The position numbers and the translations under genes are program-made. Below the pieces are notes generated by a model. That model was not told the DNA's origin, made no database searches, and worked only from the letters and a program-made list of their open reading frames with translations. 64,000 nt of DNA from Straminergon stramineum (Eukaryota; Streptophyta; Bryopsida; Hypnales; Calliergonaceae), in contig OY987265.1 in the NCBI GenBank assembly GCA_963920665.1, positions 16,497,001-16,561,000 on the forward strand. The letters run 5' to 3'. Positions 1 to 64,000 of this stretch are shown here, piece by piece. Position 1 is the stretch's first letter. The number at the start of each line of letters is the position of its first letter.

Positions 1-180
1 AGTCATCACTTCCTTCGTCGCACCGCACCTTTCATCCGCCTTGAAGCGTTTGATTGTCGGTTCATCGGTTGGAAGTTTGGGCATCTACACGTGTTGTGGC
101 TTCCACATTTATGAATTCATTTCTTCGGTTATATTATCGACAAAAGTCTAGTTCTCTTTACGCTAGAGTGACACAACAAA

Positions 181-1739
181 ATGACGAAGAAGAAAAGAGA
201 TTGCCATAGCAAGCAACGACACGCCCTTCTTGACCCAGCGGCTAAGGCATATCGGGGATGGCGTCATGTAAATTTTGATTGGACCTTGACGACTTGCAAG
301 TTATTTGTGGATTGGTGCCATATCGACAAGCTATTCCCTTACCATCGACACATTCACCATGTGAAGCAAAACCAAGCAAATCTTCATTACTGCAAGGATG
401 ATGCATTTGTCCAGAGATGTATTGAAGTGTACCGAGCATTGTACGGAAGCGAAAAATTACACGGAGCAAAGTCTCAATGGGCATATGCCAAATGGTATAT
501 GCAGAGTTACAATTGGGGAAAACGGTAGATTGGATGACCTTCAAGACATCCAAGAATGTCACGCTTCCAGATACAAAAGACATTCCAAGAGCGGGTCCTT
601 CAAATAATCCTCGGGATGGGCTAGGGCCCAAAAAGAACATTCTAGAAGGAGTGGTAGATGAGGATTATGTTTGGTCATCATCAACTGGAGAATTGGACTC
701 CGATGAAGAGCCATTGCTTGAACCTAGGGACAGGATGGAAGATACATCAATGGAAGCAAACTTAGCATTGGTGGTATCCGAAGAAGGCAACATGCAACGG
801 ACCACACCAATGGATGGAGAACCTTTTATGTCTGTGGAACCGATAGGGGTTCGTCGTCCCGAAGATGACGAAGTGTTCCATTACGTGCAAGCTCGCTTGC
901 AAGAAATTAATGAAGATAGGTTGGATAGGGAGAGTGAAGCCAAAGAAGAGATTCCTCTGACCTTGATGAATTTGCCTTCCATAGAAGGATTGCGTGAAAT
1001 GGAACAAGAACATCAAGGTGTACTTGGAGAAGACAATAAACGGCGAACAAAAGAATCCTATAAAGTGGAGTTGGAGATGCTTTTAAAGGATCTTGAAGAA
1101 AAAGAAAGGGAGTGTGAGATCATCGAGAAGCAAAGCGCACAAGAGATTCAGGTTGAGGATGTGGGCACCCTCAAAGAACTAATTCAAGCTAGACAAACTC
1201 GTTTGGCAGCCCAACAAAGAGAAATGGAACAACTGGAACAATTTTACCTCAAGTTCAATAAAGGAGAAGATGGAGGTTCCAGTTCAAATGTCAATCTTGT
1301 TATGGATGAATGACTTCAAACAATAATGGGAAAATGTAGGATGGAAGAAAACAACCTTGCCATTGAAAAAGGAGGTGTGGAAATGGCAAGATCGACATTG
1401 AACCGCTTGAAGGAGATGAAGGATGTAGATCCTATTGACCGGTCGTTGCAATCGGATTCATTGTCTGTAGATGTTGAAGATTTGTCATCCACTACGGAAA
1501 TAGAGAAGTTGAAGATGAAGTTAGCTTCTGTGAAAAGATTAGAACAGAAGTTGGAGGAAAAGATGTCGTGGCCGAAGGCACACATCAGGTTCATGTCATT
1601 GTTCAAGAAGTGGTGGATCCAAAATAAGATGTGGAACCATGACCTGACTCTTTTGAAGAGGGAAGAGAGAGTGGCAAGAGCCCAAATAGAATTGGAAAAG
1701 AAGAAAAGGGAAGAACAAGGGGAAATGGATGGAGTATAA
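181..1739 (+). pseudogene. Element-associated ORF with C-x6-CHIDK Cys/His motif, frameshifted
   Basis: I do not recognise this family by name. The reading frame starts at ATG 181, runs in frame 1 to about 470, then continues in frame 3 from about 477 to 1739, with an in-frame TGA at 1311-1313. The N-terminal part has regularly spaced Cys and His residues (C-x6-CHIDK-x-FP-x2-RH-x2-H-x6-NL-x2-C-x8-C). The same spacing occurs in the minus-strand ORF at 40988-41635, and the similarity goes on past the frame change (VYAELQLGKTVDW against VHAEVKLNKRVDC), so the frame change is a decay indel. The rest is acidic, then Glu/Lys-rich with coiled-coil character. A zinc-binding role for the motif is inference. 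The frames could instead be separate short ORFs, but the match to the second copy argues against that. Confidence 0.55.
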
Positions 1740-2590
1740 ATTAGGTGGCTCTTGTTTCTTTTATGACTATGTACTTCTTCCAAGATATATGAAGAAAAAG
1801 GCTTTGTCCTTATTTTTGTTGAAATACAAGAATGTTTATTTTTATTTTTTGTGTATGAAAATGTGATTGCATTTGGATCCAAACATTTGAATTTTTGACA
1901 AATTTTGATGATTTCAAGTTATGTGAATGTTAATTTCTTGTTAAATTTGTGCAGTGTTTTTAAAAAAAAAAGAATTCTAGTAACTTTGAGTCTACACAAA
2001 GAACCCTCAATAAATTTAAGTTGCATCATCCATGAGAGTTTCAATATAAGTTCATATGGTTGCATTTTTCTGTATTTTAACATATGGTTTGCACATATTA
2101 TAAATGACAACATTCCCATGCCCTTCACCTCGTGAATGTATGGACTCTTCTTGAGATTTATAATTTGGGAAAAAACATCATAAAAAGGTACTCTAAAGAA
2201 TACTTTTGGACTTGATAGAGAAATGGAAGTTATACATTTTGAGTTGTGGATTCCATGTATATGGTTTGATCAACCAATGTTGTCCCCTATTTTTCTTTTT
2301 AATTTGAAAGAGAGAGTTCTTAATTTTTTCCACATTTGAGTACAAGCTAATTCTATTTATTTTTTATTAAGTTTGTTGGAATGGATTTGAAATGAGTTTC
2401 CCTTCATGTGTTTGTTTAAAAAAAAATTGCATTCTTTAAGTCTATGACCATTTTCCTGAAAATCTTTTTTTGAAGTATCTATAAATACCACGTCAAACCC
2501 TTGGATAGCGTTTAGGGTTTAATAAAATCTCTATCTAAACTAGGATGACTTTCATCTAGAAACTGAGCGATGGAACGCTAACGGGATAAC
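1740..2590. other. AT-rich non-coding stretch
   Basis: No convincing coding frame is seen. There are A/T runs and a TATA-like string (TATAAATA near 2480). Just before the CGCAGTCGCCC array comes GTTTAGGGTTT, a partial telomere-like string that recurs inverted near 7555, so this may be the left flank of the hAT element. Confidence 0.4.
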
Positions 2591-2599
2591 AAAAATGGC

Positions 2600-2890
2600 C
2601 TTGGGTCCTAAGCGTAAGCGCGGTCGCCCTTCTAATACCCGAAGTCACCTCTTGAGACCCGCGGTCGCCCTCTTCTACCCGCAGTCGCCCCCCCCAGACC
2701 CGTAGTCACCTCTTTCTACCCGCAGTCGCCCCCCCTTCCACCCGTAGTCGCCCCTTCGACTCGCACTCGCCCCCCTTACCTGCAGTCGCCTCTTTTTCGA
2801 CCTGCAATCGCCCCCCTTGGACCCGCAGTCGCCCTTTGATCCGCACGCGCACTCCTAGTGCAAACCGTCGACCCGCAGTCGCCCACGGGG
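2600..2890 (+). repeat. GC-rich degenerate array, CCCGCAGTCGCCC type
   Basis: About a dozen degenerate copies of (A)CCCGCAGTCGCCC lie head to tail at uneven spacing of roughly 15-30 bp. The array sits in AT-rich DNA and ends less than 100 bp before a TATAAAG box. A smaller array of the same motif and orientation lies at 7365-7475, on the far side of the hAT pseudogene, so both may be subterminal repeats of one element. Confidence 0.8.
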
Positions 2891-2974
2891 TGAGTGCACC
2901 TGTTACGAGGTCGCCCGTTTCCTACACGCATTCTAGCTCTCAGGGGGCGACTTGCGGTGCTAGCAGGACGGCAG

Positions 2975-2981
2975 TATAAAG
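2975..2981 (+). promoter_or_regulatory. TATA box (TATAAAG) upstream of the hAT pseudogene
   Basis: TATAAAG lies 231 bp upstream of the transposase ATG at 3206 and directly downstream of the GC-rich array. The same arrangement of array then TATA(TA)AAAG occurs at 13,081-13,089 (minus), 41,764-41,770 (minus) and 42,029-42,037 (plus). Confidence 0.5.
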
Positions 2982-3205
2982 TTGAAGGCTCGGACTTTGG
3001 TTTTCACCTTGCTTCGGGGATGAACTCATGGCTTGAATCTTCGAAAGAGGCTTCTTGCGGATGTTTGGTTCTTTGGAGGGTAATGACTTGGTTTGCGTGG
3101 TTTAAAAGACCGTCCAAAGCAAGTAGCTTTGCCATTCTTTTTTCTAAATCAAGGCTCTAATTCATATGATAATATTGTTTTAAGAACTCATAGGCGAGGA
3201 ACAAT

Positions 3206-6200
3206 ATGGCTAGTCGGGGTGAGGGGAGGAGGACTACCATTAACGATACAAGGAGAGCCACGAAGGAGTGGGACCCTTGGTTGGTTGTAGACATTGACCG
3301 TCAATTTGCGGGAAACACACGAACATGTGTTTTCTGTGGGTGGACCTCCGTATTTGTACGAAAGCGGGCATTCTGTCACTTTGGATTTGGCGGTAGGACT
3401 GCATCGAAGCGATGTAAGAAAATCCCATGGGCAGTATTGCAAAAGTTTAGGACTTGTCGTGGGGTTGTTCCGAAGGAAATGAGCTTTGAACAAATGCATG
3501 AGGATGTTCCAGAATTTGATGTTGTAGATGAGACTGTGGTTGAGCCTATGTTGGAGGGGGGTAGGGAGAGGTCAGAGGAGCCTAGTGCTACGAATGAACC
3601 AATGCTCCCTATTACCGATTCAGTAGATTCCACTCCTCAAACAATTTTGAGAAGGAGGAATAACCCTTCCATTTCTAGGCAAACTAGCATGGATGAGGCA
3701 TTACAAAGTAGCACGAGAGCAAAGTTAGATACCATGTGGGCTTCCTTTTTTTATGAGGCTAGCATCACGTTCAATGTTATGTGCCATCCTGCCTTTGTGA
3801 AAGTAGTGAAAGAGACAGCGGCATCAGGACTACGATACCAACCACCCTCATACAATGCTTTGCATACAAGAATGATAGAGCCAAAGAAAGAAAGTGTTTC
3901 TAAAATGGTCACTGAGCGGACAAAGCACTCTATCGAAGTTTACGGAGTGACTATCTGTTCGGATGGTTGGTCTGATACTAATAGTCGTCCATTACTAAAT
4001 TTAATGCTCGTGTGTCCTACGGGGGATGTGTTTCTTGGATCGGTGGACACCACGGGGGAGAAGAAGGACATTGCGTACACAACCAATATGATGGCGCAAT
4101 ACATAGAAGAGGTTGGCCCCAAAAACATTGTCCAACTATGTACGGACAATGCCGTTGTCATGACGGGGACTTTGAAGGCGTTACAAGAGAAATATCCTCA
4201 CATGTATACCCAAGGATGCGAAGCACACATTTTGGACTTGATTTTGGAAGACTAAGCAAAGGATGTCAAGGTGACGAGAATAGTACGACGTTGTACGCAG
4301 ATAGTAAAGTACATCAAGAGGTACCATTCTACATTGGCTCTCTTCCGAAAGTACTCCCTAGACAAGGCATTGCGAATGCCTTCTAAAACACGCTTTGCAG
4401 TGAACTTCCTCATGATATCACGTGTGGTGGAGTGCAAGTCAGCATTGATTCGAGTGATAATGGATGAGACATATGTACAATTTGAGGCTAGTTTGGAATG
4501 TCGCCAAAATGGAGATATATTGAGAGCATGAGCCACTATAGCGTAGGAGGACATGCATTCAGAATCTTTTTGGGTGGAGTGTCAGAATTTTTTGCACATG
4601 GTGGAGCCTGTTATTATTGCTCTCCGAGTGTTTGATGGGAAAGCCCCAACAATGCCTAAGGCTTGGTTGGTTATGAAGACTCTTCAAGAGCACTTGTGGA
4701 GCTTGAGAAACGAACCTTTTTTTTCTGAATGATGAAACTACAACGAAGTTTGAGACGCATTTCGAGGCTCGTTGGAAATTGATGCTCACAGACCTACACT
4801 ATGCAGGGACACTCTTAAATCCTTTCTTGATTGAAGTAGGAACCCTTTGTAACGACGGTGTGGCCAAAAGAGCCTTAAATCGGGTGCTTCGAAAAATGAG
4901 CGAGTCATTGGGATTATTATACATGGAGGCATTGCAGGAGCTCACGCAGTTCGAAGAGAAGACAGGTCCTTTTGACCCCTTAGAAGAGGCTCCTGATATT
5001 ACACAGTGTAAACTAATGCCTCATCAATGGTGGAATCTTGTGGGTGCTAATGTTCTCCCAAAAATTGCAATGAGAGTTCTATCTTTGACGTGCTCAACAT
5101 CATCATGTGAAAGGAATTGGAGCATGTATTCGTTTGTGCACAATAAAGTGTGAAATCGCCTAACCACATCCAAGGCAGAAGCATTGGTGTATATCTACAC
5201 CAATAGTAAACTTGAACGTGAGAAACATGGACGCAATCTTGCAATGTTCTACGAAAAGTACCTTGTGGATGGAAATACCTTGGAAGAGAATGAGGAGCCA
5301 TTAGGTACAAGATCATCAAGGGATGGCGGCCCAGTCAGAAGGGCTCGAGCTAATGAGAACATTAGGCTGGCAGAAGGGCGCCTACGTGGAAATATTTGGA
5401 CAGGATTGATTCGTAGAGAAAAGAGTCCTCCATGGAGATACAACTATGGAAATACATTTACAGCTGAGAATAATAGGTACTACTCGGAGGAGGTTCAACG
5501 TGCACCGCGAAGGCCCCCACAACCCTACGTCTCTGCTAGGGATAGGAATGTACCTCCTCCAATAAATTCATCACAGACGAGGGCAAGTAGTCCGGACAAT
5601 CCCAATGAAGGCATAAATAGTCCAATGCCTATAAGAGCTGAGGAAGTAAGATCTCCAAATGTTGTAGATTAGGGTTCTACAAGGGTAATGAACCTACGAA
5701 GTGCAGCTCGAGTTGCTGAGGTAAATGAAAGGCAAGAGGAGGCAACACCACCAACACACATCGAAGATGTTGTGCATACAAGCGTTCCACTTTCTCCATT
5801 ACGGAGCCCTTTAAGAACAGAAAATGTGGAATATGATTCAGACTTGCCCTTGCAAGCTGTTATGAACCGGAATCGTACGGTGTCCTTAAGTGGAGGAGGA
5901 AACGCAAACAATGCTAGGGCAACTAGGTCTATACCAACCCATGCGACTAGGCCGCCCTTGCATCATAATCCTCTTAGGGCAATTGATAATGAAGGCCATG
6001 CTTTAGCTCCGCAACCCACTCAACCCTCCTCTATTTCTGGCCCTGGAGAATCATCCTTGCTCGTGCGTGAAGGCACAAGAGGACAGAAAAAGCAATTGAG
6101 GAAGACGTAGGAGAGGCTACAAAGAAATCCCAAACGACAAAACCATGTTGTCCAAAGATTCATCATGGGTGAAGCCAATTCCAATCGAAACATCGGACAA

Positions 6201-6479
6201 TCCAGTAGAGGCGGACGACACCCTGCATCCAACCTTGATGGAACAAGAGATGCATTGAGGTTGACTAAATGATTGGTGCAAACTAGCGGCGATGGCGTCG
6301 TGGATACTGAAGTGCGGAACGTGAACTCAGAAGTAGAACATGAAGTGCAAAATGAACGAGTACGAAGGGAGGATGATGAGAATGATAACCATGATGATAA
6401 TGAAATGGTGGAGGAGTCGGATGATGATTCCGACCCTAACGCTGATGAGGTGCCTAGTGATTACACATTTTCACCGTAA
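3206..6479 (+). pseudogene. hAT-family transposase pseudogene (BED-like finger, DUF659-type core, C-terminal dimerisation region)
   Basis: A hAT transposase would catalyse cut-and-paste transposition; this copy cannot make a full protein. From ATG 3206 the order is: a BED-like CVFC finger near residue 33; a DUF659-type core with ICSDGWSD, SVDTT and LCTDNA; the stretch TQGCEAHILDLILED; the hAT dimerisation signature TCSTSSCERNWSMYSF near 5085; and a long acidic tail. The frame is broken by TAA 4253-4255, TGA 4529-4531, TAG 4544-4546, a frameshift near 4730, TGA 5151-5153, TAG 5670-5672, TAG 6108-6110 and TGA 6270-6272. The alignment continues across every break in the order of the copy at 9384-12821. 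The start matches that copy (MAS...TKEWDPW against MAS...TKEWEPW). Confidence 0.9.
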
Positions 6480-7360
6480 CTTTAGAAATATAGATTTAGA
6501 GGTAGTGAAGTGGTAATGTAATGCTTTTGCATAATTTTGGTGTGTTGAAGTTTTCCAACTTAAGTTCATAGGCAAATAGCCTATAGATGAGTTTTGTATA
6601 GTATCTACTTTAGTATGAAAGCATGATAGTGTTAGAATTACAAAGTTCTGTTCAATGTCTTTAGCGTGGACTTCTATAGGTATAGATGTGGAGATCTTAA
6701 CAAAGTTCATGGAAGTACAATTGAAGTAGAAGTTCATTTATAAGATTGGGTCACTACTCTATTAGTGTGTATAACTTATAAATACAGTAATACTAATTAT
6801 CCTTACTTTTTTCTTGTTTTTGTATCTATTTTTGGTGTAATTATTATATCCAATTGCAATATTGGCTTCTACACTTCAATAGGAGTAGAAAATTTGAATT
6901 AGAAATTCCCAACCATATGTAATAAAAACATGTAGAACTCGGAGGCTCCTATGAATGAGTGAATGACCACAAAATGAAAAGTACTTAATTTAAGGCTTAG
7001 GAGAATGCAATGGCACATGGAAACTGAAGGATCCTAAATCGTGAGCAAGATTGAAATGGTTGTTATATCCATGTTTGCAATTGCAATGGCACATGAGGTT
7101 GCTCTTAACCTTTAACGGATGGACTAGTGAGTATGAAAATCATCTCCAATGGAACTCTGTGATGTGATGTACTTGCCTTTTCCCTCACAAAAATACTCAT
7201 TTCCAGTATGAGGACTCAATAAGATCTCTCTTTTGGGAATTGGGACCCAATTTTCAAAGATGGACAATTGCATTTATGTCGTATATTAGAAGTTCTTATC
7301 ATCCACGGAACAAAAGAAATTCCTTGCGTATGGGATAAAGCCAAGATCGCCCTTTTCCTT
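6480..7360. other. Non-coding stretch downstream of the hAT pseudogene
   Basis: AT-rich sequence with no coding frame that I can support. It is probably the 3' part of the hAT element, since the second GC-rich array follows immediately. Confidence 0.4.
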
Positions 7361-7480
7361 ACACCCGCAGTTGCCTTTACACCCTCAGTTGCCCTGAGTT
7401 GGACCCGCAGTCGCCCTCATTTTGGGACTCGCGGTCGCCCCACCTTACCCGCACGCGCCCCACCCGCAGTCGCCCATGGT
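7360..7480 (+). repeat. Second CGCAGTCGCCC-type array
   Basis: About seven degenerate copies of ACCCGCAGT(C/T)GCCC, including ACTCGCGGTCGCCCC and ACCCGCACGCGCCCC. Motif and strand match the array at 2600-2890. Taken as the distal subterminal repeats of the hAT element (inference). Confidence 0.7.
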
Positions 7481-7569
7481 GACGTGGTCAAAGCTTTCCA
7501 CGTCACTGTTGACAATCCGCCACGTAAGATAAAAATTTTGGCTGCCCTGCCCGAAAACCCTAAACCCTA

Positions 7570-8660
7570 ATTTCGCACTCGTCAAATTTGTCTAGTATAT
7601 GCGACACTTGTCTTATACGACATGTGACATTAGACGAACAACTCGACACCCAAACCCCAAAACACATTCGACAAAACAACCCTGCCTCAAATACACTAGA
7701 TCTTGGAGGCAAAATCACATTAGAAATTCATTTAAAAAAATTGTAGAATAGATTTTGAAAAATCGTAAATTGATTGGGGTTGTGCATGCTGGGCCTTATA
7801 ACCTCATATTTTTTTAGTGACCAACTTTTTAGAGTTGACATGCAAAAAGTGAATTGAAAAATCTTCACAATTTTTACACCCTCATAATCAAACATTATAA
7901 TCTTTCAATTTGTAAGTGATGCTGTTATGTTTTCTTTTCCTATGTGATTTCTAACATGTCTAGTTTGAATTTGTACGGTTACAATTCAAAAGAAATTGGT
8001 ACAACTTATGAAAATGTTGACTTTTTGTTCAATTTAGATCAAATTTCAAGGAGCTCCAAACAAGCCTTGGGCATTTAGGGGTTAAAGCAATTGTGGTTTT
8101 ATTGTTTTAGTGTGTATACTTATAATGAATCAACTATGAAGAGACGTAATTAGTAAATTCATCACAAATTTACAATGAAGGATTTTAAAGTAATTTATAT
8201 AAATGATTTGTTTGAAAAAGGAAGTTGTATCTTATTCACATGAAATCTTTGGAAGCAAACATGAAGCATGTGACCGTATGTCCGTATTTTTGTTGGCATG
8301 TAATTTTGAGATTAAATTGTTATATGTTTTTTTTTAAGAGAATTTTCCAGTAGCAAATGATTTTATCAATTCAAACAAAATTCTAATGTGATTCATGAAG
8401 TGAAATCGAAAAACAAAGAGAGTGATTCAATTTTAGTGTTTTTTCAAAAAGGTTGAGGACTTTAGTACTTTTACGGTACTTGGATTTTTAAAAGCCTTTG
8501 GGTTTCCAATTTAGACCCTCAATTTTTTTTTCATTGCATTGTTTTCATAAAATGAACAAAGGAAAATAGGAAATTAAGTTCTAAATGAACGGGTTACAAA
8601 ATGTATGTGTGTCCAATATTTTCCTAAACCCGAACCCATAATTAATTTGTTATTTTGAGT
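7570..8660. other. AT-rich non-coding stretch
   Basis: No open frame of note, no tandem structure and no recognisable RNA gene. It separates the two hAT elements. Confidence 0.4.
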
Positions 8661-8673
8661 ACTGGTTCTTTCA

Positions 8674-8760
8674 GGGTTGTCATATCGGACGGGTCAGGGT
8701 CACCGGACATCCCGGACCCTTGGGCGAACCGGACTGGACGGACGGATGGTCCGGACCCAC
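8674..8760 (+). repeat. hAT-like terminus and GGACGG-rich subterminal sequence
   Basis: CAGGGTTGTCATA at about 8674-8686 has the look of a hAT terminal inverted repeat and is followed by GGACGG/CCGGAC motifs. A related block occurs near 45,497-45,557, where the shared strings TATCGGACGGGT and GGGCGAACCGGAC lead to TATGACAACC, an inverted form of the same terminus. Another inverted terminus-like string, CTGTCAACCCTG, ends near 46,141. No matching right end was found just beyond the hAT gene at 9384-12821. Confidence 0.4.
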
Positions 8761-8825
8761 TGGATGGCTTCAATTTTTCAAAGTTGTGGAATTTTTTTGA
8801 ATGACATGTCACCTCAGACAGCGAG

Positions 8826-8955
8826 ATCCAGGGCGCGGACGTCATCGTGCCACCGTCAGGGCGCGGACTTCGGCGTGAGCGTCAGGGCGCAAACTTCAAC
8901 GTGAGCGGCTAGGCGCGGACTTCAGCGTGAGCGTCAGGGCGCGGACGGGAAATGG
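8826..8955 (+). repeat. GGGCGCGGACTTC-type array, 3' side of the second hAT gene
   Basis: Five or so copies of (CA)GGGCGCGGAC(G/T)TC, spaced by GTGAGCGT-like linkers. The same motif in the same orientation recurs at 13,090-13,345, on the 5' side of the minus-strand hAT gene. Confidence 0.75.
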
Positions 8956-9383
8956 TGGATTTTACTTAGGTGTTATCCAATATATGTATATATATATAAA
9001 TTTATTTTTTGAACAAATGGGAGCCCCCAGTGCATTAAAAAGAACTAGTAACTACAATATATTTTACATGATTGCACTCACCAATGTTTCCAACATGCCC
9101 GTCAAACACAAAAATAAAGAAAAGAAATATTAGTAGGCTGCAATGTTTGTGATAACCAAAACTGTTTATAAAATTCATGCATTGCAAAGTACAATAACAA
9201 TACAATGAATCTATACTTCCAAAATACGCTCACCTTCTCATAGGTTATCTAAGACATTCCTTTGGCTTCTCGTCCATCTTTCTTCCAATTGCTACAATTC
9301 TCTTCAACTCTTAAAGACCTGAGATCTATCGTCGATGCAACTCAATAACCTCAATTATTCAAACGACTTGACCTACGAACTTC

Positions 9384-12300
9384 TTAGGCACTTGGATCCG
9401 CTGCATTAGCATCTCGAACAACAACATCATCATCCTCTGGTGCCTCATCATTCGCATCTTCGTTGCTGTCATATTCATCTTCTGCTTCACCACTATCTAT
9501 GGTCCAATGTCCCTCAACTTCTAAGTTTTCATTTCGAAGTTCTACTGTAGTTTGACCTTGACTACGTTTGCACTTGAACCTCTTATGTCGTTGTGCGTTG
9601 GGGTCTTCTGCATCAGAATTTATAGTGGGCCCACCTGGAATTGTTGAAACAACAAATGCCGGGGTTGACCCACTAGGTCCTGGTACATATGTACTTAGGA
9701 ACGGTTCTATCACCCTATTTGGATCTCTTGCCCCAATTCCAAGGAGTTGATGATTAGTAGGCCTTGATGATGATGCTTCTCCAATATGTTGACCTTCTCT
9801 TCGTCCACGGCCTTTCGTCTGTCCACAGCCTTGTTGATATTGACCTAGTTCATGACAAACAGGGGGCCGAGGGGCCATAGGTGGTCTACCACCAATAGTA
9901 CCACGTGAAACGCTTTGCAGAGTCAAATCAACATTCCCCAGAGGGCCTAACCCTGCTGAAGAAGGTCTTCAGATGGCATTGGAATTTGTTACTGAAGATG
10001 GGTCTATGGAATGTGGCGTTTGTATACCCTGGTCAGAAATAATAGGATGGCCCTCAACTAGAGCAGGTACACGGGCAAGGTCTTCTGGTGGTTCTACAAA
10101 TGCAAAAACATCATTAGGGTCCACATGCTCTGGATCAAAAGGCCTTCTCACATTACCAGCCGGTTGATTTCTTGCAATAGGGCGTGCCACTCTTGCATTT
10201 CTAACATTTATGTCATGATGGCCTTGAATAGCTCTAATATTTCGAGTTGGTGGCCCCACTCCTGTAGGCCCTGTATTGCCATCTCGATTGTGAGAAGATC
10301 CTCCACGGTTTGGATTTGCATTCCTCCCCCTGTTTACGTTGCCATCTTCATTTCCACCGCCATTTCCTGGAGGGAGGTTGTCATCATCGTCGTTGTTGTT
10401 ATGGGAAATACCATCATCGACGTTATCGTCATTTGGATTGTCGGTCTCTAAAGAAGACGACAAAGCAGGGACTTCAATGATCCCTTCATTTTGAGGAAGT
10501 GGAGGTGAAGGGTTGCGACGTGGATTGGGTGGAATGGGTGGCCCCCAAGGACCCCAATGACCATCAAGGAGTTCCTCCTCTCCATCGTCAGCATCTCCAT
10601 AGTAGTTCCTTGCTTCCTTGAGGTGATCAGCTCCTCTCCTCCAAAGATCTGGGTTTGCCAGATACTCTTGAGGTGCTCCATAGGCTTCTCCATCAACCTC
10701 TTTTTCTTCCTCTGCTTGCATTGCGTCGAATTCCCGATTGCATTCATTCGTCGGGAGTGGACCAAGGGCATCTGGATCGGAATCCTCCAAGTACATATTT
10801 GCATCATACCAACAAACTGGATCAGCTCTTGGTTGCTGCTGAAGTACACGGCTATTGGTATAAAAATATACCAATGACTTTGCCTTTTCGGGGGCTAATC
10901 GATTTCGGACCTTATTGTGAACAAAGGAATACATACTCCAATTCCTTTCACAAGAGCTGGTAGAACACGTGAGGGATAAAAGACGCACGGCAATTTTTGA
11001 AAGAGCCCGATCTCCAACCCTGTGCCACCATTGGTGGGGAAGCATTTGTGTCACACGGATGTTGGGTGTCATAGCTGGACTATACGGTCCACTACCCTCC
11101 TCAAATTCTGTTAATTCCACCAACACATCATCGAAATTTACACCCACTGAATCTGCCAGCTTGCGGATGACTCTATACAATGCACGTAGGGCAGTTCCAT
11201 CCACCCTGAGCGCCACATTATCCAAGAGATATGGATTCAAAAGGGCTGTAGCGTAATGTGTATCTTCAAAAACCATGTTCCATCTTTCATTGAAAGATGC
11301 TTCCAAAATGACTACTATGTCATCACGTAAGCTGAAAGGTGGTTCTCTTAAAGAATACACGTGCCCTCGCAAATTGTGCATTATGAGCCACGCCCGACCC
11401 ATGGTTGCTTCTCGTCCATCAAACACACGCAAAGCCTTCAATACGTCTTCAGTCATGTACACATAATTCACACATCGTTGCCAGAAAGCCACATCTTGAA
11501 TGGTTCTTCTGACATTACGTGAAGCGGTAGCTGCCTGCGGTCCATTTTGTTCGTTTCGTAGGGTATCAAAGTAATTTAGACCACACGGGTGGTTATTTAA
11601 CCGCTCCAAGACTCCTCTGAGTTTCACCAGTCGCTGCAACATGAGGAAATTACAAGCGAAGCGGGTTTCGCTAGGCACTACGAGTTGCAGATTCGGACTC
11701 AACTCACGGAAAACCGACATGGTTGCATGATAGTTTCGAATGTATTGGCACAATCTTTTTGCCTTGGCAATTAAATCCGAAAATTCCTGGATTTTGGCCC
11801 AATCTTCCAACATGAGATCCAGTGCATGTGCCATGCAGCCTTGCGCAAAAATGTGCGGATACGTTCGAGTGATGTCTTGCAATGCCCCAAGCATGTTTGC
11901 TGCATTATCTATGCACACTTGTGTCACATATCTGGGATCCACCTTCTCAATGTACACTTTCATTTAGTCCGCTATGTAGTGCATGGTTTTTTTTTGTGAG
12001 GTAGTATCAATTGACCCCAAAAATACATCACCTGTGGGGCATGACATCATGACATTCATGAAGGGCCTCCGATTGACATCATCCCAACCATCGGTGCATA
12101 TTGACACCCCATAGTGCTTGACAGCAAATCCAACCTTCTCTTGAATCTGCTTCTCAATTTGCAACCTCCTTGGTTCAATTAAATTAGTCCTGAACTGATG
12201 GTAAGAAGGTGGACTATATTCAAACCTTGCATGTGAGGTTGCCTTCACAACCTCAATGAAGGCTGGATGCCTTGCCACATTAAATGGCACATTTGCTTCA

Positions 12301-12821
12301 TAGAAAAAACTTGCCCACTTCTCATCCAACTCCTTCCTCTTTGCAATGTTGAATGCATCCGCCATGCGTTGCTGACGTAGTGATCCTAATCTTGTAGAAT
12401 TCGATCCAGCAAGACTATTTGACGATTGTAGAATATCATTTCCTTCTAAAACGTTTGCCCCTTCTTCTGCTCTCCCACCATTGATCCCACCCGTCACCTC
12501 ATTTTCAATGGCTTCACTTGAACTTGCACGTGTAGTTGCTCTAGATGGTGCACTTTGAATTGGTTCTCCTTCATACATGTCCTCGACATCCATTTGTAGC
12601 AGGACAAAACCTGTACAATTGGCAAATCTATGTCGCACATGACGAGGCATACTTTGACAAATTGACCTCTCTGATTTTGAGCCATATCCGAAATGTGCAA
12701 AAGCACGCTCACGTTTGTAACTGAAGGTCCCAGCACAAAAAACACAAGTCACCTTCATCCCATTCTCCGTAAAGTTCAGCCATGGTTCCCATTCCTTGGT
12801 CTGCTTCCTTTGACTTGCCAT
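9384..12821 (-). pseudogene. hAT-family transposase, near-complete frame with two in-frame stops
   Basis: This is the best preserved transposase in the window. One continuous minus-strand frame runs from ATG 12821-12819 to 9384 (about 1,146 codons). It is interrupted only by TAA at 11966-11964 and TGA at 9971-9969. The order is: a BED-like finger (CVFC, then AHFGYGS); a DUF659-type core with ICTDGWDD and SIDTTS; CIDNAAN, carrying the second catalytic Asp expected of hAT enzymes; GCMAHALDLMLEDWAK; and the dimerisation signature TCSTSSCERNWSMYSF. A long Asn/Gly/Pro-rich then acidic tail follows. An in-frame ATG at 12905 exists, but the start at 12821 matches the other copy. The TAA falls between the core halves, so the copy is probably inactive unless stops are read through. 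Confidence 0.92.
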
Positions 12822-13080
12822 TGCGTTCAACTGTTCACAAATAATTTCAAATGTCTTCCTCCTCCTTCGTATTGAAGTTAAAAAGATCGTAGATATACCA
12901 AACAAAGTATCAGTAACAGCAGTTAGCGCTAATCCACTGCTTGAACTGATTTTGACATCACCTCAGCAGCAAACTAGGGCCATCTGCCACCCAAGTAGAC
13001 TCACAAGGAGCTCAAAATGAATTGAAGTCCAAGAGATAGAGGCCAGGTGACAAATGTGGGGAATGTTGGGTCTTCCTTTT

Positions 13081-13089
13081 CTTTATATA
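13081..13089 (-). promoter_or_regulatory. TATA box (TATATAAAG) for the minus-strand hAT gene
   Basis: Read on the minus strand, the sequence is TATATAAAG, about 260 bp upstream of ATG 12821. The GGGCGCGGAC-type array begins right behind it at 13,095. This repeats the array-then-TATA layout of the other hAT gene and of the divergent pair at 41.6-42.3 kb. Confidence 0.55.
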
Positions 13090-13345
13090 CTTAGGGAATG
13101 CAGGGGCGTGGACTTCACCGATGTGCATGGCAGCAAAGCGCGGACTTCTTCATTCCCAAAGTGTAGGGCGCGGACGCACACTCTGAGAATTTTTGGAGGA
13201 CATTCACAACGTACACTTGAATCCCTGGCATCAGGGCGCGAACAGGAAGGTAGGGTGCGGACTCCAGGGCGGGGACGTCATCATAGGGTGTGGACTTCAG
13301 GGCGCGGACTCCATAACAGGGCCCAGACTCCAGGGCGAAACTCCA
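13090..13345. repeat. GGGCGCGGACTTC-type array upstream of the hAT gene
   Basis: Degenerate copies of GGGCGCGGACT(T/C)CA and variants (GGGTGCGGAC, GGGCGGGGAC, GGGCCCAGAC) at uneven spacing. The array merges into the 0.6-kb duplicated block that starts near 13,331. Confidence 0.75.
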
Positions 13346-13955
13346 ATATAGAAATGTGGGTGCACACATGGGGATGCACTGGGCATGGGATCCCTTCTTC
13401 TTCCTATTTAATGGTCTTGGAAGATGGTGTCCCCCCTTTTCATGGAAAGAGGGAAACATTAAATGCTGTCACACCTTGCTTTAGAGTCCTCATATTCGTG
13501 GAGAGACAAGAACACTTTCTCTCAAAAATGTTTTCGTTGAATGGGTTGTGTCAGGGCGCGGATTCTACGGCGGACAATTCACAGAGGCGGAAGAACTTGA
13601 GAGAGCGCAGCTGAATCACAAACTCCATAGTGTGGACTTGAAGTCAGGGCACGGACTCCAAGGCACGGACTTGAAGTTAGGGCACGGACTCCAGGGTGTA
13701 GACTTGAAGTTAGGTCGCAAACTCCAAGGCGTGGACATGCTCGTCCAGCACAGGAGGCAGGACTTTGAAATGTGCTTGGGCTTGACATCCTTCAATCCTT
13801 CCTTTTTTTGGAGCGGGGGAACCATTAATTATAGCCTGAACAACTTGTTTTGGATTCCGACAAGACAATGAAAGCAAGATGCCAAATAAAGAGCTCCACT
13901 GACTAAGATTTGGAAGAAACTTCATGGAAGAGCATGTCCCCTTCATTGTGGTGAA
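13331..13955. repeat. Direct duplication, copy 1 (~0.62 kb)
   Basis: Nearly identical in sequence and order to 16,618-17,265, with an offset of about 3,287 bp. It includes a TATTTAAT box-like string and an inner GGGC(G/A)CGGACT(C/T) array. Open stretches on both strands look like shadows of the repeats and resemble no known protein. The blocks could be seen as long terminal repeats, but no primer-binding site, polypurine tract or TG...CA ends were seen. Confidence 0.85.
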
Positions 13956-13959
13956 AGAT

Positions 13960-15120
13960 GTTAGCAAAGCTCTCCCATCCCAACTCTATGCCATTCATTT
14001 GCATTTGGATCATTCTCTCCTATTTTTTTGGCTTCATTCCTAAAACTCTCACATTCCAACTTATACTAATTTTTTTTCTTTTGGTTGAATCATTCTTTCT
14101 TCTATTTTGTTCCTAAAACTCTCCCATCCCAACTCAAAGCCAAATGTTCATTTTTTGGTCCATCATTCCTTTCCCTATTTCTTTGGATCATTCCTAAAAC
14201 TCTCCCGTCCCAATTCATAGTTTGTTTTTTATTTGTTGAATCATCTCCTTCTCTATTTTGTTTTGCTTCATTATTTAGCAAGACTCTTTTCTAGTTTTCT
14301 TCCAACTCCATGACGATCTTTATTTGTTGAATCATTCCCTTTCCTATTTCATTTTTGCTTATTTCCTAAAGTTCTCCCACCCCAATTCAAAGCCATTAAT
14401 TTTTTGTTCCATCATTATCTTTCCTTTTTTTTGTGTTTGCTTCATTCCTAAAACTCTTCCATCCCACCTCAATGCCATTCTTTTTTTTTTGGCTTCATGA
14501 ACTCCTTAAACACTTCCATTTCAACTAAATGCCATTTGTTTAGGGTTCCACCATTCCCTTTCCTATTTATTTTGGCTTTGGATTCCTAAACACTTCCATG
14601 CCATTTTTGGGGGGTGGATTAATTCCCTTTCCTAGTTTATTTGCTTGATTAGGAAAGTTGTTCCATCCCAAGTAATACAAAAACTAAATGGCATTATTAT
14701 TCCCTTCCTAGTTTTTTGGGGCTTGATTAGCAAAATTACTCCATTCCAACCCAAGCCCCAAGGCCATTGAAATGATTTAATTTTTGTATTCCCTAAACCC
14801 TTTCTAATTTTTTTTGGTTTCATTTGCAAGATTATTCTATCCCAACTCAATGCCATTTATTTTTTGGTATATCATTTACTTCCTAATTTTTTGTGGGCTT
14901 CATTTGCAACATTATCCCATGCCATCCCAATGCCCTTTATTTTTTGTATATCATTCCCTCCCTAGTTTTTTTTGGCTTGATTAGCAAAATTGTTCCATCC
15001 CACCTCAATACACTTTATTTTTCATATATCATTCACTCCCTATTTTTTTGGGCTTGATTAGCAAAACTCTTACATTCCAACTCAAGGCCATTTAGTTTTG
15101 TGGTATCCCAACTCAATGAT
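13960..15120. repeat. Degenerate ~78-bp AT-rich tandem repeat
   Basis: About fifteen diverged units built on TTCCTAAAACTCTCCCATCCC, AACTCAATGCCATTTATTT and CATTCCCTTTCCTATTTTTT. The landmark CCATCCCAACTC recurs mostly every 70-97 bp (about 13972, 14119, 14375, 14457, 14661, 14834, 14992). The family returns at 17,500-18,900, and in the opposite orientation at 44,120-44,980. Confidence 0.8.
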
Positions 15121-15450
15121 AAATTATTTTTACGGTATCAAATTGAAGTCTTTCCATTCTCTTTGCATGTCATATACACAAAATAGGTAAGAAAAAAAAT
15201 TGAGGTTAAAGGCTATCATATGCATTAAAAAATCAACATTGGCAATTGACACCTTGCATTAAATCTTTAGGGTCACTCCATCCCAACTCCATTCCAACTC
15301 AATGATAAATTTTTTTACAATACATTTCCATTCTCTTCACATGTCATAAAAAAATAGATAATAAAAAAAATATGAAGTTAAAGGCCATCACATGCATTAG
15401 AAAATCAAGAATGACAATGGATACTTTGCATTAAACCTTGAGTAGAAAAA
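15105..15450. repeat. Direct repeat pair, ~185 bp period, within the satellite-like region
   Basis: CAACTCAATGATAAATT, followed by CATTCTCTT(T/C)(G/A)CATGTCAT, a GTTAAAGGC(T/C)ATCA block and a TTGCATTAAA block, occurs at about 15,110 and again at about 15,298. A third partial copy lies near 17,880-17,960. Confidence 0.65.
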
Positions 15451-16480
15451 GTTAACCCATTTGTTTATGGTACATGGGCCAAAAGACTCTTTAATAAAAA
15501 GAAAAATAGTCAAAAAAAAATTCCTATCCATTTAGGTCCCAATTTTGTATAAAATAGAATTGTAGGGCCTTACATCAGATCCTACCCTTGGATTCCCTGC
15601 TTGCCTTGAATTCTCTTCCTTGGATTTCTTTCTCCCCGTTTTTCTTTGCTAGAATTATATTTTAGCAAAAAAATAAATTCAAGTATTTGTGTTTGGGATT
15701 TAGGCCCTTAGGCTCAAACATTCTAACTTATAACTAAAGTTTTGAATCATACCAAAATTAAATTTACAAAAGTTTGGGTGACCCCATCCCTCGTTAGGGG
15801 CATTGAATTTCAAAGCACTTACATTTGAAGTCAATGCCATTTTGGGGGGTTGGATAACTTGGAAGGGAACCATTTCTAAAAAAATAGCTAGAAGGGATGG
15901 TTTTTGAATGGAAGCTCAGATCTTCCATTCTTTGGGATTCACGTGAAGGGACTAATATTTGAAAATGCTTGGTATAAGGGTTTTTGGAATAATTGATAGA
16001 ATGAATTTTATTAATGAACCCATAGGTTTTATTTCTTCAAATCCATTATTCATAATAAAGAATTCAATTTGAGGCATATTAACTAAAAGAAATTTATTTC
16101 GGAAACGAGAAATTACAAGTTACATTTTCTTCCAAATGTAAAGGGATTGTTTGTTTTTGTTCATATCTCTTCATTGTCTAGCCTTTGTGGCTTGGCTTGT
16201 TGTGTATTTGCTTAATTGAACGTACAAGTTAAATTCAATTAGAATGATTGTCAATGCCAATCCATGATTATGAATCATTCGTACAAGAAATTGATTTTCA
16301 CATGAACTTATAAGTTATATTGATTTCAATGCATGAGAAGGGTTCTTTTCTAAAGGTAATTGCTACATGTATTTGTTATTTAATTCAACCCTAAGCCATT
16401 AATTCAAACCCTAAACCCTAAACCCTAAACCCTGCACTTTTGAAACCCTTGGCCACAATAATTCAAGAAGTTGGAGGGTG
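15450..16480. other. Non-coding AT-rich stretch
   Basis: No open frame or repeat of note apart from the telomere-like repeat at 16,406-16,433. It lies between the satellite-like block and the second copy of the 0.6-kb duplication. Confidence 0.4.
16406..16433. repeat. Short interstitial telomere-like repeat (AAACCCT)x4
   Basis: Four perfect head-to-tail copies of AAACCCT, the Arabidopsis-type telomere heptamer read on the C-rich strand. Four units are too few to be a telomere end. A shorter AAACCCTAAACCC string occurs at 7555-7569. Confidence 0.85.
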
Positions 16481-16489
16481 GAACTTCAC

Positions 16490-17265
16490 TACGTTGGCGC
16501 TACTCAGGGCATGGGCATAATCATAGGGCGTGGACTCCACGGCGAGGACTCCAAGTGAGGGCGGGGACTTGAAGTTAGGGCGCGGACTCCAGGGCGCGGA
16601 CTTCAGGGCACGGACTCCAGGGCGAAACTCCACTATAGAAATGTAGGTGCACACATGGGGATGCACTGGGCATGGGATCCCTTCTTCTTCCTATTTAATG
16701 GTCTTGGAAGATGGTGTCCCCCCTTTTCATGGAAAGAGGGAAACATTAAATGCTGTCACACCTTGCTTTAGAGTCCTCATATTCGTGGAGAGACAAGAAC
16801 ACTTTCTCTCAAAAATGTTTTCGTTGAATGGGTTGTGTCAGGGCGCGGACGCAAGGCGCGGATTCTACGGCGGACAATTCACAGAGGCGGAAGAACTTGA
16901 GAGAGCGCAGCTGAATCACAAACTCCATAGTGTGGACTTGAAGTCAGGGCACGGACTCCAAGGCACGGACTTGAAGTTAGGGCGCGGACTCTAGGGCGTA
17001 GACTTGAAGTTAGGTCGCAAACTCCAAGGCGTGGACGTGCTCATCCAGCACAGGAGGCAGGACTTTGAAATGCGCTTGGGCTTGACATCCTTCAATCCTT
17101 CCTTTTTTTGGAGCAGGGGAACCATTAATTATAGCCTGAACAACTTGTTTTGGATTCCGACAAGACAATGAAAGCAAGATGCCAAATAAAGAGCTCCACT
17201 GACTAAGATTTGGAAGAAACTTCATGGAAGAGCATGTCAGCATGTCCCCTTCGTTGTGGTGGAAA
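16490..17265. repeat. GGGCGCGGACTCC array plus direct duplication, copy 2
   Basis: The array (16,500-16,620) leads into a near-identical copy of 13,331-13,955. Relative to copy 1 there is a 13-bp insertion in the GGGCGCGGAC tract near 16,850 and a 10-bp tandem duplication (AGCATGTCAG) near 17,231. A handful of substitutions elsewhere suggest a fairly recent duplication. Confidence 0.85.
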
Positions 17266-17499
17266 ATTTTTTTCCTTACTTCTTGTAACACTTCAAACTA
17301 CTTTGAACCAACAAATAGTTTAGGGTGTAAAAAAAAGACTCTAAATTCTAAAGTGTTTAGGACACTTTGAGGAAATATTTAGGAAATGTTTTGGAAATGT
17401 AGTGTACTAGATAAAAGGGTAAAATCACATTTTGTTTAAAATGAAAGAAATAGTAGGGAGTTAAAAATAATTCTAGGCCTTCAATACGTCACTTGAATT

Positions 17500-19060
17500 T
17501 TTAATTCTATCATTCCCTTTCCTATCTTGGGGGGCTTCATTCCTAAAACTCTTCCATCCCACCTCAATGCCATTAATTTTTTTGTAAATCATTCAATTTT
17601 CTTTTTGGCTTTATGAACTCTTAAAAACTTCCATTTCAACTACTTGCCCTCTGTTTTTTGTTCCACCATTTTTTTCTTCATTAATTCCTAAAACCCTTTA
17701 ATTTGAACTCCATGCCAATATTTATTCATCCAACTCATTTCCTTTCCTATTTTTTTTGCTTTCCATTTTTTTTCCTTCATTTATTCCTAAAACTCTTTTA
17801 TTCCAACTTTAAGCAAGATTTTTTTTGTTCCATCATTCCCTTTCCTATTTTTTTTACTCATTAGCAAAATTCTTCCATCCCAACTCAATAATAAAAGTTT
17901 TTTATGGTACCAAATTGGAGTCTTTCCATTCACTTCCCATTTCTCATATGAAAAAATAGGTAATAAAAAATAAGATTTGTTTGATATCTCTTTCACATTT
18001 GTTTGCTTTTATTAACATTTAAAATGCACTTACATTCCAATGGATTGACATTTCTTTCCCTTCCCTAGTTTTCGTCATTGATTGGAAATGAATCCTACTC
18101 CAATTCAATGACATTTAATTTCATTCCCTAAATGTTTTTATCATTAAATCCTATTCCAATTCAATGACATTACATTTCTTCACCTAATTTTTTTTTATCA
18201 TTGAATATTTGAATCCTATTTCAACTCAATGACATTTCATTTCCTTACCTAAATTTTATCCCCATTGAATCCTAATCCAATTCAATGACATTTCATTTTT
18301 TTCACTAACGTTTTTATTTATTAAATCCTATTCTAACTCAAAGACATTTTACCTCCTTCCCTAATTTAAAGTTTTCAATTTTCTTTTATGGTCATTTTTT
18401 GGTAACCATTTTATTGGGTATGTACGGATGTACCTATTTCCATCCCAATTTAATGATTCCCATTTACCTTTCCCAATTTTTGGTGCTTCGGATAACAATA
18501 CACTTCCATGCCATTTTTTGGGTAGGATTCATTCCCTTTCTTACTTTTTTTGCTTGATTAGCAAAATTGTTTCATCCCAAGTTATACAAGAACTAAATGG
18601 CATTATTATTCTCTTCCTAAATTTTTTCCAACTCAATGCCATTTTTTTTCATTGATCATTCCCTTCCTAATTTTTTTGTGCTTGATTAGCAAATTGCTCC
18701 ATGTCAACCCAAGTGCATTTAATTTTTGTATTCCCTAAACCCATTCTAATTTTTTGGGGCTTGATTTGCAAGATCATTCTATCCCAACTCAATGCCATTT
18801 ATTTTTTGGTATATCATTCTTTCCCTATTTTTTGCTTTTCTCCATCATTCCTTTGCCTATTTCAGTATTTTGTAATTAAATATGTACCTATTACCATCCC
18901 ATTTTTTTTTGGGTTCCATTATTCCTTATTTTCTTTGCATTAACGACATTTCAAAAGCGTTTTTTTCCTATTAAATGACATTTGTGGTCCTTCCCTAATT
19001 TTATTCATTGATTGGAAATTGGGAATGAATTTTACTCCATTTCAATGACATTTCATTTCA
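17500..19060. repeat. Degenerate ~65-80-bp tandem repeats, two subfamilies
   Basis: At 17,500-17,900 and 18,430-18,860 the units match the CCATCCCAACTCAATGCCATT family of 13,960-15,120. Between them (about 18,030-18,380) and near 19,020-19,060 is a sister form, built on AATCCTATTCCAATTCAATG followed by ACATTTCATTTCCTTCCCTA, repeating roughly every 65 bp. Confidence 0.75.
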
Positions 19061-19286
19061 TGGTTTAAATAGTTTTAATATGTATGAAGTCGACAAGTCG
19101 TTTCAAATGAGTATGTGCAAAAAATAAACGAAGTCAATTTGGGCAAAACCATTCAAAACAAAATCATATACATTTCATATGCATAGTATAATATAAAGTA
19201 GGAAAGTATATAAGCCTATATAATGCTAGGAAAGTAAGTCTTCTAAGAAAACCTAAGCTCACTAGCTAAAACACTCTAAACTATAC

Positions 19287-21050
19287 CTAGTCAATGTTCA
19301 TTGGACTACTTGCACTACCACTTGGTCCAGCCTCATTGTCATGTGTCCCGGCGTGGACTGGAAGGTCTTCATCTGAGCCCAAACGAAGTCTACGAACTAC
19401 GGATCGAGTTCTCCTTGCTGGTCCGTCTTCCTCTAATATAGCCCTCAATATTTGTGATTGTTTGAGGCTTTGAAGACATTGGAGAGTTCCCGGGCTATGC
19501 TGTTCCAACAAATAGTCCATTCCTTCATTTTGAAAGGTTTCTCGCCACTCTGACTCCGATAGTTGTGCAAGTTCAATAGGGTCTGGCATGCCAATGTCTT
19601 CCCCCATACGCATCCCATTGTCGTCAGTAATGCGAACTCCATCAACGCCCCATAACCATCCACGAGGATGAGGTCCAAATTGGAAGTATTGTCCAGCTTC
19701 GTTCCAATGCCCATTGAAGCACTGGAGGAAGAAATTCCGTCTTCCTTGGCTGAAGTTGTCCTTTAGTGGAACCAAGTGGTGGCACACCTCCACAATTTGA
19801 GCCGGATCTCTTTCCCAACCCCATTCGGTACAAAGGTTTTGTTTATTCAAGGAATGGATGTTCAATTTCCAGCTCCATACCAAGTCTGTTCCCCACTTTT
19901 GAGAATGATCAGGGGCATTTTCAGCATTGAATTCCCAATGCGGTGGCATGTAGGGAACTAATCCAAACAACTCATACAAGCGCTCATGGAAAGGAGCCTT
20001 GCACAATGAACAGCGTCAGCGAATAATCATCAAGCTAATTAGGCAGAATGGGTGGTACAAATGTTCGCACGTGCCTAGGTGCATTCCACCTTCCAGGCCA
20101 AATGGATTAAGTCAAATGGGACATGTAGTTCCATCATGCACGAAAGTTGAAGGATTTGGCCATAGTAGTAATGGATTGCCTTGATGGTCGACGGCAGAGC
20201 CAACTGCATTCTTGAAATTCCAAGCATGTTTGGACCAATCGATGGTTTTTGGTCCACCACCAATGTTGATGGTCGCCATTTCATCCATGTTGAAAAGATC
20301 ATCCACTAGGGCCCACGATGTCAAACCAAAAACCCTCTCTTGATTGTGTGCGCCGTAATTGTTGTCAATTTTTTTGAATTCTTCCACCATTTGCCTAGTT
20401 CTGTCAACACTAAAGATGCATGCCATCTTCCATTGGTAATACTACTCCATCAATGCATGCAATTGATTTTTTAATCTCAAATTGTTTGCAAGCGCGTCCG
20501 TTAGTTGGGTGCTTTGGTCAACTGGTATTGCTGCAACTACATTCGTGGGTAATTCTCCGAAGGACAATGAATCTTCTTGAGTACCCATTGTTGCACCAAC
20601 TTCTGCATGTTCCAATGGAATTTGGGAATTATTTGAAGGCCCTTGCGCTTCCCCTCGTGGATCCTGACCAACATTGGCCAATGTTGTTGCCTCAAGAGTG
20701 TGTCGAAGTACCTCCATCTCAAGTTGTTGTTGATTGATGATGTTGTCCTTCTCTTTGATTTCTTCCCTCAATTTGTTAACATCATCATACAAAGAATGCA
20801 ATTCCGCATTCTTGTCATTCACTTCGGTCAAGAAACTCTGAATTCGGTTTGCAACAGTTGTAACATTGACAATTCCTACTACTGGTTCGTCAGTAGGTGG
20901 CACTTGTTCCTCCACAACATTTTTTGGTAAAACCTCATTAGTTGCACACGCAGCCCTCCTCTTTTTAGCACGTTGTTGTTGTGTTCTATGGCCAACGACG
21001 CTAGAGTGTGAGCGGGGAGCAACGAGCGTTGAGCGTTGAGCGATGAGCAA
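19287..21050 (-). pseudogene. Element-associated coiled-coil/RING-like protein, three in-frame stops
   Basis: One minus-strand frame of 588 codons runs from ATG 21050 to 19287. It is broken by TAG 20444-20442, TGA 20114-20112 and a TGA near 20,027. The N-terminal third is basic, then has a coiled coil rich in charged heptads (LYDDVNKLREEIKEKDNI). A short Cys/His cluster straddles the third stop: CEHLYHPFC, then RCSLCKAPFHERLYELF. It resembles the second half of a RING finger (C-x-H-x4-C, then C-x2-C). The tail is acidic. The function is not known to me. Its neighbour upstream on the same strand is a transposase-like gene, so it may be a second gene of the same element (inference). Confidence 0.6.
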
Positions 21051-21310
21051 TTAGATTTGAGCGCTCACTATAAGGATTTCTATTAGAAATAGATATGTCA
21101 AAGTAATAAACAGTGCTATGAAATCCCCAAAAAATAATGTCAGGAAAGAAAAATTTCCAAAATTAAAAAAAAAATTACAAATTTTGTATTTAAAACAATC
21201 AATTCTGTAATAAAATGTTGTATGACAGAACATCCATTCATCCATGTATGAATGAACTTCATCCATATGCAAATGAACCTCATCCATTTCATCCATTCAT
21301 CATCCATCCA
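21051..21310. repeat. Short-repeat patch also found near 40,800-41,030
   Basis: GCTCAACGCTC/GCTCATTGCTC-type strings next to TTCATCCAT/CATCCATTCATC tracts. The same two ingredients are found at 40,810-41,030, beside the 3' end of another element ORF. A shared element end is possible. Confidence 0.45.
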
Positions 21311-21439
21311 AAAAAGGGTTCATGGCTACTTTAAAGTGCATGTCCTAAAAAATGGAATGTAATTTTTTAAAAACAAACTATATCCAAAACTAGAAATTTA
21401 CAAAATTCATTAAAATTTGCACTTTGCACCCAAGACTCT

Positions 21440-21720
21440 GTTAACTATTTTGAGGCTAGGTTAGTGCTCCTCGAAACCGAATAGCACCTTCAATGTTCAT
21501 TTGGAGAAATGTAATAATTAATTGTACATTGTAGATTGACTATGGATTAGGGCTTTGTTGAACCAAATAATACTTTTAAGGTTCATTTAAAGACATGTAA
21601 CAATCAATTCTACAATGTTATTTGGTTGTGATTAAGGGTTCCATGGAACCGAAGAACACCTTCAAGATCCATTTGCAAAATTGTAATATTTCATCCCACA
21701 TTGTTGATTGGCTAAATTCA
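21440..21720. repeat. ~87-bp tandem repeat, about three copies
   Basis: GGAACCGAA(T/G)A, followed by CACCTTCAA and CCATTTG, recurs near 21,473, 21,560 and 21,646. Each copy is followed by a TGTAATAATTAATT...ACATTGT...GATTG block. The stretch to 21,900 shows nothing else. Confidence 0.6.
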
Positions 21721-21899
21721 GCCTTTTCTTATATATTTTTCTTATGTTTAGAATTTTTACAAATCATTTGAATGGTCCTACGGATGCCATGATTCTGTGG
21801 ACAACCTTCAAGGCACATGGCAACTATTCCATAGGTTCATTATTTACCCACCTCTAAATATAAGTGGTTTCACTATCTACCTCAAGCAAATTATAAATT

Positions 21900-24800
21900 C
21901 TATAGACTGCTACTTGCAAGTAATAGCTTCACTTCATCAAAGCTCAGACTTGGGGCATGTATATACTTTTCGTCTTCTAAATTTGCCTTGCAAAGAAACC
22001 TAAAGACATAATACAAATGCTTGCAATTCACCCATGATTTCCGACTTCCAAGTGCAGTTGTACACATGGTGATGAAGTCTTCGCAAGTACAAGCAGGAAA
22101 GTCTGAAATAGTGATATGATAGACCTTATGGATGGGAAATATACCAGACTTTAGAGTTATCACTCTACCATAGCCAGGGTATGGAATCACCACTACGGAT
22201 TCAACAACGGCTTTCAAGTTCCTTGCTGTCTCCCATTTGTTGCGGTGGTCAACAGTGGGTGCGTTAGGATTACGCCGGATGGTCCTCCCCAATCGCTTCG
22301 TAGGATGCATACCACCATCCGATGGGTGTAGATCACTATCATATTGCTTCGGGTGAATTAAGGCCACACCTTTCACTGTACTCTCTTCATTAAAGAGGTG
22401 GAGTGGGAGACCATCCACCTCTTTAGTTTGCAACTGGAACCCTGCTTCCTCTAGAGAAAGTATCTCTGATTTAGTGAGATGTGTCCCAAATGCAATAGGC
22501 CAAATACTTGGAAGAGGAGACCAGTCGTGAACCCACTTCACCTTAGAGCCTCCTGCGCAGCGCAGGAGGTCGTCTGCGCAAAACCAAAAATCAAAGTTGA
22601 TGATGGCCTTCATTCCATACTCTATCATACGGCCATTGTAGGTAGGTGCTGCCGTTCCACTCTTTTTTACCTTGTTTATCTTAGCACCGCATTTCTTCTT
22701 CATCCCGACTTGAACTCCATGACAAGTCTTCCCTTCCTTCTTGCACCTAGCAATGTGCCATAGAGAAGGGTTACAATCTGTTTCAATTATTTTGGTAGCG
22801 TGAGGACATACTATGCTCGGTTCTCCTTCGTTTGTTGACTTTGGCATCGATGTGCCTGCTTCAATGCGTGCTCTAGTTGAACGAGTCTGAACTCTAGGCA
22901 CAGAAAAGTTCATAGTGTCGTGGCGATGAGAGTCTTCGTTTGATCCAGGTGGCAAATCCAATTTGCGCTTTGCGGAGCCAAATACTTCTTCACCTTCCAA
23001 GTGGGGAACCCTTGTCGTCAGTAGGTCAGCTCCCGGTAGTTTTGCAACGGCCTCCGCAAACTTTGCTGGATTTTTTGTGCGTCTTGCAGCTCGAAGGCGA
23101 AGTTCGTCTAAGTGGGGACCGGTGCCAGATGCATACCCTTGGAGGTATGCCCTATAATTAGTCGATTATTGAATAGCCCACATCATGTCATCCGTGGTAG
23201 CGACATACAAACAAGTTCCTCTCTTCCCAGACATTTGCAACCACTTATTGTGAACTGTCTCCGCCAAGTTGTATGACGACATTTCAGCTAGCTCCTCCAA
23301 GTTCAGTTTCGATGCAAATCAAAACAATTTCAAGTGATGAGCAGATGAGGTAAGGGTTCAGTGGTTTTGAAATTCTTCTGTCAAAATTTAAAAAAGAATT
23401 ATATTCAACTAAAATTAGAGCAACTTCTAAAGATGTGAAGGAAATTGAATGAATATAAACCACATTCATTTTGACATGGGTAGAATTTCTCCATAGACGT
23501 AAAAACTAAGCATTCAAAAATGGCAATTTGAAATCAAATAGGCATGTCACTTACCAATTCTAGGAATCCACCCCATTGTCGATAGCGAAAGTGCCAAAAA
23601 CCAAGCCAATCATCTAGTTGCCGGAGAGACTCCTCTGATGCAACCCTTGAAGACAACCACCAACCTTTGATTCCCAGGTATCTTTCTTCCGCTTCCGCCA
23701 TTGAATTTGCATCCTTGTATTGTTTACAAAGCCGCTTATGAGTATCTTGGAACTCTGGTCGAATGAGCTTCTCTGTGTGTCTGTTTAGCGACGTCGTCCA
23801 ATGAAGTAGACAAGAGCGTTCTCGATCTTGCATTGGCTCTTGCTTGTTACCACTTCCATAGACCACACGAACAGCATGCCAATTGGCCATGGCGTTGTCG
23901 GCCATGAAACCTTTGAAATTTGGAGAGGAAATTCCGTGGCGCACCATGACAATATTGAGGGATCTCCACATTTGTTCTTGTGACTGAGCATCCTCGCTCA
24001 TCATATCACAAATGCAAATAGTTTGAACTCGACAAAACTCGGGGTTGTAGACGTGGGCAGCCATCGATGTCCATCCCTTCACCCTCTTCACATGATCAAA
24101 CATGCACCAAGAGTTCTGCAAATCACCAGCAAGTTGCATTCGCTTCACCAAATCCACCCCACTTCCTGGACCTTCATCAGACATCTTGAAAAGGTAAACC
24201 TTATCCTTACCTTGACCTAGAAACACGCTATCTTGAATAAAGGAATATGTACTTCTCATTTTCAATGATATAATGTTATCAATGGGTCCCGCACTTGTAC
24301 TGTGCCGAAAACTAGAGATGGTATTTCGAATACTTGGTGAACTAAGTATTCGAAACTTCTCCATGACAGCTTCTAGAGCCTCCCCACGAAGGGGCTTCGA
24401 AGCGCTTTGGAGTCCATCCTCACAAAATAATTCAGATGCAAGGAACTCTTTCCCAACTGCAAGACCAATGGCCGAATTTGTGGCAAACAGAGTTTTAGAG
24501 ACCTGTTGACTAATTAGAGATGTTGTCTGCTCAACAGAGTCACGACAAATGCCCCTACCTACAGGATGTTGATGATGACCAATATGGATACAAGCTCTCG
24601 GAAAACCATTAGAGTTTAAGACCCTATACATGCGACAAGGGCACAAAGACTTGCAAGAAGGGGACGCTTTACAAATCCGACATACAAGATTGGACTTTGA
24701 AGGAGGGTGGTTCCCTATAGCAAATATAACAAGTGATGACCCCTCCCACTCTGTCTCATTTGGACTTCCACCTCACCGAACCCTAGGACAATCTAAATTC

Positions 24801-25837
24801 TCACAAACTAGATGGCCAACACAAAATGAATAGCGGAACTTCAGACCGAAGTCATTAGCGATGTTTGTAGTGTGAGTATGGGTCCAATTGTGGCCATCAA
24901 ATCTTCGGTCCATGCCCTCTAGTTGTCGACCTATAGACAAAGAAGATGTTGACCTCGACAAACCAATGGAAGAGGATGTTGGAGGTGAAATAGGAGACAA
25001 CTCAAAAAGCATGTCTCCATTGAATGATTGAGGAAGATGACGCACAGATTCACAATGAAGAGTATCCAAGTTCAAAAACTTCAACTCATTCCGTGCTCGT
25101 GGTCGACTTTGCATATCCCTAAGGCACTCAAGGACACTTTGGAACTGCGATGCACTATGGGGACCTAGAAGGGGCAATGTGCTACCTTGAGCACTTTGGT
25201 TCATCACCAAATTACTATCATTGTCCATCTCAAGTATAGGAGACAATTTTGTTGTTGCTTCACTAACAAAAATAGCATCATCATCTAAAGACTCGGCAAG
25301 ATCAATGGGGCTATGATCCGATGGCTCTACTTTGATACAAGTTCCCTAAGACATTTGCACAATAGAAGTTGCAGAACTAGGCGTAAGAATATCTGTTGAC
25401 ATCGCCCTACTACCAATTGGAGTACCAAAGGTATGGTACTTGCCAGGGGTGAGTCTCCAAACATCTCCTTCATCATTCTTGAACTTTAGTTGCATGACAG
25501 TTGATACAATTTCTAGTCCTTCGGAATCGAATAGCTCCTGCTCTACCCACATAGATGTCAATTCTAGATTGAACCTCACACTAAGAATTGAAGCAGATAC
25601 CCATGCCATACCATCATCGCCACAAGGAAATAAAATTGGAACACTAGACCCTTCACCACGAACCACTGCCATGCCTATTCTTGGATTAGCATACAAACTC
25701 CAAAAGTTGTGCTTGAACCATTGTACAATGGTTTTGAGGTTTAGGCCAAAGTTATAAGACGCTAAGTTAAATGGTGTGAATACTTGGTAGATTCAGTATC
25801 AATATTTGGGTGGTTTGAACTTGATCTTCCAAGATTT
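21900..25837 (-). pseudogene. DDE-type element transposase with C-terminal SWIM zinc finger, three in-frame stops
   Basis: The minus-strand frame stays open from just below a TGA at about 25,840 to 23,534, apart from TAG 25348-25346 and TGA 24775-24773. A clear splice donor (GAATTG|GTAAGT) ends that exon at 23,555. The downstream exon begins near 23,300 (EELAEMSSYNLAETVHNKW) and ends at 21,900, with TAA 23168-23166. The core shows a Cys-rich start (LVCRICKASPSCKSLCPC), then GFMADNAMANWHAVRVVYG and SCLLHWTTSLNRH, as expected of a DDE transposase. Near the end is a SWIM finger (CTCEDF, 17 residues on NCKH). I take it as a MULE/KDZ-like transposase of seed-free plants; the exact superfamily is uncertain. 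No initiator ATG was found, so a 5' exon may be missing. Confidence 0.7.
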
Positions 25838-25840
25838 TGG

Positions 25841-27790
25841 CTTCATGATTTTTAACGCCACCAACAATTTTGTAATTAGATATTGCGAACGTTAGCATTT
25901 ATTTAACCAAATGGTGTCGCATTTAGAGAATATAGCATGTCAGAAGCCACTAAAAGTAGTCCTTCTACAATATGGGTTTGATAATTTCAAATCCAAGAGT
26001 TTATGAGAGTTGGTTCAGCTACAATCAATTGTTTAAAATGACCGTTCATTGCTTATTGTTTGAATGTGTTTTTGTCTTCATTTTGCTTCATTCCTTAGAT
26101 GAGAATACATTCATCAGATTTGGAAGATGCCATATATTGGAGAATTTCTAGAGTTGCCTAGGAAGAACTTCATTTAGTTTTCTTATAGTGAGTTTGGGTG
26201 CAGGGATGCCAGAGGGTTCCCAGAGAAAGAGACGTAAGGCTAGTTTGCTTTATTCTAGCAAAAAACAGTTACAGAAAGCAAAGATGGTTAGACGCTTGCA
26301 TAGAGCTAGTGGAACTGAGATAAGTAGCATTGTTCGGACCTTGTCCTTTGAGGAGGATGGAGTTGAAGTTGGAGATTTTCAATCTAGAGAGAGTTCGGCA
26401 CAAAATTCTGATGGAACTAACTCTATCAAGCTTTAGAGCGTGGAGGAGAATGCTATGTCGTTGAGAAGTGCAATTTGCGTAAGTTCATCCCTCACTTGCT
26501 TCCACTAGAGTGAAGGACAAATAGTTTGTCCAAAGTAATTACCTGTCTACTTCAATGGATAACATCTATTTGTATCTAAAGAGTGCAACAAATATTTTTC
26601 TGGTATAGATAGTTTTGTGCCCACTGGTTTAGTACTACACACATGTTAAGGTCTAATGCTTTCTAAGATACAAAAACCTATAAAAACATGTATAATGTCT
26701 ATTACTCCTGGAAATTATGTTAATGAATATGATAAGGTCATTGATTCCTATTTCGATAACTTTGAAATAATAGGGTTGCATTGATTTGGATATAAAAGAA
26801 TAAGGAATGTGAATCAATTATTGCAAAGGTTTCAAATTTAATTCTCATTTGTAGGATATTGTGCACTTGTACAGTATGCATATTACCCCTTTTAAAGATT
26901 AATTATAAAAAATAGAAATGAATTTTATAAATAATTATAGTATTTAAATGTCTTATTTTTCCAAACCTTTTTATTATGTTATAACATATTTATTACAATA
27001 AATTATTTTTATTTATTTAAATATAATTTTTAAGTTTTAAAAGAGTAATGAATAATAAAATAAAAAAATGTTATTGCTAAAATAATTATTCAGTTCTAGT
27101 GGAATTACAATAATAGCTCATTTTCATTTATTTAAAATTGAGCATCATCATTTGCTAGAAATAATTGGTACATTTGTAAGATCTAGATCACAATTTGTGT
27201 CAACCAAGCAAATTCTTGATACCTGAAGTTCAACATTGTTGAATAAATGGAGTTTAGAGTATATCATGTTTATTCCATTGTACATCTTATGAAATAGTCC
27301 ACATTGTAGAAATTGGAGTCTCTTTGAGCAGTAGCCTCTTAAAATTCCGCCCAAAACTATAGAATTAGATTTCTCAAAGAAATGAAAGCTCCACCAATGC
27401 ATGAAATAAACCAAGAAGTTTATCACTATCAAGCCCAATTATTAGATAGATTTCTATATTGGATTTCTAAAATATCCTATATTACTAATAAAATGTCTTA
27501 AAGTCTTACTAATATCAATAATAAAAACAATAACAAATCACTCTTTATCCTAGAAAATAAAATTTCAATTCCTCCCTCCATTTCACCTTTGTCATCATTT
27601 GGATACAAATTAAAAAGGTAAACATAAAGCCAACAAGGCAAATGAGACATTGTGCATGAATAAGATGATCGAGCTAATCAATTAGATCGCCTTAAAACCC
27701 TCGTTTAAGGCTAGTGGTGCATATTTTGAGAGAGGTATGAATATCACTGGAATTGTCCTACTTACAGGGGTCTAGAAATTTTTTGATATT
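25841..27790. other. Non-coding stretch, very AT-rich at 26,850-27,560
   Basis: A small ORF at 26,188-26,436 (+) is basic (GSQRKRRKASLLYSSKKQ) but resembles nothing I know. From 26,850 to 27,560 the sequence is strongly AT-rich without clear repeats. It separates the SWIM transposase from the ParB-methyltransferase gene. Confidence 0.35.
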
Positions 27791-27804
27791 CTTGTATCCA
27801 GAAA

Positions 27805-30800
27805 ATGGATAATCAAGCTCGCGCATCGATAGGAGCGCAGGAGCACGAGGAGGAGAGACGAGGAGACCAAGCAGTTGCGCCTCAGTTTGAGCGAACAGCC
27901 GCTGCAATTACAGTAATCCCAAACACCGATTGTTTGGATTTTGTAGGGTTTGTGGTGGACTTAAAAGATTTATGTAGTGCGTGACTCTACAATGTTTTGC
28001 AGGGCTGATTTGCAGGGGTAATTTAGGTTTGTGATGCCCTAAATCTAGTTAATGGAGGGTTGAGAGGAATCGACTGATAGCCTGTCGACTATCGGTCCCC
28101 TCGAGCCTCCTCGGAACCCGAGTAGCCTGAGGTAGTCTCTAAAGAGCTCGTGGTTCTTCCCGAGGAGCAGTCTGGTCACTCGAGGTCCCAATCAGGGTTC
28201 ACAGGTTCAGAGATCCTACTTAATGCTCGCAGCTCTGACCTCCTCGGCATCGAGGAACTTAGGAACGGAATAGTTTGTGTGCTATTGTGCCTCAGTTCGA
28301 GCGAACAGCCGCTGCAATTAGAGTAATCCCAAACACCGATTGCTTGCATTTTCTAGGGTTTGTGGTGGACTTAGAAGATTCATGTATTGCGTGACTTGAG
28401 TCACTAGACAATGTTTCGCAGGGCTGATTTGCAGCCAGGGATAATTTAGAGTTGCGATGCTCTAAATCTAGTTAATCTAGGGTTGCGAAGAATTGAATAG
28501 CCGGTCGACTGTCGGTCCCCTCAAACCTCCTCGGAACCCGAGTAGCCTGAGGCAGTCTCCGAAGAGTTGGTGGTTCTTCCCAAGGAGCAGTCTGGTCACT
28601 CGAGGTCCCAATCAAGGTTCACAGGTTCAGAGATCTTGCTTCATGCTCGTAGCTCTGGGCTCCTTGGCATCGAGGAACTCAGGAATGCAATTGTTTGTGT
28701 GCGATTGCGGACTTGATATGTTGTTTAAATTGTAGAGTTCATAAAGTTCTGAAGCTTCAGAGGTGCCACAGGGGATCCGAGGAATAGAGTTAGAGAGTCG
28801 ACCCAAGTTTGTAGTTTTCGGTAGTCATGATTTCTCATTATTTTAAATTATTTTAGGACTGCTGTTTCTCAATTGTTTCATACAAAAAGCACAGGGATTG
28901 CATAGGGGCGATGAATACGGCCAAGGGCCCGATGTCATCTGTATATTTGTTCTAGCAATTACCAGGCTATAGTATTCAAAATTTCTTTCTTACGGGTATC
29001 CTAAACCCATAATACTAGCTAGAATTCAAGATTACGGACTTGGGGTAATATTAATCACAACAGATTGGCTTGATATACACGTATGGTTTCCATGGTAATT
29101 GCATTGGAAATGCACATGGATTGCTACATAGTCCAGACGTTCTTCAAAGCACTGATTTGCATGTCAGTTCTTGAACTTGCAATAAGTTTGATATTCTGAC
29201 CTACAGATAGTCCAAATTCACCGTAGCAACTGAAGCTTCTTAAGAAAAAACTTATTTTCAACTCCTTCTGTCTGACGAACTTGCGTGCTAGAAACGAAGG
29301 ACCTTGTCTTCATTACCTCGAAGCTTGTCTTTCTCACCGAGAACCTGTCTTCGTCAACATTTTTAGACATGCCTGAGTTATAATTTTCATGAGTCGAGCT
29401 TCACAGTTCTCTCAAGATGTATCTTACAGGAAGTAGATGAGATGATAGAATCATGTCAAGCGAGTGACTTTTAGTGTGCATGATTTAGTAAATTGTAGCC
29501 TCAGTTGGAAAATTGGAAGCTCTGTTGTTGTCCCTATGCCTAAATAATTTATTTGATTTGATGAGTGAAGGTTCACCGTATAGACAGACGATTCCCCTCA
29601 TGAGATTTATCAAACATATAAAGTTTTGCAATCTATATATGATAATGTGATAATGTAGGATTTGGTGACTTCATATGTAGATTAATCAATGGACTCACGT
29701 GCCTAACCAATTGACTGAGCCACAAGTTTCGAGTTGGTTTATTTTCTAAAGTTCTACATGAATTGCAACCAGGATGACTGTTTAATTCTTAGCTGGAATG
29801 CATGAGGTTCTAGCAGGAATGTGCTTTCATAGATATTTTTTACATTCAATTTCTCCTTTGATGAATTCCACACCTACTATTTAACTAGCCTTTAGCAAGC
29901 CCTGGGATTCCATGCTGTCGAACAACATGAAATCCTTATTCATACAGGACTGTGTGAATCACTCACAACTTTGCCTGTGGAAACTCATTTCGATAAAATC
30001 GTGGTGCATTCAATAGTTATATGAGCATTTAGTATATCGGTCTAGGTTCAATAGACCACTTTTGAAATGCAATCTTGTTTTACTTATTTCATTATAAATT
30101 TGACAATTGGAGGCTCAAAATATGGTACCAAGTTTAATTTAAGGGATTGTCCATTTCCTATTTTGAAGAATGGTGAAAGATTTTATTTGGTCCGATTAAC
30201 CATACTAATAAGAATGTTTTGTGCTAATGTGACATTGTAGTATGTTTCTATAGTTTGCAATGTTTGGTCACAATATAAGGTTTAGGGATGTCTATTGTTG
30301 TTTTGAACGCCTAATAAGCATTGTAATGAGAGGGGGATTATGAGATTCTGAAGTCTAGATCTCAAGCTTCAAGCAATTCTCCAAAGAATGAATTGTGATT
30401 TTTTGATGAGGAGCTATGGAAATAGTACTAAGTAGTCTTTGGGTATATGAGATTCCTAAATCTTGAAGCACCTCTAATATAGAGTTCTTGATTGTGAAGG
30501 CTTCTTAGTTTTGTTGAAGCCTTGAAGTTTTTGCTTTGTAAATGGTATAACCCTAGTGTCTTCTCTTGAGTGGTCTTTAATGTGCTTAAGAGTTGTAGAA
30601 AATTAACAATCCCTAGTAGAGGTAGCTGATTTTTTTGTTGTTTGTAATTTAGGGCCTAGCATTGTGTGGTTCAACAAAGGAGATATTGATGGAGGATATC
30701 ATTGTTCAAGTTTGAAGCTCTTGAACTATTTCAAAGCAGACATGGTTTCTTTAAGGTCTATGCCATGTACGTAGTCGTGCAAATCATTTTTAAATTGTTG

Positions 30801-33800
30801 ACAACTTGTGTACTATGAGTCATTTACAGACTAGCACAATTTCAAATTGTAGTGTAGGCAAATTGACTAAACACAAATTGATGTCACAAAATTGATCCTA
30901 GACCTTTCTTGTCAAATGTTCTATAGTCTTATGTTGTAAAGATTTGTGGACTTCACAAATTAGCTCACGCTACAAATAAGTAGGAATGTTGACGGTTCAT
31001 AGAAATAAACGTTAGGGAAGATCAAATTGTATGTCTAGATTGACTACAATACAATGGAGGTACATTGATTCCTCAAAGTTGCCAACCATTAGTCCTATTT
31101 ACACCTTGGCCAAGAATATTTTGGCCTCATCATGTTTCACATCTTATCATATGTTGGATTGAAAAGGGGAATGTTAATTGCTCCTCGGAACCCAATCAGG
31201 GTCTAAGGGAGCCTAGGAGGTCCCACAGAGCATTCATCAAGAGATGTCCACATACATTCAAATTCGGGATATTTATATTAGAACATTGAATGGAATTCAA
31301 TCTACATTTCTTTAGAGCAAATGCAAGAGAGTTGTTTTTGTGTTTAAAATAGTAATATTGTTGAAGTTATGTCTATTCCATGTCCAAATTTGTTTATCGT
31401 TTATGTCCCTCGATCCTGAGGAGCTTTACTTGGATTTGGAGAATGCATCTGTGTCTCCCACATAGAACCTCAGAGTAGGATTTTATAATGTGCATGGCTA
31501 CCCTAAATCCCAAGCAATGTTTCCATAGAATTGTCATGGGACGAGGACTGTCTAGGATTTAGGTGGCTAAATCCCCTCCTCAGGACTGTTTTGCTATTTC
31601 AGAATTATCACATAGTTTTATTTGAAGGTGCTAATTTTTTTCATTTAAGTACACAAAGGTCCCTAAAGCTCTTCTTGGGTTCCAAGGAGCTTATTTTATT
31701 GTGCAATTGGGTCTAATATTTCCATTTTCTTTGCATTGGGTGACCTCATTGTATAAATTGGATGATGTTGTGATGCAGATCCTAACATTCTTAATAAAAC
31801 TAGCCCATTTTAGATGTAAATAACACTTGTATTATAATTGGATTCAGGAAATAGGTGCTGATGTGGGTAAGGTCTTCGGTCAGCTGGATCTTGGTGTTGC
31901 AAAGGGTGTTTCAACTATAACTGACAATGTGGCTCATAGTTTGGTAAGTTTAATAGTTTCCACTTGCATTTTGATCACTAGGTTTCACAAAATGTCTAAA
32001 TCTCTAGTGTGCTGACATAGAATTCTATAAAATTTGAACAATGTTTTGGGTTCTCCTCATCCAATTATAAATCAGACTTAAGATTCCTAAATAATCTTAA
32101 TAAGATTTATAAGATATAACATGTGCTATAGCATTGAATGTGATTCATTTTTGACAAACGATTCCAAAACGCATATATCAGATGCCTAGTTATTTGGTGA
32201 CTTATAGCCTTCTTGAACCCTAGGAGTTGTATTATGCTTCCTAGCTACCTTGGTTGCATGATTACAATCCTTTAAAAGCATATAAAATACTTTTAGGATT
32301 GCATAGTTAGGTTATTCTCAGCCCACCTCTATTCCGAGAAGGACAACCAGGACTTCCAAATAGTTGCAGTGGATGTTCCCTTAGTAGACTTACATAGGTC
32401 TCGAAGTTTGCATTTGGTATTCGGATTCGAGGACCTTCTACACATTTCCTCTAGAGGTGTAAATGGATTTCAAAATAGATATTTTATGTGTTTCAACTCT
32501 AAAAATTACATGCCCAAATCAAGGTACCTTTAATTGACCTTGAATCCGAGGAGGTTCAACAAGATGTGGAGCATGCTCCCACCTTTCCCAAATAGGATTT
32601 CAGATTAGAAATTAGTATTGAGGTGGAGAGACAAAATCCCAATTTTGGGTATTCCGTAACAAAATTCCAAATACAACTTCCAATGACATTTGATATGGGG
32701 TGAGGATTGACCATTGTACATTCCCTCCTCGGACTCGAGCTGCTTGTTCCGCATCTTCAAAAAACTTTAATTTCATGCGCTCATTTTCCACATGTGAGGA
32801 GTTAGAGATTACTCAAGTCGTTCTTGGGTTCCGAGGAGCTTAATTTCTCGAGCAATTGGGACTTGTATGTCTATTTTCTTTGTTTTTGTTGTCTTCAATG
32901 CTTAATTTTAGTGATATTTGGATGGTGAGCAACAAATGTTTAAAGAAACATGACAATCTTAAATTTAAGTGGACCTTCTTGGGTTTCGAGGAGGCTATGT
33001 GAGGAATTTATGCTTCATTCTAACTTTTGAGTCAATTGGAATATTAAGTGTTGTATGTTTTTGTATTTGGTCCATGCACCTATGTGCCAATAGAACAAAG
33101 AAGATGCTGCAACATCTGGTGGTGAATTGTTGAAAACAACAGAAGGGGATCTCCAAGAAAGTATGATGGATCAGGTAAATTTGAATCTCACTAGAATGCC
33201 TATTTCATCTTCAATTTTGTTTTTATATTTTTATAGGCCCCTTTGGGTTCCGAGGAGGGCATGCCTTGCCCCATTATCACTGCTCCTCGGATCCCAAATA
33301 CCCCCACCGAGGTTCCGAGGAGGCCCCTTTGGGTTCCGAGGAGGGCATGCCTTGCCTCATTATCATTGTTCCTTGGATCTCGAATACCCCCACCGAGGTT
33401 CCGAGGAGGCCCCTTTGGGTTAGGAGGAGGGCATGCCTTGCCCCATTATCGTTGCTCCTCGGATCCCGAATACCCCCACCGAGGTTCTGAGGAGGTCCCT
33501 TTGGGTTCCGAGAAGGGGTTGTCAATGTAGTTTGGATTGTGCTAGATGTTCAAATTAATTTCTTTTTGGACTCATTGGTTAATGGGAATGTTTTTTAAAT
33601 CCAAGTAGCATGCTTATGTATTTGTGGTGTAGTATATTATAATTATTTTGAAATATTATTATTTGAGGTATTGTAGGATCCGCTCGAGATTGATGCCCTC
33701 GTCGTGGCTGAGTTGACATATGATGAGACTGTGAACGCCTTTCGTGCCAAAGAAAAGCTGGACTTCAACACCATTATCCGCAAGTATCGTTTCCAGCCAA

Positions 33801-36800
33801 CGAGGTCTTGTTACTTCAAAATCCCACTCTGTCGAATGATATCATTGCCACTTGTAAGGCCAGTTTTGCAAACTGATGTTGTTCGCCTCGAATCTAAGTT
33901 TGTTCACGGTTATAGAGAGGGTGATCGAGTTATGTATGTGTCACTTCACAATGACAAAGGTATGAGCCCAAAGATCATGGATGAGATATTGGATACTTGG
34001 GATGCTCATTGGGTGGTTGAGAACGAAGCTTTTGAGAAGGAGCTCTAAGGCCATGAGGATCGAGCTGCGCTATCAGGCTTCATGTTTTTTGTGTGGGATG
34101 GCAACCACCGCATGATGGCCTGGACAAACTACATCAACAGGATGAGAGCTCACGACCGTGAATGGCATTTCTGGGTGGATTCTATTATGCTAGAGACTAA
34201 GGGGTCCACGGGAGTATTGATGCATGCAATGAACAACGTCAACATGTAACTCTTCTTCAACTGCGATGATGCAATAGAGAACGTGTTCCTTTGAGGGGTG
34301 TTGCTGTAATTTATATTTTGATTATGAACTTTGCAGGTCCACCGAGAATGCCCATGTGAAGACCAATGTTGTCCACCGTCTTCATAGGATCAACACGTAC
34401 GGGTCTCTCAAGCTTCAAGATTTTAAAGAGTTACTATCAGAAGATGAATATAAAGCTTGCGAGACTCAGACCAAACCATATCCTTGGCACCCTCTTACTT
34501 CAGATATCTTTATACGATTCTTACATCGGGTACGTGTCTTTCAAGTGGTTCCATTTGTTGAAATTGTGAAGTCTTTGTTTATGTCAAATTCTATATTTTT
34601 TTGGAGTGTGTTGTATTCAATGTTTATAGTTTCTTTTTATCTTCTCACTAGCTCCTCAAAATATTTACTTCTATTTTGGTCAATTGAAGGCTGAAAATTG
34701 ATCTATTGCTATAATGGATGTTTGAATGATCTATGTTTTTCTGGTGGTTGTAGAGTTCTATACTATTGTTGCTAAAATTAGCCAATGTGATTTATCATTC
34801 ACATGAACTTGACCTTGTTTTTTAATTTATTGCAGCAAGAGTTAGCTATGGCTGCAGAGGAGGCAGCTAGACTCTATGAAGGACGAACCCTTCCAATAGA
34901 TAGGACATCAAGGGCCCTACAGGAGGCAATGATGGATGCTTCTAATGCAAAGGTGAAATCCCTAAGAACCGAGTTCGATAAACTTAGCGCGGTTGGCAAC
35001 CCCAAGCATGGACCTCGTTGGCTTGAAGAGGTCTGTCTCTTGCTATTTTGTTCTTTAACCATTTGAAGTTCTTATTACATTCCTTTCTTGATTGATTTTT
35101 TGATTTTTTCTTTATTTCTCATCGTCTTCTTCTGTTGTCAGATCATGATTCATTGGAGCAAAAACGAAAGGCCAGATATGACGTTGGATAAGCTACAGAA
35201 TATAGCTGCAAGCATTGTGAAGCCAGTTTACAAGAGCCGATGGTTGGCTTGGTGGAACTCAAGTGAAATGAATCGTGGAGCTCTTCGATTTCCCATTCCA
35301 ATTGCAACGGAGGATAAATTCAAGTCATGGTTACCAAAGGCCACATTTTGGGCTGAGGTTGTTTTTTGACAAAGCCCATTTCATTCAATGATTTCTAGTC
35401 TTATTTACTCAAATTTAATTATTAATGTACTATATTCCTTCCTTTCATGTAATGTTCCTTATTTTCTTTTGACATTTTAGTAGTTATTGTTTAATTTTTC
35501 TAATTTAGTCCTTCACTTTTGACATACAGCTTGAGGAAGCGGCATCAACATGGGTGAATGCGACTTTAGAGTCAGAGCACATAGTTGTTGACTGGAATGC
35601 TGATGATTCTATTGACAAAATTGGTGACTATGTGGAACGCTACAGGATTATACTTTGGGATCATGCTTTCTACTCTTTCTTTGTGAAGAGTGGAAAGTAT
35701 TCTCGTCTCATACCATTCCTAGGGCAAGAGGGATGTGAGCAAGCAATGCAGTGTTGCGTATATAGGTATTTACATTCACTAGTTTGAATAATTTCACATA
35801 CAAATCTTGTGTTCAATTGCAAATATAGTGGTGTAAAGTGATTGTAGATATTTCCTTAATTGTTATATCATTTACTATATTTTGGTGATTTCATTGTGTC
35901 TAATCTATTATTTTGAATTCTATTGTAGATACTTCTATCGGGAACTTGCTGCTAAGGGAGGAATCCAGAAACGAGCAATACCAAAGCTACTTGGAGCTTG
36001 GACTGACAAGAATCTACCTTCTTGTTTTTTCACCACAACTCAAATTCGTGGTTTCTCTCTTTCAGAGCTTATAGATTGCCCGTGGTACATTGAGTGTAGA
36101 AGGACTAACGCACCGGCGGAAGAGCAACATACAAAAGACGAAGCTGCAGCTTCAAAAGTTGTAGTAGAAGATTTGTCTTCCGAGGAGGATGAAGAGGAGG
36201 TTGCTCAACAAACTCCAGATTCTAAGAAGAATTCAAGGCGGGGTCCAAAGAAGCAACTATCTCAGAAGAAAGTCCCTGTAAAGGTCACTAGATCTTCTTC
36301 AACACGTCAAGGTGCTGGATCTTCTGCTCGATCGGAAGTCCCTGCTTTAGGGTCTGCAACTCCTCTTGGCATTTCTACTGTGGCACCGGAGTACTTTGTT
36401 CCTTCTCAGTGGCAAGCAACTAATTCCCTTCGTTCTGAAACTATTGTGGGCAATGTAAGCAAATTAATTCTTCAATACTCTATCCGAGATGCTATTGAGC
36501 ACATGGTGAAAACCCGCACACAATCCCAAGAACAAGTGAAGATTCTGGACTTTGCTAAGAAGGTACTTCCCAATTTGGTATTAAATGTGTTACTAGTATT
36601 TAATCCATGATATTTCTTTTGGTTTCTAACCTTTTCTATTGATATTGTATAGGCGGGCAGAGGACGTTCCCGTACACTTGGAGGTGTGGCCAAGCGTGAA
36701 GCGTGTCTAGACTTGATAATTGGAGACATGCCCGACGGCTTGCCTGTCCCTAATATTTCTCATCCTCCTCTTAGTGTTCCGTATTGGAACACTTATGACG

Positions 36801-38278
36801 ATGAATTTGCAGAGTACATTTTTGAGTTTGCAAGTGGTTCACTTCAGGATGATGGGGCTGTGATGTTTTTTTTGCCGGATAATCCGAAGATTCGGCATAT
36901 GGTTGATAAGGATGCTAAGTTGCATGGGTTCAAAATGCAAACCGATTGGTGGGGCGTTAACGAGCTACGAATGACATCTCACAAAGACATCAATTGCACG
37001 GTAATGATATATTTTGAGTTATTGTAAATGTCTTTAAAGTATGTTTGTTTATATTTTCTTTTTGTTAATACATTTTGTGCATGTTCAGACAAAGCACTTC
37101 TGGATTGTCTTGTATGTTCAAGTTATGTTTAAAGGAACAACAATTCAATCCACTTTTTCTGTGGAGCAAAACCAAGAGCTCTCTGGACTGTCTACAGATA
37201 TATCTGGTAACAATCTGGACACCTATGCCATTTTTCTTTATAAGCCATTTGTATATTTAAAAGTAATTTTGTTCAATTAGGATTGGCATTGGCCATGTGC
37301 AATCCAGTTCAAAATTGGCCCTAATTGTCTAATGTATTATTTGAAGTTCATTTAGTACTAGTCATGTGGAGACCATTTCTAGATTCTATTTTTTTCCGAC
37401 AATGGCTAGACATGTTATAAGTTGATATGCCTTCTTCTAGTTTACAATCTATTTTATATATTATATAGTTCATGTTATGTATTATGGACTCATTTTTTGT
37501 GAAATTGTTTTAGGAGAAGGCTTGTTGTACAATTTCACAACTGCCACCACTCAGTTGATGAAAGATGGATTTCCATGGCGTGGATCACGTGAGAAAGATC
37601 CACTTTTCTTACAAGTTCAAATCGAGAGCTTTTCCAAACCCAATGATGTAGTATTGGATTGCACTGCTTCCACAGGTCTAAACTTCTCTCCACTGCTAGA
37701 TGTCCATTTTATACTTGTATATGATTTATATTTTTATGTATCATTTAGGCCTTACAAAGCATTTTGTTTTGCCACAGGGGCCAGCATCCATGCTTGTCAA
37801 AGGAGTGGCCGACACATCATTGCATTGGAGTCTGATACAGAGATCTTCACGCACATCCTTGCTCCAATGATTGACTCGCCTACGAAGGTTGAACTAGTCC
37901 AACCAAAGCGGAAACGTCAAGTTTCATCAAGCGAAGAGGATCTTGATAGTCCAGTGAAGAAGGTGGCCCAAAATCGCTTGGGTTCGTAAGTCTAACTATA
38001 TTGCACTCTATCAATTTTTTTACAATTGGTAATCTTCATGTGCAGATTATAATCCTACAAGTTTTAATTCTTTTTTTAAATTCATGTTTTGGTGCAGGTT
38101 GGTGAAGTACCTTATTAGCCCTCCTAAGTCTTGGTCTTTGCCTTGTTATGCTGAGTCATTCGCCACAATGAATGTTGAGATGACATCATTTTCCACCTCT
38201 GAAGAAGCTAGCTCTAGTCAACATGTTCTCCAGTTTTTAGATGTAGAAGCTGTGGAGGATAATATGGATAGTGACTAG
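27805..38278 (+). CDS. ParB-like/N4-N6 DNA methyltransferase fusion, 14-exon model with one nonsense codon
   Basis: Exon model: 27805-27912, 31848-31943, 33094-33174, 33677-34245, 34337-34529, 34836-35030, 35142-35357, 35530-35765, 35929-36562, 36653-37000, 37089-37206, 37514-37675, 37778-37985, 38098-38278. Every junction is GT-AG and the phases agree, giving about 1,114 codons. Residues ~120-280 resemble the ParB/sulfiredoxin fold (VWDGNHRMMAW). Acidic and lysine-rich linkers (~590-700) follow. The C-terminal half has the permuted methyltransferase order: motif IV-like LIIGDMPDG (~801), then VQIESFSKPNDVVLDCTASTG (motif I, ~966-986) and HACQRSGRHIIALESD. Nuclear-signal-like PKRKRQ lies near 1030. 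ParB-methylase fusions are known in bacteria and phages. TAA at 34046-34048 (codon ~219) would truncate it. Exons 1-3 are the least certain. Substrate (N4-cytosine or N6-adenine) cannot be told from sequence. Confidence 0.75.
27881..28710. repeat. Tandem duplication, two ~410-420-bp units, starting inside exon 1
   Basis: Unit 1 (about 27,881-28,290) and unit 2 (about 28,291-28,710) share CTCAGTT(T/C)GAGCGAACAGCC, CCCAAACACCGATTG, CTAAATCTAGTTAAT, CCTCCTCGGAACCCGAGTAG and GGTCACTCGAGGTCCCAATC in the same order. The first unit begins within the proposed exon 1, so the exon end and its splice donor (GCAATTACA|GTAATC) are copied in unit 2 as GCAATTAGA|GTAATC. Confidence 0.85.
28711..31847 (+). 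other. Long first intron, remainder
   Basis: No coding frame of note. It contains scattered CTCCTCGGAACC (31,181) and GGTTCCAAGGAGC (about 31,678) strings related to the arrays at 33.2 and 39.9-40.6 kb. The acceptor ATTCAG before 31848 gives a clean 32-codon exon ending in AGTTTG|GTAAGT. Confidence 0.45.
33232..33522. repeat. 86-bp tandem repeat, ~3.4 copies, in intron 3
   Basis: CTTTGGGTTCCGAGGAGG starts a unit at 33,241, 33,327, 33,413 and 33,499, an exact 86-bp spacing. Each full unit also has TGCTCCTCGGATCCC and CACCGAGGTTCCGAGGAGG, so it carries the TTCCGAGGAGG motif in both orientations. The open frames across it are repeat artefacts. Confidence 0.92.
33677..34245 (+). other. Exon 4: ParB/sulfiredoxin-like region
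   Basis: The exon opens with DPLEIDALVVAELTYDETV after the acceptor TTGTAG. It holds a stretch rich in ParB-like features (SLPLVRPVLQTDVVRLE, then GFMFFVWDGNHRMMAW; the Gly-Asn-His-Arg core is the typical ParB-fold signature). The in-frame TAA at 34046-34048 (GAGCTC TAA GGC) is one C-to-T change from CAA. The donor is AACAT|GTAACT; its phase (2) fits the next exon (ATG codon split AT|G). Reading past this donor would add false stops. Confidence 0.7.
36653..37985 (+). other. Exons 10-13: permuted N4/N6 methyltransferase region
   Basis: Exon 10 begins AGRGRSRTLGGVAKREACLD and carries LIIGDMPDG, where a beta-class enzyme has the catalytic (D/S)PP(Y/F/W) tetrad; here it reads DMPD. WNTYDDEFAEYIFEFASGSL and AVMFFLPDN fit the strands after motif IV. 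Exon 11 gives TKHFWIVLYVQ. Exons 12-13 give FPWRGSREKDPLFLQVQIES, then VVLDCTASTG (the AdoMet-binding motif, normally DPFxGxG) and RSGRHIIALESD. The motif I glycine codon is split by the intron at 37,676-37,777. Both catalytic and cofactor motifs depart from bacterial consensus, so activity is uncertain. Confidence 0.65.
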
Positions 38279-38828
38279 AGCCTTAGCTCTATAGGCATGA
38301 ACTCTTCTGGCTAGGATTCCAATGTTTCATTTCACACTCAATTTTTATTTTCATCTCATCTTATATTTTATTTTATTTTATTTCATGAATTGTGAGCTTC
38401 TTTATCAATTTCAAAATATCCATGGTATTCAATTTGTTAACCCTAATGACAATTCTGAATTGCTTATTACAAATCCATTTTTAATATTCTTCATTTTCCA
38501 TCTTGGTTCTTTAATTTCTTTTTTCATTTCAACCCCTCTTCATGTGCTTCTTTGGAACCTCATTGGTAATCAAGAGGCTCACTGAACTTATTGGGTTTAG
38601 TTGTTGTTTTATTATGAGCCTTTTTAGAAATTGACTTTGAATTCTTTGAAGATGTTGGTTTATTAATGAGTTTCAAAATATGTACATTTTAGATCCAATG
38701 ACAAATGAAGGACCATGTTTTGTTCTCTTCTCTTTGAACCTCCCCTATACTAAGCATCATTTCTAATTTCTCACTTGTAAAAATCTGTATAGCTCGCAAT
38801 TTCTTGGTGGTACTGAAGAGGCTCTTTG

Positions 38829-38840
38829 GAACCGAGGAGG
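38829..38840 (+). repeat. Single GGAACCGAGGAGG motif downstream of the methyltransferase gene
   Basis: An isolated copy of the motif that forms arrays at 33.2 kb and 39.9-40.6 kb, preceded by GAAGAGGCTCTTT as in the 40-kb array. It ties the gene and the distal array together. Confidence 0.6.
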
Positions 38841-38889
38841 TGTTGTACTAATTTTGTTCTTTTTACGTTAGCTTTTTTATTTAATAACC

Positions 38890-39420
38890 TACAAATAAGA
38901 AGATTGAATTTCAAATTGACCCTTGGGACATATTTATAGAACTTCGCACCCATACCCTAGATTAATTATGCATGTAAATTTTGGCAAGAGAGCACATTAA
39001 GAAAATTAATGTATGAAGAAAATTGATTCTCAAGAAAAAAAAATGGGAAACAAATTTGTTTGCTTATTAATTTAATGATTTATGAATATGAATATTGGAT
39101 TCTACATTGACCCCATATATATTTCCTAGGGTTTGGCCATAGCCTACATTATATATGCATATAGAACGTGGCAATAAATTGTATCAATATTCAATAAGAT
39201 AAATTAATCCATAAAGTGAATTAATTCTTTGGAAGAAAATGGAGAACAATTCAAAATTTGTAAATCAAATTTGTTTGCTTCATCCTTTTATTACGGACTA
39301 GATATTCCAAAAAAATTGGATTCACGATTTGACCCCTCTATGTTTACACGAATTTTCCATGATCTAGATTACTTATGTAAACAAAATGCAACAATGTAGA
39401 TTACATCAACAAATAACTTT
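38890..39420. repeat. Degenerate ~190-220-bp tandem repeat, about 2.6 copies
   Basis: TTGAATTTCAAATTGACCC (38,905), TTGGATTCTACATTGACCCC (39,094) and TTGGATTCACGATTTGACCCC (39,317) head units. Each continues with a TAGATTA...ATGTAAA...GGCAA block and an AATTTGTTTGCTT block. From 39,420 to 39,890 nothing else is seen. Confidence 0.6.
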
Positions 39421-39892
39421 TTAGAGGTATTATTTCAACACTGTATAAAAACTAAAGACGGACACAATTGCCAACCACAATGATGCATGGTAGTCAATTC
39501 CCGTTTGTCTTTAGCTTGCGTGCCCATCCCACACAAACTACCTTATATTAGTTTATATTAGCAATCCCAATTGTTATGGGATATTACCGTATGTTGGAAA
39601 CCTCTCAAGTCATGCGTAATCAGTTATGTAGAATTTACATGTGCAAGTTATGAATAGAAGAAAGGTAAAGTTTTGAATCATGTTTTCTACCTCAAAAATG
39701 CTTCTGCAGATTGTACAACAATCTTATCCTACAATTTCATTTCATAAAAAAAAATCTTGAATAAATTATTATATTAGTATAGAATATATTGGATTGAAAA
39801 ATATTTATTTAGACCATTTTTTAACTTGTATTGGGTTCTATTTTTAAAATCTAGTCAGGTGTTTCTAAATTGTCATGATTTTGGTATCTCAC

Positions 39893-40650
39893 TAAGAGAC
39901 CCCTCCGAACCGAGGAGGCCTTTAGACTATACTTGTTCTTCAATATCATCTCCCTATGAGCCTCTTCGGAATCCCTAACAGGCTCCTTGGAATCCCTTAG
40001 AGCCTCCTTGGAATCCAAAGAGGCCTTTAGGCCATCTTTGCTCTCTATCATTGTCTTCCTAGGTCCTAGGAGCCTCTTCGGAACCAAGGAGGCTCTTTGG
40101 AATCCCTTGAGATTGTTGTATGTACCCTAATATTTAAACACTCAATCCACCCTAATCATTATATAAGAGTATTTATAAGGACTTAACTAATCCCAACAAA
40201 ATGAATGTAAATTTCAGACTTCACTAATCTAAATCATCCCATTCATGCTTGTAATTGTTGTTTTCTATGAGCCTCCTCGGAACCGAGGAGGCCTTTAGAC
40301 TTTACATGCTCCTCAATATCATCTCCCTATGAGCCTCTTCCAAATCCCTTAGAGCCTCCTCAAAATCCAAGGAGGCCTTTAGGCCATCTTTGCTCTCTAT
40401 CATTGTCTCCCTAGGAGCCTCCTCGGAACCGAGGAGGCTCTTTGGAACTCCTTGAGACTGTTGTATGTACTCTAATATTTAAACCCTCAAACCTACCTAA
40501 TTATTATAAAAGAGTATTTATAAGGACTTAGCCAATCCCTAAAAAATGAATGTAAATTTGGGACTTCACCAATTTAAATCATCCCATTCATGCTTGTAAT
40601 TGTTGTTTCCTATGAGCCTCCTCGGATCCGAAGAGGCCCATAGGACCCCA
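39893..40650. repeat. Palindrome-bearing tandem repeat, ~345-373-bp period
   Basis: Two full units and the start of a third. CGAGGAGGCC falls at 39,911 and 40,284; the related CGAAGAGGCC is at 40,629. Within units the motif AGCCTCCTCGGAACC recurs in several diverged forms. At about 40,271-40,292 and 40,418-40,439 it forms a perfect hairpin with 10-bp arms (GCCTCCTCGG) around an AA centre. Units also share TTGTTGTATGTA(C/T)CCTAATAT and ATCCCATTCATGCTTGTAAT. Confidence 0.88.
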
Positions 40651-40987
40651 TAGGAGACTAATATGTGGATATTGCAAAGACAACACCCTACATTACTTGT
40701 ATCCAAATCAATTGAATGCACCTTATCTATTTATCAATTAGATGCTTCATGGTGCCATTGCCTTCATTTAATCTATAAAATTCAAGGATGGAATTTTTTT
40801 CATCTACTAACTTTCGTCTACATTCATTCGTCATCATCTGCATCCATCCAAAGATGGATGAAATAAGTGACTTCAATCCATATATTTATTTTTTTTCCAA
40901 AACATAATTTCTAAGTGTAGAGTTAATGATAATTACAAAATTCCTAAAACATAATTAATAAAAAGTTTACTACTCAAATGCCACTGC

Positions 40988-41635
40988 TCATTGCTCAACG
41001 CTCATTGCTCGCTGCTCATACTTTAGCAACCTTGTTCTATGGCTGACTACAATTGGCACATGAGATCCATCGGAGTTGGTGTCCGTAGATGAGTCCGAAG
41101 TGTCATAGTTTGGTGGTGCGTGAACTTGTGTAGTTTTTTTCGATAGACCACCTTCTGGGTATCTTTTTACCCCCCTTGGAATGAATCCATTCTCTGGGGG
41201 AGGAATTTTCACATTTCCCCCCATTGTCTTCAAAGTTGAACAATCCACTCTCTTGTTCAACTTCACCTCCGCATGGACCCCTCGTGCAATGAAAAGATGC
41301 ACTTCATTGCGTGTGACGTTCGAAACATCATACAACACTTGGAACACCTCAATGCATCGGTTCGTGAACTCATTGTCAAGGCAATGTTTCAAATTTGCCT
41401 TGTGGAAGTGTCTATGAAAGTTATGTCGCTCTTTCGGGAAGACCTTGTCAATGTGGCACCACTCGATGTAATTGGTGCAGTTATCATAAGTCCATGGGTT
41501 AGGCACGTCCTCCCACCCCTTGAATGCAAACTTGGCAGGGTTACGTAGAACATGCAGTCGCTTACGATGTTTGGTTCCTGCTCACAGTCGGGTCTTGTCT
41601 CGTTCCTCCTTGATCATTCTTGGTGGTGTAGCCAT
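40988..41635 (-). pseudogene. Second C-x6-CHIDK motif ORF, one in-frame stop
   Basis: Starts at ATG 41635-41633 (MATPPRMIKEERDKTRL) and ends at 40988, 216 codons. TGA at 41584-41582 lies in a TG-A/CG-A context typical of CpG decay; an in-frame downstream start at 41506 would avoid it. The core has the same pattern as the ORF at 181: C-x6-CHIDK-x-FP-x2-RH-x2-H-x6-NL-x2-C-x8-CIEV. A Ser/Thr/Asp-rich tail follows. A TATAAAG box lies about 130 bp upstream (minus, 41,770-41,764), followed by the GC-rich array shared with the divergent kinase-like gene. The function is unknown; metal binding is inference. Confidence 0.6.
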
Positions 41636-41763
41636 TTTTGCAGAAAAATTCGAGAACCTCCAACGTGGCAATCAAGTAGACCCCGCACAACGCTCACAAC
41701 CAGCTCAACAAAGAGGTGGAAGGCTGAGAGTATGCAGGGCGGGCACAAATGGGGCGGAAACGG

Positions 41764-41770
41764 CTTTATA
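41764..41770 (-). promoter_or_regulatory. TATA box (TATAAAG), left arm of a divergent promoter
   Basis: On the minus strand the sequence is TATAAAG, 129 bp upstream of ATG 41635. It faces away from the GGGCGCGGAC array, whose other side carries TATATAAAG at 42,029 on the plus strand. Confidence 0.55.
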
Positions 41771-41783
41771 CAGTTGGAGGTGG

Positions 41784-42016
41784 GGGACACCAGGGCGCGG
41801 ACGCCGTGGTGGGGGGCGCGGACGCCATAGTGGGGGGGCGCGGACGCCATAGTGGGGGGGCGGGAACGCCATGATGGGGGCGCAGACGCCATCGTGGGGG
41901 GCGGGAATGCTGTGGTGGGGGCGCGGACGCCATCGTAGGGGGCGGGAACGCCATCGCGGTTGGGGCGGGAACGCCACGTGCAAGGGCAGGAACGGTAGGG
42001 GACAGGGCGTGGACGT
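41784..42016. repeat. GGGCGCGGACGCCATxGTGG array
   Basis: About ten copies of GGG(C)GCGGACGCCAT(A/C)GTGG or GGGCGGGAACGCCATG, at a ~20-bp period that is more regular than in the other GC-rich arrays. It lies between two diverging TATA boxes. The 10-bp core is the one found at 8.8, 13.1 and 16.5 kb. Confidence 0.9.
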
Positions 42017-42028
42017 GAGCAGGGGGAC

Positions 42029-42037
42029 TATATAAAG
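42029..42037 (+). promoter_or_regulatory. TATA box (TATATAAAG), right arm of a divergent promoter
   Basis: TATATAAAG lies 253 bp upstream of ATG 42282, right after the GC-rich array. Two further motif copies in inverse orientation (AGTCCCCGCCC, AAGTCCGCGCCC) follow within 45 bp, in the presumed 5' leader. Confidence 0.6.
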
Positions 42038-42281
42038 CGAGTCCCCGCCCTCATTTCTTTGCCAAGTCCGCGCCCTATGCCTCACACGCTAGTTCGTCCC
42101 TGCGGCCTATGTGAGTGAGTTTGGTGGGTGGTGGGCTTGGCCCGCATATGTGATCTGATTTTTTTGAAATTTTTTTAACTTTCGTGCCTTTGGATAGATA
42201 CGGAGGCCCATCATACCAATTTTTTTTCATTATGACAGGGAAGGAAGTGGATCTGCGAAAAAATGTCCTATATTTAAAGAT

Positions 42282-43811
42282 TTGGATGATGTCAATGAGA
42301 TGGTAATTCCATCCACGAAGACATTGATGTCCTCAGGTTCATCAAATCCTTCCTCATCAGGCCAGAAGAAGCGCAAAAAAGCCCAAAATCCCCATATGCC
42401 TCCACATGAATTCATAGTTGAAGGGAGAGCAATAGCTGTGGTGTTCTACACTCGTCGAGGTACAACTATGTTGACCAGGGAGTATGTGGCGCACAATGAA
42501 GAAGGATACCACAAACTGACGAGGGACTTGTGAAGGGAGCTGGAGTCAAAGTTTGAAGCATCTGAGAAATTCAACAATTTCTCTGATTATTGGTTGCACC
42601 AAGACTGGCTGGATAAACAGGTGGTTGCCCTCACAACCAATATAGTGTCAAATTGGTGTTACCACATGGGTAAGAAAGAGGATGGTAGCGATTGGGACAT
42701 GCAGAACAAAGAGTTGGTTGCAAAATTGAAAATCATTCAAAATTTTGCTCAACAATTTTCTTCATCGCGTAAGAAAAAGCAAGCACCATGGAAAGCGACA
42801 ATTGAAGATGCAATAAGGGCTCATTGTGTGAGTGGAACATTCAAGTGGCTTGAAAGTTCAGTAAAAGTCATCCCCATGCCGGAATAGAGTGCGGTTGGTT
42901 CATATGGGACTGTGAAGAAGGTGATGCTTACAAAACTTGAGAGCATTCCTAGTTGGATATTTTTTGATGGGAAGAGCTTGAAAACCACAAATGAAAAGGA
43001 GAAGCGCCAAGGAATCATCAATGAGGTAGGAGGGTGTCCAGTGATACATCCTGGCATCATTCGAATTGCATACCTCCACCCTAAAACGATGGAAGGCTAT
43101 ACGCTATGGTGGAATGGAGGATCTCTAATTTCTTTCTTATCCAAATACAATTCAAAAGTGAGTGAATCAGTGGATGTGGATGACATTGAGCGTGAACAAG
43201 GTACGGGGTTGACAAAAGAGGAGCTTGCATGGGTTGCAACTTACCGAAAGAACCGAGTGAACTTGGCACTCTCCTTGCTTGTCATTGTGGGGAAATGCCA
43301 CGATGCACAGTACATGCACAACGACATAACTCCATCCAATGTTTTGCTCCATTTTGATGATTGGAAAGAACACAAGGTGTACATAGGGATATGTGATTGG
43401 GGACTTTCTAGCCGAGTTGTAGAGAAGGAGCCATCAAGGTATGCCTTTCCCAGCATGGAGATTCTAGCGAAGGAGAAGAAGAAGCGAAGGTTTGCAGCCC
43501 CTGAATTGTTTTATGTATACGAAGAGCAGGGTTCAGCAAATTCCATTGAGGCCATGCAAAAAACACATTTGTACTCCATGGCTGCTGATGCACATGCGGC
43601 AGGATGGATAGCAGCTGCAATTTGGAAAGAGGACTGGAACCCCAAATACTTTACAACGAAGAATCCAGAGCAATATCAGAACCTTAGGATCCAATTGGAA
43701 AGCCTCATAAAAGAGGATGTGAGTGAAAGGGTGTCAGTGCCAGATGTTCTAGACACATTGAAAAATGCCCCCCACTGTTGGACTATGCCAGATTGTTGTT
43801 ATCATACATAG
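42282..43811 (+). pseudogene. Protein-kinase-like ORF with altered catalytic motifs, two in-frame stops
   Basis: One frame of 510 codons runs from ATG 42282 to 43811 with TGA at 42531-42533 and TAG at 42885-42887. The N-terminal ~200 residues are unrecognised (basic patch SSGQKKRKKAQ). The kinase-like part begins with VGSYGTVKKV, a glycine-loop look-alike that directly follows the TAG. The catalytic loop reads YMHNDITPSNVLL (Arg of HRD replaced). The DFG motif is DWG (ICDWGLSS) and the APE motif is AAPELFYV. Asp and Asn of the catalytic loop are kept, so a functional ancestor is plausible. A strong TATA box and a GC-rich array lie upstream. It may be host-derived cargo of an element; the stops suggest decay. 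Confidence 0.7.
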
Positions 43812-44109
43812 TATTTAGTTGTTTCACTTTGTGTAGTTTAGCATATAGTTTAGGCATAGAAGGTAAATCATCCTCATAGAGGACCATGTGTACCTACTTG
43901 GAAATTGCCAAACACCTCAAAATATATATAAAATCGGATGTGTTCTATACTCAAAATCTCATAATATATTAATATTCCATTTCATTGTTCTTTCTCATTG
44001 CATTTTTATGAGTTCTATGAATTGATGATAAAACTTAAATAAAAACAATGAATGCAGTATTTTGGTATAAAAATACATACACTTTATGTTTTCACTATGC
44101 CTATGTTTT

Positions 44110-45000
44110 AGGAGTTCATGAAGCCCCCTAAAAAAAATGATCCAACAAAAAAAAGAATGACATTGAAGTAGATTGGAAGAATTTTAGGAATGAAGAAAAA
44201 AATAAAAGGAAAGGGAATGATGGAACAAAAAAATAAAAATAATGGCTTTGAGTTTAGATGGAAGAACTTTAGAAATAAGCAAAAATAAAATAGGGAAGGG
44301 AAAGATTGAACAAATAAAGCAAAACTATGAGTTCAAATAAAACTGTCTTGCTAATTCATGAACCAAAACAAAATAGAAAATGGAATGTTTCAACAAAGAA
44401 GAAAAGAATAACCATGAGTTGGGATGGGAGAGTTTTAGGAATGAAGCCCCGGAAAAGAGAGAGAATGATCCAACCCCCCCAAAATGGCATAGAGTTGGGA
44501 TGGGAAGGGCTTTGTTCATTAATGGAAAAAAATAGGAAAGGAAATGATGGAACAAATACAAAATGGCTTGGGGTTGGGACGGAACAATTTTGTGAGAGAG
44601 ATAAGTCCACAAAAAGTGAAAAAATAGTGTGTCAAAATGATTTGAACTAACACCCTCCAAAAATTATCATTCAATTCGGATAGAGTTGAGATACCACAAA
44701 AAATAAATGGAATTCACTTGGGATGAAAGAGTTTTGCTAATGAAGCAAAAAATGAAATGAATGGGAATGATCAATGATAAATAAATGGCCTCAGGTAGAG
44801 ATGGAACATTTGTGCTAATCACGGAAAATAAAATAGGAAAAAAAAATCATTCCACTCTACACAAGTGGCATTGAATTAAAATACAAGACTTTTGTTAATG
44901 ATGCCAAAAAAATAGGAAAGGGAATGATTCCACCAAAAAAATAAGGGCAATGACTTGGAATGGAAGTGTGCTTTAAAAATGAATGTCCAAAAGGGGAGAT
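44110..45000. repeat. ~78-bp AT-rich tandem repeat, inverted relative to 14 and 18 kb
   Basis: Units of AATGGCTTTGAGTT(T/G), GGATGGAAGAGTTTTAGGAAT and GAAGCAAAAAATAGGAAAGG, the reverse complement of the 13,960-15,120 family. Landmark GGGATGG(G/A)A(G/A) recurs roughly every 70-80 bp. The same non-coding repeat family therefore occurs three times in 31 kb. Confidence 0.75.
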
Positions 45001-45084
45001 GGAGTGACCCAAGCTTTTGAAAAGCATACCAATTTATTTTAGAGTTGTTCATTATTTTTAAGGAGTTATATAATCTAACATTAA

Positions 45085-45345
45085 AAGAAATATGAATGGT
45101 GGAGTGCTTTCGAATATGGAAATGGTTTGGGTGTTAGTGTGATATGATGTAACACCCAAAAAATTTATGGAACGGTGGAGTGATTTGGAGATGGAAGTGG
45201 TTTGGGTGTTACAATGATGTAATTTAATACCCCCAAAAAATATGGAATGGTGGATTGATTTGGATATGGAAATGATTCGGGTGTTACAGTGATATGATGT
45301 AACATTTAAAAAAAAATGGAGTGTTGGAGTGACTTGGAATATGGA
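45085..45345. repeat. ~76-bp tandem repeat, about four copies
   Basis: TGGTGGAGTG(A/C)TTTGG, a TATGGAAATGGTTTGGGTGTTA block and TGATGTAACACCCAAAAAA recur near 45,092, 45,174, 45,248 and 45,320. Confidence 0.7.
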
Positions 45346-45494
45346 ATATGGAATATGAAATATGAAATGGAAATATGTAAAAGCATATTAATTTAGCATA
45401 TGTAAATCCCGTCCGCGCCCTGCATGTTCTAGAATCCATGTGGCATCTACTTGGCTTATTTTTCTGTTTTCATAAAGTCAACTTTGTGTTGACT

Positions 45495-46141
45495 GTATCG
45501 GACGGGTGAGACCTCTAACGGACGGGCGAACCGGACGTCTGCCCACTATGACAACCATGGGTTCTTTGTATATTTATTAAAAAAATCCTTTGAAATTCTA
45601 TTGCAGCACTTGAAAATGAATTACGAAAATAAATGACTTTTCTCTTTACAAATTTGTAAAGTGCAATGTTCTTTTTGTTCATTGCTAAGGACTCTTAGAA
45701 ATGAGCATAAATTGTACCAAATTTCAAAAACAAAATCGCATTAGAAATTATCTTAGAATAAAAAAATAAAGATAGAGACTAAATTCGGGGAGTCTTAAGC
45801 GTTTGGATGGGTTGGCGGACGGGCTCCAGAGACCACGGACGGGGTCGTGGACGCGGACGGGCCGATGGATTGGCGGACGGGCTCCAGAATCCGCGGACGG
45901 GGTCGCAGACGAGCGGACAGGATGGCGGATGGGCTGCAGAAACCATGGACGGGGGTGCGGACGGCGGTGTGGACGGGGTTGTGGATGGCGGTGCGGACGG
46001 GGTCGCGGACGGGAAATTACCCCAGGATAAAAACGAAATTTTCTGAATGTCACAGGACGTCCGGGGGGTCCTGGACGCGAACGCCGGACGTCTGGACGTC
46101 TGGACGCTGGCGGTTGCATCAGGACGCCCTGTCAACCCTGC
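45495..46141. repeat. GGACGG-rich arrays with hAT-like termini
   Basis: A block like that at 8,685-8,745 (TATCGGACGGGT, GGGCGAACCGGAC) ends in TATGACAACC at 45,557. From 45,800 to 46,015 there is a degenerate array of GGCGGACGGGCTCCAGA and GGGGTCG(C/T)GGAC. The block ends near 46,141 with GACGCCCTGTCAACCCTG, which looks like an inverted hAT terminus. No transposase is present, so this may be one or two non-autonomous elements. Confidence 0.45.
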
Positions 46142-46144
46142 TTT

Positions 46145-47660
46145 GTCCCCTTCTTGCCTTGCTATCGAGGGCATTAGAAATCTAATAAAGAAAACTTCAC
46201 AGTATCTTAAGAGTCCATGCTAATGTTTAGCTCAAGGTGGTGTAAGGTCTAAATGTAGTGTTGAAAAGCCTTGGGACTCCCTTCTCCTTCTTCCTTTATA
46301 GGGAATTATAGAACTTCTTACATCCTAAAAAAACCCTTGGGGTGTGAAATCCCTTACAATAAGTTTATATTTCTTCAACTCCTATTTTCAATTATTAGAA
46401 AATTTAGGATTTTTTAATTTTTAATTTTGATTGATATTAAGATAAGAGATTACAAAAGATTTTTGACCATATATAACTTATTAAAATATGAAACTAAGTC
46501 AATAAAAAAAAATCAATACATGGAAGAAAAGTAAAAACAATTCAATTTTTCCAACTTTTTAAAAAATTATTTATATAATATGATAATTTTTCAAAACTTA
46601 TTACATTTTATAAAAATATATGATAATGATAGTTCTCGAATCTAAGTGAGATTTAATTTTATTGAAATTAGAAGGTTACATTTATCCTAAAAATTGTCTT
46701 ACAAGTGTTTTCTTTATACATATTGTACGCTTATTATAACTTCATAACCCATCCTTAATGACTTATTAACCACTATCCTTTCTACATATTATGTGAGTTG
46801 TTACTTGAAGAAATGTAATCAATCAAAATGAGCACTTTGTTCATTGAAAGTGTTGTTACTATACCCTTCCCAAGCTTCCTTGTTTATATTGCATAGTATT
46901 TATGTATTGTATATGGAACTCAAATGGCCTTGAAAAGCTCTCAATAGTGTCACAAATGATTGTCCATTTCATTGCCAATGAAAATCAACATATTTTCACA
47001 TTTTCTTGAAGTACGTGTTATATGGATGATGTCATTGTCAAGTCTTAGTCGTAATAGAGGTGTTCTTAACATTTGTATCATTTCTTCTTAGTGTATTTGG
47101 TGGTTATGACATATGCCAAAAGCCACTTAGCATCATGGTCTTGATGACATACTAAAGTCCAAAGCTATAAAGTAGTTTTTTGAGCCATTGTGAAGCCTTG
47201 CGTGACATTGGTAGTGATGCATTATCTTACAAACCATCCAAATTGAATGGAAATCTTTGCATTTTGGTTTCAATTGGACATGAGTTCCACCTCACTTGCA
47301 TATTTTATTTGGATGTAATAGTAATAGTGTTTAGGCACTCATAGAGACATTGGTACATCAATGTTGTTTTTATTCACACTTTGGTAGATATTGACATGAT
47401 ATGACCTTGGTAGAATCTACATGTTTCTGCACAACATACAATTATACATTCAAGAGAAGTTCTATGATTCTAATGACTCAATATTCTTAAATAAGAAATC
47501 AAAATTATAAAAGAACAATGCACTTACATACAAATTGTATCTTTCACTGTAATCCATATAGCCAAATGATGAAAAGAATCCTCAATGGATTTCAATAAAT
47601 TGTCTACACAATCTAAAGTTTAGCCACATACTATGCATTCAAAATTCTTACAAACTACTA
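46145..47660. other. AT-rich non-coding stretch
   Basis: No coding frame, array or RNA gene that I can support. It is downstream of the minus-strand LRR pseudogene. Confidence 0.4.
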
Positions 47661-47667
47661 CTGTAAA

Positions 47668-49230
47668 TCATTGGCTTGAATTTTCCAACAATAGCTTCCA
47701 CTTTGTAAACCAATCTAGGCACAAGTCATAGTTAATTTTGAAAGTGGCCTTTGCCTTAAAGCGAGGTCCAATTATGGGAGTCACATTGCATCCATCACAA
47801 GTCACTCCATAATGATAATCACCTTCGAGGCAAAAGAATTTGCCTTCAAGATTAGCCACTGAAGATGGTAGAGACGACTCAGCCAACATATAGGGTCCCA
47901 AATTTGGACAATCATTCCAAGAAAGAATCCATATTGAAGGTGTACATCCTAGATTCTTTGGTAAAGACTTTAACAAACACATCGATTCAAATTGAGTTCC
48001 ACCAATTGATACAACTTCTCAGCATCCTCTGGCAAGGCCACCAAGCTTGAACATCCAATCAAATTTAGAGTGGTCAAAGAAGACAAGTTCCCCACTTTCT
48101 TTAACAAGGCCACCAAGCTTTCACACCTACACAAATCTAGAGTGGACAAGGAAGACAAGTTCTCCACATCCTTTGGCAAGGCCTCCAAGCTTTTATACAA
48201 AGTCAAATTTAGAGTGGTCAAGGAAGACAAGTTCTCCACTTCCTTTGGCTAAGCCGCCAAGCTTGAACACCAATTTAAATCTAGAGTCCTCTAGGAAGAC
48301 AAGTTCCCCACGTCCTTTGGCAAGGCTGTTGAGCTTGAATACCCACGCAATTTTAGAGTCATTAACGAAGACAAGTTCCCCACTTCCTTTGGCAGGGCTG
48401 CCAAGCTTGAATATTCATGCAAATTTAGAGTGGTCAAGGAAGACAAGTTCCCCAATTCCTTTGGCAAGGCTGCCAAGCATGAACACAACCTCAAATCTAG
48501 AGTCCTCCAAGAAGACAAGTTCCCCACTTTCTCTGGCAAGGCCGCCAAGCTCCAACACGATCTCAAATCTAGAGTAGTCAAGGAAGACAAGCTCCCCACT
48601 TCCTTTGGCAAGGCCGCCAAGCCTGAACATTCACTCAAATTTAGAATGGTCAAGGAAGACAAGTTCCCCACTTCCTTTGGCAAGGCCACCAAGCTTGAAC
48701 ATTCACTCAAATTTAGATTGGTCAAGGATGACAAATTCCCCACTTCCTTTGGCAAGGCCGCCAAGCTCCAACACGATCTCAAATCTAGAGTGGTCAAGGA
48801 AGACCAATTTTCCACTTCCTTTGACAAGGCCACCAAGCTCCAACACAAACTAAAATCTAGAGTGGTCAAAGAAGACAAGTTCCCCACTTCCTTTGGCAGG
48901 GCCACCAAGCTTGAACATTCACTCAAATTTAGAGTGGTCAAGGACAACAAGTTCCATACTTCCTTTGGCAAGGTTGGCAAACTCCAACAACCTCTCAAAT
49001 CTAGAGTGGTCAAGGAAGACAAGTTCCCCACTTTCTCTGGCAAGGCCGCCAAGCTTGAACACTAACTCAAATCTAGAGTCCCCGAGGAAGACAAGTTCTC
49101 CACTTCCTTTGGCAAGGCCACCAAGCTTTTACACCCACTCAAATTTAGAGTGGTCAAGGAAGACAAGTTCCCCACTTCCTTTGGCAAGGCTGCCAAGCTT
49201 GAACACTAACTCAAATCTAGAGTGGTCAAG
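47668..49230 (-). pseudogene. LRR protein 3' fragment with a degenerate ZZ zinc finger, cut by the CACTA element
   Basis: Read on the minus strand, about 17 leucine-rich repeats of exactly 24 residues (GNLSSLTTLDLRGCWSLAAL type) fill 49,230-47,985. Stops are seen at TAG 49208-49206, 49064-49062, 48293-48291 and 48251-48249. A small frameshift near 47,980 leads into a last LRR (LLKSLPKNLG) and then HYGVTCDGCNVTPIIGPRF...NYDLCLDW, a ZZ finger in which the first CxxC and the YDLC cysteine remain but other zinc ligands are lost. Such LRRs are typical of NBS-LRR-type immune receptors in mosses and related plants. No NB-ARC part is present, because the 5' side is replaced at 49,231 by the transposon end. 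The host gene was probably already decaying. Confidence 0.85.
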
Positions 49231-49250
49231 CACTACAAGAAAACAGGGGT

Positions 49251-50060
49251 ACAAATGACTGCAAAGAATGACTGCTACAAAGTCATTCCGGACAAATTTG
49301 TCTTCAGAATGACTAGAGGCCCTGAAGTCATAACGGACAAGTCATTCTTGAAATGACTTCGAGTATATTATCACCATCCATTTCAGCCTTGGATGTGTTT
49401 TGGATGAGAAAAAGTTGCCGCCAGGTGAGGTGGACATGGTGGTCTTAGGGAATGCTGACTCAGTTGACCATGTGGAAAGCGTTTTTTGTTGACAAGGACA
49501 TACACGTCATCAGTCATTCAGAAGTCATTTCGAAGTTGTGAAAGTCTTTAATTTGCTGAGGTGGACAAACATGTCATTAGTCATTTGGAAGTCATTTGGA
49601 AGTCATTCGAGGGTTTAATTTGCTGAGGTGGACATCCACATCAGCAGTCATTTGGAAGTCATATTCTAGTGCTACCGCTATTGTAATTGCTAATGTGGAT
49701 GACTAAGTCAACTGACATTCGCGAGTCATTTACAAGTTCTGGTACTGTCATATTTGCGTAGGTGGAGGACCAAGACTACTGTCATTCAGATGTCATTTTA
49801 TAGTTGTGCGGCTATTTTGTATATGTCACGGTCATGCATGCGTAGAGTCATTTACTAGTCACTTGCGAGAAGCGTTTTCGACGGGGGATGGATTCTCAAG
49901 TCATTTTTATGTTGCAATGATGTTATTTCATCATAATGTGGCTTGGCATCACCAGTCATTTCTCAGTTCACGTACAGTTGAACAGGAGTTCCTCTACTTC
50001 CATACAAATGGGTGGAGGAACTTCATGTGCAGTCATTACAGAGTCATTATCTACACGCAA
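49251..50060. repeat. Left subterminal repeats of the CACTA element (AGTCATT motifs)
   Basis: More than twenty short AAGTCATT(T/C)/AATGACT motifs, in both orientations, within 0.8 kb of the terminus. Subterminal motif arrays of this kind are the binding sites of TNPA-type proteins in known En/Spm elements; that role here is inference. Confidence 0.8.
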
Positions 50061-50305
50061 ACAATGTAGGCGAATGACTGTAGCGTTACTGCTCTGTAAT
50101 TGCAACACCATTGGCTTCAGTTCTACAGCGCATGCGCAAAACAAAAGATCTAACATTCACAAAAACAAAAGTAATAAAAGGAATTGAAAAGTTAGAACGT
50201 CACTTGGTCACGAACATTTACACAAATTTAGTGGTCAGAGTTGTGTCCCACTAAATCTAGTGGTTCTGTGGCTCCTATAAGGAAGGAAATGCAGAAAAGG
50301 CTGTC

Positions 50306-50668
50306 TCAACTACACAATTTCATGAACTTGGAGTCCCAAATTGCAGAGGTATCCTTTGCATCTTCGATGTTGTGTTGGTCTGCGTCTTCTCTAGTGTACA
50401 TGAGTTGCACACCCGGATGCAAAATGTCCCGCACATCCACCTTAAACCACGTCTCTGGAATCTCCTGGAAGTGGAACTTTCGTTCCCTTGGGACACCGCT
50501 GATGACCCCTGTCGCCAGTTTCTGCCGCACGGATCGTGGGTTCATCAAAAAGACTTCATCACCTGCCTTGAACTGCACCATGTCAACCACAAAGTACTTT
50601 ATGTATGTGATTGACTCCCAACATTTAAAACGAACCACAAGTAGCTCACCACGACCAATGACTAGCAC
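50306..50668 (-). CDS. TNP1/En-Spm-like domain, last exon(s) of the minus-strand CACTA gene
   Basis: A 120-codon open frame ending at 50306. It reads GRGELLVVRFKCWESITYIK, then AGDEVFLMNPRSVRQKLATG, with a FHFQEIPETWFKVDVRDIL block that resembles the C-terminal TNP1/En-Spm-like domain of plant CACTA accessory proteins. It has no plausible start of its own, so it is probably spliced to the exon ending near 51,270. The 51,226-50,668 gap holds no coding frame and many AATGACTT motifs. Confidence 0.6.
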   Translation of the reverse strand: MLVIGRGELLVVRFKCWESITYIKYFVVDMVQFKAGDEVFLMNPRSVRQKLATGVISGVPRERKFHFQEIPETWFKVDVRDILHPGVQLMYTREDADQHNIEDAKDTSAIWDSKFMKLCS

Positions 50669-51225
50669 GTCACTTTACCGTGACTTCATATTGACTGCAA
50701 AACAACTTTTCCAGAAAACGAACTATAATTGCACTTCCGTATGACTAGAAGGTGACATCTGTAAGATCGAGTTGGACATGTACGCCATTGAAACCTTGTC
50801 TTATGACCACCCTCGGTGTACAGAACGTAAGGAACACGCACATAAAACTCGCGGAGTACATTAGTCAATCACCATTGCTACAACATATATGAGATGTACA
50901 TCTTCTAACCCCAACTTCTGTTAATTCCAGGCAAAGGGAATTTAGTGCGTGCAAGTTACCTCTTCAGTATGAAATTAAATAATACTTGGTGTATCTCTCA
51001 TATCACAGCAAGAGAGACACCTTCTGCAGACCAAAGTCGAAATGAAAGAGGTACCACTATAGGCTAGGCTTCCATAGACAACCTCGCTCTTCAGCTACTG
51101 CTTTTAAGGTACTACTACTACCACATGACTTCCTAGAGACTTAAAAATGACTTGCAATTGACTTGCTAGCCCTAGGTAACTTCAATTTCACTTCAAAATG
51201 ACTTCCTGAGCATAGGAAAATGACT

Positions 51226-53016
51226 TCAATATGACGGGAAAGGGAAATGCACATGGAAGGGCAATAAACAGACCTTCTTGCAAGGCCCGTCCCGTTTCTT
51301 CTCCGCTGCGGATGCAAGCTTCGTCCGTGTCTCCCGCTTCTGTCCTTTTCCTTGCAAACAGATGCACATAGTGTTATTTTGGGTAATGAAGTGAAGGTGA
51401 GGGGACACCCAATGAGGGAAACCAAACCGCCAGCAAGTCCCCTCACCTTCCACAATGTCAAGAAACTCATATGCACATCCAGATTGGCGTTTCAGTAGCA
51501 TTTGCCCAACGGATTCATGGCCAATTTCGGGGTACTTGGTCCGGAATGCATTGACGTCTGGACATTGATGTAGGGCCTCCAACATCGGCCACAGAAAACA
51601 TTTCAAGTACTCCTTGTCATCGCGAAGTGTGCGAAGCCATTTCACGTAAAAAGGAATATTGATGATGAAATTGGCTTCTGGATTGCACTTGACCCTACTG
51701 ATTTGACTGTCTATAATTATCGTATTGGCTGCGCTAAATGCAGGCCAAGTATCGTATACTCTAGACAAGTTCTTCCCCCTCTCAATGGACGACCCATCTT
51801 CAACGTCAGTAAGCTCACACTCATATCCAGACCAAGCAAACAAGGGGGATGCATTGATGGCACCCTTCAAGCCTCCCAGCATCGTGGGCATAACGTTTGC
51901 CAAATAATTGCCGCTCCTATTGGCCCAAAACGCTACAAAAAAATTTGCAAAACAGCGGGACAAGAATGGCTTCAGCCATGGCCTCAGAACTACTCGCCTA
52001 GACCCAGTCTTTGTAGTACTACGGATCTGACTATTTGGGTTCACCGTTGTCAAAGAACTACAGTCCAACAACGTCCCGTGGACATTAAATATGATTAATT
52101 TCGACTGCCCTGTAGTCCATCTTGTACTGAGGTTGCTAAATGCACTCGTTAGCTTGACCTCATTTGACGTACAAGGACGACTATGTGAGGCGGCTTTTAC
52201 CTTCAGTGGAGAGTGTGCTGGTCTCCTCACCTTCTTCAGGGAAGGCTCTGCTGCCCCTGCTGATTGCACAAAAGGCTCCGCTACCCCTACCAATTGCACA
52301 GAAGCCTTTCCTGTCTCTCTCATGGGGGCCTCCATAACTAATTTACTTGGAGCACCTTCCCCTACCTCAGTGACCAGTGCAACCTCTCTCTCCTGCGCAC
52401 AAGCCTTTGGTGATTGGGGGGCGGTTTCAGTATCCGCTTCCTTTTCCACAGCGCTATCTGAGGCTTCACTACCGGTCGGTGAAGGAGTCGCTGCAGCCCG
52501 TGGTTGCACTGCGTCCATGAGGGGCAATTCTGAACCCACGTTGACTCTTGCAACTTCGATGAGGTCAGTGGCGGATATGGCAGGCTCCACGATGCTGGGC
52601 ATAGTAACATTGGGAACCGGCACTGTGGACTCTTCTTCGGGAGGCGTAGCTTCTGTGGTCACTTTGGTGGGAGCGTCCATCACTGGCAAGTCGGAGTCGG
52701 AGGACAGAGTGATATCTACGGCTGTAGCTGTGACGATATCCTTCGCTACCTTGCCCACTCGCTTGTGTATACCAGCAGCGCCCAACGTCTGTTGCCCACT
52801 TCTGTGGTTGTTCTCCAAAGCTGACTGAGTGATGGATGGGTTGCCGTCATCCATTTGCTTTGTCTTCCCCCAAAAGCATTGGAACATCGATTGCAAGTCG
52901 TCTATTGCTTCAACCTGGGCTGCCGAGGTGGCTAGGAATTCGGTGAACTTCATGTCGACATTATTCTTCCAGGACTCCATGGCTGACCACCTAGATGATT
53001 CAGCTTCCCCCACCAC
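51226..53016 (-). CDS. CACTA accessory protein exon with NIF/FCP1-like (HAD) pseudo-phosphatase domain
   Basis: The open frame is 596 codons. Residues 1-300 are low-complexity, Ala/Val/Glu/Pro-rich, with a short helical start (WKNNVDMKFTEFLATSAAQV). From about 305 the sequence fits the plant NLI-interacting-factor/FCP1-like HAD family: KLIIFNVHGTLLD (~306-318), VLRPWLKPFLSRCF, FVAFWANRSG, IIIDSQ (~434), then DDKEYLKCFLWPMLEAL and NAFRTKYPEIG. In active members motif I is DxDGT and motif III has DD. Here motif I reads NVHGT and motif III reads DS, so the nucleophile Asp is missing and no phosphatase activity is expected. A donor AAGAAG|GTCTGT near 51,270 may end the exon before the printed stop. 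Confidence 0.7.
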   Translation of the reverse strand: MVGEAESSRWSAMESWKNNVDMKFTEFLATSAAQVEAIDDLQSMFQCFWGKTKQMDDGNPSITQSALENNHRSGQQTLGAAGIHKRVGKVAKDIVTATAVDITLSSDSDLPVMDAPTKVTTEATPPEEESTVPVPNVTMPSIVEPAISATDLIEVARVNVGSELPLMDAVQPRAAATPSPTGSEASDSAVEKEADTETAPQSPKACAQEREVALVTEVGEGAPSKLVMEAPMRETGKASVQLVGVAEPFVQSAGAAEPSLKKVRRPAHSPLKVKAASHSRPCTSNEVKLTSAFSNLSTRWTTGQSKLIIFNVHGTLLDCSSLTTVNPNSQIRSTTKTGSRRVVLRPWLKPFLSRCFANFFVAFWANRSGNYLANVMPTMLGGLKGAINASPLFAWSGYECELTDVEDGSSIERGKNLSRVYDTWPAFSAANTIIIDSQISRVKCNPEANFIINIPFYVKWLRTLRDDKEYLKCFLWPMLEALHQCPDVNAFRTKYPEIGHESVGQMLLKRQSGCAYEFLDIVEGEGTCWRFGFPHWVSPHLHFITQNNTMCICLQGKGQKRETRTKLASAAEKKRDGPCKKVCLLPFHVHFPFPSY

Positions 53017-53384
53017 CTACTCACCGATGCGTGGACCACAAACCAACGAAGTCAAGTAGTTGTCATTCACTAGTCGCTGAAATGACTTAGAAATGACTAT
53101 GCGACTCTTACATGACTACAGAAACACTCCATACAAGTGCCAGTCATACTTCACGACTTCCAATGACACGGCTATGACTACATTGTAGGTAAACCATGCA
53201 TTCCTACCGCATTGCGATTGTGACACGAAAATATGTGCGCTCTACAGGAGAAATCCAATGAATTAAATAGAAACTTACAGTTGTCACAGCTGCACTAGAC
53301 GCAATTGACCGCCTTCCCGCAGCTAGGTCTGTAATGCCTGGACTTGTTTCCCTCCCTTCCCTCTACAGAAGTACCGTTAGTTAC

Positions 53385-54874
53385 TTAGTGTTTGGGGGCT
53401 CCCAATTCAAACCATTGCACACAATGGAATCCATGTCTGAAATTTCTGAAATGCACACTCATGCTATGATGTGAAGAACGGGAAGAGTGAAGTCTAAACT
53501 TACCATTTGCACGTCCTTCCCAGCTCTCCCTTTCCTCCCAACCAATGCGTAATTTTTCACGTTTTGACGTGCTACTGTCATCTTCTGCGCATCCGTCTTC
53601 CAGTAGGCTATCAACCTTTTCCATTGGTCGTCGTTCACGTGAATAGGTGCTGTCTCCTAGCCTTTCAACCACTTGACTTTCAACCGAGACCTCTCTGATT
53701 TCAGAAATCTGGTCACTGACGTCCTGAATCCGACCAAGCTGATTGGATGGCCTACGTACTCAAATTCGTTGTCTAGGGCATCTCTTAATTTCTGAAGTGT
53801 GTGCGGCTTATGCTTGGACCAATCCACCACGCTCATGTCTAGAATTTTAGGGACAAAGTCACGAATTGCTTCATCCCACACATTTTTCCCCTCACATGTA
53901 GCGTCCACTTCGCCACCTTCCAGTACGAATACCCGGTTTGGTTTCGTGCCTGCTGTGAGTCGTTGTCGACTCTCCAAGTCGTATGCATGTCGTCTCTTTC
54001 GTCTGCAAACTCGGTCATCCGTGTCTTGGGATGCTGCCGCTCCTACTGCACCCTGTACACCAGTTTGTCCAGGCCAGGAACTTGAATATGGCTGTGGGGG
54101 TCCGGAGTTCCACGGAGGTGGTGCCTGTGTTTGGCTAGGCATCCACTGCCCCGGGACCCACGACCAACCTGGTTGCTGGTAAGAAGCACGCTCCTGTGCG
54201 GGAGGCGGGAGGAGGGCTGGCTTTGGTGGCGATATTGCCACAGGGGCCGCTTTTCTCCTCTTCGTTCTGCGGTCCAGCAGGGGCTCCGTCGGCTCCGATT
54301 CCTCGTCGCTGGAGTCGAAGACATGACGCTCCGCAGCTGCCCAACAAAACATCCCCAAATGATTTGTCAATTACTACAAGTTCTTGTTTTCCTTGGGCTA
54401 TAATGTGCGGTACTAAACGCATTGGTAAGGAAAACCAAGCAGGACATCCCTTATATGCACAGCAAAGCACCACGAAAATGAAAAATAAACAACATTGCAG
54501 ACCTGAACCTAGACTACAATCCCAATGCCACTATGAGAATGCCTAACCCTTCTCCGCAACTGCAATGTGGCATGCAGGAGCACTCAAAATTGAGGCTCAA
54601 GGCTGGAAGTCGCATTCAATAATCACAGCCTGTACAAGCGTCTAAATGCATCCCCAATGCATTCTGAATTTTGAGTTGGGGATCCCCTAAACCCTAACCC
54701 CAATTGTAGAGCACGAACAAGGAAGCGTGATGCCAATTTACCTACGGCAAGTGCATACACGTTGGATTGCCGCTCAATATGGCTACAAGTAATTGCGAGA
54801 TTCATCATACCTTCTGCGAGGGACGCGTCGTTGGACTCCGTCGCCTCTGACGAAGAATCGTGGCCGCTACTCAT
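53385..54874 (-). CDS. TNPA-like 5' exons of the minus-strand CACTA gene
   Basis: Exon 1 starts at ATG 54874 (MSSGHDSSSEATESNDASLA) and ends at 54742 before GTAAATT, phase 1. Exon 2 begins at 54336 after TTGGGCAG; the joined codon (G|CT) gives ALAV-AAERHVFDSSDEESEP. Exon 2 has a basic patch, a Pro/Gln/Trp-rich linker, then a compact domain (KNVWDEAIRDFVPKILDMSV, then EFEYVGHPISLVGFRTSVTR) of a type I recall from plant CACTA/Ptta-like elements. At about 53,660 the frame must shift by one to continue (VERLGDSTYSRERRPMEKVD) up to GCAAATG|GTAAGT. A further candidate exon lies at 53,363-53,280. The frame change suggests a small indel or an intron that I could not resolve. Confidence 0.6.
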
Positions 54875-57800
54875 GGCGCTCCCCTCTTGAATGCGTCCCC
54901 CGCCGCCACTATCAGTGCGCGCCTTCGTTTTCCGGAGTCTTCAAAGAACCCGACGCTTGGAACTCCTGCGGAGAGGTGGAGGATCCGTCTTCGCAGTACC
55001 CAACTGCGTTGCTTGCTTGTGCTTGGCCAACTCTAAGTTACTGCACAGCAGACGACAAATACTCAGCGGAGTCACTGGAACTTGGCAGCAAAACAAATAG
55101 CATCCGTTGCTACAGAAGCACGACTCAGGAGGCGACACAAAAAATCAATACACAAAGGCCAGAGAATGGTTAGGGTTTCGACCCCAACTGTCACACTATG
55201 CAGTGTAGTGTACTAGGCTTGGGTAGCTTCCACGTGGCCGTCAAGGTAGGAATAGACGGTGCCGGGTGTTCCACCACCATGCGTCAACTACTACCTCACT
55301 TACGCGAGACTTATAAATGACAGTGGAAGTGACGACGGAAGTAGAAGTCATGAAGAATGACTACAAACTGACTTAAGAATGACAATAGGAAAACTTCAGT
55401 GTCGATGGACGCCAATGCACTTGTCTTCTAATGCAGAAACCCTAGCAGCACGCTGCCTTTCCGTCTCGGGAACTGTGCCAACGTTAATTTCTTCAACAGA
55501 AGAAATGAAAGCGGAAATTTGTGAGTTCACTACTCCTGCTGTAATCTTCAAAGATCATTTACAGAAGACATCCCTCTATCGTCATGCATTGTATTAGTTT
55601 CAGGTGGAATGCTACAAAGGATTACTACCTCAAACCATGAACGTTGTTGCATTGCATCTGCAGGAGGTACAACACGTTCAGGGTACTTACAACTCTTGCT
55701 TCGCCAGCATAATGGGGGCAATTGCCTTCTGCATCCTGGCGACATTGCGATCTTGGAGGAGTTCATATTCCGTTTTCTCATGCGGCGGGCTCTCCATCGA
55801 CAAATCGGAAGTCCTTTCTACACAGTAAGTCACCTCTACTGGAAAGCTGCTCTACTTCTCCTCTTCTTATACGCACTATACTCTAATTCTCTATTTAGAA
55901 AACATTCATCAGATCCAGTACCTCCAGTGAAATGCAATTGGAGCTGTGGCGGCGGGAGAGAGGCGACGGTGCTATCCCTTGGGCGCTTCAGTTTGTCCGG
56001 GGAGGCTAGTTGGAAGGAAGGTCCTGCTCCAAATGCAATGTGTGAGGACTATTTAGTTTTCTTGAGTTAGAGAGAAGAAGTTGTAGGCATGATGAGTGCG
56101 GCCAAATTTGGTGGCTCCTAATTAATTCTTGGAATCCGCAATTACTCCAACGCAACCCTTTGAGTGGAGAAAGTGCACGTTTCTGATCTTTCCCTGATTT
56201 GCGCTTGAGTGCAGTAAGTTCCCTACCAATGATTAACTATGGAATCATGATTAAGGTTTAATCCTTATAGATTTGTAGTCTTCGTTGACTGTAAGTACTT
56301 CCCCCAAAATAAGCTCCACCCTTTAGGCGGAAATACTCAGGGTTCCTACAAACTAAGAAGTTTGTTACTTAAATATGACTTCTGAAAGTCATATTCAAGT
56401 GGGAACTTGCTTATAGTGACTCGTACGTCACTAGTAGAAGTCATATTGAAGTCTACAGTTGCATATATTGACTCTGACGTGACTTGCTGAAGTTATTTAG
56501 TACTACCATCCCAATGCACTCTGAAAAAGTTATCGTACTCTACCATAGGAGACTTGTTAACTTCCCAAGGCTTTATCCTCATTCTATAGTTACACTTCTG
56601 GAGGACGCTGAATAAGGATCATGGGAAAAAAATTGTACAACAAAACGAAGTGCATGGCCTCTATTTCCAGGTTAGTCTACCCTGAAGCTACAGTTGCTTA
56701 TGAAAGAGTTGGTTTAGGGTGGCTTACGAGAATGTTCAGCAATGACGATGCCTACACAAGTTCCATTCACATTGAAAGGAATATGTGCAATGCCTAATGC
56801 TCTTGCCATGTTTTGCGTTGTGACAGAATTGGAACACTACTTCTCACACCTTCATAGATTGTTGCTTCTCTACAATTGAATTGCCACTGAAGTAATAAAA
56901 CTTCCTCAATTTACTTGTAGTTGTTTTGTGAGAGACAGGTATTGAACCCCATCGACCAGAAAGAAACTTGTATTACAGTTCTTAGTATTCTTGTGGAGGA
57001 AGAGTTTGTATGTAAAACATCACCCTGACTAAAATGCCCAAAAACAGAGTCCTGAAAGTTGCCCCATTGTTCCTTAGGAAAACACCTAGATTGGTGACCC
57101 CTGAATCCAACCAGGATCGGGGAGATCGGTACGCTACAAGTGGTCCACAGAGGACACCTCATTTGCCAGACATGTCTACAGAGGTTGATCCTAAGCCTTC
57201 CGTGCCAGCAATATGTATTGTAGGAGACACACGTACGCACGTGGTTTGGTTTTAGTCGGAAGTTCTTCGCTTTAATCAAAGCCCCAGTTTTCTGCTCTCA
57301 ATTGTTTTGAAGTCCATGATTTTGAGGGAGGTGATGTATTCCTTCAAAGTTCTAGGACAAGTTGTTCCTCCCATGTTCAATTTCGAGTCATTCACTTCCA
57401 AGCCGAAAGTCAGTTTCCGAGCTTGGGTGGAGGAGGCACTCCGTCAAGGAATAGGTACAGAAAGAAATGGCTTCAGTGCATTCACTGAAATCAAAGTTTG
57501 CACTACGGTGTTAGTTACTGTAGAAGGGTTGTCTCTTCCCAGGAGCAAGAAAATTTCTATGGCAGAGTTGTTACAAATAACCACGTAATAATGGAATGGG
57601 GAGAGTATGTTCCTCATAATTTTCCAGTATCATTCAAATCCCAGTACAACATGGATTGATGTCATTCTCAATTCCCCTGAACCACGAAATAAAGTAGTTG
57701 CTTTGTCGAACTTTGAGAAGCGGCAAAATAAATGTTTGTTGAACGTCATTCCCACTCGCCCTGAATAGAAGAATTATGTGGTCTTCTCCCAATGAATCGC

Positions 57801-58180
57801 CTAATTTCACCCTCATTTCCATCCAAATGAATATCCTAATTTAATTAGGAAGTTAGGGTATTGCAGTCGTCAATGCAGTCCTTTATTGTGGAAGCTAGGT
57901 AGTATTGCAGTCGACGTAAAGCAATTCAGTCATTTAGAAGTCATTATATAGTTATGACTCTTTGCTTATTGTAGACATGAAGAAGTCATGACGTAGTATC
58001 TAAAGACACATAGAAGTCATTTACAAGTGAAGTAAGTCATATTGAAGTTGCATAGATTATACTACACAGAATTGTAGCATAATTACAGTGTCGATGTACA
58101 ATTGAGGGTAGCTCTGACAATCACCGTACGCGCTAATTTTAGGTACCAACAGGAAGACTGAAATTCGAATCCCCGAGGAC
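54875..58180. promoter_or_regulatory. Divergent intergenic region between the TNPA-like and TNP2 genes
   Basis: This 3.3-kb stretch holds several short plus-strand open frames (55,609-56,070; 57,034-57,255; 57,307-57,588) that resemble nothing I know. AGTCAT motifs cluster at 55.3, 56.3-56.5 and 57.9-58.05 kb. It should contain both promoters of the element, but I could not place a convincing TATA box. Some short frames may be 5' exons of the TNP2 gene or of captured sequence. Confidence 0.4.
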
Positions 58181-61100
58181 ATGATACCTGCTAAATTACC
58201 TCTCTCTGATAGCCGCCGCCAGCGACTGCGAGATGACCGGCTATGGATTAGAAAGTTGCGAAGGGCCTCTGAATACAATGTAAAGAGTTTGCATTGCCCT
58301 TGCAGTAACTGTAGGGGGCGTAAGCGCTTGTTGATCCGCAATGTGCGGGAGCACCTCATCAAAAATGGCAGAGATCTAGATTCCCGAATTTGGAGAGGTG
58401 CTAGGCGACGGGACTCCTCGGACGAAGAATGGGAGAGGCAATTTTGGGGTCCACCTGCATCAGAGACTCCAGAGCTGGAATTGGATGCGGCAGTTGACAC
58501 TCGAGGGATGATCGATCAAGCATCACACCATGTGGAAGTCCAGTCATTCTCACCTGACCGAATTGATGAGGAAGTTCGTGATGCCTTTGCCACAGCAGAC
58601 TCCATCCATGAAGATTGCGTGGAAGTGGGCCTGGATGACATAGCCGTGGAGGAAGAATGTCGCGACGAGGAGGTTGCTGCCGACATGGGCACTGATGGAG
58701 ATGGGACGAGTTCCAACTTTGATGCAAGGGTTCTAGAGGAGTCCATGGAGATTCTGTATGATGGGGCTCGATCAAGCAAGCTGGCAGCGACAGTGTTGCT
58801 CATGAATTTGTGCACCGTGCATGGGGTGAGCAATCACTATGCCAACGAACTTTTCAGCATTTTGCACCTCCATCTCCTACCAGAGAAGAATGCGTTGCCT
58901 AAAACATACCATGCTGCGAAGTCCCTCACAAGAAAGCTAGGATTGACGTACAACACAATCCATGCGTGTGAGAGAGGATGTGTGCTATTCCGGGGTCCAC
59001 ATGAGCATGACTTGCGGTGCCCAAAGTGTGGTGGCCGTAGGTATAGAGATGAAGATCGGCGGGCCTTTCCTGTGAAAGTGCTTCGTCATTTTTCCATCAT
59101 TCCACAACTCCAACGCATGTTCTGGAGCCCCTCAATCTCCAAGTTGATGTTGTGGCATGCAGAGAACCGAAGCGACCAGATAGGAGGGGACGGCCTTGTA
59201 AGGCATCCTTGTGACTCCAAAGCTTGGCGCCACTTTCACGATAATGTGGATCCAACGTTTGGAGATGATGCCCGCAATGCTCACTTTGCCCTTGCAGCCG
59301 ATGGTGTGAATCCTTTCAAGCAGAACAAGTCGTCTTGGTCCACATGGCCCGTACTGTTGTTGAATTATAATCTCCCCCCCTGGTTGAGCACAAAGAAATT
59401 TTTCATCTTGTTGGCCTTGTTGATTCCCGGAAGGGAATCAGTCACAACTGAGGTCTTTGACGTATACTTGGAGCCCCTTGTTGAGGAATTGTTGGAGTTA
59501 TGGGTGGGGGTTCCAGCATACGACGTAACAAAGGATGTTGGGTGCAAGGCATTCCAAGTGCGTGCTATGTTATTGTGGACCATCCATGACTTTCCTGGCT
59601 ATGGTACAGTGGGAGGTTTCTCCCATCAAGGGTATGCCGCGTGTCCTTGGTGCGGTATGGACTTAGGCGCAGAGCATTCCACTGAGCTCAATAAGCAAAC
59701 ATACGGAGGCACTCGCCGTTGGCTACCTGAAGATCATCCGTACAGGTCGGAAGAAATGAAAGACCACTTCAATGGCCAATTGGAGAACCGGCCTAGGCCA
59801 CGACCTGTAACTGTGGAAGAGCAACTACAGCATGCATGAGAGTGCGAGTCATGGAAAGAAGCTGGAAATAGAGAGGGTGCTGCAAGAGATCCATCAAAAG
59901 TACACGGTGTCAAGCGACTGAGCATTCTCCATAGATTGCCGTACTAGAAGGTGAGTGCCGGAAACCCTGTTTCCAAAGTAATGTATGACTTGCAAGGGAT
60001 GTAGAGGACTATCAGAAGTAGCACAGAAGTTATATCATAGTAGTAGGACCGATTAAGTCATTTTAAATGACTTTCAAAGGACTGAGAGGACTGTTGGGAG
60101 AACCTTAGAAGTCATATCCAAGTGGTAGGACTGAATCAATCCTTTTTTAAGACTTTCACATGACTAAGAGGACTGTCGGGAGCACTGTAGACGTCATTCA
60201 TTACTGGCAGGCTAAAACCAATCCAATTGAATGACTATGGAATGCCATTTATTTCTCAATGACTGCGAAAGAATAGCAACACAGGAACAAAGGTAGTTCA
60301 GACTCTATCTCTGGTGTTCATGCCTGAGGTGTCTTTCATTTTAGTCGAATTCACGAAGCTGGTTTCCTTTGAGAAAGGGATGTCAGGACTAATGGCTTTT
60401 TAGTGATGTAAAGCGAAACCTAATCCCTTGAATGATGTGTTACCAATGGCGCAGTATCTCCTCATTCGCCACTTGTTAGACGTCATGCATTGCGAAATGA
60501 ACCTCGCCAAAAACTTCCTGAAAACCATAACTGGGAAGAAGGACACAGTGAAGGTTAGGAGAGATTTGCAAAAGCGGAATGTGAGGAAGCACCTGTGGCT
60601 TACCCCGCACCCACGTAAGGCAGGGAAGATGGTGAAACCTCAAGCACCGTACGTCTTGGCAAAAGATGAATTTGAGAAGTTTGCCAGGTGTATCGAGTCA
60701 TTGAAGACACCAAGTGGGTATTCTTCCAACTTAGGCAAGTGCATTCGAAAGAAGAACTTTGGGGGCTTGAAGTCGCATGATTATCATGTACTAATGCAAC
60801 AAGTGCTACCCCTAGCACTTAGAGGACTCATGAAACCTGGTCCTCGTATGGCTATCATGAGAATGTGCAAGGTGTTTAGGCGCCTATGCACAAAGGTATA
60901 CAACCCCATGGACTTTCCATCACTAGAAGTTGATGTGGCGGAAAGTATGGCATTGTTGGAGATTGAATTCCCCCCATCCTTTTTTGACATTATGACGCAT
61001 CTCCCTTACCACCTTGCAAAGGAGTTAGACTTATGTGGACTAGTTAGTGCAAGGTGGATGTATCCTGTGGAACGGTACATGAAAGTGTTGAAGGCACACG

Positions 61101-61357
61101 TTCGTAATATGGCACATCCCGAAGCTTGTATGGCAGAGGGATACTTGAAAGATGAATGCATTGGCTTCATCACGGAGTACCTCCACAGATTTGAGCCCAC
61201 TCAGAGACGTGTGTGGGACGAAGACGAAGAGTACGGTGACGCTGAGGAGGTTTTGCAAGGAGCTGGGAGGTCATATGTGATGAGTCCTGAACTCCGTGAC
61301 TTAGCCCACCAATATGTGCTATCAAATGTCTCAATCATGCAAGAATTGCATTCGTAA
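58181..61357 (+). pseudogene. TNP2-type CACTA transposase, main exons, two in-frame stops
   Basis: Exon A starts at ATG 58181 and is open for 552 codons. A transposase-associated zinc-finger-like start (LHCPCSNCRGRKRLLIRNV, HLIKNG) is followed, after an acidic linker, by the Tnp2 core from about residue 240. The core includes CPKCGGRRYRD, KVLRHFSIIPQLQRMF, FALAADGVNPF, STWPVLLLNYNLPPW and AMLLWTIHDFPGYG with a CPWCG finger. TGA 59837-59839 and TAG 59945-59947 (RLPY then TAG, where relatives have Trp) interrupt it before the donor AAG|GTGAGT at 59,951. Exon B (60,428-61,355) has LLIRHLLDVMHCEMNLAKNF and the DUF4218-like SLEVDVAESMALLEIEFPPS, MTHLPYHLAKEL and ARWMYPVERYMK. It ends TTC|GTAAGT. 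The Tnp2 superfamily is certain; this copy is probably defective. Confidence 0.92.
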
Positions 61358-61684
61358 GTAGACCACGTGAAACCTATGTTTGATTTAGTAGTGTAGAATA
61401 TTAGAGAAGTCGATAGCTGTCAATCATTAGAGATGTTGTCTTACGAAGTCCACCTGTAGTGATATGCAAGATGTAATGTAGTCATTTCAAAGTCATGTAT
61501 TCAGTTCATTACTTTGATATGACTTACTCATGACTAGGTGAATTGAGGACTATTTCAAGGAAATGTGTGGCACAAAGTATCCAGCATAGGAGTGTCTTGG
61601 TCGTACAATCGTAAAATTTTTCTACTGTGCTGTGATGTGGGTATCTAGGGGGGTACTTATGAAGGAACTCCAATGTGTATGCAG

Positions 61685-63786
61685 GCAGTGGACCATCAAA
61701 CAGCAAGCGAATCCGAACGCTATGGCACTCGAGGAATGGATTGAGAGAATTGTTCGGGAATCTGATCTGGATTTGAAGAAGCCGGAGAACATGGACCGCT
61801 TATTACTGAGCAAGAAGCCATCACAGAAAGCCACTCATTATGCACGGGTCACTACCTTTGGTAACCACTTTCGAGTGGAAGATGAGAGCACCAACGAATT
61901 AGTGAGCTACAATAGCGGGGTAGCTTCAGTTTTCCAATTGCCATCTCATAGTGCCGGTGTCGTATTGTAAATGTGTTCATTATGTGAAAATGCATAATTG
62001 TTTGTTAAATTGGAGGGGGGTTTTTTTGTAGAGTTTCAAGAAATAAATGGGGTTATACTCCACTTGAACTCTTTTTTTTTACCTCTATTTGACAAACACT
62101 TAGTTCTTTGATTTATATACTAGAAGATATTTCAATAGGTTAGTTAGTTATGTTGAAGTTGTAAAAGCAAAAGGTAAAGCTTGTTTTACCTTTTTCTTTG
62201 TTTTTATTTTATTTTTAATGGATTTGAAATCCACGTAGATGATATGGATAGACTTATCGAGAAGAGGAAGTGGCCCATGTGGGTATTATGGCTCACTTAA
62301 GTGGATGGTATGGAGGTTGAGGTGGCGGATGAGGTTGAGGATCATCTTCTTCCTCCTCCTTGTTTTGCTTAAGGAAACCGTCACTTTGGGAGGGGAGAGG
62401 ACTTTGTACATGGAGAGTTTGGTAATGAAATTTTAAGAGCTTGTGTATCTTGTTTTTGTGTTTTCAAAAAGCTATCTCTCATGAAGTTTGGAGTTAGTAT
62501 GTGTAAGTTATGAGTTTGGGAGTGAGGTGTTGTGAAGTTGCCTCAAACTTTCAAGAGAGTGAGCTTTGAAAGGGTATGAAATGTGGACAGTATTTTGTGT
62601 TTGAGTGAAACTTGGGGAGCTTGTAGATATTCGTGTTAGCTTTCCAAAATGGGTTTATTTTCTTGATTTGAAGGTAGTATGAGAAAGTTATGGGTTTGAG
62701 AGTGAAAGGGTGAAGGGGTACTTTCAGGTTTCCAAGTGAGTGAGTTTTGAAAGGGTATGAAATGTGGAAAGTACTTTTTGTTTGAGTGAAACTTGGGGAG
62801 CTTGTAGATGTTCATTTTAGCTTTCCAAAATGGGTTTATTTTCTTGATTTGGAGGTAGTATGAGAAAGTTATGAGCTTGAGAGTGAAGTATAGGTGAGCT
62901 GCCTTTGAGTTGGAAAGGGTGAACTTTGACCGACCACAAAAGTCGGACAGTATCTTAGTTTTGAGTGAATTTTGGAGAGGTTGTAGAAATTTTTGTTAGC
63001 TTTCCAGAGGCATATCACACTCTTAGTTTGGAGTTGTATATAGAACGTGGCACTCAATCAACTATCAGACACTTCTTTGAGGGGAGTTCATGAAGGATAT
63101 GACTTTGTTTCCACAATTTTTTACCATGCATGGGGTATATTGAGACTCCATGACATCTTTGGAGGGGTGTATGGAAGGGTGATAGTATTTTGGTTCATAT
63201 GGCATCATTGGGGGGATTATTGTTATGTTTGTGACTTTGGCCACGGGATCTTCCATTATTTGAACCTCATCTAGTTGCAGCTAGAAGCCCCGCGTTTTCC
63301 CAAGGCAAGGCCTCTCTACTCGACACCGGTGAGTCATCAGTGAACTATGTGGGAGTCTTGAAGGACATATTGGAGTTGGATTATGGTGCACTTCATTCAC
63401 AAATCATTATGTTGCGGTGTGAGTGGGTGAAGACAGAGGACAATAGAGGGAATCCCACCTACACTCGAGACGACTTCGGCTTCCTTGTCGTCAACTTCCG
63501 ACACAAGCTCCCTCGCATGGCTGAGCCGTTTATTTTTCCTAGCCAAGCTACACAAGTTTTCTTTTCAGATGTGGTAGGGAGACCTGGATGGAAAGTTGTA
63601 TTACACAAAGAAGTCAGAGCAAGACGGGAAATAGTGAACACAACAGATGCCTTCATCAGTACGACAGTAGAGAGTACAGGGCTGACTGCTCCCCATCGGT
63701 GGCCTGCTCCATCAGAGAGAGTTAGTTTAGTCGGTGCCATTGAATTGTCAATGGAAGACAACTTATTAGCACAGAAAGAGTACTAG
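61685..63786 (+). pseudogene. TNP2 gene, 3' exons with DUF4216-like domain
   Basis: An acceptor TATGCAG before 61,685 joins in phase to exon B (TC|G, then QWTIKQQANPNAMALEEWIE). The exon ends near 61,955 (YNSGVASVFQ). The next coding block begins after TTGCAG at about 63,278 (SPAFSQGKASLLDTGESSVN) and runs YVGVLKDILELDYGALHSQI, FGFLVVNFRHKL and SQATQVFFSD to the stop at 63,786. This is the DUF4216-like C-terminus found in plant CACTA transposases. The exact donor before the ~1.3-kb gap was not resolved. The gap contains a 180-bp tandem repeat and may be an intron or a later insertion. Confidence 0.7.
62425..63030. repeat. ~180-bp tandem repeat, about 3.5 copies, in the TNP2 gene gap
   Basis: CTTGGGGAGCTTGTAGAT heads units at 62,611 and 62,792, with diverged copies near 62,427 and 62,971. 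Units share TTAGCTTTCCAAAATGGGTT, a GGTAGTATGAGAAAGTTATG block and GAGTGAG(T/C)TTTGAAAGGG. Confidence 0.85.
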
Positions 63787-63789
63787 AGT

Positions 63790-64000
63790 CTCCAACTGAA
63801 ATTGGAGTTTTCAACTACCTTCTACACTTATCTAATCTCAAATGACTGCGAAGAAATCTATAGTGCATGAGCCTTTCAGTCTGAATGTGTAACTGGGGTC
63901 GAAATTTGAAGACTCAGTGCACCCCAAATGTCGGTTTGCCGTTGCTTAGGAATCTATGACTAGTGAATCACTAACTACAATCACCTGTAGTCATTCTTCA
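63790..64000. other. CACTA 3' non-coding region up to the window end
   Basis: No further frame is seen after the stop at 63,786. AATGACT/AGTCATT motifs reappear (63,840; 63,990), suggesting the right subterminal region is near, but no GTGTTCTTG/TAGTG-type right terminus is reached. Confidence 0.5.

Follow-up and report, generated by a model that had tools for sequence, protein, structure and literature searches.

A methyltransferase-like accessory gene of a moss transposon, probably of Mutator/IS256 type: a putative self-recognising regulator, possibly anti-silencing like VANC and perhaps catalytically altered

The window analysed here, 64,000 nucleotides of contig OY987265.1 of the moss Straminergon stramineum, contains a methyltransferase-like gene, M, whose product joins a stretch bearing a GNHR signature to a permuted N4/N6 methyltransferase-type domain, thereby raising the question of what the gene belongs to and what its product does there. 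Recomputation of its structure reproduced the 14 exons between 27805 and 38278 described in the first-pass annotation, with GT-AG boundaries at 13 of 13 introns, 1,114 codons ahead of the terminal stop, and the GNHR, DMPD and DCTASTG signatures all present in the spliced product. Because diverged copies share both the order and the intron positions of exons 4–14, the exon chain is more than a product of chance. The length of the 1,114-codon reading was reproduced, but its frame is not open: codon 219 is an in-frame TAA, absent from that annotation, at a position that is open in most related copies. The extent assigned to the gene was likewise secure for exons 4–14 and doubtful for the start at 27805. 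Among the copies whose upstream DNA was compared, exons 1–3 as first described occurred only in two near-identical ones, and a different 5' exon (26206-26478: phase 0, donor GTAAGTTC), conserved in four diverged copies, is probably the true first exon. In the window copy this latter exon holds the second in-frame stop of M (26434-26436), and exon 1 of the neighbouring transposase gene, with its start codon picked by eye, contains two in-frame stops; relatives of that transposase, of ~700 aa, are open across the same exon. The window copy is decayed, with stops in both genes.

The unit proved to be larger than the gene first described: M is enclosed by a DNA transposon of 20,042 bp (Table 1), and is the accessory gene of that two-gene element. 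Three copies on three contigs (the window, C5 and C7) have identical element ends, target site duplications (TSDs) of 9–10 bp and differing immediate flanks, the TSD being 9 bp and perfect in the window, 10 bp and perfect in C5, and 10 bp with one mismatch in C7. The left end is also present in the C10:12.77M and C7:10.59M copies: the first has a 10 bp TSD with two mismatches, and the flanks of the second, when checked for a TSD, yielded no match. On the opposite strand lies the element's other gene, transcribed divergently from M and ~0.5 kb away from it in the window, which codes for a divergent transposase whose predicted fold matches ISCth4 best; a profile search with its downstream exon returned no Pfam match. 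The pairing of TSDs of ~8–11 bp with terminal inverted repeats that characterises Mutator-like (MULE/IS256) elements was found, the inverted repeats being imperfect, and the element is probably of the Mutator/IS256 type as judged by the modelled transposase fold and the target duplication length. An early guess that the gene might be the cargo of a mobile element was borne out by the shared element ends, the TSDs and the pairing with a transposase.

Table 1. Features of the element and its two genes, in window coordinates
Feature	Position	Strand	Basis
Whole DNA transposon	20993..41034		homology to C5 and C7 copies begins at 20993 and stops at 41034
Left target site duplication, TTCTATGGC	20984..20992		
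Right target site duplication, TTCTATGGC	41035..41043		
Imperfect left terminal inverted repeat containing TGAGC repeats	20993..21034	+	
Right terminal inverted repeat, imperfect	40993..41034	-	
Transposase downstream exon (ORF), terminal CxC...CxH (SWIM-like) pattern	21900..23165	-	ORF listing; pattern by eye
Transposase exon 1, RNase H-like core (model)	23537..25672	-	ORF listing; fold prediction
Likely first M exon, product basic and NLS-like (MPEGSQRKRRK...)	26206..26478	+	conservation in diverged copies
First-pass exon 1 of M (doubtful), within 426-bp tandem duplication	27805..27912	+	
First-pass exons 2 and 3 of M (31848-31943, 33094-33174)	31848..33174	+	
86-bp tandem repeats in intron 3, bearing motif A (CTCCTCGGAACC)	33235..33517	+	
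M exon 4, GNHR (ParB/Srx-like) region, in-frame TAA at 34046-34048	33677..34245	+	
M exons 5-8 (34337-34529, 34836-35030, 35142-35357, 35530-35765)	34337..35765	+	
M exon 9, remaining middle region and acidic/basic linker	35929..36562	+	
M exons 10-13, PF01555-type domain	36653..37985	+	profile, alignment
M exon 14, C terminus and stop	38098..38278	+	
3' tandem repeat that includes full dyads CCTCCTCGG-AA-CCGAGGAGG at 40272 and 40418	39892..40638	+	

A genome search located M at 24 loci on nine contigs, 16 of them with a divergent transposase gene at a distance of <=25 kb. A stop or frameshift interrupts the gene at 14 of the 17 loci aligned; it is open from the GNHR exon to its end at the other three (C5:6.10M, C7:22.17M and C2:31.81M) and also at C9:12.14M, and these four open loci show 36–65% identity between lineages. 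Comparison of the window and C5:6.10M genes gave a dN/dS of 0.13 (dN 0.072, dS 0.549), a value from the single usable lineage pair, 23 of the 28 pairs having been left out as saturated, and one that points to purifying selection on the open copies. The alternative early suggestion of a domesticated host gene was not upheld, given a copy number that is not low, the preponderance of broken and of transposase-paired loci, and the position of the window copy inside an element. On the strength of the introns, the 24 loci and the element ends, contamination, a host gene and a chance chain of exons were all ruled out. It is also very improbable that M is a passenger, captured or domesticated from the host and carried by chance in the manner of a Pack-MULE: Mutator elements are prone to picking up fragments of host genes (PMC6446971), but the introns and the divergent layout are conserved even in elements whose M is just 35–64% identical to that of the window. 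Searching 5.8 billion proteins with the whole protein produced 6,544 candidates and none at E <= 10, and a protein search with a profile of the methyltransferase part produced 20 matches. The PF01555 profile, run against the whole genome, found no family members, probably because the exons split the domain.

At the protein level, the permuted methyltransferase-type domain, joined to the GNHR region in a split gene as originally described, was confirmed by the PF01555 profile (29.1 bits against a cut-off of 26.7); all seven M members matched at E <= 1, the C9 copy falling slightly under the cut-off at 26.5 bits. The motif I-like SAM site retains DCxAS in 7/7 members, with variation of the next T-G in two broken copies, and aligns with the DPFxGSG region of DpnA; in the window it reads DCTASTGAS across the exon 12/13 join. 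An hhalign comparison with phage ParB-methylases gave a match over the whole domain at 94.9% probability, and PHROG methyltransferase matches support the fold alone. The profile match, the conserved motif I and the phage match would all suit an active N4-cytosine/N6-adenine methyltransferase that binds its own element and marks it with 4mC or 6mA, as the authors of PMC12477816 suggested for the Ectocarpus Sola1 protein; we nevertheless consider this unlikely on account of motif IV. The canonical [DNS]PP[YFW] occurred in none of the 18 homologues covering the site and D-x-P-[DE]-G in 16, a count read by eye that includes several near-duplicates. None of the seven aligned members has the canonical form either, six having D-x-P-[DE]-G (DMPDG, in exon 10, in the window) and one DISDG, and hhalign places the phage DPPY opposite the D-x-P-[DE]-G. 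Replacement of SPPY by APPA abolished the activity of a eukaryotic 4mC enzyme (PMC8885841). A motif IV changed in this way favours a pseudo-enzyme, or altered catalytic chemistry, over an ordinary N4/N6 methylase. A proposed link to bryophyte 4mC enzymes was likewise not upheld: Marchantia MpDN4MT1 is, like M, a bacterial-type amino-methyltransferase in a bryophyte, but is described as a host gene without extra domains that is associated with genome-wide 4mC (PMC8566409, PMC8885841), the excerpted account in PMC8885841 giving such enzymes no added N- or C-terminal domains, whereas M is of ~1,100 aa and has the altered motif IV.

For the region termed ParB-like, the GNHR signature was verified, and no convincing profile match accompanied it. 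The PF02195 profile matched 0/5 members; sequence searches for ParB in M against Pfam, PHROGs and the PDB gave no convincing match, only weak ones to PHROGs of unknown function; hhalign of the GNHR stretch against the phage ParB part reached 15.6% probability over 15 residues; and a single-sequence fold of exon 4 was uninformative (pLDDT 35). ParB-methylase fusions of phages and prophages, such as that of Wolbachia phage WOVitA1 (HQ906662 15672-16886), resemble M in domain order and align with its methyltransferase over 175 columns, but are intronless, of ~400 aa and equipped with canonical DPPY, and their ParB part matches M at the GNHR/GHLR stretch only. A similarity to DUF1985 was dropped as too weak (2/7 members, best E 0.0086; 14.4 versus 35.1 bits in one full-length M protein), and VANC-type DUF1985/DUF287 domains were not found in the M members.

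The non-coding DNA of the elements carries repeated motifs, often palindromic, that differ between element lineages. With up to one mismatch, motif A has 19 matches in the 20-kb element and none in 44 kb of flank, and no match overlaps coding sequence (6,870 bp). In exact form, motifs A, B, C and D were present in 4, 6, 2 and 1 of 18 element loci, five loci having none and no locus (0/18) having two kinds, with the proviso that motifs had been selected from some of the loci in which they were later counted, and that sites in sister copies were inherited together and are hence not independent. Motifs A and B are three positions apart, and when one mismatch was allowed B gave 3, 5, 7 and 1 matches in four A loci, and A gave 0–5 in six B loci. 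Genome-wide, 5/5 full A dyads and 4/4 full B dyads adjoined M loci of the corresponding lineage and reversed control dyads were absent; dyad D had 17 sites at 14 loci, of which only one is a known M locus. Strict dyad counting detected hardly any sites, or none, in those lineage-A copies that use half-sites, and a 12-mer matrix was adopted for that reason.

Relative to the window, C5:6.10M has a transposase 84% and an M 87% identical and also carries motif A; C7:22.16M has a transposase 88% and an M 64% identical and carries motif B. In the cases compared, the motif thus appears to follow M rather than the transposase. That the motifs instead serve the transposase or host factors, as promoter or enhancer sites unconnected to M, is judged improbable. 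Arrays of motif C do adjoin six of nine transposase loci without detected M, ~3–4 kb 5' of the transposase, and motif C may therefore be a promoter part or be bound by the transposase; yet motifs differ although the transposases are 82–88% identical to that of the window, and are shared where M is alike.

The reading of M to which we would give about an even chance is of a motif-bound regulator, its catalytic domain more likely altered or inactive than standard, that serves the element by keeping its transposase expressed. Working on behalf of the transposon, M would bind the lineage-specific motif in the element's non-coding DNA through its N-terminal part, probably as a dimer, while its C-terminal domain retains the motif I-like SAM site; bound along the element, M would hold the chromatin open or ward off cytosine methylation there, thereby keeping the divergently transcribed transposase gene expressed. 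In line with this reading, 109 of 149 private substitutions in three young copies are C>T or G>A, as in 5mC-like decay. Such an action would resemble that of VANC in the VANDAL elements of Arabidopsis, by means of an unrelated protein. With somewhat less than even confidence, we further propose that a ParB-like/pseudo-methyltransferase with a new D-x-P-[DE]-G signature co-evolves with a palindromic, parS-like motif seeded through the element, [CT]CTCG-N4-CGAG[GA], with N4 and flanks set by lineage, the two forming a self-recognition system that would be a convergent, unrelated counterpart of VANC. It seems quite unlikely that M is instead a mudrB-like transposition factor, binding internal and terminal DNA to aid synapsis or integration with no role in silencing. 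Its location inside the element, divergent from the transposase, and the purifying selection would agree with that role, but the window motifs are mostly intronic and 3', with one near the left end, and the terminal TGAGC repeats are common to lineages whose internal motifs differ.

The comparison with VANC extends, in the excerpts of PMC5735166 and PMC10398659, to a Mutator-type element, an accessory protein that has diverged more than the transposase, and short family-specific motifs set in tandem repeats within introns and non-coding DNA. The domains differ (DUF1985/DUF287 there, ParB-like/methyltransferase here), and VANC has been assayed directly for binding and for loss of methylation, whereas binding by M is predicted from the distribution of motifs.

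As a kind, M probably belongs with the transposon-borne ParB-methyltransferases of brown, green and red algae noted in PMC12477816, which reports such an accessory protein in Sola1-1_Ec32 of the brown alga Ectocarpus and cites similar proteins from transposons of green algae (Iyer 2011) and red algae (Petroll 2025). The Sola1-1_Ec32 protein, also of ~1,100 aa, combines a ParB-like part with an N4/N6 methyltransferase and lies opposite the transposase in a DNA transposon of ~20 kb; that element is an algal member of the Sola1 superfamily, whereas the present one is probably of Mutator/IS256 type and in a land plant. M has the divergent layout and the methyltransferase part of this accessory class, and its ParB part by signature alone. 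Transposons bearing DNA methyltransferases are also known among DIRS elements with adenine methylase and retrotransposons with DNMT, but these are retroelements with Dam-like or C5 enzymes (PMC5890265). A literature search, with most subscription papers outside its reach, found no ParB-methyltransferase in land-plant transposons, and the plant Mutator/IS256-type setting, the D-x-P-[DE]-G motif IV and the co-divergence of lineage-specific repeated motifs with M look new; the published description of Sola1-1_Ec32 with which M was compared mentions neither such a motif IV nor lineage-specific repeats.

The algal proteins have so far been noted with a mere suggestion of function. In this one plant genome, a large family offers natural experiments in which accessory protein and motifs changed together and the transposase and element ends stayed more alike, and self-recognition is therefore directly testable. 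M also offers a possible second origin of VANC-like anti-silencing, and a methyltransferase fold in which a different, conserved motif has taken the place of the catalytic one.

Comparison of the window with two further insertions in the same genome (C5:11.05-11.08 Mb and C7:0.36-0.39 Mb; C2 to C11 denote contigs) confirmed the suggestion that M, the ParB/methyltransferase-like accessory gene, is the cargo of a mobile element. The similarity common to the three copies began and ended at the same two positions in both comparisons, the blocks being 96.8-97.9% identical and the immediate flanks unlike; imperfect inverted repeats were present at both ends, and direct repeats flanked the window element (TTCTATGGC), the C5 insertion (GGTCCCTTGG) and the C7 insertion (GGTAAGGTTG/GGTGAGGTTG). 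The C10:12.77 Mb copy, an entire element of ~12.9 kb, retained the left end and a 10-bp flanking repeat with two mismatches; the C7:10.59 Mb copy kept its left end, but its flanks carried no matching direct repeat. The C5 stretch also contained a separate 2.1-kb match to the window.

Features of the window, a C7 locus and the lineage motifs
Feature	Position	Strand	Observation
Element	20993-41034		limits of similarity shared by three copies
M, first exon	26206-26478	+	conserved; encodes basic, NLS-like start
Tandem duplication	27875-28707		426 bp, 86%; doubles part of first-pass exon 1 and its donor
M, in-frame TAA	34046-34048	+	exon 4, codon 219
Short repeats, direct	13965-18833		many, ~65-87% alike, outside element
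Short repeats, inverted	44106-45023		many, ~65-87% alike, outside element
hAT-like transposase ORF set	3194-5672	+	by eye
hAT-like transposase ORF set	9969-12962	-	by eye
Tandem array	48011-49239		72-bp unit, ~17 units, both strands open; one strand reads as leucine-rich repeats
C5 match	57303-59449		95.6% identical to DNA adjoining the C5:11.05-11.08 Mb copy
Long ORFs	58118-61970	+	CACTA (TnpD-like) transposase resemblance by eye
Double M locus	C7:10584552-10618639		two inversely oriented M genes, equal match scores, ~14 kb apart, one transposase between
Motif A			CTCCTCGGAACC; full dyad CCTCCTCGG-AA-CCGAGGAGG
Motif B			CTCCTCGAAATC; dyad CTCCTCGAAATCGAGGAG
Motif C			CCTCGTTRACGAGG
Motif D			CCTCTCGGCGCCGAGAGG

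The 14-exon model of M held as regards its introns (13/13 GT-AG), its frame and its 1,114 codons, but rebuilding of the exons from the sequence placed a stop at codon 219. Scoring of 41 among 2,588 candidates gave at least 120 M exon matches in the moss's own genome (326 Mb, 59 contigs), at 32-95% identity outside the window copy; manual grouping assigned them to 24 loci spread over nine contigs (C2-C5, C7-C11). An open frame through the conserved first exon was kept by the C7 sister copy and by those at C7:10.59, C7:22.16 and C2:31.80 Mb; a stop interrupted it in the window, C5 and C10:12.77 Mb copies. A divergent transposase lay within 25 kb at 16 of the 24 M loci, and a divergent M beside 15 of the 24 closest transposases, in a test that took in 27 of 101 transposase places and left eight M loci and nine transposases partnerless at that distance. 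The distant C9:12.13 Mb element combined an open transposase ORF (729 aa) with an M free of stops and frameshifts and 35.5% identical to that of the window. The double M locus on C7 is a local inverted duplication or palindrome.

Splice-aware alignment of M at 17 loci, the window among them, showed three (C5:6.10, C7:22.17 and C2:31.81 Mb) to be free of stops and frameshifts from the GNHR exon onwards, and at least one stop at 14, several of these being covered in part only; from the stops in the window copy, its element is damaged in both genes. Private substitutions among three young copies were C>T or G>A in 109 of 149 cases (24/40, 45/56 and 40/53 per copy), the pattern that methylation and silencing of the DNA would be expected to leave. 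The dN/dS of M was 0.13 for the window compared with C5:6.10 Mb and 0.14 for its sister, a value not independent of the former; it was measurable in five of 28 pairs, the three youngest giving 0.42-0.56. M was under purifying selection before the window copy decayed.

The C-terminal part of M matched Pfam PF01555 at 29.1 bits (cut-off 26.7), in keeping with the methyltransferase domain first proposed, and a profile of seven such regions matched DpnA (E 8e-5) and CcrM (E 0.004) around motif I. One-to-one comparison with five phage ParB-methylases, five homologues having been added, extended over 175 columns (94.9% probability, E 4e-8; 82.6%, E 1e-5 without the additions; 0.1% in two swapped-domain controls). 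The DMPD previously read as motif-IV-like does align at the phage DPPY, but the family signature there is D-x-P-[DE]-G, found in six of seven aligned members (DISDG in the other) and in 16 of the 18 homologues covering the site (exceptions DQPKG and DMLEG; several are near-duplicates), none of which carried [DNS]PP[YFW]; the sole named member of all 20 homologues was KC19_N032100 of the moss Ceratodon purpureus, in line with a moss as the source of the window. Motif IV of M is thus altered, and standard methyltransferase activity is doubtful because, according to PMC8885841, changing SPPY to APPA abolishes a rotifer 4mC enzyme; since D-x-P-[DE]-G is itself conserved, an altered chemistry is possible. 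That M methylates the DNA of its own element would be an unlikely reading. In the N-terminal region, the GNHR on which a ParB-like assignment had been based was intact in 12 of 17 copies, its GNH in every one, but profile, structure-sequence and fold tests did not confirm ParB.

A k-mer count indicated that element lineages were enriched in different short motifs. Of 18 element loci, 4 carried exact motif A, 6 motif B, 2 motif C and 1 motif D (D counted as its inner 14 bases); no locus combined two kinds and five had none, the motifs having been chosen from some of the same loci. At up to one mismatch, none was found in three flank sets (44, 8.2 and 5.9 kb), and at one mismatch motifs A and B overlapped between their lineages. 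None of the 19 motif A sites of the window element (up to one mismatch) fell within its 6,870 bp of coding sequence; of the 34 sites at two mismatches, one overlapped an exon. Genome-wide, each of the five dyad A sites had a lineage-A M gene within 7 kb, three lying beside copies whose core, as compared, was without motif A, and each of the four dyad B sites stood 3.3-3.4 kb 5' of a lineage-B M gene (4/6 such loci); the reversed patterns of both gave no sites.

The C5:6.10 Mb copy shared motif A with the window (M 87%, transposase 84% identical), whereas that at C7:22.16 Mb carried motif B, its M being 64% identical though its transposase was 88% identical. In these copies the lineage motif tracks M rather than the transposase; that it is unrelated to M would be improbable. 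Motif C, however, gave 57 forward and 67 reverse matches genome-wide (control 1), its arrays, among the matches listed, lying beside M loci, at six of nine transposases without detected M and at eight further places, while dyad D had 17 sites at 14 loci, one of them a known M locus. Given this spread, and the choice of motifs from counted loci, a motif bound by the transposase or at a promoter is conceivable.

The element's layout resembles that of Arabidopsis VANDAL elements, whose anti-silencing protein VANC, according to PMC5735166, binds short motifs that have proliferated in tandem repeats within introns and upstream sequence, shows weaker conservation than the transposase, and removes DNA methylation. 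Because of this resemblance, the reading rated most likely, at about even chances, is that M would be a DNA-binding regulator serving the element with an anti-silencing effect; a role as a transposition factor would be less probable than methylation of its own DNA or a motif unrelated to M, and these readings overlap in part. Membership of the element, the spread of the motifs and the change in motif IV are shown, and the functions of M are inferred. A weak match to DUF1985, the VANC domain, was seen in two of seven methyltransferase-region members, below cut-off.

Transposon-borne ParB-methyltransferase accessory proteins are a known kind (brown, green and red algae; PMC12477816). The Mutator/IS256-type setting in a land plant, the D-x-P-[DE]-G site and the co-divergence of the motifs appear to be new, no earlier account of them having been found in the open-licence literature searched; a term search of a Mutator review (PMC6446971) returned neither 'methyltransferase' nor 'ParB'. 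Elsewhere in the window, the direct and inverted short repeats outside the element resemble the subterminal repeats of a further, nested element.
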